A stretch of DNA of 64,000 nucleotides from Thuidium tamariscinum (lineage: Eukaryota; Streptophyta; Bryopsida; Hypnales; Thuidiaceae): the NCBI GenBank assembly GCA_947034885.2, contig OZ019759.1, positions 2,482,501 to 2,546,500 of the forward strand, written 5' to 3'. The position numbers were made by a program, and so were the translations under genes. Below the pieces are notes generated by a model. It ran no database searches. It saw nothing but the letters and a program-made list of their open reading frames with translations, and was not told the origin of the DNA. The first letter of the stretch is position 1; every line of letters starts with the position of its first letter. Shown in pieces: positions 1 through 64,000 of the stretch.

Positions 1-352
1 GAACTAGCTCTTGTTTGCATTGTTGTACTCTAGGATCTTGATTTGAAGCCCTTACTGTTTTTCCAGTACGCATGATTTGTTGTAATTTATGATCGTCACT
101 TCAAGCCCTCATTGATTTCTATCGCGTATGCTTCTGGTTTGTCGTAGCACAAGAGAAACAATGGTTGTGATCAATGTTAACAGGTTCAATGAGTTTGTAG
201 TCGGCGTCGATCGTTGACGAAAGCTTGGTACTCTTCCTGTATGTTGAGAGCAAAGGGAGAGTGCAAGCGATTATTACGTTGTAAATCTTGGGCGTTGTTT
301 CATCGGAACACCAATCTTCAGCTTATTGTGGTCTCGAGAGGAACCCAATATT
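1..352. other. Left edge, outer part of the first palindrome-bearing element
   Basis: No open frame of note and no recognisable element end. By analogy with the second DUF7869-like copy, where a 5' exon precedes a palindrome-filled intron, this stretch may hold the promoter and non-coding first exon of the transposase gene starting at 1347. The element's left terminus is either here or left of the window. Confidence 0.3.
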
Positions 353-1201
353 TATCTTCGACTCGAGGATAAACTACAAAAGCTGAAAAATATCCTCAAC
401 TCGAAGATAATAAGAATATGAAACTCATCAGCAAGACAAAGGCTATTGCCATAGTAAACAATCGTTATCATTAAATTAAGTGATTATTTGGCTTTGTTTT
501 GCCTCTGAAGAATAATTATCTTCGATTCAAAGATAAGACTGACTTAGCAAATATGTGTATGTAACAGTTAGCATTCAGGCTTACATTTGTTCTTGAATGT
601 AATGGAATCAGTGAACAATGAGTTGTGATGCTTCTTTATCTTCGACTCGAAGATAGTTGCAGACCAGGCAAATATTTCAAGTTAGTGAGTAAGTAGGTAG
701 TCATGAGGTTGTCTATTAATGAAGCCTTGTCGTAGAATACAATTACAGATGGATTCAACGTTTGATATAGTTCGAAATAGGATTAGTATTATAGACTATG
801 TCTCTGGACAAATGAGATTACATTGTTCCTTCCCTAGTGATTAACTAGTAATTTATCCTTGAATTGAAGATAAATTCCTGAATGCTTCAGACCGGAAAAG
901 AAGCCCAAAAACTTTCTCAAATCAAGTCTACCTAAAAATTATAATGATTGCCAATACAGAGGATATTACTGCAGGTCGTGCTAGGTTTGTACTTCTAATG
1001 CATTTATAGTTGACCTATAATGAAAATGATAGCCCCTAGAGAAAATCTTTCTTTGTCTAATGGTATTTCAAAAAATATTATTACTCAAAAATGACTGCCT
1101 TATACATAGTCAGTGTCCTCCTCCTCCTTGTTTAAATCATTAAATTCAGGAATGGAGTTTATAATGAGTTCATCTTTTTCATTATCTTCGAGTTGAAGAT
1201 A
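353..1201. repeat. Six dispersed 19-bp palindromes upstream of the transposase
   Basis: Six near-palindromes of one 19-bp design lie at 353-371, 391-409, 517-535, 637-655, 854-872 and 1183-1201. Typical copies read TATCTTCGACTCGAGGATA and TATCTTCGAGTTGAAGATA: a TATC start, a TCGA-like core around an odd central base, and a GATA end. The outer two lie 38 bp apart and the others 120-330 bp apart. They precede an AG acceptor at 1344-1345 just before the ATG, so they probably lie in a 5' intron. The same motif recurs at 5679-6294 and 37727-38515. Confidence 0.85.
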
Positions 1202-1346
1202 ATAGTAGGCCTTGGGTTGGTTCTATGTGAATGATTGCTCATTATCAAGTATTCAGCAATTTGTATCCCTATCATTCAAACATATTTTATGCTCGAGTTG
1301 AGAATTCCTTCATTTCTTAATGTAGTGGTCTTTTGTTCTGTGCAGA

Positions 1347-3709
1347 ATGGACTTACCTGGTATGAATGAGTTCTCTCTTCTGTTGCCAACCTTACCAGTA
1401 GGTGTTGCACCTTGTGAGGGTGTTCCTCGTAGCTCTTGGATTACCAGAGTTGTGACCCTTACGAACGAGGTTGGGGTAGAGGTTGCGAAAGGAATTTGTC
1501 ACAGTGTCGATGCACACCTTGTCATCGATATGGATGGAAAATGCCTTGGTGACGACCGCGTCGTAGTTCAAATTGCAAAGTCTCTTAGTGAGGTTGATGT
1601 TTCCTCTGCTTGGATGTGGTCGATGCGCTCTTGGCCAATTTTGAGGGTCTTCCTGAGAGGAGTAAGTCTATATGATTATGATCAGATGCATATATTTAAC
1701 ATGGCCACAAGTGCATCTGCACGACGTGTTCGAACAGGCGTTTGTACCTATGAAAGTTCTTGTGAGAAGAAAGAGACACATAATCCTCCCAAGAAAGAAA
1801 CGGCTCTTACAACGCGGGCAATCACTAAAGTCTCTACTATCATAAGAGGTTTTCTCACCATGTTGGGAGACTGCGAGTTCTCGAACTATAGGAACTCGCT
1901 GAAAACAATCCCAACAGCAGATCTGATGTGGCACAGAGACTGCCACATCAGATAATAATATTTTATTAAATTAAAAAAATATATTTTTATTAAAAAAAAT
2001 CTTTTTTCTTTTATTATTATTATTTTTTCATTTTATTATTATTTTTATTATTTTAATATTATTTTAATATTATTTTAATATTATTTTACTCTGACCAACA
2101 GTGGCTGGTTCACAGAATGGAGAACGAGGTTGAAACAGTCTCTCAATACCCCGAAAAAACCTCTTATGGATTTGTTGTCGAAAGAACTGTTTGCAACCAT
2201 TCCCTCGTGGGGAGATTCAAGCCTTTTGCTTCCAACTCTATGTCCATGGCGGTGTTTACAATCGTCAATCATATTTGCTTGGTGTGCACAAGCAAATTCA
2301 CTATGACTCCAATGGAAGGGAGATGATCACCTTGGCATCTCGTGAAGTTTGTCCTACTGCCTGGTGCGCCATTTATGGAGTGTATAAGTCTACTTACTAT
2401 AGATATAGAGAGCAGGCACAGAATGATAAGCAACCTGAGCACCATGGTAATGTTGGCTTGAAGAAGCCGCGGACGCATACAGTACAAGCACCTGCCACGC
2501 TATGATTGCTTCTCGAAAGTAATGTAGACCAAATGCCTCACAAATTAAGGACCCTTCAATTTGGAGAGAAAGTTCCCTCTATGGTCCTCTCTTCAGCTTT
2601 CAAGTGGAAAGAAACATTGCCAGAGATCAATAGCGTGAATTCCTCATTCCAATTGCAACTTGTTTCAACAAGCAGATTGAGCAACATCTGTCGTGTTTCG
2701 TTTCCAGAGTACGCTTCCTAGGCTCGTGGTGACAGTTTTGCTCGTTGTGGACAATGTGATAGATTGAAGCAGCTCAGGAATGCTTGTACTCCACGTTCAC
2801 ATGCTCAAAAAGTGTGGACAAAGAAATTGAAAGTCCATCTTGTAGGGCAGCAAGCACATAGGGAGTTATATTATGCAAATCACATTTTGTCTGAGAAGTG
2901 CCCTGAGAAGATGTTGACAATCATCCATGACAAAATGGATCACTCCAAGATAGCTTCTCCACATTATTCTCACAAGAACAAGGGGGCTGATTCTTTTATG
3001 AAGATGCCAGTTGTTGTTACTGGCATGATTGCTCATGGACATGGAGATGTTCGATACGCTTATTATGGGTTGGATATCTTTCCTACAGATTCCAACCACA
3101 CGGTTGGATCCATTGCAATGTTGCTACGTGATTTGGAGTCTGAACCAAAAGTTTCATCTCGAAAGGTGTTTGAGAAGGATGATCCTATTCATCCTTTATC
3201 AGTTGCAATTTTGGAGGGATCACAAATTTGTGAAGACTCCCTTGCTCCTTGTCCTGAGGAGGTCATTCCAGCTCAAAGTCTTCCTTCAACATTGACTCTG
3301 CAACTTGACAATGCCTCAGGTGACAACAAAAACCGTTGGGTTTTTGCATTTTGCTCTCTCCTTGTATATAGAGCTATATTTCTTGTAGAGAATCATCACC
3401 TGTATCTCAAGAAACATATTGATGAAGAGACCTATCTAGGATGGGATACAAAACAAGGGAACTTATGGACTGAGGACAAGGCCATCTCTTCAAGTTGGAC
3501 ACACACAGATTGTATTATGACTGCTTGGAAGCCACGTGTAGTTTAAAAAACACACGTGGTCAATCATACTAAATGTGAGAACAACAACTGCAGATCCAAA
3601 GGTCAAAATTTCGAAGATTCAAATTGCTATCATCAAAGCATCAGTAGATGCGTACAATTCAAGTGAAGTCAACAATGCATCTTTCAGCATGAAGATGTTT
3701 AGTTTGTAG
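1347..3709 (+). pseudogene. DUF7869-like DDE transposase, copy 1 (decayed, internally deleted)
   Basis: This is the first of three related transposase genes in the window. The start follows a GTGCAG acceptor at 1340-1345, and the first residues match copy 2 at 38548 (MDxxG, GTPR/GVPRxxW, LGDDR, RSWPIxRVFL). Further blocks follow: CPTAW near 2360, IHDKMDHSK near 2930, GHGDVRYAYYG near 3040 and QLDNASGDNKNR near 3305, these probably marking the first two acidic positions of an RNase H-type core. A 320-bp MITE interrupts the frame at 1845-2164. About 800 bp present in copy 2, including the VGHTH-DALFG motif, are missing near 3385. The conserved end (GWDTKQGN, TAWKPR) remains and homology runs to a TAG at 3707. 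This copy cannot encode a working transposase. The family name rests on remembered motif patterns. Confidence 0.7.
1845..2164. mobile_element. 320-bp AT-rich MITE with TA duplication, inserted in the transposase
   Basis: The ends are inverted repeats beginning AGAGGTTTT and are flanked by TA on both sides (1843-1844 and 2165-2166), the target duplication of Tc1/mariner-type elements. Copy 2 of the host gene has no such sequence at this point. Inside are a hairpin with CTGATGTGGCA arms (about 1922-1953) and a long TTATTATTATT / TTTTAATATTA stretch. No coding capacity. Confidence 0.7.
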
Positions 3710-4386
3710 GATCCTAAACTAAATAGTTATAGTTTAATGTTTATAGGTTAGTTGTTCTATTATTTTAAAATTGATTAAAAATATTAAAAAATGAAAAATG
3801 AAAAAAACAACATTTAGTTTGTTGGTAGAATTGTTAGTTTAAATGTTAGTTTTTGTATTTTCTTTTAAGGAAAAAAAGTAGGGGAAAAGATGCAACAAAA
3901 AAAGATTGCATTCAAAAAAATATTTTGATGTTCTTGTTTGTTTTCTTTAGTATTTTGTATTCATCTATTTTTAGACATCAAGTGTGATGTATGGAGCTCA
4001 ATGTAATAAAGCCATATTCTTATTGTCTATATTGTATTGTACATTTTGGTGTTTGTTTTTTTGCATTTTGATCGTTCACAGTTGTTTATTTTGAAAGGAG
4101 ATGTAATTATGTATTTTATGATAAATAGATCTTTATTTTAATGAGATTACTTCGTATTGGACTTGCTTATTTATAAAAATTATTCTACTTTTTCATTTCT
4201 TATTCATCATTTTGGGCACTTTGTAGTCTCAATTTATTGAATTGTCTTAATTTAATTAACCTTTTTCTTTACTAAATTTAGAATCATGATTAAAATGAGA
4301 ATCCGAATTTTCTCATTTTAATGAATAAGGCCTTGGTTGAGCGTGGTTTAAGTGATTGGTGCACTTATAAAACTTCGAGATGTTTC
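3710..4386. other. AT-rich 3' flank with the shared 3' module (4226-4343)
   Basis: Mostly AT-rich non-coding DNA. From 4226 to 4343 it contains TCTCAATTTATTGAA-type repeats and a short foldback (AAAATGAGA ... TCTCATTTT), ending in GAATAAGGCCTT. The same module ends copy 2 (about 41851-41958) and, reversed, copy 3 (62262-62375). Homology between copies stops just after it, so it may be the real right end of the DUF7869-like unit. Downstream comes the 3' end of the convergent ParB-like gene. Confidence 0.5.
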
Positions 4387-5703
4387 TTAATTGGTTATTG
4401 TCAGAGACCATACGATGTAAGCATCCCAAGTCTTTAGTTCTACCTTCCTGGCTTCCCCACAGCTGCCTAGTTGCAGCTCTTGAGAAGCTTTTATGCTATG
4501 CTGGCCATTAATAATCATGAAGCGGCCAGCCTTAATATCATCCCACTTCTTTGGTTTGTGGGGCAATAGGTCTCCATCCAAACCCACTGGAGTAAGGCAC
4601 ACTTTCTGCCTTTGTTTGACGTCTATTAGCTAGATGAGCTCCCTCTTTACGGCCTCCAGAATGTCTCTCTCAAGAGTACGAATCACGTACTCCGGACGCG
4701 CCACATCGCACTGTTTCATGTCAACTTTCATTGTCTCTTCATCAAACAGAAAGCACTTCCTGTGCTCAGCCCAGAACTTCTTCTGAATCTTGTCAAACTT
4801 CTTAAAGTCTGGAATCTCAGGCTCAGATTTTGCTGGACCCCCTGATACGGTAGTGAGTGTGGAAGCGGAACTGTTGGCAGCAGCTGCTGCAGACGAAAGG
4901 CTCTTCTTTTTTTTCCTGCTTGACTCACCTTCTTGTGGAGGAGGGTTCCTTTTCTTGGGCTCAGATCTCGACTGACTAGGTTTTGAAACTCTGCTCCCTG
5001 ACCCGACACCAATCGCAATTCTTCTACCTTGATCAAGGTTCACTGGATGTTGTCTCTGCTTAGTGGGATGACCAATGACAAGCTGCTTCTCCACGTATTC
5101 CATAGCGTAATGGTCCAACGTTTGGAAAATGAGGCACAGTCGAGTGGCATTGGACTTAGCAGTGCTGTTCTTCCAAGGAACGTACCCAGCTTTCAAAAAA
5201 TGCACGTTCAATGATTCCATCGCCGAGCCTTCCAGGAATGTTATTAAATTATCTATATCAAATTTTCCGTGATACGAATTCACGTTTAATACGATGGAAT
5301 GACTGTGATCCTTGACGTTGCCAACATTGTCTCCTTCTTGAAGCACAATCACAACAAAGTCTTTGTGATGCTCTTCAATGAGAGTCACCTTCTCTTTTGT
5401 ATTCCAGGGCATATACACGGTGGTTCCTTCAACACGGTAACGTAGATACACGTAGTTCTTAAACTGATTCACCCCAAAACACCAGGTGTGGATATGACTC
5501 TTAAACTCCTACAAGGTCCCATAAGTTTCTTGCATTTCTGAAATGAATGGCTCGTCTTGCAAGGGGTTAATGAACAGCTGAAGGTGGTCAGCCGTAAGGG
5601 AGTAATCATAGTCCTTTATTGTCCCCATTTGAAATTCTGCATCATTATGAGCACATGTATCGTTAGTCATGACAATGTTATCGCCGACTCGAGGATAAGA
5701 CAT
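4387..5703 (-). pseudogene. ParB-like gene in the palindrome element, single frame with two TAG stops
   Basis: One reading frame runs from an ATG at 5701-5703 to a TAA at 4387-4389 (about 439 codons), broken only by in-frame TAG codons at 5509-5511 and 4630-4632. The N-terminal half is globular and may be distantly methyltransferase-like. A basic low-complexity linker follows (PKKRNPPPQ, SRKKKK, an alanine run). The C-terminal part looks like a ParB/sulfiredoxin-fold domain: PEYVIRTLERDI, then LTPVGLDG, then IINGQHSIKAS, which fits the G-x-HR box of ParB/DGQHR proteins with HR changed to HS. The protein stops soon after, so the 3' end is probably truncated against the transposase 3' module. 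It converges on the transposase at 1347-3709. A 19-bp palindrome (5679-5697) overlaps its first codons. Role unproven; DNA binding is the natural guess. Confidence 0.55.
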
Positions 5704-6294
5704 AATACTTTACATATAAGTGTTTGAAAGCCTTTCACTGACCAAAAAGCTATGGAAGAGAGGCAGCTTAATCCATTTTGAACGAGAAGGAATTTACATT
5801 CTCACATCCAGCATTCATAATATGGGGGTTTAGTTATAAGTTACTTCTTGCACTCTACAGTTTGTACCACGAGAGATCTCTCTACAAATTCTTAATATGA
5901 ACTAATTCTTCTAACAGAATTTAGGATCTATCATCGTATCGAGGATAACAACTACACTACTTCACGATATAATGTACAAAGAGCAAACTTTGAAATCACG
6001 ATATCGAAATGAGCAACGCGATGGATTTCTGGATATTTATGTGGATTTGAGATTTATGTTACTTTGTTATTTTTTTCTAATACATTTGTACGGTTTTAGT
6101 GTTCAAGATTATCAGCTAGCGTGTTTGGGTAGTATCCTTGACTCGACGATAACTACACTTTGGGATAAAATTCTCAGATGCACAGCTTTGGTTGTATCGT
6201 CGGGTCAAGGATAACATTCTCTTGGTCCTAAAACCCTAAGTTTTTAGTTTGGCTTCACCTTTGTGTTTTTAATATTATCACTGATTCGAGGATA
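5679..6294. repeat. Five 19-bp palindromes upstream of the ParB-like gene
   Basis: Copies at 5679-5697, 5929-5947, 6133-6151, 6195-6213 and 6276-6294 share the TATC...CGA...GATA design of the cluster at 353-1201. They are arms-degenerate, for example TATCCTTGACTCGACGATA at 6133. The innermost lies inside the first ten codons of the minus-strand frame and the rest extend into its promoter side, so both genes of this element have the motif upstream. Confidence 0.8.
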
Positions 6295-6394
6295 CTGGAC
6301 ATTTTCTTTTTCTGAACCCTAATTCCATGAAAATTATGTTGTTATATTCTATTTTTTAATACACTTATACCCTAAACCCCGTGCCTAAACCCTA
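6295..6394. other. Junction between the palindrome element and the 15.6-kb MULE
   Basis: AT-rich, with CCTAAACCC-like telomere-type words near 6370-6395. The right terminus of the palindrome element should lie here, but I could not identify an inverted repeat or duplication. Confidence 0.4.
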
Positions 6395-6447
6395 ATTTAC
6401 AGTACAGCGGTGCTATTCTGTGAGCCTGCGAGCGTGAGCTTGTGAGC
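6395..6447 (+). repeat. Left TSD and TIR of element 1
   Basis: Duplication ATTTACAGTA at 6395-6404, then the terminal repeat from 6405 with several GAGC/GTGAGC words in tandem. Confidence 0.93.
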
Positions 6448-6864
6448 ATGGAGCAGGGATTCTGTGAGCTTGGAGCCCAAACATAGAAAATACAAAGTTG
6501 AACTCAATTTTTAAGGAAAAAAACAAATATTCCTACATTTTTGGTAACATTTTTATTTTATTTAAAAATTACTTGATGTATTTGTATAGACCTATGACCG
6601 TGGACTTATGACCAAAGATATGTATTATATTTGTCAGAGTTGAGATTTCTAAAAATGTACATAGAAAAGTAAGTTTGCATTGTTAAAAATGTAGACTTGG
6701 CAAAGTTTAAATAATGAATAATGGTAGAGACAAGGCTATATAGAAAATTCTACCAAATATCAATATTTTTCCAAAGAAAAATAAATATAACTGAACCTAG
6801 ATATTTAAGTTGAAACTAAAGTCTTTCATCTACAATTTTCAAGCACCCATAGATTCCTAAACTT

Positions 6865-9800
6865 CTAGATACGTTGAAGATCATCATTTGGAATATTGAT
6901 GATACCAGCCTTAATGAGGAGGCACTTCACTTCATTGAAACTGAAGCTTGGAGAATGAATGAACTTGTCTTCCAAAAGGTCCATTTTGCAAAAGTAGCGA
7001 AATAAGTAGTAAAGATGCTTGCAATTTACGTACTGATGGCGCCCACCAATTGCTGAGACAGCCATATCCACAAAATCTGGACATGTGCACTCCGAGTACA
7101 TACCCAATGTGATTCAGTAAACTTTCTGCTCGGACTCTGTTCCAAACTGAAGGGATATAATGGCACCTAGTCTAGGAAAGGGGAGCATAGTAACTCCCAA
7201 GATTGTTCTTTTCACATTCCTAGCACTTTCCCATTTATTGCGATGCTCTGTAGTAGGAGCATTGGCAATATGTCTAATAGGCTTGTTTCTTCGAGTAGTT
7301 GGATAGCTATCAACGTGTAAAGGAATGGGCTGATCATAGAGGACTGCTTCAAAAACATTGGACATTGTAAACAAGCGTCGAGGTGACATAGGTGGCCGAT
7401 CCTGGAGTTGAAAGCCAACTTCTTGCAATAGAAGCGTTTCTTGTCGAGTCAAGTTAGTACCCGTCAATATAGGCCATACGTTTGGAACTTGAGGCCAATC
7501 AATTACCCAATTACGTTTTGAGCCCTCAACACATCGATGAATATCATCTAGGCAGAACCAAAAATCTGTCATAATCTCCTTGTTTCCACCATATTGTTTC
7601 TTCCTTCCATGGTATGTTGGAGCTAGAGTGCCTTTGGAGCCCTTTGCAATTTTTGCAATACAACGAATGTTTGATCCTCGTTGTTGGGCTTGACATTTGC
7701 AGTTGGACTTGTAGGATAGTCTTGCAATATGCCATTTAGAAGTATTACAGTCACTCTCCAACGCGGTTGTTACATGTGGTAAAGGCTCAGGGGAAGCTAA
7801 TATATTTGTTTCCTTGAAGGCCTCTGTTGGTGTGCGTGTCGACCTCTACATAACTCGAGGTTGAGAGAAATTCACCTTATCTGGCCGATGAGAGTCTCCA
7901 TCAGAACCAATGGGAAGGTCAAGCTTCCGCTTACTACTACCAAAAACCTCCTCTCCCTCCAAGTGTGGAACACGAGTGGAAACATTAGCTGCTCCAGGAA
8001 GGACATTCAAGGCCTCTGCAATCTTTTTTGGATCACCACTGCGTCTTGCACTTCTTAGCTTGAGTTCCCCCTTTGATGGCCCTGACCTTGATGTAGTACC
8101 CTTCAAGAATGCTCGATAGTTTGTCATTTGCATGAAGGCTCGAATGCAATCATCACATGTGGCAACAAATAGATCATTACCTCGGTTACCCGATTGCTGC
8201 AACCATTTGTTATGTACAGTTTCAGATAAATTGCATGACGGCAAGTCTGCCATTTCTTCTACAGACAACCCCTACAAGGAAAAAATCGTAGTCAAATCAT
8301 GTATAAATACTATAAATACTATAAATATCATAAATACTATAGTATCCAAACTATAGTATTTAGACATGTAGAAACAAATTTTTTTTAAGACATTGCATAA
8401 ACCCTAAAGTATTTTATCTTATAACAAGCCATCAAGAGAAGCCTCTGTTCTAAAAAATGGTTTACTGCCTATTTAGTTTAATCTCAAAATCAATCTATGA
8501 ATTATATACTTCTAGAATTATTGATCTCAATAATAGGCATCCATCTTTGCCCGCGGCTCCGAGGGCAACATTACACCATTTATAAAGTGATCTTCAAATC
8601 TATCAAAAGTTACGTTTACTTAAAATTGGTACAGAAAAATTCAAATTAAATGTACAATGCTCTACAAACACAAAAACTAAGGACATGAATAAAGACTCAC
8701 CATTTGGGTGGTGCATCTCCATTGGGGATATCGGAAGTGCCAAAAGGCTAGCCACAACTCCAATTCTCGCAATGCATCTTCTGAGGCTGCACCAGATGAT
8801 AACCACCAAGATCGAATGGCCAAGTATTGTGTCTCAACTTCTTCCATTGTCTTCGACTCCTTGTATTGTTGGCATAAACGAGTATGTTGGTGTTGCATAT
8901 CTGGTTTCATAAGCTTCTGTGTATGTCGATGCATTGAAGTACTCCAATGCAAGAGGCATGTGCATTCACGGTTCACCATCTCTGTCTTGGGATCTCCTGA
9001 GCCGTATATGATACGAATAGCATTCCAATTTGCTTGCGCACTGTCAGCCATGAAGCCTTTAAAGTTTGGGCTTTCCACGCCATTGCGTTTCATCACTTCA
9101 TTTAATGACCTCCACATAATACATTGCACTTCTATGTCTTTAGATTGCATGTCACAGACTGCAATAGTCATGACCTTTCTGCACCTAGTGTCGTACACGT
9201 GGCAAGCCATAGTTGTCCAATATTGGACGCGTTTTAGATGGTCAAACATGAGCCACGCGTTCTCCAAATCTCCTCCGGGTTGCATGCGCTTCACAAGGTC
9301 CACACCACTACCGCGCCCTTCTACCAACATCTTAAATAAATATACTTTTTCCTTTCCTTGCCCAGGAAAAACACTGTCGTGAATATACTCAAATTTTAAA
9401 TTTCGTTTTATATTCATAATGCTACCTATGATCCCACCCTTTCCAGTGCTACGAAACAAAGAGATAGTATTTCGGATGTTAGGGGAACTTAGGTACTGGA
9501 ACCTATCCATCACATCCTCTAGTGACTTCCCTTGCAACATCTCTTTTGGTCCATCCCCGTCATGGATGAGATGGTTTTCTAGAAATTGCTTATTAGCTGC
9601 TAAGGCAATGGACGAGTTAGTGGCACTGGGAGTTCTCGAGACTTCACCAGCTATCAACTCCGTAATAGTGTCTAACGACTCTCTACATGTTCCAGAAGCC
9701 ATAAGATGCATGTGGTTTCCTAAATGGATGCATGCCCTGGACATCACAGTAGTGTCGTTGAAAACATAGTATACTCTAGCATCACAGACACTAACACAAT

Positions 9801-10858
9801 GAGGTGGAATCTTACAAATCTTACAAAGTAGAGTGGAATCCTTGGGAGGGCCAGCATCAACATAGAAAGGGACAGAAGTATAACCACACCACTCACTTTC
9901 ATTGCGTTTTGACATTCTTTTGAGGTAGTCACAGTCAGAGTTGTTACATACCAAGTGGCCAACGCAGGAGGATTTCCTAAACTTCAAGCCATCGTCGTTA
10001 TGAATGTTGGATGTCATGGTTCGACACCAAGCATGACCATCATAACGCTTGTCCATACCATGAAGATTCCTGGCAGCAGATGTTGAAGATGAAGCTCGAA
10101 GAGAAGGCAACTCGAACACCACGTCTCCATCAAAGTCCGAAGGTAGATATTGGACTTTCTGATGTATAATAGAATCGTAGTCTAATGCAGCAATTTCGTT
10201 TCGAGATCCACGAATAGATACCAGCTTGCGAAGGCACCCAATGATACTAAGTGGTAAAGAACTATTTGGACAAATTGGAGGGCAAGAGTGAGTGGATAGA
10301 GCAGGACTAGTAGAAGATGTGCTATATTGATAAGAAGTTGGTTTCAAGTCCACTTGTAGAATCCTATGAGGGAGAGATTCTAGCAAATTTAGTTGGTTAG
10401 GCGACTCTCCTTCAGACTCACTAGATAAATCTATGATAGGAGATACAAATTCTTCTCACACGGACAAGTAGAACAGGTGTTCTAGTTTCCACTGTGTGCT
10501 CACATTCCTTTAAATCCAGAACATCACGCCAAACAAGCGGCATATCAACAGTGGAATAATCAGATTGGCGAGGAACGACATCATTGGAAGCACCAATCAA
10601 AAGAGATGTCAAGCCATAAGCTCTATAACGTCCTACATGAAGGTGCCAAGCATGACCATCATCGACTACTAACTTGAGGACGTGAATAGACTCTTTCAGC
10701 ACTCCAGAGTCAGACATGACCTCCTCCTCGACATAGATACTGGACTGGACAAAACCGAATCTAACATGAAGGAGATGTGAAGATATTACAGCAAACCCTC
10801 CTTCTCCAAGCGGAAGGACTAAAGGTATCTTATGGCCATCCGCCCGAATAGAAACCAT
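6865..10858 (-). pseudogene. MULE transposase with GCM-like finger, DDE core and SWIM domain
   Basis: Two exons: 10858-8701 ending in a GTGAGT donor, and 8271-6865 after a TTGTAG acceptor. The main frame (10386-8677) holds a GCM/WRKY-type zinc-binding region at roughly residues 115-230 (GHAWC, SSCVGHLVCNNSDC, LCKIC, LGNHMH). The RNase H core follows: MFDHLKRVQYW near residue 382, FKGFMADSAQANWNAI near 448, C-x5-H near 476, then LSETVHNKW early in exon 2 as the likely catalytic E. The C-terminus is a SWIM finger (ECTCPDF ... NCKHLYYLF) near 7085-7000. Damage is light: a frameshift near 10450 separating the first 145 codons, an in-frame TAG at 7846-7848 and a TGA at 7114-7116. It would mobilise element 1; a more decayed relative lies at 30640-27410. 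Confidence 0.82.
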
Positions 10859-13277
10859 TGACGATCAAACTAGAAGTCAGTTAAAATCATAGGGACATGA
10901 AGCAAACTAGGTAAACTTAGAACAACAAATCATTGATTGAGTTCAGAAAGTAAAGAATATAAGGGTGTGAAATTGTCTCGGACGCGCGCCTAAAAAGGGT
11001 AGAGAATATCGCCGCTAGGATGTAAGTAGTTGTTAGAAAATAATATTGTCAGTACCTCCATAATTAGGATATTTGAAATGGCCGCCTAGAACTCCCTCAA
11101 GGATTTCATTCATTATGAAAAAGGATTGGTTCCCAAGTGTCAGAGAATTATTTGAAAACCAACAACCGTGTCTTAAAGAGAATTGATGTACATTCTATCA
11201 AGTTCTATTTTTTGAATACACACCTACCTCAATCTTCCTTTGAGGAGATCAAAATAGTCTTCATAGTTGGATATTGAAGACAACGCAAAATTATATTCAA
11301 TATGTCCAAAACCGAACAATTTCAAATAAAAATTTCACGAGGACTCTATAAATCTATACAATCTTCATTTGAATTTGGTGTCCGTTCATTCTGGTTGTAG
11401 TAGTGGCATAGAGTACATTAGTGACTTCCCTAATGTTTACACTTGTGGTAACGGAAACATAATCAACATGTTATAAATATAGTTATAGTGATACTAAGAG
11501 TCTATTTCCAATAGAGCCAGATTGCAATATGTAGTATTAGTCTCATGCTAGCGGCAGAGGAGATATGTGAGGCTAGTTCTCCAATCAGAAGGAGGAAGAA
11601 GAAGTTGTATTTTTCTTCACAGAAAGAGTTGCAGCGGTCCTGGAAGAGAGCACATACAATTCCATCGAGTGAAAATGCCATTGTAGTAGATCGCACTAGA
11701 AACTTGTATGAAGTCACAGATAACCAAGGAAAGGAGTTGATCAAAGAGACTCTACAGACATCGCACTTGCGTGAGAAGGAGATAGCAAGAAGCTGCAGCC
11801 CAAGACCTAGGCTGCACATACTTGTAAGTAAATTCTCTCATTAGACACCATTTGGATTATATTCTTCGAACTTCAATCTTATTTCATTGTACTAGGATTA
11901 GGCCATAAGAAAGTCGACTTCATATTAGGATTCAAGATTTTGATCTATAACCAATTGAATTATGACTTCTGAACATTTGATAGCTCTATTACAGACCTAT
12001 TGATGGTTGCTTGTCATCAATATTCTAGGCTACCTCATTGAGATTCAAAACCATTTGCCTTCGCATAAACACTTTTGTAGAAATGCTTCACTTAAGCTAT
12101 GTGTCCAAGTACTCTATTGTACTAATAACTGAAATCTAGAATATTTATGTCATTTTGATTGAATTAAAGGTATTAAAACAAATTGTAACAAAGTGTCATC
12201 CTTCATTAATCAATAGTATACAAGTTAAAGGGCTTGTGTGTACAAACATGTAATAAACTAATAAAAATTTGAAGATACAATCAAAATCTAAAGGACTCGG
12301 ATAAATACTAATTTCTCCTCTAGCCTTTGACTAGAGATTTAAGTATGTGAAGGTGTAAGGCAGAAAACCCAATATGAATTTTCTTATATTTAATAACATG
12401 CCATATAGATTAGTGTTGCTCATTGAAATGCACAACTAGTCCACATATGAGAAAATAAGCAATTACAAGGTGATGTGCTTTAAAATAGGTCAGTCCAAAA
12501 AATATTCATCATTCAATCATGGTCCTTTTTTCTACTCCTCAATAGTTTCTCAAATGACACATACTAAGAAACCATAGAAAGATTCATGCTCTTCAGCATG
12601 TGAACTCGAATATGTATGAATGAACTTCCTGAAGCTATAAATAAACAAATTGATAAGTGTATAGTATAGTCTTCTTGCAATGTAGGAGAAAGAGCTAAAT
12701 ATTTTAGCCTGTTTCATGGCCCTGTGGCAAGAATTTGAAGTTTAGTTGGTCATATTTAAATGTATCATGAGAGTAGCCAATATAATAGATTTTATTCAAA
12801 ATAATAATATTCATATTAGAAAAAAAGTTCCAGATAACAGAGTCAAATTTCAAAGAATTTGCATTTCCACGTATATCTCAGTTCAAGTAGTATCTCATCA
12901 GATAAGAAATTTTCCTAATGATGAAAAATGGTCTTAAGTAGTCTAAACAAGTGACCATGACCATAGAGCTTCCATAACCAGAAATTTGATAGACAATTCT
13001 CTTTCAAAAAAAACCTAATCACTTGACAACCCCGAAACCCTAGAGCAAGCTTTGCTGAGACGGAACGCTTCAGGTCGTCGGTGTGGTTTCTCCTCTTCGT
13101 CCCACTTACTCCCATTTCTTCTACCTTTGAAATCTCTCTATTGTAGGAAGTGGAGGACTGAATCTCCGTGCTACGGTATGTAGAGAAACCTTGACTGTGT
13201 GTTAACTAGTACTAAATTGTTGAAATTCGAACTAGTACTGAGACTCTTTGTCTTGTCTGTGAAAGAGTGGCAGTGCA
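10859..13277. promoter_or_regulatory. Divergent intergenic region between the two genes of element 1
   Basis: AT-rich, 2.4 kb, lying between the start of the transposase and the start of the ParB-methyltransferase gene, so it must hold both promoters. An unassigned plus-strand frame at 11545-11844 (RRRKKK, a basic and glutamate-rich stretch) ends at a plausible GTAAGT donor near 11824 and could be a small exon; I recognise no domain in it. Otherwise I see nothing definite. Confidence 0.5.
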
Positions 13278-16200
13278 ATGGAGACGCGGCGGAAGACCAG
13301 GAGTACAACGCGTACTAGCGATGGCAGTGACGGCGAAGCGAGTGGGAGCGAGGAGTAAGGTCCAGCCCTCAAAATCCCTACGTTAGTTGCAACAAGCAAG
13401 GAGGTGGTGGCAAATCCCGTTACAAATGTGGTGGCAGCTCCCATCACAGAGGTACGTTTATTCATAACTACCTTTCATCAAGCGTTTCAACCTACCAGAT
13501 GAGGGAGAGGATACTTCGGATCAGATTTCCAGCTCCATCACTTCGCATTCAGCCATCTGTGTCACTGCGACTCAATCCCTGTGTAAACTGAAATTTTAGG
13601 GTTTATTTTTTGTCTCCCGTAATCTCGCAGATAGCGTAGACTGAAATAAATGTGAAGACTGATCGTGTAGATCATCTTGTTCGAGGGGCGTATCTGCACT
13701 TGTCGAGTAGAATTGAGGACAAAATCCATCCTCTCGTCGGGCTGCGTCGATTCTGATCCAAGATTCCGTAGCCTGCCACTGATTTGGGGATTTTTTCTCC
13801 GACACTATGAGCTATGATCCTCAGATCAACCTAGAGTCAGACGGTTATTTTCTCTAAATTTGCCAAGGCGTGTCGTGATTAGGATGGCTTAATAGTGAAA
13901 TATGATCAGTTTTTCCGTATCCTTGGCTCGTTAATCTGTCGTCTGGCTCGGTAGTCTCTGTACTGATTCAGTGAAAATCAATCAGCTGCATCCCTGTTTG
14001 ACAAATGAACACACCTGCACATCGATTTGGGGTTCAAAGAATCAGTAAACTTCAGACAGTCTGAAGGATGATAGCGACCGGAATCGGTATCGACAATAGT
14101 CAGAGCTTCCATCGGCGCCGATGGGTGTTCGGTGAATCTGAGGAATGCAACACCCTCAAACATTTCTCCGATTGACAGCTCCGAGAAGTAGCTCCGATGT
14201 AAATTAATTTCTCCGATTGGGAGATGCGTAGTTTTCAAATCTCCCAGATCGAGGCAACGTTTGAAATTTCGTCGATCCTACCTGTCGATCCTACCCCATC
14301 TGGCTCCATTTGGCGCCGAGGGAGTCTTCTCGGATCTCTCTGGTGACTTCGCAGCACACCGATGTTATCGATTCCGGGACCTCCGATTCCTGCATTCGGC
14401 ACCAAGGGTTGAGCTCTGATCAGTGCATCCCAGAGTCCCGATCGAGTCTGGGTGCAACACCTGTCCCCTTCGGCGCCGAGGGTCAACTTCGGTTAAAAAA
14501 ATTCTGACCTTGACCAGACTCCAGTTTCTTGAATCTCATCTCAACTACAAAGAGTTTATAAAATCATCCAGAAAGTAAACCTTCACAGCTCATTCAACTA
14601 CTTCATTTTATTACGTAATGATAAAGATATACTCCATCCAGAGCTGAGAATTGTATGTACAATAACAGTATCATCCTGAGATACATCAGCCCGGTATAGT
14701 ATAAGTGAGGAGACGACATGTTCGCATTGTTAAAATTAACGAATAAAAGATAACACACTGATTATACAGTCTCTTGAATAGGGTTTTAATTTACCAAATG
14801 AGGTAATACTCTTGGACTCGCGACCTGACTACCCAGTTTAGCTTCTCGATTTGACGCTAAACCGCTTTGAAATTCCTTATTCCGAGTTTGAAGAATGGTG
14901 TGATTTGTCTGTGATTGAGGAAGACTATTTCTGTTCACCGATGGCCCTGGATAATAATTCCACCGATCCAACGAAGGAGCATGATTACTGATTCACCCAT
15001 TCGCCTGAATCTCTTGAGATTCCGGTCTGTAAATATTAGTTATATCGCCTGACCTGCGCTCACTTTGTGCACCAGAAAGACACAGAGATTTTACCTTTTT
15101 CAAAGCTTCACCCCATTGTACTTGCAAGAAAAGTATCTACACCTCACCCACCCCTACTGGAGGCTCCGGGAGGAAATCTTCATTCGGGGACTTCTTTCCC
15201 GCCATTCGCAACTTTCTGAGATGTATATCAGATCCTGATGTTGCTCCTCGGTGCTGGGGAACAACATCTATTAGGTATGATTCACTCGGTTTTCATTCGG
15301 GACATCACGAAGAGACTACCTGTGCATCATCATTGATGCAGGGCTGCTGGAAAACGGAACTAGTTGTGTTCAAGTCTGGGACCTGCGACTCTCCCCATCG
15401 GCGCCGAGGGTACCTAATAATGTATGCCTGGGTTTGGAAAATTGTTGGATCACTTGAATCACGAGCTCGGAATTGAGGAAGTGATCGGTAAGATTAAACT
15501 ATTGGACTCTTGGGGTTAGGGATGACGGACCATGCAGCCTCCCCTCGGCGCCAAAGGTCCTCCGCTAGATCTGTCTCGTTGACATTCGGCCTTGTAGTCT
15601 GACTTCAGTACAAGTTTCTGCTACTTCGCGGGCCCCCTCGGCGTCGATGGTGCCAATCAGGAACTCACTGGTTGATCTTCGATCTTGAATTCCAAGTGCA
15701 GTATGAGTATTAGATACTTCAGATCCTCCCTCGGCACCGATGGGACCGACTCAGCAGGGGGTGTTAGACCTCAGCCATCGCTGAAATAGACTTGTCGTTT
15801 GTGTCCTCCAAGTTTCCTTTCTTTGAATTTTTAGAGACAGTTACCTCCCCTCGGCGCTGATGGTTGTTAGCCAGAATTCAGTGGATGATATCTGAAATGA
15901 CAATTTCTACTCGATTCAATTCCATTTTGACTGGGTCCTATTTGCATCTACAATGTAATTGATAGTATCAATGTTATAAATTTGAGAGTCTAGAAAAAGA
16001 ATGTGCCCTCGACGCCGAAGGTACCTTTGACCCCTGGCTTACCGTTCAGAAATTACAATAGTTTCTTAGCACACTGTAATTAACTAGGTGATATTTGTTT
16101 AATTCTTAAACCTTATTGGCCAATATCTTCTTATACCTTTATCTTAAGATTAACTTTATTCGGTTTCGTGTGTAGACATCAGATGCAATAGCAAATCCTT

Positions 16201-19200
16201 CGGAAGTCCAGCCTTCGATTTCAACTCATGTATCGGGGCATGAAGACATAGGGGGAAGTGAGACGGATGACGAGATGGAGGCCCATGAAGAAGCCATGAC
16301 TGAGGATGCTCTTAGAAAATCTCAGAAAGTGAATTCTAATGCATCCATTGCCGATTTGCGAATGAAGCTCATTCCATCTCACGTCTCATGATTCCCTTGT
16401 GTCGTATGGTTGTTATGCCAATGGTGAGGCCAGCATTGCAATGTGATCTCACGAAATTGGAGAACGACTTCGTGACTGGGTATAGAGATGGGTCAGCAGT
16501 TTTTTATGTGTCCGTTACGAATGAGCAGGGTGAAGAGGAGCAGTTTTCAGATGTGGAGAAGAAATCATGGGGTGCACATTGGCATTCTCAAAATGACATC
16601 TTCAATGACGTTTTGCGTAAATCTCCTGGTTTGGAGCATCTTCAGAATTCTAAGTTTTTTGTGTGTGATGGTAACCATCGACTTCTAGCATGGACCGCAT
16701 ACATCCATAAACATCACAGTGATAATAGAGAGAAGCATATATCTGTGGACTCCATCATTCTAGAGATCAAAGGCAAAGTCAGTGCTGCCATGCATGCTAT
16801 GCACGACATCAACAAGTATGTCCACTCACTTCTCTCATTGATCTTCATTGTATATTTGATTGGATTCATATTTTTATTGAATGATGTCTCTAATGGTGTT
16901 TTGAAATTGACTTCAGGCAGACGGAGAGTTCTTTCATCAAGACTAGTTTAGTCTATACATTGTATCGTGTTCGTAAATATGGGACTCTACCTTTGGAGAG
17001 GTTTTCTGAACATCTGAGTTCATCTGAGATGGCACAATGCAAGCAGAACTTGAGGAAAAGCTGGTACTCTATGTCTATAGAGGTTTTTACATCCTTTATC
17101 TTTCGGGTAAGGCTTCATGGATACTTGACACTTGGGCTTTCAATCATACATCCTTGCTCACAATTTGAATCTGACTTGATTATTTTTTTAATTTGAATTC
17201 ATGTGCAATATGAAATATCAGCCGCTGCAAATGTAGCGGTACGCGTTTACAAGGAGGAGATACCGGAAGAAGAACAATCACTTGAAGGCATTTGTGAGGC
17301 TATGAGGGTTGGAAGCAAGGAGAAGGCTTCAAAGTTGATTCAGAAGATGGGGAAGCTTGTAGTTGTTGCGAATCCTATGCTAGGACATGAATGGCTACAA
17401 GAGGTATGTACATTGCCGAGAGTAAACTTATGTGTTTTCCAATCATCGAACTATTCTGATTGTCTATCTTTTCTTGTAGGTTGAGCGTCATTGGAGCTCT
17501 AACATTACTCCGGAGATGACCCTTGAGAAGCTCCAATTGATTGCCACATGCAATGTCAAATCTGAGCAGAAGGTCAAATGGCTTCGTTGGTAGAACGCAT
17601 CAATTCAGACTAGAGAAGCACGTCGGTTTCCATTGAAGCCAGTGGGCGAAAATGAACTAAAGTCCTTTCTTACAAAGGCTTGTTGGTATGCAGGGGTATG
17701 TATTTTTATTTAATGCAAATTCATTGAATTTTTGGGTGTAATTGCAGTTTCGTTGTTATGGTACATGATCTTGTGTTTTCATAAACAATTTATGTTGTTT
17801 TCCTGATATCTTTTTCCTATTCTTATAGATTGAAGATATGGGCACTAAAATGTTTGACAATTTTGTCAAAAAGGATCGATTACACTTGACTATGGACTCT
17901 CCACAAGAACCAGAGTCTTTCTCCGATTACCTTGAGGGATGGAGAATCAGGGTTTGGGATCATGCTTTCTTGACGTACTTCAGAGGACACGAGGTGTTCA
18001 GGAAGTCAGATGACTTTAGGAAATACAAGGGCACTGACCTTGTGGTTAAACGGGTCCTTTATTGGTGCGTATTTCCTTCTTAATTGACTTTTTATTTTTT
18101 GTTTTGAATTTGATCATGGTCATTGAATGCTTCATTTGTAGCTCATGACTCATTACTTTTTTTACAGATATTTCAAGTTCGAGTTATTCACAAAAGGAGG
18201 CATAGCCAAAAGTGATCTTCCGTTATTTCTTGGATTTTGGGTGGATGTTTCTTCAGAGCACTGTATTTTCTCAAGTGCCCAAATGAAGTGGTGGACAACT
18301 GCCCATCTCAAATCTTGTGCATGGTATTTAGAGTGTCCACCAGAGTACACACCACTTCCGGAGGAGCACCTCAAGCGTTCTATCAACTCCCAAAGAGTTG
18401 AATTGGATTTGGGGCAATTTGCCGGTCTTGATGAAGATGCCAAGGCCAAAGCTATGAAGAAGAAAGAAGAATTGGAGACGAAAATTGCTCTCAAGAACTC
18501 TGAGGCTGTGGACAAGGCAAAGGAGAGAAGTTCGAAGAAGTCCAAGAAAGTTGATGACTCCGAAAAGGCAACTACAGCTAAATCGAAGGGAAAGGCTTCG
18601 AAGGTACAAGCTCCACCTCCATCTACCAAGGATGAGAGTTCTCAACACCAGCAGGCTCATTCTCGTGGTACTAAGCGAAATGCAGACTATATATCTTTGA
18701 GTGAGGATGGCGTGGTGCATGGCCCTTCAGCTCTGGAGTCCCTCAGTGATTCGGAGATTTCTATCCATGAGTTTATTGTAAACTCGTCCCTTGCTACAGT
18801 ACTAGGAGATCCATTACCACAAGTGTATCATGACGTTCTACACTTCGTTGATCAGGTTGGTATTATGTGTTTTCACAAAGTATTTTGAGATTTTGTTTCT
18901 TTATTGAAAGTGTGCTTTTACTAATTGTGTGAATTGTTTTTCAGCACAAAGGGTTTAAGGTGAGGTTTTTCAAGGGAGTACAAAGTGAGAAGCCTCGCTT
19001 GGATTTAATGATTACAGACATGCTTGAGGGTTTACCGGTCCCAGACTTATCTATATCTCCTACTACTATTCCAAAATGGAATATGGAGTCTCCTACTTGG
19101 CTTCAACAAGTGTTTGAGTTTGCAGATGGCCACCTTCATGATGATGGAGCTCTCATCATCATTCATCCCTTGATGAACACGACTAGAGCCAACATTCTAG

Positions 19201-20535
19201 GATATGCAAAATTCTATTCTTTTCAAAAGAAGAAGGACTGGTGGGGGATGAATCGGCTTCATCTTACTTCACCCGTCTCTCCTTCCTCCATGGTATTCAC
19301 ATTGAAATTAAATGTTTTCTTCTATGAATTTCTTTTTTGATGAAATTCAAATAGGTTCCATTTTCTGTTGTTTGCAATTATCTTTAATTTCATTTAGAAA
19401 GTAATTTTTTTAGAGCATGCTGTTTTAAATTCACTGTGATTACATCTTGATGTCATTTTCTATCTTTGTTAGTTTTGATTCTATAATTTGTTTTTTACTT
19501 CATTTTTATAACTTTCAACCAATTGTTTTTGCAGATACAACGGTTTGGAATTGTGTTATTGGTTAGGAAGTTCGATGACGGCAAGCTTCCTAAATTCCAA
19601 TTTCAAGCATGTCCAAAGTTGAAGGAATTGGGGGTGGATGTTGCTCTTGACGACATCCTTCAAAATTATATCAAGAAAGAAACTCTAGCTATAGACACCA
19701 ACTCCAAGCTTTGGAGAGGTACACGAGAGAAGGATCCCTGTTTCCTTCAGATGTTGATTCAAGCTTCATCTCTCCCTAGCGATGTCGTTATGGATTGTAC
19801 TGCAGCGACAGGTATTGTTTATGTCTTCTCAATTTCATTTTGTTCTATAAACTCTTGAAATTTAGTGCATTCTTCCCTCAATTTCTAATTCCTTCTCTGA
19901 TTCTTTATCTATTGCAAGGGGCTTCTATTCATGCCTGCAGGGTTTTGAGTAGGCATATTATTGCACTTGAAGAGGACAAAGCCATCTTTGATGCGGTTTT
20001 GGCATCAATGATTCGAACGGAGTCTACTGTTACAACTTCATCTAAAGGAGTTACAGTGATTTCAGACGATCCAGATGCAGAGGAAGTTGAAGTCCCACTC
20101 ATCGTAAAGAAATCTCGTTTCAGTAAGTAAGTCTGTCCATCTGTTGTACTTTTATTCTAAAATGTGAGTAGAATTCATTATCAATTTATTTGCAACCGCA
20201 TTGCTTCCTTCTTTTAACATATATAAGATTTTAAAGTTTTTTCTAATTTTCTACTTTGTATTTGCAGCATGATTTCTAGTGAGACAAGTCATCGACCATT
20301 TTTTACTTTACCTGGATTTTTCCCAAGCCCGGAAAAGTCCTATGTATTGCCATCTTATGCAGAGGCATTAGCTTCATCATTTGCTTCTACAGATGACTTT
20401 TCTATAAGGAGCAAGTCTAGAACTTCAGTTCCTACAGTTTTACAGTATATGGATGTCACAGCCGTAGAATCAGAGGACACATCATCGACGGATAGTAGTG
20501 ACCATTCTAAATCTATGACTATATTGTCATCTTGA
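13278..20535 (+). pseudogene. ParB-like plus beta-class DNA-methyltransferase-like gene, 11 exons
   Basis: Exons by GT-AG sites and frame: 13278-13451, 16176-16815, 16917-17106, 17203-17403, 17480-17695, 17829-18064, 18168-18855, 18945-19292, 19535-19811, 19919-20126, 20268-20535 (about 1,150 codons). Exon 2 encodes a ParB-like domain with FFVCDGNHRLLAW. Exon 7 is a charged KSKK-rich linker. Exons 8-10 resemble a permuted DNA methyltransferase: DLMITDMLEG (place of motif IV DPPY), DDGALIIIHP, then near the C-terminus DCTAATGASIHACRVLSRHI-IALEED (FxGxG motif I plus acidic SAM-ribose position). ParB joined to such a methyltransferase is a bacterial/phage arrangement. Catalytic PPY is absent, so activity is doubtful. 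Lesions: TAA 13356, frameshift near 16388, TAG 17591, a TGA formed at the exon 6/7 join, and exon 4 acceptor reading AT rather than AG. Confidence 0.72.
14109..16023. repeat. About nine GGCGCC-centred palindromes in intron 1 of the ParB-methyltransferase gene
   Basis: Variants of CCCTCGGCGCCGAGGG lie at 14109-14124, 14310-14323, 14467-14482, 15395-15411, 15541-15558, 15635-15651, 15728-15745, 15847-15864 and 16005-16023. Divergent copies keep the CTCGGC..CGA layout (CCCTCGGCACCGATGGGA, GCCCTCGACGCCGAAGG). All are in the 2.7-kb first intron (13452-16175). A further copy, CCCCTCGGTGCCGAGGGG, is at 21134-21151 near the right end. These are GC-rich islands in AT-rich surroundings and differ in sequence from the TATC...GATA palindromes of the neighbouring element. 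Confidence 0.85.
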
Positions 20536-21953
20536 TTCTGGGTTTTTTATTACTCATCATTTAACTGATATTTGCTTCTATTATTTTGCATGTGTTTTGA
20601 TTTACTTACAAAGTTACCAGTTTGAATCTAAAATTGTTTTACTTTGTATTTCCTCTCTCTTTCCAATTTTAGGAATTATACATGAATTACTATTCACCAG
20701 ATTTTGAGAATACGCATTATTCAGTACATTTTTGATATTGAAGCCATCTTCTACAGGTCTTTAAATGCTAGACATAGGTCCCTCAACAAATTCTTTCTAA
20801 ATATCTCCTACCTCCAGAGTAAGTAGTCATTAGAAGTTATTTGAGAACATATTCTCGGTTTTGAGCCAGATGTTCATTCTTGAAAGATTTTTTAAAATTT
20901 ATAGAAAGAGCATGAAAAAATCAAGTACAAGATGGGAGAAATTTATCCAGTTCTGGAATCACTGGTCATTCGTAACCACTCACATTTTTGTCTTAGAACT
21001 AGCTTGATAAAATATTTTTCTCCAATTTCTAGATTATTTTGATCAGTCAACATCTTGGCGCCTAAAACTGCCATAGGAAATCCTAAGGCTATGATGAATT
21101 TTTTATTTCTTAAATGGTTGTAAGTGTGGGGCTCCCCTCGGTGCCGAGGGGTACTACGAAACGAGTTACCATTAAAAAGTAAATTTACGTAAAATAATGT
21201 CATATGATTTCTGAGAAATTATAATTTGTCAACAATTTTTTCCTTCTTAATATTCGACAAAGTTCAATATAGTCCTACTAATCCAAAAATTGGAATAAGA
21301 AATAAAAGGGTCCGAAATCATTTATTTTTCTCACTTCACATCGAAGTCTCGTCAGCAAAAATAGATTTGAATAATATTCTTTTTATTAACACTACAATCT
21401 CCAACAAAAAAATAGGGTATAAAAATGAAAAATGTATTCTTACAAATACAATGGCTTCCTCCTTATGAAAAGGGAATATGAAATAAAATACAACTTTGCA
21501 TCTACCTATAGGTGTGAAGCAATATATGATGGTGTTATAGAATAAATATTATATTCACCAAGCACAAATATCGCCCCTCAAAGAGGGTTTCAAATGAACA
21601 TTTCACTAGCACGGGTTTCAGCAGGAAATGAAATGGGGGGGAAATGGATATATCTATTCCTACTAAAGTAATATCTTCTTTCTAAAAAGGTTCAAATGGA
21701 ATATGAAATACAAAATAACTTCTTGTCATCTTTGGATGTGAGCTTAAGAATTCTCACAAGACTAATTAGGGTGTTTCTGAAAATAGAGATTTTTACACCA
21801 AGATTTATTTGTTTACTTTTGATTGTCAATTACTAAATTGTTCAAGGGACCACGGTGATAGGTCCACGGTAATAGATCCATGTTAATAGGCTATCAAATT
21901 TATTTTAAGTTAATAATATTTGGCAAAAAAATTTAGATTGAATCTTTAAAAAA
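20536..21953. other. Right non-coding arm of element 1
   Basis: AT-rich 3' flank of the ParB-methyltransferase gene. Contains the palindrome at 21134-21151 and the subterminal CCACGGT motif cluster at 21848-21869, which mirrors the motif at 6591-6604. No coding region. Confidence 0.6.
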
Positions 21954-21999
21954 GAGGTAGGCTCACAGGCTCACAAAATAGCAACCCTGATTTACAGTA
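21954..21999 (-). repeat. Right TIR and TSD of element 1
   Basis: Two GGCTCACA words precede the inverted end AATAGCAACCCTG at 21989, followed by the duplication ATTTACAGTA at 21990-21999. Confidence 0.93.
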
Positions 22000-24900
22000 G
22001 AAAGAAAGACAAAACATTCCACATCTATGTACTGCGAAACTAACATAAAGGTATTCAATAAGTTCTGGAATAGCTTACCAAAGGTGAGAAGTACTGTAAT
22101 AAACCTCTGCAATTAGAGGGCTAAAGCACGCAGAATTGTGTCGATTATAAAACAGAAGATCCTGGATAGTTCAAAGCATTTGTTAGTGAATTCAATCAAC
22201 TAAAGTCTTCAGAGAATTTGCTTAAACCCTAAACTACACACTATTGTTCCAAAAACTGACATTGACTTTCGCAAGAGTGTAAACAGAAACTACGAAAACA
22301 GAATTAGAGAAAGACAGTATAAATTGCGGTTTGAAGCCCAGGCAATGAGGCAGGATTGGAACTTCAACATTGGAACACATCTCAGTACAACAGACACACA
22401 AACAATATGAATAAAGGCTGCAAGGGTAGGGATACAAGCAATACAAAATTTGCTTCAAGGGTGCAATTGAATACACAAAGGCAGTCGAAATCACATATAC
22501 AAGGAATTTGGAAATGGAGTAACGGAAATCCTTGGCGCAACAAACCCGACACCACCTCCAAACCGTGTAGTAGTTGCATGCTCACGTGAAAACACAAAGC
22601 TCCAAAACCCTAGCAGCTCCACAATGCTCTCCAATGCTGCAAGAGAGCTACAAACGGGACCACTCCGTCGCGATGCACAACTGACCGGACCCCTCTATGC
22701 GATGCACACCCGATCGGACCCCTCCGACGTAATGCACACCCGAATGCACTCACCCTAAACCCAAATGATAGCTCCAGGAATGAAGATAAGAATTCCCGCT
22801 ACTCTCAATGAAAGCTTCGGGATTTATAGGAACTCGCCCACTCCAACTCGCAAGAATTCGCCTGCCCCAACTTGCGAGAACAAGTACGAGAAATAAAGAA
22901 AATGCTCTAAAGAAGAGTGCAAGGTTACAAATCTCCCTAAACCCCGACTCTCGAGAACACCCACGCGAATTCAAAAGTGACGCCTGAACTCCAAAAACCC
23001 ACAGAATGAGAGAATTGCGCGCGGAGGAAGAAGATCCACCATACCGCACCCGAAGCCGCCAGCTGACCCTCCCCGAGCCGCCAAAAAAATTCCCGAACTT
23101 GACGTTCGGGTTGCGGCTTCCTCACAAAAGCCTACACCGAACCTGCATCAACACCCTTTCACAAAAATTGCCAAATTTTCAGTGGCCCCAATAGGGCTTT
23201 TTTATACTTTTAATGCATTTTTGGACAATAGTCATAGGGGCGACATGAAATGTTGTGCGCGCGCGCTCTAATTTGCACCTCGCATAGAATTTTTTGGATG
23301 TGTATGATGCATTTCATCCAAAATTAGGCTAATTCATCTAATATTTTTCTTTATTTCAAAGTTGTTTGGGGATGTACTCAAAAAAAATGGGGATGTTTTC
23401 TAGCCAAATCCTATTTGGTAGTGAAAACTTGCTCTACAAATTCACCCTAGAACTGAAAGCTGCAAAGGCCAGTACTTCACATGTATTTCAATATTTCATA
23501 TCATTTAACGATCTTTACCATTATCTTCTAAATCTTCATTTTAAAACAACTACATTATTTTGAGGGAAAAAATGACAAGCTTACAAAGTATACAGTATAC
23601 CAGTGTTTTACAATGTTGCGATGCAGCCTACAATTAGAAGACGGCAAGCCTAGGTATAGTTCTGAAAAATTCCAAATCTACTTACAAACTAAAATTGCTC
23701 ATAACTTTTCACTCCATAATTTAAATGGAATGAAACAAAGCTTCGTATGTCTGTACAAACCTAAAGAATCAATTTGGAATTTCACTTTTGAAAAATAAGG
23801 TTTTCTAAAGAAGTTTTCTCAGCTGCCCGAGCTACCCTTCGAGTAAAGAAAACGACAAATCATGCCATACCTTTTTAACCACAAAGTCGAAAGTTACGGA
23901 TATGCTTAGGCCTTAAAGCTACTCCTTGGTCACATCTTGTGTACAGAGTGCCAAGAAAAAAAAACCTCTATTTGTAGTGAACTACCCCAAAACTTTATAA
24001 TGCCAAAAAACAGACCTCAGGTGTTTAGAGGTTAGTTCAGGATTATTTTAATGATTTAAGTTTTCGAGGATATGAAAGGGGTAGGGATTACATGTGATGT
24101 TGAAGTACAATGTCTTTGTAGATCACCTAGTCGATATAAAGTTTAACTGTGTCTAAGTGACAAAAAATATATATGTGAAATACTATTTATTTAAAGAAGT
24201 TTACCTTTCACATACTTCCAGTTCAAAGAGCGTACGGTCATAGAAAAAGAATTTGAAACATTAGACATCTAAGTTCCATTCTCCTTTTCTAGGTTTGGTG
24301 CATTTGCAAATTCAAACATTTGAATCAATGCTAGGTATTCATAAATGAAACTTAGAGTGATTAGGAAACTTATGAAGTTAAACATCAAAAGATGATAAAA
24401 AAAATTTCATCCAAACATTTTTTGGTGATTTTTCTAGGATTATGAAAGAGACTGAGATTTAATTATAAATTATTAAAATCCCTTCATTGTAGTACTTGAT
24501 GTATTTTAAAATAATTTGAGAAGTTCATTTGTGGAATATTCTAAACTTGTAATGATAGCACGAATGATGTCTGGTGACAAAACAAAAATTATAATAAGTT
24601 CAAAAATTCTGATTTCAACTTTTTTAATTACCTAATGCAAACTTTTCTTCAAATTTAGATTTTTATATTCCCTTATGAATTCCTCATCCATCTTCTCATG
24701 TAATATATAAAATAAGAAAGAGACATGAAATCCTAAACTAAGGCATAAGTCATGAGCATTTAGAGTCTTCACTAATGCATAATTATGACAAATATCATGT
24801 TCGCTTCATTTCAAATCAATGATGGCCTCTATTATACAAGGCATGGTCATTGCATTATGGTGATCCAAACAACTAGCATACTCAATTACTATACACTTGC

Positions 24901-25714
24901 ACAATCATGAGACATGATTGTCATTAGTCTTGATGATGTACAATTCCACACTTTAAACTAGTATTGAAAGAATGGAAATGAATGATGACTCTTGTTTGTT
25001 CAATCTTTTACTATTATATTGTTTAGGGTTCCAAATTTTTAAACAAAAACATTTCAAAAGCTTTAAAAGAAAAAGATATCCCTTTTTATGAAAAATTTAT
25101 GTAAAACAACTTCTCTGTCATTTCTTATGAAAGCATATGACTGGTTTCTTCTGTAATATTTTAAGTGAATCATTTAGCAATGCCATCATTTTCAAGAAGG
25201 ATACAATTTACACCTGAACAATAATATTAAAAAAAAAATATTAAACTATAGTACTTTCTATAATATTTTAGAACTCTCGGAAATTATCAAATTCCTCACT
25301 ATATTCTAGATTTCAAACACTTGCAACCACAAAATACTTGTACCAACTTGTTTTATTTGAACATTTTCAGTAAACCTCCAATGCATCTGCTATTTTAGTT
25401 TCCTTAAATAAAATCCTGTTTCCTAACTAGTTAAAGAAGTACACAATGTTTAAAATTTCATTAGCATACTTTTTGGAATTTTAACTTCAGAGGAGCTCAC
25501 AAAACACATTGAATTGCCCAAATGTATGGTAAGAAATTGCAATACCTAGAATGTAAGCATAGAAGGTAAATCCCTTTGTTAACCCTCAACTGATTTGTAA
25601 TCAACCTTCTTTAAAAATATTGTAAAGATGTAATATATTGTATAACAGAACATGAAGTTGACGCATATGAATTTATGTTTTCATGAAAATTATTACATTC
25701 CAATTGAAAAGGAA
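22000..25714. other. Intergenic spacer between the two MULEs
   Basis: No supported gene. From about 22590 to 23160 the DNA is richer in GC with repeated GATGCACACCCGA-like words and several short overlapping frames on both strands; none shows a domain. It may be the edge of an unidentified repeat. From 23200 to 25700 the sequence is AT-rich with no useful frame. Confidence 0.5.
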
Positions 25715-26165
25715 GGTAAACCTGTAATTTTCTCAAAATTCAAGCAAGTATCCAATTATGTCCAATTTCACATGGGGAATGGACAAAAAAAAATGTAGAA
25801 GTTGGAATGGCCCTAGACCATTGGAATCCATGAGGGATTTTGGTTTCACAAAAGGGAGCATGCCCAATTCTATTTCCATTCGGAGCAATGGCTAAACCTG
25901 CCATTTTCTCAAAATTCAAGCAAGCATCCAATCATGCCCACTTTCACGTGAGGAATGTACAAAAAAAATACGTAGAAGTTGGAATGGCCCTAGACCATTG
26001 GAATCCATGAGGAATTTTTGTTTCGCCAAAGGGAGCATGCCCAATTCTATTTCCATTCAGAACAATGGCTAAACTTGCCATTTTCTCAAAATTCAAGCAA
26101 GCATCAAATCATGTTGAATTTCACGTGGGGAATGGACAAAAACAAATGTAGAAGTTGGAATTACC
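25715..26165. repeat. Tandem repeat, unit about 176 bp, roughly 2.5 copies
   Basis: The word TCAAAATTCAAGCAAG recurs near 25733, 25909 and 26086, with long flanking identity (the GGAATGGCCCTAGACCATTGG block near 25804 and 25981, and GGGAGCATGCCCAATTC near 25853 and 26031). Period is 176-177 bp. Such lengths are common for plant satellite monomers, but this is a short array. Confidence 0.85.
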
Positions 26166-26863
26166 ATGAAATTTGACTTCAATCTCTTCGTCCATTTCTA
26201 TTTTATAATTTGGTGTGAAATCTATTTTCACTAGAAAATAGAAGGTATAAGATGTTCTTGGATTTCAGTTTCTTCGTAGGTGCTTCTTTATCTACAATGA
26301 TGCGATGAAAAGGATTTGAAAAACTTTGCTATTTTGAAAACACTTTTTTACAAGAAGTAAATATGAACTTGAATTTATTATATGAAATGTTTTAAACTAC
26401 TTGGTTTACCAGTGTTTTATAGTATAATATTTTTAGACTTTTATCCAAAATTACATGAATTACAATAATCTGATTCTGATTTAAAGGAAGACAAGTGGAC
26501 TATTTAGGGCAACATTAATTGTATGAGTTGGTAAAAATACAAAATCCTTCATGAAATGAAGTCAAATTTGCTATTTTAATAATAGTATTTTTAGTTTTTC
26601 AAGGAATAAGTTCAGTGTTATGTGCCATATGTGAATGCAAAGATGGGTTATCAAAACAAAAAACATTTACGTATTTATCTATATGAACTTGTAGTATCTA
26701 ATTTTTTCTAGAATTTTAGGTGTACTTTAATGTTCTTAAAAATATGGCCACTCGCTAAAGCGTAATAAAAGTCAATTTTGCGAAGAAATTGAATAACTAT
26801 CCTAAACTCTTAAGATCAAAATTACATTTAAATATTTTAGAAGACAAAGATTTTATGCCTATA

Positions 26864-26955
26864 GTAGAAAATGCAACGACGCTAGCGCTCGAGCGTGGAG
26901 CGATGAGCTTGTGAGCTGCGAGCGTGAAGGTTGTGAGCGGTGAGCCTGAAGCACC
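26864..26955 (+). repeat. Left TSD and TIR of element 2
   Basis: Duplication GTAGAAAATG at 26864-26873, then the terminal sequence with repeated GAGCG / GTGAGC words to about 26950. Confidence 0.88.
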
Positions 26956-27409
26956 TTTTTTTGGAGAAATTTCAGTTGAATTTTGTTTTTGGTTGACTTT
27001 TTCAAAAATTAGAACAAATTCTTTATTATTTATAGTAAATTTTGGTACCTATGACCGTGCCTCCTATAACCGTGGATTATCATAGAATCCTCTACTTTAG
27101 GGCAATTATTGTTTAGTGCTATGTATTTAGAGTTTATAAATTTTTTTTCTGAACCATAGCAAAGAATATGCCAACCACTTTAAATACAAAGACTTGTATC
27201 ACATTCCAATAGTAAATTGTATTTTTTTCACTACCCGGAATGTATATGGACAATTCCAAAAGTGAGTGAATTAAAGAAAGGTAAAAAAATAGAAACACAT
27301 GCCAAAAAAGATGCCTTCAAAATTAGAATATATCATTCAATTGCTCTATATGTAAAGAAATATAATATGAATGTAATACACACCAAAAACTAACCATACC
27401 TACTTAGAA

Positions 27410-30400
27410 ATAATGATGATCTTTGCTTGAACTAGAAATAGATTCAAGTCATTGAAGCTATATCTAAGTGCATAAATGAATTTGTCATCATGAATATCCA
27501 TCTTGCAAAATTACCTATACAAATAGTATAAGTGCTTACAATTTACACATTGCACTTTTCTTTTGACAAGTGATACTACTATACTGATAAAATTAGAGCT
27601 TATACATATAGGATATAAGGAAATATACCAATTGTCACTTGATATACATTTTTATTTGACTCCTCCCTAGTCTCCAACACCACTATTGCACCAAGTTCTA
27701 GAAGAGGTATAAAGATTACTTCCAGAATTTGTCCTCTAATATTTCCAACACTTTTCTATTTGTTTTATTGTTCTTTAGTTGGATCATTTGCAAGTCTTTT
27801 AATTGTTTGGTTGTTCTTTACTATTGGATGTGCATTTAGATTTGGTGGACATGATTGGTTGAAAAAGACAAGTTCAAAAATTTTAGCCATTGTAAAGAAT
27901 TTAGTTGGCAATAATGTGGGCTAGTTGTGGGGGCAAAAACTTGCATCCTATAAGAGTAAAGTCTTCTCTCGATTGAGATTGGTCCATATTAGTATAGACT
28001 GAATTTCAAGTAGCTCTGGCTAATCAATGACTCACTTCTTCTTTGTACCTTCTACACATCATTCAATGTCATTTTAACAGAAAGAGAAATCCACCACCTC
28101 TCACTTAGTTCAAAACTCTTATTTTCTACCATGATATGTTGGAGATTGGGTTTCCTTTCTATCCTTTGCAATCCTTGAAAGTACACTTGATGTTTGATGT
28201 TTGTTGTTGAGCAAAGCATCTTGCACTCAATTTGTATTTGATCCTTGCAATATGCCACTTCAATGTGTTACAATCGCATTTGCATACTACCAAACATCAC
28301 ATAGTAGAGAGGATTGACATCATTGCAATTTTGAGTACCTTTTATTAAATCTTCTATAAACTTTTTAGACCATATTTGAAGTTTTGAACGTATGGCTACA
28401 AGAAGTTGACTTTGTTTGATCTATATTAATCTCTTACATCACCAATAGGTACATCAAGTATCTTCTTTGTGCTTCCAAAAATTATTCTCCTTCTAGATGT
28501 GGTACTCAAGTTCCCACACCATGTGCTTTTGGCAATGTATTCAATACTTTTCCAATTTTTTTGAGGCATCTGGTGCATCTTGCACCTCTCAACTTCAATT
28601 CCTCCCTTTGATGATCTTGACCCTAATGCATATTTGCTTAGGTATGTTCGGTAGTTTGTCATTTGCATCCAGGTGCAAATATTGTCAAAACAAGATTCAT
28701 CAAACAAATTATTTTTTCTTCTTCCTAACATTTATAGCCACTTATTATATACCATTTTAGACAAATTATAGAAAATCATATACATCATCTTTTCTAAAGT
28801 GAGACCCTACAAATCCAATTATAGCAAAAAATGAGTACAAAATGGAAACACTATTGTCATGCCAATTATATTTCAAATTGCTTTGTATAGTTTCAAGCAT
28901 TTTAGTACAAGGTTTTAGGTCTAAAAGAGTATAATTTGAAAAGAATAAATAAATAGAATTTAAGAAATTTGTAGTATCCTGATTTTTTATATGAGATTAA
29001 AAATCTAATAAGATTGTACCTTGAAGTAGGTTGTCAAAGTTGCTCTAAACTCCAACGCACCACTTATAGAATGCAATGATTAGAGATATTTAGAACCATG
29101 AAATCCAATGGATTCTAAATACAATTCTTTTTTATATAAGAATAAAAATAGTGAAGGATTATATCTTCAACTAGAAAGTGATTCAAAATGGTCATTACTA
29201 AAGGCTATTTGAAGGGGGAGTTGAAAATGAAGGTATACTTAGAGCCGTCAGATCCAAAGGATGTCAAAGTGATGGCCCATACTAGTCCCATTTTAGAACC
29301 TTTCAAATTCTTATTACGATAAATTTTCAATCACTTGCACTAAAATATTTCACTAATTAGATCTAGTTATGAAAAAAATTCTTCCACTATCAAATTCAAA
29401 TCTCTAGTCTTCAATTTCTAATAGAATATAAAAATATTTTCAATACCAAAAGAAGATTCAATTACCATTGTCATGAAGCCTCTCCATTGTAAATATTGGA
29501 TATGCCAAAATGTAAGCCAGTGGTCTAATTAATGAAGTGAATCTTCACTTACAACTCTACATGAGAACCACCATGATCTAATTGCAAGAGAGCATGTCTT
29601 CGCTTCATTCAAAGTCTTTGATTCTTTGTATTGTTTACATACTGTAATGTACTATTGTTAGAATGTTTATTTGATGTGCTTCTATATAAGTTTGTAAATG
29701 AATTATTCCTATGTAGTAAACAAGCCCTCTCATGATTTTTTAAGACCTCATTTGCAGAACCACTACCATAAACAATGCAAACCACATTCCAATTGACCAT
29801 TTGACTATAGCACTATCTACCATGAACTCCTTAAAATTTGGCATATGCACTCCTTTTTTTTCACTTCAGTGTTTAACAACCTTCAAAACTACACTTGGAT
29901 CTCCATATCTTTTGATTTCATGCCACAAATTGCAATAGTCATTTCTTTCTTGTACTGAAAGTTGTACATGTGGCAAGCCATGGTGGTCAATTGTTCAAGT
30001 GCTTTGCATGGTCAAACATTATCTACGCATTCTGTAGATCACTTCCAAGTTGCATGTGCCTCATCAATTTGACTCTACTTCTAGGTCCTTCAATGAGCAT
30101 TTTGAAGATGTAAACCTTTTCTTTGCTACGGCTTGAGAAGATGTTATAGTGTATGAATTCAAACTTGGATTCCCACTTCATAGTCACAATTATGTCAATG
30201 AACCATTTTTGGTTGTTTGAACATAAAGAGGAGATGATATTCCATATACTACTATTTAGAAACTTGAAGCAATCTATGACCCCTTCTATTTCCTCTCCTT
30301 TTAAGATCTACTTCACTCCCTTTCTATGGTGAAATGAGTGGTTCATGAAATCTATACTAGCGGACAAGGCAATGGTGGAATTTGTGGCTATAAAAGTTTT

Positions 30401-30640
30401 GGCAACTTCATTAGCAATGAGTATAGTAATTTCTTTTGTAGAGTCTATATACATGATTTTTTCTATTGAGTGACTATGATTTCCTAAAAGAATTACAGCC
30501 CTACTCAAATTAAGGTTCTTACTACAACAATAGAAAATCTTTGCATCACAAGTGTCATTTTAGGAATCAATTCAAGAACCTTCTCCAATGTCATTTCAAG
30601 AATCTCGTTCATACTCTAGTGCCTTTCCATCTACACTAGC
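27410..30640 (-). pseudogene. Decayed MULE transposase of element 2
   Basis: Fragments on the minus strand keep the order of the element 1 transposase. At 30508-30308, SRAVILLGNHSH and ATNSTIALSA match MSRACIHLGNHMH and ATNSSIALAA. At 29800-29609, NWNVVCIVYGSGSANE matches NWNAIRIIYGSGDPKT. Near 28731-28426, MQMTNYRTYL matches MQMTNYRAFL, and near 27600-27430 the SWIM region is still recognisable at DNA level. Many stops and frameshifts. The N-terminal part is missing, cut off where an inverted fragment of the partner gene begins near 30714. Confidence 0.75.
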
Positions 30641-30713
30641 AATACATCCATTTTTTTTTGTCAAATTTAAAATGAAAAATAAGCAAAAGCAAAGTCATGC
30701 AATATCTTGAAAT

Positions 30714-31150
30714 TTAACTCACTTCTGTAAGGAAGCCAAGCCTATTAGAGGGATGAGCCACTATTAATAGTAGTTTGTCCATTTTTACCATCAAAGTATT
30801 AGTTCTCTCTTTTGCTTTCGTCTTTACAGCATGAATGACCTCTTTTAGCCTTTTGTTGCTTTTTGGTGTGGCATTAATATACTTTCTCATTGCAACATGT
30901 GCTACTTGAAAATATCTTGGTGCATGATTACCCCATTTTTTCACTTAGTTATCAAAAAAGTTTCAAAAGCATGCCAAACAAAAGGATTTGAATTTCTTGA
31001 AGAACATTGTATTTTTCTTTAAATAAATGATGTAAAAACCTCCATAAGTACAATGTATCATTTTTTGAAAACCATGCTTTCAAAACACCTTTTCTTCTTT
31101 GTGAGGCTAAGTAAGTAGATTTGTGAATCATTCACCAGCAAAAGTCTATA
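30714..31150 (-). pseudogene. Inverted fragment of the ParB-methyltransferase gene (exons 3-4)
   Basis: On the minus strand, YIVLMEVFTSFI near 31060-31020 matches exon 3 of the element 1 gene (SMSIEVFTSFIFR). At 30944-30714, FQVAHVAMRKY ... MDKLLLIVAHPSNRLGFLTEV matches exon 4 (ISAAANVAVRVY ... MGKLVVVANPMLGHEWLQEV). A second copy of the same exon 3 block lies on the plus strand at about 33550-33715, so element 2 has partial copies of this gene in both orientations. Confidence 0.65.
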
Positions 31151-31623
31151 CTTTTGCACTTGGTACAAAGTGAATGTCATATTCTACTCAATTTCAAAGC
31201 TATCTTTTTAGTCATGGTTTCAAAATATTTGAAAAATAAACCTTTGAAATAATCAATGGTATCAAAACTAGAAGTATCTTTCAACATCCTGTAAAGTTTA
31301 ATTGGATTCAACAGACCTTTATGGGGTGCTTGGAGGTGCCCTTCTTTTAGATACCCTGTTGAATTTCAAAACTATCTTTTTAGTCATGGTTTCAAAAAAT
31401 TAAAAAAATACTTTTTAAAAATTCAATGGTATCAAAATTAGAATTAATTGTAAGAGTAATATAAAGTTTAGTTGTATCCAAGAGAAATTGGGGGATGCTT
31501 GTCCAGAACTACCTCTCTTTTTAAAACCCTGCTGAATTTCAAAACTATCTTTTTGGTTATGATTTAAAACACTTAGGAATTTCTTTTTAAGAAAAAATTA
31601 AAGGATACCAAATTATGAGTATT

Positions 31624-31687
31624 ATGAGGCACTTCCAAGTTCCAAAAGGTCCGTCGGATGCGACGGACCTTTTTGAGGTGCCTCATG
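31624..31687. repeat. Foldback centred on GTCGGATGCGAC
   Basis: Arms AAAAGGTCCGTCGG and CGACGGACCTTTT are contiguous around the centre. Outer arms ATGAGGCAC (31624) and GTGCCTCAT (31679) extend the stem. Confidence 0.85.
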
Positions 31688-31879
31688 GTACCTCCAGTTT
31701 AGGTACCCTACTAAGTCCAAAATTAAATTTTTGGTCATAGTCTATAATTTTTTAATTTTTTTTCCTATATTAAGAATTAATCAAGAGAATTATATGCTAA
31801 ATTAATAAATAAAAATTCAAATTTTTTTATACTATGACCAAAAAATTGATTTTGGACTTAAAAAAGTACCTAAATTGGG

Positions 31880-31946
31880 GGTACCATGAGGCACCCCAAA
31901 AAGGTCCGTCGGATCCGACGGCCCTTTTGGAGGTGCCTCATAGTAC
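31880..31946. repeat. Foldback centred on GTCGGATCCGAC
   Basis: Same design as 31624-31687: outer arms GTACCATGAGGCACC and GGTGCCTCATAGTAC, inner arms AAAAAGGTCCGTCGG and CCGACGGCCCTTTT. It lies close to the middle of the larger inverted repeat. Confidence 0.85.
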
Positions 31947-32465
31947 TCCTAATTTGGGTTCCTTGAATTTTTCAAAAAAAAAATTTCCTAAATTTTTTAA
32001 ACCATGACCAAAAAGATAGTTTTGAAATTCAGCAGGGTATCTGAAAGAGAGGTAGTTCCAAGCATCCTCCAATTTCTTTTGGATCCAAATAAAATTTATA
32101 GGACTCTAAGAATTAATTATAGTTTGTATACCATTGACTTTTTCAAAATTATTTTTTCAATGTTTTGAAACCATAAGTAAAAAGATAGTTTTGAAATTCA
32201 GCAGGGTACCTAAAAGAGGGGCACCTCCAAGCACCCCATAAAGGTCTATTGAATCCAATTTAACTTTATGGGATGTTGAAAAATACTTCTAGTTTTGATA
32301 CCACTAACTTTTTCAAAGGGAATTTCTTTCAAAATATTTGAAACTATGACCAAAACCTTAATTTTGAATTCAATTGGGTACATAAAAGAGGGGAGCACTA
32401 AGTACCTTAAATGGTCTATTGGATCCTATGGAACTTTATGGGGTGGTTGGATACTTAGAATTAGA

Positions 32466-32525
32466 GTACCATGAGATACCTAAAAATAACCCGCTTCTTT
32501 TTGGAGTATCTCATGGTATCCCAAT
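32466..32525. repeat. Decayed member of the same foldback family
   Basis: Arms GTACCATGAGATACCTAAAAA and TTTTTGGAGTATCTCATGGTA flank a short loop; the central GGATCC core is gone. Confidence 0.6.
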
Positions 32526-33362
32526 TTTGGATACCATTGTAATATTCTTGTAGAAATCTTGAACTTTCAAAGGATTCTCTTTTGATGAACATTGATCATT
32601 TTAGTTATTCTTTCTATAAGCTAAGTAATCATTCAAGTGAAATTTTTGAACGATTGGAGATCTCAAAAATACTACTCATGTTTTAGAATCAGATGTCAAA
32701 TTTAATAAACTAAAACCCTAGCTACAAAGTGAATAACCATGCCATACCACTTTGCAAAGTGAATACTTGCCATTTTCTATTTCCAGATTTTGTGCACTCA
32801 AGCTTCAATGATTCCATCTTGCCAATGACAAAAGATCGTAGATGCCTAAAAAACAAGAATCATTTTTTTTCAAAATATTTGGGTCTACTCAACTGTTCCA
32901 ATTTCAGATTTTAGAACCTTTGAAGAAGTTCCTAATGAGATACTTATAGCTATGAGAGGGAATTTAGGAATTGAAATTTTACATTTGATTAAGCCTACCA
33001 AGGACAATAAATTTGAGCTCAGTAAAGCTTTGAAATTTCAATTGATTTTTGATTCTACATACATTATTCTTTTGTAGAATTCTTGGATAGCCTTTCTTGG
33101 ATCAGGGCTTTATACCTTTGATAATTGTATCCGAAAGAATTTGCTTTAGTTTTTAGCTGAGTTTCTAATTACATATAAATTTTCGATTCCAGACATGCTA
33201 GAGTCAAATAAGCTTGTTTGAGGGCATTTTTCTCTTACTTGTGACCCTCAATCCAATTTTCTATCGAAATTAACTAGAAGTGTTGTACTTTAGCGCATAA
33301 ACGCACTCTTTTGGTGGTTTTGCTTTCTTTTTTTCAAAAATGCCTTGTTTAAACTGCTCAGT

Positions 33363-33458
33363 GTGCCAAAATTGGGGGTACCACAAGATACTCTAGGAAA
33401 CACTGTCGGATCCGACGGTGTTTCCTAGAGTCTCTCGTGGTACCCCTAGAGTTGGCAC
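33363..33458. repeat. 96-bp foldback centred on GTCGGATCCGAC
   Basis: Arms GTGCCAA ... GGGGGTACCAC and GTGGTACCCC ... TTGGCAC enclose a perfect inner stem (ACTCTAGGAAACAC / GTGTTTCCTAGAGT) around TGTCGGATCCGACG. It shares the GGTACC arm and the TCGGATCCGA core with the foldbacks at 31.6 and 31.9 kb, but the middle of the arms differs. Confidence 0.85.
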
Positions 33459-33549
33459 ATTGAGAAGTATGTTTAAAAAATTATGTGAAATCATTTTTTG
33501 TTTAGGGTTTTTAGTTCAAATCCCAAGGCTTTTGCAAGCCAAAGAAAAC

Positions 33550-36184
33550 CAACCTTGTACATACTCTCTACTGGGTGCAAAAGTATAGCCTATTGCCTAT
33601 GTAAAGGTTCAATGAAATGCTCAGGCCTTTGGAGAGAAAGAAATGTATTGCACTGCCAACAAAAAGGATGGAGTACTCCATATCTATAGAGGTCTTCACT
33701 TCCTTCATCTTCAAGGTAAGACTTACAAAAGGCCTCTCCTTTACATCCACTCTCTGTTTCTTGTTATTGCCTTGGTTTCTTTCATTTGCTAAGGTTTGAA
33801 AAAAATGTGGGAATAGACAACAAGAGATTGCCATGGCAACTGGTAGATGCATCACTTTGAAGGTACGCAGAGACGACATCAATTGAGAATCAAACCGCAG
33901 AAGGGGAAACTCTATCCATGAGGGTGGAAGCCAAGAAGAAGAATGTCAAATTCTATTTCAAGATGATCAAGCTCTTCACCATTGCCAATCTCGCTTATGG
34001 AATGCGATTCCTTGAAGAGGTTAGTTGAATTGCTTCATTGATCATGTCTTCTCTCACTATCATTCTTCCTTGTATTCAAAATGAAATTCAATGGCTTTGT
34101 GTTTGTCTAGGTTGAGAGGCATTGAAGCTCTAATGAGGTGCCCGAAATGATACTCGACAAATTGAAGATGCTGGTCATCTGCAACACGACGCCATACCAC
34201 AAAATGAAGTTCCTCAAGTGGTAGAACACATCCATTCTGTCTCATGATGCTAGGAAGTTCCTAGCCAAACCCGTCGCTAAATTACATCTTGAACCATTCT
34301 TCAACAAGTACGTCTGGTATGTAGGGATAAGTTCATTTGTTCACACCATTTTAGATTCATGTTGTTATTTTTTTTGGTGGAAGTGCTTGTAGGTATTTTC
34401 TTTGCATCTCATGTTTTTGTACATGAAATGAATTTCTTGTTCTAATCAAAATTTTCTACAGATCGAGGATGCTTTGGTCCAATACTTCGATGGGATGGTC
34501 AAACATGACAATCTCAAGATTGACATGATGATCCCGCAGTAGCCAAAGACATTGCTTGACTACATTGAGGGATGGAGGAGGAAGATCTGGAACCAAGGAT
34601 TTGGACCTATCTTCAAAGGTGCTAATTACTTTAAGAAAGAAGATTCATTCATGAATTACAAAGGCTCCAACTTAGTGGTCCAAAGAGTTCTTTTCCAATA
34701 TGCTTTAAACATTGGTCAATGTTTTTCTAAAGTCATTTGCCTTATGCTTTGACCTTGTTGCTCACAATTCTATCATGTTTGTTGTTGAAGGATATACCAC
34801 TTAAAACTCAACAGGATATTGGTTGCTAGAGTTTGTTAATTCTCTCTATTCATTCAATTGATTGGCGTGGCAAGTACTTCAAGTATGAGCTCCAAGAAAA
34901 GGGGGCAATTGAATGAAGGGACTTGCCACCTTTCTTGTCCTCATGGTTGGACCGCAACTCCACTAATTGCATATTCTCTGCGAGCCAGCTATGCATATTC
35001 ACCACTGCTCATCTCAATGGAGGGACCTCATATTTGGAATGCTTTGTGGGATTCACCCATGAATCAGAGGTACAACTACGAGAATACTTGGAGGGCAAAG
35101 GGGCCATTGACTTGGAAGTGGATGAGTTCACTAGCTTGACGGATAGGCAGAGGAGGAAAGCCATTTAGAGGAGGGATGCTAACGACATGAAGAAGAAAGC
35201 ACGAGTCCAAGTTCTACTCAATGCCAAGGAGAAGAAGGAAGTGGAGAGACTTGCCAAGCTCACGGAAAAAGAAAGGGAAAGGAGAAGGAATAGGCCAACA
35301 ACAGAGGAAGAAGAAGGCAAAGGCGACCGCCCAAGTCCCAGCATCCTCCACAATTGATCAAGGCTTTAACTCTAGGTTGGATCCCAGAGTAGAGTAAAGA
35401 GGAAGGCCACTTTATCAGAGCTCTTGGAGGAGGTCATCACTCATGTGTCTTAAGGATTTCTTCTCACCAACAAAAAGTTCATCAAGTCCAAAGACTTGAT
35501 CCTAATGTCTCCATCGTAAAACTTGTGGAAGACATGGACTCCAACAAGCCCACTTGTTACAAGTCTTCGCCTTCTTGAGGAAAGTACTGACTTTAAACTT
35601 CAAATTGGTCATTGTTCATTTTGTCTCGTCAACATCAATAGTGTACATGCTACTTCTTCATTTGCCGATGTACTTCATGTTGACACTTGGCAGGTGTCCA
35701 CGACAAAAAAAAAAATATTTCTATGGGCAATGGAACACTTGATTGGGGGTAGATGTTGTCTTCTTCCACTGTCTTGAGAACTTGCCTATCCTAGGGTTTT
35801 CTTTTTTAAAAGATGATGTGCCCAATTAGAATGAAGACGTTGAAGATGAGGCCCTCCAGTCAACCTTTAGCTTTGCGTATAAGCTTCTCTAAGACAACAG
35901 CTACGTCATTGTCTTCTACTCATATGGCATCAAATCAAGGAGAGACATACTGAAGCAAAGTCTTTTTTTTGAGTCCTCAAAAAACTTTCGAGTTTCGACC
36001 TTCCCATCCATGCAAAACAAATGGCAAGTGCCTTTGTGACTTTTGGTTCATCTAAACCAAAACATCATAAAGATACATATGCCCTAAATGTTTTACAGTT
36101 TATAGATGGATCAATATATGAGGGTAGAAAGTCTTCTAAGTCATCAAAGAGTTCTCATTTTGAGATTGAGTCCTCAAAAATTTA
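33550..36184 (+). pseudogene. Decayed ParB-methyltransferase relative in element 2
   Basis: Segments line up with the element 1 gene: ISIEVFTSFIFKV near 33690 (exon 3), VERH-SSNEVPEMILDKL near 34111 and KFLKW-stop-NTSI near 34210 (exon 5), YIEGWRRKIWNQGF near 34555 (exon 6, YLEGWRIRVWDHAF), KYFKYELQEKGAI near 34875 (exon 7), a KKK/ER-rich linker near 35200-35350, YVIVFYS near 35910 (GALIIIHP), and NVLQFIDGS with a serine-rich tail to about 36184 (exon 11, TVLQYMDVT). The ParB exon and the motif I exon are missing. Many stops. It shares an in-frame TAG after the tryptophan codon (34222-34224) with the element 1 gene (17591-17593). Confidence 0.7.
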
Positions 36185-36479
36185 GACTCACGGAATTGAC
36201 ATATTTTGTGACTCAAACTATTGTATGTTTCCTTCTATTCTGATTGGATTTGTGTGTTTTATAGCTACATCTTGATACTTTATGGTATTCATTTTCATTT
36301 TTCATTGTATGAATTATACTTTAACCAACAACATTTCAACGTTCTCCCCTAAATACCAAATTCTAACTCAAAAAGATTGATAAACTTCACCCTAAAACAC
36401 TAAACCACGGTCATGAGACCCCCTTCACTTATCCACGGTCATAGGTCCAAAATGAAATTATTCCTTAAAAAAAATTCCC

Positions 36480-36549
36480 GCTCACAGGCTCACAGGCTCA
36501 CAGGCTCACGCTCCTAGGCTCGCCTGCTAGCAACCCTGGTAGAAAATGA
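36480..36549 (-). repeat. Right TIR and TSD of element 2
   Basis: GGCTCACA is tandemly repeated, followed by GCTAGCAACCCTG ending at 36539 and the duplication GTAGAAAATG at 36540-36549. Confidence 0.9.
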
Positions 36550-37726
36550 AAAGAAATATGCACAACAAATACGGATGGAGTATAGAAGTTCTAGGGACAT
36601 AACTAACAATATTTCATAGGAAATAATTTATTCTAAATCTTTAGGAAAGGCACATGTTCAAATGAATCATCAATGTTTTTTTGGTGAGTTTAAACCCTTG
36701 CAATTGAACCATTCGAGACCTTGAAATCCAAAGCCTAAAAGCGAGGAATTGAATTCTAAACCCCACATCTAAATCCTAAACCCTATAGGCTTCCACAATT
36801 ACGATTTAGGGTTCAAGTATAGGGTTTAGGGTTCAGATGTAGGATTTAGGATCCAGGTGTAGGGTTTAGGGTTCAATTCCCTACAGCTGGAAGTTCAACA
36901 CTAAAGGAAGAAGTTGAACCCTACAATCTAAAAAAAGTGAAAGCGTAGGACTAATTTACTGCTATTGGAATTCACTAAAAGGCGTGGGCAGCCACTGTGA
37001 AAGTTGGCTGAAAAGTTGCAGATTCCAGTGGTAGGAGTTCGGAAGTCAACGAACTACATTTAGTGTTTACAACTGTGGAGGGTCATAAAATAAGGAGCCG
37101 ACTATAAGATGCCGTCAATCTGTCAGGAGATACACGGAATTTCAATATTAACAACTTCGGACCGCTTATTCGGTGCACCAAAGTTGTCAAAGGCATCACC
37201 GAAAGTTTTGTTCTACTTGCCCAAATTTTTGCGTCCGAAGGCGGGTATTTGGACAAATTCAAATAATGTCCCTTACGCGCCTATTTTTCGTGCCCTTCCT
37301 GTCTTGAAGCTCCTGCTTCTCTTCTTGAGACGGCACTCATTTCGTCTTGCACGAAAGATTGACTGTACGCTCTCTTGTTGCTACCATACTTCGTTTTTTG
37401 TTTCTCAATCTTGCATTCGCTTCTACAACTTCTTTCAACTTCTTGGAGCTGTTTCATCTGTGGATACCAAGTACGTTTTTGGATTCAGGTACTTCTCTAC
37501 ATTGTCTGCAAGATCATCATCCTGCATAGTAAGTAGCAAGTAGTGTTTTCTATGAATCGCATGTTTGACTTATGTTTGTGCACACTTCTGTATTCTTTGA
37601 GATTATGTATTCATTCGGAAGTTGTGCAATGCAATTTACAATGACTTTCATCGAGTTGTTGATGGAGTTATTGTCTGGGGTATCTTCCGAATTTGTAGCC
37701 AGAAATTGCGGCATAGACATGTAATG
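36550..37726. other. Spacer with telomere-like words, then 5' region of the second DUF7869-like element
   Basis: From about 36755 to 36880 there are several CCTAAACCC and TTTAGGGTT words in both orientations, interspersed with other bases; this is not a true telomere array. A CT-rich stretch near 37300-37500 followed by a GTAAGT donor at 37529-37534 looks like the 5' untranslated exon of the transposase gene. The frame at 37109-37543 shows no domain. The element's left terminus was not found. Confidence 0.45.
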
Positions 37727-38515
37727 TATCACCGAGTCGATGATAGCAGTTGTCGATATCATCGACTCGATGATAATAAGGAAGAACATAAAAGTGATTG
37801 AGGTTATTACTCGGGAACCTTGAGGACTTCTAACTCAATTTTGAAGGTGAATATGTAGATGAATAAGTCTAACATTGGTAGTAATGTGCATGATTTTTAT
37901 GAAGAACTTATCCTCGAGTCGAGGATATCTCTTTAGTGTACTAATACATATTGATATTGGATATTTGAAATGATAATTGTATCATTTTATATTTATAGTT
38001 TTACATGAAGCTCAGATTGTAGTTCCCTTGCCATTAGTCCTCCTTCTGTAAGGGTTATCCTCGACTCGCGGATACCTGATAAAGTTGTAAATCTTGTTGG
38101 CATTTTTACCATGACTGGACTTAAATCAAAAAGTGAATGGGAACATTGATTACTGAAAACATTGTGTACGGCTTATAATTATCCACGAGTCGAGGATAAC
38201 TCAATATCTAAGTAAATATGCATTTTGTGTTTGTTCTTTGTAGTAGAGAGTTGTTCATGTTCAAATGTCAGGATCATTATTAGCCGTACATATTAGAGGT
38301 ACATTAGAGAAGATGTCACTTGTCAACGTTATCGTCGATTCGAGGATAGTTTTCAGATGGGATTGTATATAATCTTTATTGCCTTGTGAAAATAATCTTT
38401 CACAAAAAGAAACGGTGTATATCAATCAATTCAATGGATCATTCAATGGCGTCTTTGGATTGATTTATAGTCAAGGGGATGTGCATATTCTTTTGTTATC
38501 GTTGACTCGATGATA
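37727..38515. repeat. Seven 19-bp palindromes in the 5' intron of transposase copy 2
   Basis: Copies at 37727-37745, 37757-37775, 37909-37927, 38056-38074, 38180-38198, 38330-38348 and 38497-38515. Two are perfect palindromes apart from the central base: TATCATCGACTCGATGATA (37757) and TATCCTCGAGTCGAGGATA (37909). After an outer pair 30 bp apart the starts are 152, 147, 124, 150 and 167 bp apart. All lie between a GTAAGT donor (37529) and the TTTGCAG acceptor (38540-38546) directly before the start codon, in a 1,018-bp intron. Confidence 0.88.
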
Positions 38516-38547
38516 TATTCTCTATTTGTTGACATATTATTTGCAGA

Positions 38548-41386
38548 ATGGATTACCATGGATTAGAGGACTTCGCGAATCCAATCCCTGTACTTCCACT
38601 GGATGTTCGTTTGTGCGATGGAACCCCTCGTGCAAAGTGGGTCACGCGGCCTGTCACTCTTCAAAGTAAAGATGGAGTGGACATTGCGAGGGTAGTAATT
38701 CAGAACATTGACCCTGAGTTAGTCATTGACCAAAATGGGAAGTCGCTTGGTGATGACCGAGTTGCAATTCATATTGCTGAATCTTTAAATGAGGACTTAT
38801 TCCCCTCTGCAAACATGTGGTCACTACGTTCTTGGCCCATTAGGAGAGTGTTCCTTCATGATGGTGCTTCTTTGTATGACCATGATGAAACACATAAGTA
38901 CAATGTGTCTATTGCTCCCAAGAGAATCCGCAAGGGGGTTAGATCGTATGAAACAACTCGTGTAAGAGTTTACCCTAAGGTCCCTCCCAAAAAAGAACTT
39001 CTCTTGACTATGGAATCAATCACAGCAGTTTTTACAAAGAGTTGTTGCGAAAATAATTGTGTACAGCCCTTTCCACGTGCACAAATTCAAGCAATACGAA
39101 CCAATTTGTATGGAGGGAATGACTACAAGGCTCAAAACAAGACACTCTTGGAGGTACATAGGCAAATCTACAAGGACGCTAGTGGCAAAGAGTGGATCAC
39201 CTTGAAAGAGAGAGAAGTGTGTCCTACTGCATGGTAGATCATTCATGGGATTGCATAATGTACGTACTATAGGTACAAAGAGCAAGCCAAAACTGGGAAG
39301 CAAGCGGATGTGCATGGAAATTTGGGAAGTAAGAAGCCTCGTATCCAAACTCTTCAAGCTACTGCTACACTTCGGAAGTTAATTGAGTCGGATGCTGATA
39401 AGATGCCACACAAGACAAGGACACTCGAGTCTAGGGAAAAAGTCACTGCCATGGTTCTTCCATCTTCGTTTTGTTGGAGTGACCAATTGAAAACAATCAA
39501 TGAAACCAATGCTACCTTCAATTTGTCACCCATTTCTTCTAGTGGTTTGAGCAATATTCGTCGTGATTCTTTTCCTGAGTTTGCTGCAAAGGCTCGTGGA
39601 GATTCATTTGCTAGGTGTGGGTTGTATGACAAATACAACCAATTGAAAAGTGCTTGTGTTGGTGAAGAGGCAAGATCTAAGTGGGAAAAACTAAAGAGAA
39701 CACATAATCAAGGGCAATTGGCTCATAGACAATACTACTACGAAAATCGGGATGAATTCGTAAGAACTCCAGATAAGATGTTGTGCATCATTCACGACAA
39801 GATGGATCACTCGAAGACTGCTTCACCACACTTTTCTCATAAGACCAAAGTGACGAAAACATTCATGAAAATGCCTATAGCTGTTACAGGTATGATTGCT
39901 CATGGGCATGGTGATGTGTGATATGCACACTATGGTTTAGGCATTTATCCAACTGATTCAAATCATACCATTGGGTTAATTGCAAGGTTGTTGCGTGATT
40001 TGGAAGGAGTGCCAAAGAATTCTTCACGCATGTTATTTTCAGTAGAAAATAACCAGTCCACCTTAACGAAAGCGCTTTTAAATGGAGCAGAAACGTGTTT
40101 GGACTCCCTCCTACCTCTGGACGAACCACTTCCAAGTAAACCTCTTCCTCCAGTACTAATATTGCAGCTTGATAATTGTTCAGGGGACAACAAGAACCGT
40201 TATGTTTTTGGTTTTTGCTCCATGCTAGTATGCAAAAGCATTTTTTGTGAGGTCTACATCAACTTCCTCATTGTGGGACACACTCATAACGACATTGATG
40301 CTCTTTTTGGTTGATGGAGCACTCGATTGAAGACAAATAACTATCCCACACTTCCTAGGCTTATGAAGTCCTTCATGGATACTAAAGAGCTCCTTGTGAT
40401 TCTTCATCTTATTGAGGAAGTTCCTGACTTTAAAGCATTTGTACATGGATACCTCGGCATAGGTGGGGACTTCTTAGAGGGTCATTCTAGATCTCAACAA
40501 CTCAAGTTTTTCAAGGATTCTAATGGATGGCCTTTGATGGAATATAAACATTTGTATACAGATGATAAGTGGCTAGGGAATTAAATTGTGGTCCAAGACT
40601 GCAGATGGACTTCCTAAAATGCCAACCGGTAGTCCACCACCTCTAGTTCCTGAACCGATGAAGGCTCTTGTAGACATAAAGAAGGGCTTGAACGGTTTTG
40701 TTGAATATTGGAAGAAAATGGCAAATGATGATTACACAGGAGAATTTAGGCGGAAGAATAGCGGCTTGGAAGATTTTTGGAAAGGCGTTCGCTCGGCTCT
40801 GGATGCACCTCTTCAAGTTCGTGAAGCATTACTTGATGGATTTTGGGTGGCTTCCTGGATTGCCCCTGATGAGACAGATCGAATGCAAAGAAATGGCACA
40901 TTGCACGAGGAAGACGCTGAAGATGCACCATTTGTTGGATGAAGTCGTGATCGTCCGCGTCCCTCATTCCGTGTTAATGCTGATACACAAGAGGGTTCTT
41001 TTATCGCAGTGCGCCCCGCTGATGATGATCCTAAACCATTTTGGCTTACTAGGGCCATCACAGCTCCAAGTCCAGATCCAGGGCATATGCATATGATTAA
41101 GAATCAATATTGGATGCCTACCTCAAATCGGCACATTAATATGGATACATATGAGGGATGGGACACGAAACAAGGAAATGTGTGGCGTGAAGACACCGCG
41201 ATCAAGCCAACATGGTCAAGTACAGGTTGTATTCTAACGGCTTGGAAGCCTCGTTTTCGAGAAAACACTAAAAAACCAAAAGTGTCAATTCTAAACTTAC
41301 AGATTGGTATCATAAAGGCATCATTGGTGGCCTTTGCAATAGATGAACGCAATGTTGAAGAGGATGAGTCTATGGAAGAAGAATGA
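38548..41386 (+). pseudogene. DUF7869-like DDE transposase, copy 2 (most complete)
   Basis: The start codon sits one base after the TTTGCAG acceptor. This copy keeps the whole domain order: N-terminal region with LGDDR and RSWPIRRVFL; IHDKMDHSKTASPHFSHK near 39787; QLDNCSGDNKNRYVFGF near 40165; INFLIVGHTHNDIDALFG near 40258; a helical stretch GLNGFVEYWKKMANDDY near 40687; and a C-terminal region GSFIAVRPADDD ... EGWDTKQGNVWRED ... TAWKPR near 41000-41250. D in the first block, D in the second and D/E in the third are plausible metal ligands. Nonsense changes include TAG and TAA near 39236-39271, CGA-type TGA changes near 39921, 40314 and 40940, and a small deletion near 40580. No ParB-like partner gene follows it. 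Confidence 0.72.
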
Positions 41387-42175
41387 ATATTTTATAATTG
41401 TAGTAGTAGATTTTTGTTGTTGTATTCCAAGTACTAGATTTTTTTTCCGTTGTAGTTATAGATAATCAGAATGATATTTGCATGTATATAGAGTACATTT
41501 GCCTGGATATGTCATTCATCACAATATGGTGACTACTTAGTTCATATTGATTTCTATTAATAGTATATATATTTTTATGATTGGATCTTTGCATTGTGAA
41601 TAGAAAATATTTTCTTGTATAGAGAAGTTGGTGACAAGTTTGTTAAGTCAAAATGTGATATCATGAAATTTCACCTGTGTATTGTAGGAAGTAGAAGTCT
41701 CCATTTTGAAAACATCTAACTTAAAAATGTTTTGAGGTACTTCATTTACTTATAAAATAATTGAAAGAAGAAAATTGGATGTTGATTGTAGATATTTTAT
41801 ACTTGTAGAAGTAAGAAAATAATAATAAAGTATAATTCTTGACATTTTTGAGTCTCAATTTAATGAAAAGTCTCAATTTAATGAAATATTTTTTAATCCT
41901 AAAATAGAAAATCATAAAAATGAGACTACGGTTTGTCTCGTTTTAACGAATAAGGCCTTTGGTGGGATTGGTATACTTCCCCGCAACCTAATAAAGTGTT
42001 GTACAAGGCTTGCAACTTGCTATTTACAAAGAGACACAGTCATATGTTAATCCACCTAGGATATGAAGGCAAATTAGATAAAGGAGTTAGCTTCTGTCCA
42101 AAATTAATTGCGTTAGTTTGGGCTTTGTTTGTCCATTGCAATGGACAATTTCCATGAAAATCAGCCCTAAACAAT
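41387..42175. other. 3' flank of copy 2 with the shared terminal module
   Basis: AT-rich. At 41851-41958 the TCTCAATTTAATGAA repeats, the AAAATGAGACTACGG / GTCTCGTTTTAACG foldback and GAATAAGGCCTT match the modules at 4226-4343 and 62262-62375. Downstream sequence is not shared, and the hAT relic starts soon after. Confidence 0.55.
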
Positions 42176-42922
42176 GTGGATGGCAATGACACGCATATAG
42201 TTGGTAGCAATCTTTCAAATAGAAGGAACACGCCCCGTGCTACCATTGTTATGCAAGAAGGTTTACGTACACTGCGGGAAGAACTTGTTGTTGTAGCTTC
42301 CAAAGTAAATCCAAGTATTAAAAGATTCAGTGAACGTGAAACTTTAAGGGCATCAAGTAGTAGGCCTTAGATGTAGAGCAGGCTAGCAAATGGATTTAAC
42401 AAAGCAAGTAAATGCAACTTACACTAGTAGAACCCCCCGTTTAATGTGACAAGACCTAATTTTTCTTAACAGATTTTGCTAGACATCAAATATAACAACC
42501 CATGTTTTTATGTTAACGTTGATGTTATGTTGAACATTTTTGTTGACATAAAAACATGAATTGTTACATTTGGTGTTTAATAAAGTCCATGAAGAAAAAT
42601 TGGATCTTGTCACATTAAATAGGGGATTCTACTAGTGTTGAATGCGATGTGGACCAATTTCTTTTACACAACAAACATACCATTTTTTGTAGCTCAGAAT
42701 CCAACATTCAAAGAAGTAGTGAAGAAAATGGTTGAGTTCAAAAAGCCGTACTTGCCACCATTGTATCACAAATTACGCCATAAATTGCTTGATTAAGCAA
42801 AGGCAAACATTGTGGAAAAGTTCAAGAAAATGACTAATGACAGCATTCGAAAGTTTGAAGCGACATTGTCTATTGATGAATGAAGCTCGGTTACAAATCA
42901 ATCATTGATAAATGGCATGCAT
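42176..42922 (+). pseudogene. hAT transposase relic, N-terminal part
   Basis: Frame fragments read REELVVVASKVNPSIKRF, then across the nested MITE FFYTTNIPFFVAQNPTFKEV (about 42655-42715), PYLPPLYHKLRHKLLD and LSIDE-stop-SSVTNQSLING to 42916. This is the usual hAT order (FFY-NGIPF, Y-PPSY-KLR-LL, SDGWTD-like, PLINF). Stops lie at about 42795 (TAA) and at the tryptophan of the DEW motif (TGA). The frame ends at 42922 where a 12.3-kb element begins, and resumes at 55212. Confidence 0.75.
42422..42637. mobile_element. 216-bp foldback MITE with CACTAGTAGAA ends
   Basis: Nearly the whole element is an inverted repeat: it starts CACTAGTAGAACCCCCCGTT and ends in CTACTAGTG, with arms of about 90 bp matching (TTTAATGTGACAAGA, AATTTTTCTT, CATGTTTTTATG). 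CACTAGTAGAA ends are typical of plant CACTA-related MITEs. Flanking bases are TTA and TTG, an imperfect 3-bp duplication. It sits inside the hAT relic. Confidence 0.85.
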
Positions 42923-43483
42923 TAGGAGAAAAATGAACCCTCGAAGGGGCTGTGAGTTTTTTTACTATTTGTATAACTAAGTTTGGAAAATTCCTCAAGA
43001 AATAACTATGTCCACCTTGGCATTAGTACGACCACGTAGATACAAGTAATTTCAATCTGGCAGTTCTGGACTTCTATTCCTAGTTAACTCAGCGTCTCTC
43101 TCGTAATTCACTGGCTTTCTTGCAAACTAGTGTCTTTTTCAGTGATAATAATGGAAGATCAATCCTGATTCATCGGCAACTTTTATTTATTCCTTTTGCT
43201 ATTTGTGGTTGATTGAAGAAAGCTTCAGTCTCTTTCACTGTTCTTCTTCTTGTGACGTTGACAGAGGTCGATAGTGTTCGTGTTGTTGTCGAGAAGTATG
43301 CATTGTTCGTCTTCTCCTTTTCCGTGTGTGGGATTGTGTTTAGGATCATCTCGTTTACAACCTTGACTCTTCAACTACTACAGGTCTCTCTTGCTACTCC
43401 TCGGTTCTCTCAAGATTCTGTTTTCAGTTATGAGCTTGTGTTTTCAAGGGGTCCAGATTGCTTTATCTTTGTAGGGTTTCAAC

Positions 43484-45075
43484 ATGCGTTCTCGATCGCC
43501 CCTCCAAGCTGTTATGCTTGACCTCGTGAGTGGAGAGGAAGGTATTCTCATTCCGACTAGGATTGAGTTGAATTCTTGGGTTTCACTGAGGCCTGGAAAG
43601 AGGGGATGGCATGCGAAAGATGCGCTCAAGCATGGAGGTAGTACTGCCGAAGGGTCTTACAAAGCTCGTGTCTTACAGTTTCGTATGAATGCTGCATCTA
43701 CAGTTGTTGAACAGATTCGAGTACAACACGCGTATATGCATCGGCAGGTGTATGATTTAAGTCCAGAATGTCAAGAGCATTTCGGTGAAGCTAATTGTGA
43801 GTCTCATTTGATTTCTTTGTTTGTTTTCTTAAAAATTGTGTCATGATTTAATATATGTCATAGAAGGTAACGTCTATGTTATTGATGTTTCCACAATCTT
43901 TTTGCTGTAATATTCAAAATACTCGTCATTTTTTCTTCTCTGTCCATGAATTCCTTTTCACAGATTTCAGATTTCTAGCTTCTAAGTCATTATAAGAGCT
44001 TCTATGTCCATTGAAACAAATGAATCATCTTTGCAAATTTGGGAGTTTCAGAGCCTACTCTTGTTTTTATAACTAACAATAGGAACTTCTTCTGCATACA
44101 GATCTGTACTTGTCGGAATTTGAGGACTGGGTTGATGCCGAAAGTGTGATCGGTATTATTACCGTAGTTCATGCAGACATTGGAGAACTGTATCGAGGTG
44201 GGCGTTCTTACAAGGACCTTATTAAAGCTAGTTTATTCTTCTACAATGCACATTATTACCCAAGGTCAGGTGGTGAACAACATGGACGTCTTGAGTACAT
44301 ATCCCTCCCAAGTTTTGAAGATCCCACTTGGCCACTTCCAGACATGCTGACTACTAAAGCTTTTCGAGCAAAAATGCGTTCAGATTTTCTAGCAGCAATG
44401 AAACCTACTACTGGGAGTAGACAAACCCACTTGCATTGGTTCATGCCGATCATTGTAATAGTTGATCTGTTCTCTTCAGCACCTAGCATTCACAGGACTA
44501 AAACCTTGTTCATTTTCAGAAATGTCACAAAGGACTTGATGTTGTCAATAATGGACTCCGGTTGGGATTCAAAAGTCACACATGGAGGAGATGTGGTCAG
44601 ATGTATGGTAGACCTCCAATCAATCATCTTCAAATTTCACATCTCTCGATCAATTTTGTATGCGAATTTCCAATTCAACAGAGAACGCTACTTATCAACT
44701 ACTGGTTGGCAACCAATTGACCAAGTAGGTCAATTTGAAATTGTAACTATAAGCTGTGAGTACAGAGATTGGAAGTCAGAAATTGAAGTTGGAAAGAATT
44801 GGCCATTCACCTCTTTGAGACAAGAGGTTGTCATTGCATTAGGTGCTAATTGCCCTAATGAGTTCATTTTTTGGATTCAAGACGATCAACATGCTTCTAA
44901 AAAGGTATGAATCCTTTCATTGTATTTCAGTAACTTCTACAACTGCTCTTTCACCAAGCTAATGGATTCTATTCATGAGTCATGCTGAATTGTGCAGATT
45001 AATGAGCGGAATGAATCAAAGTATACTGCTGGAGATGTACTCTTTCCAAAACGACTTCTGATTGTCTCCAAATAG
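43484..45075 (+). CDS. Intact three-exon gene of unknown function in the 12.3-kb element (397 aa)
   Basis: Exons 43484-43796, 44102-44904 and 44998-45075 join in frame through GTGAGT, GTATGA donors and CATACAG, GTGCAG acceptors, ending at a TAG. An acceptor (TTTGTAG, to about 43472) lies just before the exon with the ATG, so there is a 5' untranslated exon. No recognised domain. Visible features are an acidic segment FEDWVDAESVIG, an aromatic-rich FFYNAHYYPRSGGEQHG, LHWFMPIIVIVDLF, THGGDVVRCMVDL and a C-terminal FIFWIQDDQ / GDVLFPKRLLIVSK. It is the only undamaged multi-exon frame in the window, while the transposase beside it has several stops. It is likely the element's second gene; whether it is ParB- or methyltransferase-related I cannot say. 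Confidence 0.72.
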
Positions 45076-47940
45076 CAAGGAAACAAATAGTGAGTATTTA
45101 AAATTTAGGATACATATAGTGAACTTTACTTATATAGGAATGTTGTTACAGCATAGTACCGATACATCTTAGTAAGAAGTTGTTCCATTGGACACTTTGG
45201 CACCAAATTCCTGCTTCAGGGATCCTCCCTATCCTTTTGTAAAGTATCTTTCTTTCAGCTATTTGGTCTCAAGTAATCATGTGTTATAAATCTCTAAGCA
45301 AATCAATTTGTTTTGGCTCCACTTCAATTTGATTAAAGGAGGAGGTCCATAAACTGACCATCTAAGGGCTGGAACAGAATTTTGGGCAGGTCAAACATCT
45401 TCAAGTATTTTTCAATGAATTTTTCTTGAAAGACAGCTTGAACAGACATCTAACCTAAGTCGTTTCATATTTTTTGGAGCTCTGTAGAGTTAGTTATGAA
45501 TTTCTGAAGTCAATATGGCGTAGGGCTCCAAAACCGCCCACCCCCTCAAATGTTGACTATTTGTACATTACTGTAAAGATAAAAAAGCATCATGTACCAG
45601 AAATATACATTTTAGAAGGTGAGCAGTTTTGGAGACTGAGCGGTTTTCGAGCCTCCTCCCTTAGGAGCTCTGTTGAAGTTTGTTAGGAGCTAGGGTAAAA
45701 ATTAGGGTTTTTGTTCAATCAACTATCTTCTTCACTCAAAAGCAAGTGCTTCTACACCTTCTTATGCAACCTCAAACTCACATTAGTTAATATTCTAACA
45801 AAGATTCCACTTGACTTCAAAGACTATTGTAGTAGAAATTAGAATGTTTAATTAGAAAATGTATACACCAATGTGCAATAATAATGCTAAAACAAGCTAA
45901 ATATTTCTCTATTGTTATATAATTGAGATCTATGCAAAAATATGAATGATTCAATTGTACTTTCACATCCACTGTTACCTTTGTCATAAACACGGTTCTA
46001 TAGGAATCTCTTCCCTCGAAATTAGGAAGCCCATGCAACTTCTTCATCCATTTTGACGGCACAATGAAGGCAGCAACTCAAACTCCCATGTGCATCGACT
46101 TCTGCAAAGACAAACACTAATACGAGAAACAAATTGGACTTCACTTGTATTAACAATGATTCACTTTACAACATCCTGTCACAAGCAACATAGAACATAC
46201 ACACATTAACCCCTAAATGAAGAGCCAATGGCCGTGGAAGTCATGAATTTTAATACTGTAGGAACCTTTGCTTCCAAAAAATTCAGAAGCTCTCGTTGGA
46301 AGTCAAAGCACTGTGGTAGATCTTCCCTTTCCACCCCTAATTCTAAAGATGGGTAGCCAACAACCATTCTTTGGTTCCAAAAACTACAGACTCCATATAC
46401 TCCATTCTTTACTTAAAATAAAAGAAGAAAACTTCACAATCAATTGGGAATACACTATCTTCCTTGTGCACAAGAGACCTAACATAGTATTATACTTGGG
46501 TTATATTCAGCAATTGGGAGAGCAGAATCCAAGATGAACATGTACAGTTGTGTGTACCTAAACAACGATGCTTCCTTCCAATTTTCATTGCAGACTTTAC
46601 AATTACGGTACCTGGTCACCATCCATTCACTCATGTTCTTCTAGTTCTCCTAATTAGGCCTTCACATAGGCATCAGTCTTGCCAATGGCATAAAGGTTGA
46701 GTGATAGCTGCTAGTGCCTGCCACTCATGCGCAAACTAGGATGTGAAGTCCCTTGACTGCCATTTTGCAGATGATTTCATTTCTGCACAAAGCAAGGCAT
46801 TATTGAGGACACAAAGTTTTTCTTAAAAATTTATCATTGTCTTTTGTAATCAATTATAAGTTATGACTCCTAAAAATATTTTTCAAAACTAAAAGGAATG
46901 CTTTTTAGGAAGAAAGTGCATACATATAGCTATTCAGTGAAGATAATTCTCTTGTTGTAAAGCTTAATGACAGTTTGTTACGACTCAAAGGCAGAAAAGG
47001 TTTACCACAACATTTTCTTCTTCAAAAAGATTCTCCAATGATAATACGACACTACTTAGAGACAAAACTTCTATTTAGAATAAATATAGAACATATCAAA
47101 GCAAGTCCAATATTCAAAGAGATAAACACTCATTGCCCTTCTTTATAGTACAACCAGAGAAAGTCTAGTAGATTAGTATAGTAAAATGTTCACAAGTTTT
47201 GAATTAAATCTAAAAAAATATGTTAAAACTACAACTACACTTTTCAAATAATAGGAATTTTTGTCTCTTACACACATTAGCTTCACACTCCTCTCCATGC
47301 ACTGAAGAGCATCCAATGTCAATTTCCAAATTTGATTACCTAAACAATAAAACATATGTTAGTGACTTCAATTGAAAATGCACACAAGAGAAGTAGCTAT
47401 AATTTTAAAAATAAACAACTGCATAAGAACAAATTCATCATATGTCATCAAGTCTCACCTTCATACTTCAAAAACATAGGATTGAATGTCATGGACTTGC
47501 ATCCTCAAGAGTCTACCATAACTTTGACACTGTTCACAAGACAATCACTTCAATGAATTCTAGAGACTACCTAAGAAACATTTCATAACAAACTCATACC
47601 TTATCTGCAAGAAGAAAACAATGAAGTAATAATGATAGCAACACCTTATACAAAAATTACAAGAACATAAGAAGAAATATTACAATTGAGAATTGAAAGG
47701 TTTTAATTTTAATTTCAATCTTTGTAACATAATGCACAAACGATGATTGACATACATCCACAGAATCCACACAACTTTAACTCCTATCAAAACACATGAA
47801 TATATTTACTAGATATATGAACATACCTTGTCACTAGACTAGTTCATTTGTTGAAATGAAGGACTGGAATCAAGGACGTCTGCTACACAGTTGTCTTGAC
47901 AAGGAATGTCTGCAAGCTAATTTTCAAGTACATTAGGCAC
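45076..47940. other. Non-coding middle of the 12.3-kb element
   Basis: AT-rich region between the convergent genes, with both 3' ends. GGAGCTCTGT occurs at about 45477 and 45664 around a stretch with CCAAAACCGCC / GGTTTTCGAGCC-like complementarity. Nothing else stands out. Confidence 0.5.
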
Positions 47941-50900
47941 CTATCGGGAGCCAAGCCGTGTACAATTAGAACGCCACTCTTCCCAATGTGCGGAAGCACT
48001 AGAATTGATTGATCTTTCACGCCTTGCAACCATTGCATCTTCATTAGTAAGGTCAACTACTTCACTACTCTTCTCAAGGTCTTCTTTGTTTCGAAAGCGA
48101 TGTTGAATGATACGATACCAATGCTCAAATGTTTGCAATAATGGACTTTTTTTAAATCGTCCTCCTCCGTGTTGAGTATGGCGGTGGTATGCAGCTTTTG
48201 CAGCATGATGTGAAGCCTCCATGCCTTGGCAAGACCATACCGACAAGGACCCATACTCGCTTACAAACCATGTAGCATGTTTAACCATAACATGCTGCAC
48301 ACAAATATAGATAATTATTATATTTTATATATGTTTGAACCAAATTCATAATTACTAGTTGAAAGAAAGAACAGAAAAAAGGATTGAACTAGACAAAGCA
48401 TTTAGAAACAAGGTACGTACCATATATTGTGTTACATGGTTTTCACCATAAGACTTCAATATCAAATGGCCCCAGCTCTCAACTTTCTCCTTAAATTGAG
48501 AAATCTGATCATTAGTTAGAGTCAAGTGAATGAAGTATTGTCGCAAGTCGTCCAATGCACTCCACATTTGTAATTGAGTCCTTCGAGCTCCACCACCATC
48601 TGCATAGTTCCGGGTTGCATTGACAATGTCCTTCCACACCTTATCTGATCCTCCTGGAAGGGTGCTAGCTTTAAAAATCTTTGCACAATTTGCTCCACTT
48701 AGAGAGGGCTTGTTTGGAATAGAGTTAGATTTTCCAGAGAGGTGTTCATCTTTGAATATGAGAACGTTACCACCATGGGCACCAGTAGCAGATAGTATTC
48801 TTTGTAGCTCCTCAACCGCTAATTTCTGCACTTGTTTATCCCTCATTGTCCATACAAAAATAAAGTGCAAATGTAAAAATTTTTCAACAATACGATTTAG
48901 GGCATGAAGTGTACAGAAATGAACCCTATCTAAAGGGATTGGTAGAATTGGCTTCCACCGGCCTATTGTGCGTGCACCTACAAGAGGCTTCGGATGAATG
49001 GCAGTAGAAAATAATCCACCTGACCAAGCTTGGGTTTTCTTGCTCGATGTTAGAATTGCTTGAGCTGCTGTAGTTGAGAGGGGCTTCGTGCGTTCTTGAT
49101 TGCAATATATGCATGTATGAAGACAATTGGCTCCATGTTTCAGGCCATACATGACTTTAATAGTCTTCATGTCTGCACTCAAATGCCATTGTACCTTGAA
49201 TTCCCCAACCTCCGGGACCTTCAACATCTGGCCTGAATCTTGAGCAGCTATCAATTCTGGTATTTTGGTTTTCTTAAATACCCAATCCAATATTGTGTGA
49301 GTTTCCTTCGGTACTTGAAAGCTAGCAATTGGCCACACCTCCCTCTCACTTTGAACTGAAAAATACCGAGGGTCTTTTTTCAATTCATTAGCACTCCTAC
49401 CTTGAAATGACGGATCCAAGGCGCGATTCATGAGGGTAATTGAAACTCTTTCCAACTTCTACCCATAAATTATTTCTGCCTCATCAAGTTTGATGACAAA
49501 GATTAATGGGTCACCTTGTACCTCTGTAGAAGTCACTTGTCAGAATTCACAATCACTATCAAATAATAATTCAAAGTATTTCAAAGAAATTTTCCTTTTA
49601 GAAGTAAAAATTTTTACATGCATATGAACAACCTAGTTCACTAAGAGGACTATTTCAAAGAATTGCTAATAGATAAGTAGACTAATTGTCAACAAGGATG
49701 CCATTGTTAGAAGAAGAAGAGAATTTAGAAAGGATGAAAAATTTCATCTGGCTTTCCATTGTTGAATTAATTTAATTAGATATAATAGGTTGCATGTTCA
49801 TCCTACCTCACATATTATTGAAGCACAAGACTATATCATATCACAGAGACATTGAATTAAGCAAAGAACAAATTAAAGCAAGATTAGGGTCTCCTAACAG
49901 TATAAATTTGGTTCATGCTCTCTACGAATAATGACACACAAGAAAGCCATTAGGAACTTGATTGACCAATTGAAATGGAACCACAAACATATGAGTCGAG
50001 ATAATATGAGGTCAAAGCTTCCGAAATCATGGCAAAATATATTTGGACTCCAAAGAAACATAATTTAAATCTTCAGAATTTAGTACCTTCGAAATATGTC
50101 ATAATCCAAACAATTCAAATTAATTATTTTCATGGTGATATATGTATCAATCCTCCTAGTGATTGTAGTGTACTTGATTAGCACACATTGCATTCAGCAG
50201 ATGCATTGAGGTATGACATTAATTCATTGAACTAACTACAAAGAATATTTCATGAGACCAACCTTGTACGATTAAGTGTGAATAACTCTTGATTGAGAGA
50301 TAAGGTGGGGTCTTCATAAATTTCTCTTAAAAGCATTATTCTATGAATATGTGATGGACTGACTTTATAAAAATGACCACATTACTTCCCATGCAAATAA
50401 TGATATCACAAAATTAGAATTACCTTGGGTAGTGATCCCGTAGAGCCGCACCATTGTCGCTTGTACCATCTCCACATCAACGAAAAACGAATTCATGTCG
50501 TTCAGTATAAACTGCTGTAGATCTTTGTCCTTAGATTTAGCATTGGTAGGAAGAACTAGTATGTCGTTCATGCTGTAGAAGCTTCCAATCAATTCCTCAA
50601 GCTTGGAGTTCATTTGTCGTCGAAGAAGGTTGACTTGATGAGGATTGGGCAATAATCCAACTTGAAGATTATTGCCTTGAACAGCTCCTTTTAATGTTTT
50701 ATAAACTGCATTGTACCCATCAGCACTGATGCCGTTCTTGTCACACGATTCTAAAATTTGTGCAGGACCTATAGAGGTACTAATTTTATCCAAATAGGAA
50801 TTCACAGTTTTTTTTTCAACAGGAGTCATCTTTGGAGTCTTCAATATGGCTTCCATCTCTTTCCTTGATAATAGACTAGCAAGTACTCTTCCTGTTTCAA

Positions 50901-51793
50901 CTTGTGAATTAATGTCACCATAGAGACGTCCGGATCGTCTTTCTTCTGCATTTTGCAATTGAACCCTGCATGTTGTTGCAGAGTTGATGATTGACCGCGC
51001 TAATCTCTTTTGGGCCTTGGCATGTCTACCAGATTGTACCAATGAGCTTAAATCTCGTCGTCTCCTCACTATACTTCGATAGCCAAGCGGTGTTTTTTTC
51101 AATCGATCTAACCTTCACACAGTCCGCTTAAGAGCTGACTTCGATTCTGATAGCTCTGTCTGAGTTTTTTGAAGTTCATCATGGTGGCCAACACAAAGGT
51201 TTTCCTTCTCTTCCATGATAGAGCGACACTGTACCAACAACCGTTCTTTCTCTGCATATACATTTTGAACTTCCATTTGAAGGGTTCGCAGACGCTCCTC
51301 TGATGACATCTTTTCGGCTTCTAAACTTTTTATATCATCAATGAATTTGGGTATATCTTGCAACTACTCCCGAAGCATTTGAATCTCACTTTGGAGATGC
51401 AAAACCTGAACCCTCAGAGTAGAAATTTGTTCTCCATATTCCGATTGCACTACTGCAGAACTATGTTGCTCAAGGTTTGTTATGTACCCCAAGAGCCCAT
51501 TTGGTCCATCACCAACGAATTCTAACAGCTCCTTCAAGCATGTGAATTTTGGACGTTTTAGAGTTCGAACGTCTCTAGGGTATAAAGTACCGTCGAGCCA
51601 TAAATCTAGATTCGTGTGACCAGCTTTTCTTTTCTCTGGGAATGTAGACTTCGAGACTTGTTCATGCAAACATTTCCCCCTCTGTACTATCGAAGCATAT
51701 TTAGGATGTATTGAAGCTTGGACCCTATGCATATTGATACCATTCCTCTGTTCCATTGGTGACTGAATGTACTAATAAAGTTGCCACAACCTG
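47941..51793 (-). pseudogene. RAG1-like DDE transposase of the 12.3-kb element
   Basis: Exons on the minus strand: about 51793-50424, 49523-48421 and 48294-47941, joined by good GT-AG sites in phase. The first exon has a coiled coil (about 51470-51120), a basic RRRRD region, and GISADGYNAVYKTLKG. The second has FVIKLDEAE (candidate first D), QWHLSADMKTIKVMYGLKHGANC (candidate second D), C-x2-C, and PLDRVHFCTLHALNRIVEK. The third has YGSLSVWSCQGMEASHHAAK (candidate catalytic E). The order D, D, C-x2-C, LHC/LHA helix, then W-S-x-G-x-E resembles the RAG1/Transib core, including RAG1's ICTLC and AWASEGNE blocks. In-frame TAG codons (about 51774, 51361, 49458) and a TGA (about 51103) make it a pseudogene. 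Confidence 0.6.
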
Positions 51794-54700
51794 CACAAGG
51801 GAGAAAAAGAACTCCACAATTAACAATCAGAACAATTAGTATCATATTGCAAATGCAAGTCCTCATGTGTCATAGATGCATTGTAATGAAAGAAATGAAG
51901 AAATGAGAGGTTTATATTTTGATTAGTTGAACTGAAGACTGACATTGAGGCTAATGGTCCACCTACAAAATCTAGTTCTATGAAATAGTGGCATGTTCAG
52001 TTCTTGAACTAGGTTTACTGAGATTTTCAATTAGTGAGGATTGAATTAAGGATGATTTGAAAAGAGACAATTGATAATGTTACATTTCTACTCAAGACAA
52101 ACACTTGTAATTAGGTATTTCTGCCTATATATCCTCGTATTTAACAATCAATCTTAGTTCTTTTACAGGGATTGCCCACTAGAGAAATAACAAAGGCTTG
52201 TAACACTGTCAAAAGAGCACTTGCATCAAAAAAGAGGTACTCTACATGATATATTAGGCATACCTGAACACCTTGTAAGAGTGGAGAGTCAAGATTACCA
52301 GCGACGACCATCAACACTCCTACTCTTATCAAGACTGAAGAAGCAACCATAGAAAGGAATTAGAAACCTTCATAGTAATATAGTGACAACAACTGCAAGT
52401 GCTGTAGCCGAAACTTGTTTTCATGATTCTTGAAGTGAAAAGGCTTCATGGTTTTGAAATTATCAAACTATTTAATAAATTTGTGAAAATGATTATTCAA
52501 AGGGGGTAGGGTTAAAACAACAAAATGGATGAATAAAATGTTGAGTCTGTCATATGAAATAAACTTTGAGTGAAGAAAGTCTCTAATTGTCCTATGGAAG
52601 AATATGAGACACCAAAATATTAGAGGCCCAAATTAGGCTTCTTAGCCCTATAGGGTTTCATGAACAAAAAAGAACTTCAATCTCACCTGTGGATGTAATG
52701 ACTGTGGACTTGCCATTTGTTCTTGAAGGGGATGCAATCTTGAGTTTCTTTGCCAAAGTAGAAGCTGGTTCTCCAAGTTTTGAGGAGGGTGGCAACCCTG
52801 CACTTTCCATATGACCACTTCATGCTGAAAACTTGATGAAAGCACAATACTAGACAATGAATAGCTTAATCCCTAATAGACAAAAGATTCATTGTTATAA
52901 GAGAAGCAACCTGATTGAGCAGAATGTAGGAAAAAAAAATTCAGGAGTCAAAAAATTTAGTAATAAAGGAATCAATAAATAACATGACATGTTTCCCTCA
53001 TTAAATATAAGAAATAGGTCTGAAAAGAGCCTTCCTAAGACCCAACTCCAAATTGTGAGGAACGATTTTGGCTTCATGGTGAGGTAACATATAAGTGGAT
53101 GACAACAACCAATTTGTGAGGTTATAAATGCTACTTACAGCTAGAATAGGAGCAACAATATGAGCTTGAGTGAGAATGTCAAGAGAGAAGAGTAGTTGTG
53201 ATGCTGTAACTGAAGTCTCGCATTGATGAGGTCCAAGGTCGGTGTAAACTCGTTGAAGATCAAATCCTGTACAAACTGAGTCTTCCTATCACATTGCAAA
53301 CAAAGTGAAAATTATCCTTACTGATATGTGCTTCCTTCATACCATACAACATAGTAGATTTACAAATGGAGCATGCTATAACCAAAGACATTGACCTTCA
53401 TCACTGAACATACAACCAAAATATTTTGGTGACCCTTAGAAGATGAAGGATTTATTCCTAACATATAATCATTTGATTGATTGTATCATAAAACAGTAGG
53501 AGTTGACAATACAGTGAAAACAATTGAAAAATGTGAAGTCCTCACATGACCTATTTGAACTCACTGTGAAAGACTTGAGCCTCTACAATTAAGAACTGAG
53601 AAGAATGAAACTGGTGAATCTGGAATATTGAAACTAGTTCAAGAATAGTAAATTGCACTGTGATAGATGCATGCCAAAGCACTTTAAGTATAAATCCTTA
53701 TCCCTTAAAACAGAAATGCTAAAAACCCTTGTGAACTAAAATGTTAAATAAAATAGGTAGAACAAGAAAACTAGCAAACCTGCAACGGTGAAGAGGACGG
53801 GTTCAAATGAACAGCCACCACATCAGTACCGCGACTGAAACCCTAAACTTCAAAACTGCTCGTGCAGATGCTTTCAATCCAACCACCTGTACTTCCACAA
53901 TGGTTAAGAGTCAAGGTTCAAGGTTCTAAAAGAATTGAATCTAATTAGTTTGAAGAGCCTCTGAAAACTGCAATGAAAAACTTCCATATGTCGATGTCTT
54001 TTGAATGCAGTTCTCATCAGACGTAACCACTTAGTTTTTCCACTAGCAAAGTCGATCATCTCATGTTAGAAGTTGCGATCTCCAAAGTTTAAGCCAATGC
54101 CAAAGATCAATTAGACTCTTGGCCACAAGTAGAAGAATTACAAAAACTATGAACCTTCATTTTTAGGAATTTTTCAATGGTCTGGTGTACTTGCTCAAGA
54201 AACCTACAAATGAAGTCACCGACACCCTGCGATATGTATCCTCTAAACGACGGGGTAGTTTTACCTGGTCCAAATTGAACGCTTCTCCATTCACGCACTT
54301 CGTTGGATGTGCACCATTCTTGAGGTTGGACCACAGGCCACGAATGCCGAGGAAAGGAATAGGTTTTCCAAAAATTGGGGAGCAAAAAATATTGTTGTGG
54401 TCGCAATATGATTCTGACCACTACCACAAGCAGGTAATCACCAACATTGAATCTCAAAATATCTATTTTAGTACAAGATCGAGTAATCACAGCATTCAAT
54501 GACCCAAGGGAAGATGGAATTCTGCTTTCAAGTTTGAATTAGGGTTTCGTGATTTCACCTTGTACAGAGAAAGGAAGCCTTCAAGTTTGTAAGAACTTGT
54601 ACACTCAATGCTCTCAATTCTCTGAAAGAAATTGGAATAGAAGAACCACCTTGAAGTTCCATCGTCTCCTTCTATCGAGGAGTTGACCGCAGGGAACATG

Positions 54701-55211
54701 ATAGCAATAAGCCGAGCAATAAGCAACAGGTGCAATTCTATTGGGACATAGGTAAAGCACATAATTTTAGCATTTGTAAGTTCTAATTAATGCTAATTAC
54801 AGCTTTTGAGAAAAATCTCCACAATTGCTTGCGTTTTATAGATAGTTTAGTTTGAGCCACGGTCCAATACGCTTTGATTCACACGTCTTCAAAGCAGCCG
54901 AGTTGCAGCTGGAAAAATGAAAAAAGAGACACGCATCACACGGAACAAGGCACACTCTAAGAAAGGAGCCAGGATTTACGTTGAAGAAGTGCCAAATTCA
55001 GCTACCAAATTAGGCCATGTTGATATTAGTACGACAGACGTCAAATGGCACTTGTGGTCCCTGTTATAAGGCCAAAATTGTGGACACTTCATTTATTACA
55101 TACAGTAGCCAATTAGTCAATAGTTACTTGAGTTACAGAGTGGGTGGAACTTTTTTCCTCCAAATTTTTTGTACTACAAACCAGCCCCTTGGAGGGTTCA
55201 TTTTTCTCCTA
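51794..55211. other. 5' region of the DDE gene and right arm of the 12.3-kb element
   Basis: Possible upstream minus-strand exon at about 52811-52689: ATG then ESAGLPPSSKLGEP, a KKLK basic patch and a GTGAGA donor. A second candidate at about 52335-52265 lies between AG and GTATGC sites. Phase does not connect cleanly to the main exon, so these are tentative. The remainder (53.0-55.2 kb) has no convincing gene. Confidence 0.4.
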
Positions 55212-56522
55212 ATGCTTGTGTTTTGTGCGGATGAGTAATTTATAGAATCAATGGATACAAGTGGGATTGAGAAAAATGCACCATATTTGGCATCTATCTT
55301 AACGGATTCCCTTAAAAATATTGGTCTCACAAATGTAGTGCAAGTGATTATAGATAGTACAACTGTAAATTCAGTAACTTGAAATTTTATATCCAAAAAA
55401 TATCTACACATTTTTTTGCAAGGTTGCATGGTGCACATTAAGAATTTGTTGTTAATAAGTTGGAGGAAGGAACAATGGATAAAGGACCAAGTGACTAAAA
55501 GCCAAACTCTAGTGAGGTTCTTCAAGAAGAGGCAAATGTCACTTGCAATATTTTAGAAGTATGAGCCAAAGTACAGCTTGTTGAATCTAGTGGAAACAAG
55601 GTTTGCCTCTAATTTCATGATGATTAAGCATTGTTGAAAGTCAAGGGTCCATTATAGCAAAGTGTGATGGATCCACAATGGGACCAATATGTGACAAAGT
55701 TAGGGAGCAAGGACAAGATAAAAGCTTGCTAATTGTTTCAAGAGGTCAAGAAGACAATATTAGATGACTAATTCTGAAGTCATTGCAAGAATTTCAAAAA
55801 TTTGGTGGTTCCAATTTATGCAGGGTTACGTGATTTGGATGCAAAGACACCATGCACAAGCAAGGTATTGCACATTATGAAAAAGTTAGAGAATCATGTC
55901 TTCACTTTGTAGAAAGAGCCCTTTTATTTGGCCCTACATTTGGCCTTCCCACTAAAAAAGTCATTTTAGGAACAACAAACAATAGTGCAGAGAGGTCTAC
56001 ATTAAGCAAGATTTTTTTTGAATCCCTATTTTCTTCACGATACAAAGCTAGCTGACAATTAAGATGCAACCAAAATATGCAAGCGTGTTTTGATGCAAAT
56101 TTGTGATTCAAAAAAATTTACAGATGTTGTAAAGGAATTTATGGGGTTTCAATTTAGAGAATCTCCATTTCACAACATGTTGAAGGCTAGTGAACAAGAG
56201 TTATCGGCACACACTTGGTGGAGTAGCTATTCTTTTGTTCACAACAAATCTCAGAACCAATTGACAATACAAAGAGCCAATGATTTGGTTTATATGCATT
56301 AACACCAATTCTAAAGTCTTAGTTGCATCAAAGGAAAATGATGAAAAGAAGTGGTACCACGACAATGTGGATTTGGAGGATCTAGAGGATCTAGAAGAAT
56401 TAGAGGGGCCAATTTTGAAAGATGAGGATGGTGAAGATGGTGATTTGATTTTTAATGACCAAGATCTTATGAATGATGACATTAACATTTTTGATATTAA
56501 AATGTTTGGGATGCCCAACTAG
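55212..56522 (+). pseudogene. hAT transposase relic, C-terminal part
   Basis: Continues the relic of 42176-42922. MLVFCADE then IESMDTSGIEKNAPYL, NVVQVIIDSTTVNSV, FLQGCMVHIKNLLL and LLNLVETRFASNFMMIK (55211-55610) follow the hAT order (VD-SG-KD, NVVQVVTDNA, CAAHCLDL, TRFATNF). At 56200-56300, ELSAHTWWSSY and NKSQNQLTIQRANDLVYMH match the C-terminal dimerisation domain. An acidic tail (VDLEDLEDLEELEG) runs to 56522. Frames are broken many times. Confidence 0.72.
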
Positions 56523-57177
56523 ATCAATGAAGACTTAGGAATAAATGGCTAAGAGACCTAAAATCCCTTTGAATTTCCTTTAGATGATGACAATTGTGGG
56601 AATAATGAAGGTGTACCTTCAAAAGGTAAATATGTGGATGGAATTGAATATATGAATAGCCAGAACCTTCTAGTAAACAAGGACAATAGTCATATACATA
56701 CAGGAGAAAGAAATGGAACAACGGTTACCAATGATGGGATCTTGTAAATGGATGAAGTCATTCTAATTTATGAATCTCCATCTATAACAATGGTAAAAGC
56801 GAAAGAAAATGGCCAAGACAATGACAAGAGAACATGTGGGGTGAAGGTCCAAATACAGATGGGAAACAGAAGGGTTGAGTCAATAGGGATATTGGTGACC
56901 AAAGAAAGTGGGGAACCAAATATTGAAAATGTCAAATCACAAAAAGTTAAGAAGAATGTTGATTCTACTTTGATGGAGTCCCAAAATCCAATGTTGATTT
57001 GCAATGGCAAAAAGAAGAAGGAATTCATACAAGACCCCCTACTACCACCATGCAACGCTCCTCCATGTGCACTTTTTAAAACCACTGATACTGTCGCAGT
57101 CCGGAAATATCATGTAAGTAAAATAGGAAGATAGTATATAGAGTAGCTCAATTTTTCAAAATTTTAGGGTTAGATAT
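56523..57177 (+). other. AT-rich region with an unassigned 128-codon frame (56748-57134)
   Basis: A lysine- and glutamate-rich plus-strand frame (KENGQDNDKRTCG, KSQKVKKNVD) of 128 codons, with no domain I recognise. It follows the hAT relic and may be part of the same element's 3' region. It could equally be chance. Confidence 0.3.
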
Positions 57178-57498
57178 GGGAAAAAGAAGACAATTAGGGT
57201 CTTTTCCCCTTGAGATCCGTCTGAACCGGATTGAGCAAGGAAGATTTCCGGACTATGGGTGTAAGTTTCCGGATCCAGATTTCTCAGTATCCGGAACGGA
57301 ACTTTCCGGAAGACGGAACTTGCTAAGGGCGGATCCGATATTGTCAAAGACGGATCCGGTCTGCTTAGAGACGGATCCGAATCAGTTCCGGATAGTCGGC
57401 ACCTATGGGTCTACGCCGCCGACCTACGGAAACTAGCGTAACGGCCGGGGAACGTCGCGCCGTTCCGAGGGGAACTAGGAACGCAGGGTATCGACTGG

Positions 57499-57506
57499 TA
57501 TATAAA
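57499..57506 (+). promoter_or_regulatory. TATA box of the GC-rich unit
   Basis: TATATAAA followed about 25-35 bp later by a CT-rich CTCCACTTC stretch, upstream of the long frame starting near 57642. Confidence 0.6.
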
Positions 57507-57641
57507 CCCCTCCTCTCCACTTCATTTTTCCTTTTCGATTTGGCAAATCGAGGTACGGCTTGTGTGCAGGTTTTGGAGCGCGTATAGAGAGAGAAAGAGT
57601 GGTGAGCAATAGAGATCGGTTCCAGGTTTAGTTCAGGGTCG

Positions 57642-59666
57642 GTGCCAACCGCACCGACAAGTTCCGACTCAGGCAGAGAGATGGCGAGTTCCTCCAATCC
57701 GAAGCGGGCGGTAGTGACGGCCAAGGCAATTTCGCCAGTCATCCCTTCCGATCCGCAGCATCGGAAGGAGTTAGAGGATGATTTAGTCTTCCTAGGGTGT
57801 CATGGATTGATCCGGCGCCCGTGGAGTGTGAAGAGTAATGAGATGGTGCAGGAAATCCTCTCGGGAGTTCCGAATCAGTACCAACTCAAAGTGAGGGGTA
57901 GACCGAGTGCCTGGTTGCCAGATATCTAGGCGGATGTATACGGTTTTGATAAAACCGGATTAGGTCTAGCTCCCCGGACGGACAAGTTCGATGTTAATAA
58001 GTTCCGGAATCCGCCCTACCCTAAGGACGGATACTCAGTTCCGGATTGCACCAACGACCGGCATAGACGGATGTTGGAATTCTTGATTCCCATCCTCTAT
58101 TCGGAAAAGCCTACCCGTGTCACCGTGACGGTAGCAAACACCATCTTCGGGTGTTTTGAGAAACAGATAGTCAACTGGAGTCTAGTCCTCCAGTGGGTAG
58201 TTAATCGGCTAGCCGAGCATGTGGGACGGGAGAAGACCAATACCATCAGCGCCTATCTCTTCTACCTGTACCACCACAATGATGTGCTGAGTGGCCCGGA
58301 ACTCCTCCGCTATGAGACGGGAGAGCAGATCCTCAAGTACGGCTTGACGGATGAGTTGGAAAAGGAGCCGGAGGACCCAGAGGACGAGCGGATGGACGAG
58401 GACCCGGAAGAGCAGAAGCCGGCCAGCCAGCCGGAACGGAAGAAGTCCACGACGCCAGATAAGAGGGGACATCCAATCCCGGATCCGCCCGGATCAACCC
58501 TGGGGAAGAAGAAGCGGAACCACTTCGACACCATCATCCGTCACGCCATGATGGTGCACGCGGACAGCAACCAGAGTGAGGCGATACTCGAGCAGGTCGT
58601 CACCAAGCTGGGCACGGTGAAGATCGAGGATATTCCGGAAATCCTCGACTGTCTTCCGACTCAAGAGGTGTTGCGGAAGAAGGACGAGGAGATCCGGAAG
58701 TAGGAGGACGAGGCCCGGAACCAGACGGATCGAACCCGGCAAGCGGAAGATCTGGCCCAGGTAGCTGAAGAGGGACAACGGAAGGCGGAAGAGCAGCGGA
58801 ATGGGCTCCAGAGCACAGTGACGTATCTGGAGAGTGATCTGAGTGTCGCCAACGGGAAGATCGTGGAGGCCACCTCCTTGGTTCGGAACCTGCAGGAGTT
58901 GGTGGCCCAGCCGGCGGATACAGTGATGAGGGCGAAACTGTTTTCCGCCCGGCTGATGACGGAAGGGCACGTCACCGGATCGAAAGTCATCACCATCTTG
59001 GTGGATTACCAGGCCAAGATGAAAGGGGTACTGAAGGAGATGAGAGCCTTAATTGGGGCTCTCAATCCGGAGTTGGGGGAAGGACTGTCGAACTTGCTCA
59101 ACTAGCAAGTTTTTACGGACTTCAGCCCCGGTGCACAAGGACGGATGTCGACGGATCGGAAGCTACTCGGAAACTCGCCGGTCGTGAAGAACCTCGGCGA
59201 GCTCGAATCGGATCCGAATATGGCCGAACCGTCCAACACACCTACGGAACCGCAAGAGAAGAGGGCATCACCACGGCTCGACCTAGAGATCCGGATGAAG
59301 GCCCTAGCGAATCCGGCCAGGGAGAATCCGGAGAAGTTCGCCCACATGAACGAACCAGACAGGGTTCCGGGCAAGGATCCGCGCAGCAAGACAGTCATCT
59401 TGGATGACTCGGACAGGGAAGATAATCCGCCCCTCACCATCCGTGATGAAGTTAGGGAGCAGGGCGGATTTCAGGAAGTGGAGCATTCGGAAAGCTCCGA
59501 GGCGGATTCGGAGGAGACCTCGACGGAAGACAGCGGAACCCCACCGGTTTCGATTCAGAAGAGGCAGACCCGATCCGCCACCAAGAAGGCTCCCCCTCCC
59601 AAGGCAGCAACGCGGAGAAGTTCAGTTCCGCCCGTGGGCATGACATCGAAGCGGGCGCGTAAGTAG
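57642..59666 (+). pseudogene. Long frame of the GC-rich unit, interrupted only by TAG codons
   Basis: A single frame of 675 codons, open except for TAG at 57927-57929, 58701-58703 and 59103-59105, and ending in TAG at 59664-59666. The first part has a helical domain (HRRMLEFLIPILYSEKP, FGCFEKQIVNWSLVLQWVV, YLFYLYHHNDVLSG), reminiscent of proteins carried by plant retroelements alongside gag-pol. Next come an acidic PEDPEDERMDEDPEEQ stretch, a basic linker with GKKKR, a coiled coil (KDEEIRK ... EEGQRKAEEQRN) and a charged tail ending in KRARK. No protease, reverse transcriptase or integrase is seen. Another ATG at 57681 could be the true start. The unit resembles a non-autonomous retroelement; I cannot name it. 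Confidence 0.5.
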
Positions 59667-60840
59667 GACAGGGTTGAGTAGTTAGGTAGGATTTTGAGAT
59701 TTTGTGACGGAAGTTTCCTGGACGGATTTCCCGGATGTGGGCCCTGATCCGGAACTTTAGGGACAACTGGCCGGACCTTTCCGGATAATCCGGTTGGGCT
59801 CCGATTGGTTGTTTCAGATTTTCTTTTGCCTTGTTGGCATTCCATTTCTGTTTTTAGGCTTTGACTTTCATTGTGTTTTTGAGCTTTTAAGGGGCAGGCA
59901 AGTTAGTTGGCCTGTCATTCCTTCCTAGTGCATATTCTATTGTATTTTTCATTCCCTTCTTTAATTTGAGCCGGCGGATGGACATTCTAGCTCTGACTTG
60001 TGTTTGAGTCTCTTCTTGGTGTGTTCGTTGAAGTGTTGAGAGGCAAGAGGGAAGGGAGAGGAGGAATCCGGATTCTGAGGCACTTGAAATCCGAACTCAG
60101 TGACCAACTTCCGAGAGCTAGGATCTTGAATCGTGAGTTTGAGCGTGGAGCCTTTAATTCACCGAAACGGTGATCCGGTGTGAGTCCAGGAGTGACGAGG
60201 AGGAGGTTCCGGAACCGCAGGGGCGGATCCGTGCGGAGTTAAGCAGCCGCCTTAGGAAAGTTCCGTCCATCGGAAGGTCTGCCAACCACTGAGTCGATCC
60301 GAAGAACTAGGAAAATACGTCCTTTCGGGTCTAGGGGTTTTCGAATCTGTTGTTGTAGTAAGGGCAAGTGAAGTAGTCCTGAGTGACCTGCTAACCGGAT
60401 TGGCCTAGAGCTATCCGGGAAGTTGTGAGGATCCGAATCCGGCCCTAATACAACACCGGATATATTTTGGTGTTTTCGTGTGTTCTGTTTGAGAGGAGAG
60501 AGCGTGAGGTTTACGAGTGGTAAGTCCCGACCCCTCTAAAGATCAAAAGAGGACTCCCTGAGGGTAAAACAGGGGTATCAAAAACCGAATATTGAGTGAC
60601 GGAACCGGATTCCGGATTGAGACGGATCCGGGGTGAAGGAGAAATCCGGATCCGAGAAAGGAATCCGGTCATAGTTGAGAGACGGATTCGGAAAGAAAAG
60701 ACGGATCCTAAAAAAGAGTCTGGAAGACAAGTTGGTATTCCGGATTAAGAGTAGTAACTTGGGGTGTTTTGATCCGAGAAACCTAGAAACCGGAAAACGC
60801 AACTATTAGTAATGTCTGGAATCTCCTAGGACGATATTTC

Positions 60841-62257
60841 GTGTCATATTATCATGTTTGGGTGTGATAAAGGTGCTTTCTGCTAGACTGCGTGTACGAC
60901 AGATACAATTGTTGGTGGTTCAGGAAGTTCGAAGCTTAAATAATGGCATTTTAGCAGTTCAAGAGAAACACAATTTGATAGCAATGAAAGAAAAGCCCTT
61001 TCATCACATAACAATGTTGATAACGATGAGACATTGGCTTCATTGCTTCTTTGGTGATACACTATGAAATCGTCAAACCCTACACCGCAAACTTCAAATG
61101 CAAGGAAGATAAATTTGAATAGGGAGCTAGAAGTAAGACAACCAATGGTAAAAGAATCCACAATATTCAATTGGATAGGAATAATGGAGCCTTTTGCAAT
61201 GTCCTATCTAAAAAACAAAATGTGGGTAGAACTCCACTTGATGCAAGTCTGCATTTTCAAAGAAAAAACTAAAACCGATCACTTGCGTTGAAAAAGGCAT
61301 TAAGAAGGCCCTATCAAGAATAAAACATGAAGAGAAGAAGGGCAAAAGAACAAGATTACTTGCACCTAATTAAGTATCAAAAAAAGGACAAACAATTGTA
61401 GAATCTTCATCAAATGGTATGGAAGATACATCCAATGATGAAGACTCTAGATGGAAGAAAAGAAATGAAAATAGCGGGGTTTAGGTGAAAGGATATAGTG
61501 ATTACAATCCTTAGAAGCAAAAATGATTTAAGCTTAGGTGTACAAATGTTCATGGTGTACAATGTTCATGATGTTCATATAATAGCAATTGATAGTTGCC
61601 CCCCTTTCATTGTAATACAAGTTTATGTTTTCAAATTGAAATCATCCTTTATAGAAATTCAATTGTCCCTCTTTTGAAACTCAATTTAGTAATCAATTTA
61701 GTCTTTGAACTATTTGTCTACTTTGTTTGTCCAAGGTACACTCAGCCACTCACCCTTCCTTCCTTGGCCACTCTAGAAAATGCTAAATTTTTTTTGTCAT
61801 CCAAACATAATAAAATTTACAAATCCTCAATTCATTTTTGTAACCAGAGGCCCTAAAATAGCTAATTTTGGTTCATTAAGTTCTTTGAGTACAAAATAGG
61901 GTGTTTCTATTTTTACTTGCACCTCTAAAATGACTTGTTCTAGTAGAGAGAAGGGGCCATTTCACCCCGCCTCTCTGCTATCATTTGTCTCCTATACAGC
62001 CAGCCCATCCCTCTAAAACCACCCACCCTTCTATCTGACCAACGGCTTGTGTGACCGCTCATCCAATACTCCAACCTTCGGATGTTGTCCATCGTGTGGT
62101 TGCTACTATATCTACTGCATCTGCACATCTAGATTTTAAACATGATTTTGCTACAGACGTAGCAATTCGTCAATCCAAACACCTATTGTACAAATAATTA
62201 TATTCCTCAAATACAACGATGTACCTAGTATAGTCACTCGACAAGTACAAAATTGAG
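60841..62257. other. AT-rich flank without a clear gene
   Basis: Short plus-strand frames at about 60860-61300 (SNPTPQTSNARKINLN, MVKESTIFNWIGIMEPF) may be a small decayed coding piece but show no domain. Beyond 61300 nothing is recognisable. Confidence 0.4.
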
Positions 62258-62261
62258 TTTG

Positions 62262-62375
62262 AAGCCCTTATTCATTAAATTGAGACAAGTTCTAGTCTCA
62301 TTTTAATGACTTCCTATTTTTAGGATGGAAAAATCTTTCATTAAATTGAGACTCCCGATTAAATTGAGACTTGAA
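62262..62375 (-). repeat. Shared 3' module of the DUF7869-like elements, copy 3
   Basis: Reverse orientation of the module at 4226-4343 and 41851-41958: CCCTTATTCATTAAATTGAGAC, a GAGAC / GTCTC foldback, then repeated TTCATTAAATTGAGAC. The upstream side in gene orientation is homologous to copies 1 and 2; beyond 62258 it is not. Confidence 0.7.
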
Positions 62376-62841
62376 AATGTTAAGAAGTATATTTTATTAT
62401 TATTGGATCGTTTTTATGAGTAGCAAAAAACTACTACCAATATTTGAATTTCTAGTTTTAATTCTTTTTGAGGGATATAAAATTTTCAAAAAACTCATAA
62501 AGTGAGATAGACTTTTAAATAGAGATCACATATCTTGAAGCACTAATTTTAAAGTAAATGATATTAAACTTTGACATGGAAAAATTGTCAACCATTGTAA
62601 TATGCAAGACAACATTTTCATAAAAAATAGAGAGATGCTATAGTGAAAAGTAAATTTACTATTAATAGACATCAATATCTATTACATAGGTACACTATTA
62701 TAATTTAACCGTATCTATATCCACTTCTAGATAATTATATGCCTACAAATACTACTTTGATTGACAACTTATTATAATATGAAAAGCTATCTTGTATTTG
62801 AACTACAAAAATAATACTCTAGTACTATAACTAATACATAT

Positions 62842-64000
62842 TCATTCTTGTGCCATAGATTTGTCGTTTTGTTCTTCAATTGGAAAAGTCTCCACTGATG
62901 CTTTAATGATGCCAATTTGCCAATTTGGAATCAATGCTTTTGGATTCTTAGTTGTCACTCGAAAACATGGCCTCCAAGCCATTAGGATACAGTCCGTACT
63001 TGACCATGTCGGCCTTATCACGCTATCTTCACGCCACACATTTCCCTGTTTAGTGTCCCATCCCTCATATGTCTCCATATTGATGTGCCGATACGAGGTA
63101 GGTGTCCAATATTGAATTTGGATCATATTCATGTGCTTGAGATCCGGGCTTGGACCCATGATGGCCTTCGCAAGCCAAAATGGCTTTAGATCACCATCTG
63201 CGGGACGCACTACAATAAAAGAACCTTCGTGTACATCACGTGTAACACAAAATGAAGGACGCGGACGATCACATTTACGCCCAACAAAGGGGGCATCTTC
63301 TGCATCTTCTTCACGCAAAGTGCCATTTTGTTGCATTCAATCTGTCTCGTCTAGGGCAATCCTTGATGCCGGCTAGAATCCGTCAAGTAATGTCTCCCAC
63401 ACTTGAAGTGGTGCATCCAAAGCAATTCGAATGCCTTTCCAATAATCTTCTAGGGAACCATTCTTTCGCCTAAACTCTCTTGTATAATTGTCATTTGCCA
63501 TTTTCTTCCAATGCGCAACAAAACCATTCAATCCCTTCTTTATGTATTCAAGATCCTTCATCTTCTTTGGAACAAGAGGTTGAGGATTCCCACTCGGCAC
63601 TATAGGAAGCCCATCTTCAGTTTCGGACCACAACCAAATTCCCTTGCCATCCACTTCGGATCATTACACAAATTTTTATACTCCATCTAAGGCCATCCAT
63701 TTGAATCCATGAAAAACTTGAATTATTGGGCTCTAGAATGTCCCCCTAAGAAATCTCCGCCTGTACCTAGGTACCCCTGCACGAATGCCTTGAAGTCAGG
63801 AACTTCTTCAATGAAGTGAGGAATCACATGGTGCATTTTGTAATCCATAAAAGACTTCATGAGTCTTGGAAGTGTTGGATAGCTACTTGTCTTCAATCAT
63901 GAGCTCCATCGACCAAAAAGAGCATCAATGTCTTCGTGAGTGTGTCCTACAATGAGGAAGTTGATGTATACTTCACGAAAAATGCCTTTGCACACAAGCA
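62842..64000 (-). pseudogene. DUF7869-like transposase, copy 3, cut by the window edge
   Basis: The C-terminal half on the minus strand: IVGHTHEDIDALFGRWS near 63950-63900, GLNGFVAHWKKMANDNY near 63540, DAPFVGRKCDRPRPSF near 63290, then GSFIVVRPADGD, EGWDTKQGNVWRED and MAWRP to a stop near 62842. It matches copy 2 throughout and supplies some codons that are nonsense there (for example R in FVGRK and FGRWS). It has its own stops, including TGA in the DETD-stop-M context near 63337 and a TAG near 63695. The N-terminal half lies beyond the window. Confidence 0.75.

Follow-up and report, generated by a model that had tools for sequence, protein, structure and literature searches.

Mutator-superfamily transposons carry helper genes: VANC clears the elements that encode it of silent chromatin marks, and mudrB has a proposed role in the assembly of the transposase on the element ends or in the integration of these ends. 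The hallmarks of Mutator-like elements (MULEs), including target-site duplications (TSDs) of 8–11 bp, and their extra open reading frames have been surveyed (PMC6446971). The target regions of the VANC anti-silencing proteins are tandem repeats in noncoding parts of VANDAL elements (PMC10398659). A survey of the ParB fold over the domains of life describes fusions to N6_N4 methylases as more frequent in phages (PMC12704722); its main text holds no word beginning with "plant" or "transpos". Titles, abstract starts and term counts in open-licence PubMed Central revealed no MULE described as carrying a ParB-like or methylase-like gene.

Here, we describe what is very probably the two-gene anatomy of a Mutator-superfamily element. 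We show that the second gene points away from the transposase and that its product begins with a ParB/sulfiredoxin-like domain, continues through a long middle region, and ends in a domain of the permuted N6/N4-methylase fold, whose catalytic motif is altered. The best explanation overall is that its product may be the element's own DNA-binding accessory protein, a reading to which we give a probability of about 0.5.

Results

Two elements with common ends and a transposase

The window (the whole 64-kb stretch of DNA analysed) holds one end sequence as inverted copies, near 6405/21989 and near 26874/36538. These terminal inverted repeats (TIRs) bound element A, of 15,585 bp, and element B:

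6395–6404: left TSD of element A, ATTTACAGTA, identical to 21990–21999, flush with both TIR ends
6405–6476, + strand: left TIR of element A, starting CAGCGGTGCTA, with TGTGAGC repeats; inner limit approximate; pairs with 21961–21989
21854–21989, − strand: right TIR of element A, CAGGGTTGCTA outermost, with subterminal ACCGTGG-type repeats; inner limit approximate
21990–21999: right TSD of element A, ATTTACAGTA
26864–26873: left TSD of element B, GTAGAAAATG, identical to 36539–36548
26874–36538: the decayed element B (9,665 bp), bounded by TIRs and TSD, with remnants of the transposase (− strand) and of the ParB/methylase-like gene (+ strand)
36539–36548: right TSD of element B, GTAGAAAATG

The outermost bases are CAGGGTTGCTA at the right ends of both elements and a degenerate form of it at both left ends. 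Inward from the ends lie TGTGAGC-type repeats and, deeper, ACCGTGG-type repeats. The 10-bp direct repeats that flank the two elements are perfect (10/10 bases each), so that A and B both have the TSD of 8–11 bp, flush with the TIRs, of a MULE. Each element has a transposase:

6868–10864, − strand: transposase gene of element A, in pieces 10864–10424, 10455–8680, 8271–7849, 7845–7117 and 7113–6868
27403–30559, − strand: transposase remnant of element B, about 37–57% identical to A in amino acids in the main alignments, with many stops

The transposase of element A combines a putative GCM-like N-terminal part, a DDE catalytic domain of the Mutator/IS256 type and a C-terminal CxC..CxH motif that may be SWIM-like. 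Two of its pieces (10864–10424 and 10455–8680) are overlapping frames that form a single frame in a relative (P0002). The family is divergent, and PF10551, the Pfam MULE transposase, was not among the Pfam matches. Scans of viral contigs with the transposase found no relative. In prokaryote genomes, the transposase alignment matched a single contig, L002, which was binned with a cyanobacterium from a metagenome but is probably eukaryotic contamination. The TIRs, the 10-bp TSDs and the ISCth4-like catalytic domain thus bear out the Mutator-like transposon proposed in the preliminary description. Its plant host is plausible, as the element is a spliced MULE. Element B has a perfect TSD despite its many stops, which suggests that it may have transposed when already broken, with help in trans.

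A second gene, broken in both copies

The second gene lies head to head with the transposase:

13278–13360, + strand: putative exon 1, which by eye starts with ATG and is followed by a splice donor (GT)
16176–16813, + strand: exon 2, an N-terminal stretch and the ParB/Srx-like domain (structure model, ParB matches; 78 homologues among the matches listed)
16918–18855, + strand: middle region without a recognised domain, from piece 16918–17112 to piece 18169–18855, with a counterpart in element B (translations)
18945–20127, + strand: methylase-like domain, in exons 18945–19292, 19535–19813 and 19918–20127; motif IV first, SAM motif last
20266–20535, + strand: C-terminal exon and stop (translation), with a weak counterpart in element B
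33545–36161, + strand: ParB/methylase-like gene remnant in element B, with counterparts of exons 3–7 and 10
30747–31204, − strand: third fragment of the gene (exons 3–4), inverted, inside element B (exon 3, E = 0.012; exon 4, E = 5.6e-5)

After exon 1, copy A reads in the pieces 16176–16385, 16403–16813, 16918–17112, 17221–17403, 17480–17590, 17594–17695, 17829–18065, 18169–18855, 18945–19292, 19535–19813, 19918–20127 and 20266–20532, with GT/AG at most exon borders by eye. The peptides listed in the preliminary description are all present in this gene: FFVCDGNHRLLAW lies at 16655–16693, DLMITDMLEG and GALIIIHP are in exon 18945–19292, and DCTAATG closes exon 19535–19813, the reading continuing as GASIHACRVLSRHIIALEED in the exon from 19918. 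The middle region, with a lysine-rich stretch in its last piece (18169–18855), has no credible Pfam match, including none of the helix-turn-helix or dimerisation kind found in canonical ParB.

Copy A has three breaks: a loss of frame from 16385 to 16403, across which the homologue consensus runs unbroken; a TAG stop at 17591–17593; and a phase mismatch between 16918–17112 and 17221–17403, with no in-frame splice by eye. Because of these breaks, its sequence suggests that copy A is not functional. Copy B is broken as well, and counterparts of the ParB exon and of exons 8–9 were not found in element B. The head-to-head order is common to A and B, with roughly 30–57% amino-acid identity. Both genes lie within TIR/TSD-bounded elements twice in the window; protein similarity and these bounds support the preliminary description in that two elements, of different decay, carry them both.

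Relatives of the second gene and linkage to the transposase

A query made of pieces of exons 2 and 7 found, in 5.8 billion proteins, 135 homologues at E ≤ 1e-3; the relatives come from assemblies and metagenomes. The second gene is thus more than chance, and chance coding was rejected. Among the best 120 of the 135, exon 2 accounts for 78 and exon 7 for 42. A full-length protein search with the spliced query gave 4,547 candidates and none at E ≤ 1e-3, probably because the relatives in that database are exon-length.

We compared contig sizes between the best 120 of 164 transposase matches and the best 120 of 135 exon matches, of which 51 and 18, respectively, were on contigs above 10 kb. Homologues of the transposase and of the ParB or methylase exons occurred on equal-sized contigs of 18,151, 185,737 and 555,475 bp, and homologues of the ParB exon and the methylase exon on equal-sized contigs of 4,652 bp. 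The remaining equal sizes among the matches listed fell within one set only. This is strong but indirect evidence that the same contigs carry both genes; the two long ones do not show adjacency.

MULEs tend to take up fragments of host genes (PMC6446971), and the second gene could be such a Pack-MULE-style passenger, made of a host gene or its fragments and with no role in the element. This is very unlikely: gene, orientation and order are alike in two elements whose transposases are about 37–57% identical, three equal-sized contigs link homologues of the two genes, and the motifs are conserved. A passenger host gene was accordingly rejected on the two elements and the contig linkage, and we retain the reading that the protein may serve the element itself.

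The ParB/sulfiredoxin-like domain

Exon 2 encodes DGNHR (16667–16681), and the arginine of this nucleotide (P) motif is present in 75 of the 79 sequences examined. A role for the arginine of the ParB-fold nucleotide motif has been described (PMC12704722). The predicted structure of exon 2, of moderate confidence (pLDDT 74), and the ParB matches support the ParB/Srx-like fold proposed earlier.

Exon 2 might instead encode a different alpha/beta domain in which DGxHR occurs by chance. In favour of this, no ParB-clan Pfam model was significant, nor was any sequence match (DGQHR, 0.0045 in 1/79; DndB, 0.026 in 3/79; ParB-like phrog_1033, 0.039 in 14/79), and the unrelated families KMP11 (0.0047 in 6/79) and aroma_sacti (0.02 in 3/79) reached similar E-values. 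Foldseek with the model gave no significant E-value (best 0.18 viral, 3.9 PDB); VIA-align re-ranked Foldseek's own list only. We consider such a different domain very unlikely and keep the ParB/Srx-like assignment.

A methylase fold with an altered motif IV

The spliced exons 18945–20127 matched PF01555 with E = 2.7e-5 over profile positions 31–218 of 221; the score of 24.7 bits is just below the curated cut-off of 26.7. They also matched the CcrM profile of NCBIfam (E = 1.8e-5; 23.8 bits, far below the 830-bit curated cut-off of this equivalog) and phage methylases in PHROGs (1.2e-4). Exons 8–9 alone matched PF01555 at 1.1e-4, and replacing exon 7 by the family consensus raised the PF01555 score to 29.9 bits (E = 6.6e-7); the exon 7 consensus alone had no PF01555 match. 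In tblastn against phages, the best 20 of 86 matches of the consensus-exon-7 construct were mainly annotated DNA methylases; the best among the matches listed (E = 6e-5) was confined to the SAM-motif part. A motif IV that precedes the SAM motif is the beta-class order, and the PF01555 and CcrM matches support the permuted N6/N4 methylase fold of the preliminary description.

In active N6/N4 DNA methylases, motif IV is (D/N/S)PP(Y/F/W), and its aromatic residue packs on the flipped base.

19017–19031, + strand: motif IV, DMLEG in copy A and mostly D-x-P-E-G in the family

Position 1 is D in 43/43 sequences examined, position 2 is I, M, Q, V or L, and position 3 is P in 39/43. Position 4, the aromatic site, is E in 40, K in 2 and M in 1, and is aromatic in none. 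Copy B reads HCLENLP at this place. Because the PF01555 match begins after motif IV, the equivalence rests on the alignment with a Solobacterium phage methylase, the strand-D context and collinearity. Pairwise, this phage protein has VIADIPYNL for the family's ILADIPEGL, a match that is not significant in a database search (E = 2); a Flavobacterium phage methylase aligned out of register in the motif IV region. Since motif IV is without an aromatic residue in 43/43, an intact bacterial-type DNA methyltransferase is not supported.

The SAM motif of copy A, the one full copy, is DCTAATGAS, and the SAM-binding region has its acidic end, IALEED. The usual glycine loop of methylases is F-x-G-x-G. 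The degenerate loop, TAATGAS, is that of one sequence only. A changed motif IV is itself no proof of lost activity, as the D and usually the P are kept.

The protein could be an active methyltransferase of unusual chemistry, with which the element would mark its own DNA or a neighbour's. D-x-P-E would then replace DPPY either because the enzyme acts on something other than the exocyclic amino group of a base or because another site supplies the aromatic residue. The near-invariance of D-x-P-E-G and other exon-7 residues over the 43 sequences argues for a selected function, and IALEED is kept in copy A. The lack of an aromatic residue in every sequence and the TAATGAS loop of the sole full copy argue against such an enzyme, which we hold unlikely. 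An accessory protein with lost or changed catalysis has slightly better than even chances.

Origin of the domain pair

ParB-fold/N6_N4 methylase fusions are more frequent in phages (PMC12704722), and the two domains may have been acquired at once from such a fusion, an origin compatible with an accessory protein. The ADIPYNL of the Solobacterium phage methylase at motif IV is suggestive only, the match being weak. About 500 residues separate the ParB-like and methylase-like domains here. Short-pattern scans, which reach near relatives only, covered the prokaryote genomes of 84,980 species and viral contigs for the ParB exon, and viral contigs for the methylase exons; no close relative was found for either. 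Phage searches with exon 7 alone and with the ParB consensus gave no match. Sequence searches of the PDB found nothing relevant, Rfam gave no match, and scanning exons one by one, and nearby ORFs, against Pfam yielded nothing useful. Joint capture from a phage is a tentative proposal, with odds of about one in three.

Palindromes in intron 1

The parS site is a 16-bp palindrome. Palindromes occur in both elements:

14109–16021, intron 1 of element A: cluster of 10 CCNTCGGNNCCGANGG matches (16-bp palindrome frame), a pattern defined post hoc
31651–33418, element B: three CCNTCGGNNCCGANGG palindromes, at 31651, 31906 and 33403

At two mismatches or fewer, CCNTCGGNNCCGANGG has 17 matches in the window versus 0.32 expected, a count reached in 0/100 shuffles. 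None of the 17 falls outside the elements: intron 1 of A has 10, the rest of A has 3 and B has 4. Allowing three mismatches gives 23 versus 4.4 expected, and 5 of these sites are in neither element. Against the lead, intron 1 has only 3 near-perfect palindromes rich in G+C, whatever their sequence, versus 0.36 expected (maximum 2 in 200 shuffles), and L002, a contig without the central region, has no match at two mismatches or fewer. The three best sites of element B are in longer hairpin repeats that may be an unrelated insertion. Because of these hairpins and the post hoc pattern, CCNTCGGNNCCGANGG is a lead only. A ParB–parS-like unit is a long shot: in it, the ParB-fold protein would load at CCNTCGGNNCCGANGG and spread as a clamp gated by NTP, the altered methylase domain would read the DNA for it, and the chromatin of the element would thereby stay open or its ends stay together as a pair.

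Discussion

We propose that the second gene encodes an accessory protein of the element and not a captured passenger. Its methylase-like half may have lost ordinary base methylation and would serve in binding, either to DNA as such or to a site that is methylated or unmethylated. In the ParB-like half DGNHR is conserved, and this half could provide NTP-controlled loading or spreading. The targets would be repeats within the element, either the subterminal TGTGAGC/ACCGTGG repeats or the central palindromes. The protein might protect the element against silencing by the host, in the way of VANC in VANDAL elements, or might have the role proposed for mudrB and help the transposase in its assembly on the ends or in their integration. 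Anti-silencing and help in transposition are the leading candidate roles in the most likely working model; anti-silencing in particular is less likely than not.

If true, Mutator elements would have, besides VANC, a helper of another and unrelated kind, whose parts are familiar mainly from phages and bacteria. The catalytic motif, changed in all relatives examined, suggests that mobile DNA kept a methylase relative for something other than ordinary methylation. Two ideas become directly testable: that a methylase of bacterial type can be retained to read DNA and not to write on it, and that ParB-like clamps can work in eukaryotic nuclei.

How does the element compare with known systems? The ISCth4 transposase, of the IS256 family, shows 9% identity; the transposon described here is eukaryotic, with two genes and splicing. 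The putative adenine methyltransferase of Solobacterium phage SMO_1P (L004) is 24% identical over most of the domain, with ADIPY against ADIPE; it has both the aromatic residue and a GSGS loop and is a methylase only, of 255 residues. The phage and prophage fusions of a ParB fold to an N6_N4 methylase (PF01555) have both folds in one protein, as here (PMC12704722), but the present gene differs by its long middle region, its altered motif IV and its place in a eukaryotic transposon. MuDR, with mudrB, and the VANDAL elements, with vanB/vanC, share with this element the TIRs, the 8–11 bp TSDs, a second resident gene and, it may be, a SWIM-like motif; the text of the MULE survey mentions no methylase-like gene, "methyltransferase" having 0 occurrences (PMC6446971). 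Set against MuDR and the VANDAL elements, the two genes here stand head to head.

DUF7869-type gene family

One further gene family is present as three related copies in the 64-kb window, as seen by segment similarity:

1326-3700, + strand: copy 1, also matched by Pfam DUF7869
38533-41386, + strand: copy 2
62842-64000, - strand: copy 3

The Pfam match of copy 1 scored 1.1e-18 in a Pfam scan. Compared by segments, copies 1 and 2 share ~48-58% identity and copies 2 and 3 ~55-90%. The motif LDN..GHTH-N-DIDA is present in the ORF at 39922-40314, and the copies also have downstream noncoding DNA in common (4206-4350, 41832-41975, and 62318-62508). The DUF7869-type family looks like another transposon family.

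Repeats and a G+C-rich stretch

Four other features were found, three of them in or beside element B, a decayed Mutator-like transposon:

25717-26161: tandem array in which a 177-bp unit is repeated 2.5 times with 89% matches
31171-33468: nested direct and inverted repeats between element B's two genes
36805-36876: degenerate TTTAGGG repeats, right of element B
57930-59666: G+C-rich stretch

The satellite-like array ends ~700 bp left of element B. Many of the nested repeats are spaced at ~170 bp, and they include long hairpins. TTTAGGG is the plant telomere unit. The G+C-rich stretch differs from the remainder of the window by its 55% G+C and long overlapping ORFs; at a guess, it is possibly a retroelement gag-like gene.

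Transposase relative in a cyanobacterial bin

Scanned against prokaryote genomes, the transposase alignment matched one metagenomic contig:

L002:1-4101: transposase relative, 45% identity, with a SWIM-like motif

This contig was binned as a Synechococcales cyanobacterium. It is probably eukaryotic contamination of that bin. The relative terminates in AACCACGGTTAT, resembling the subterminal repeats of the window's elements.
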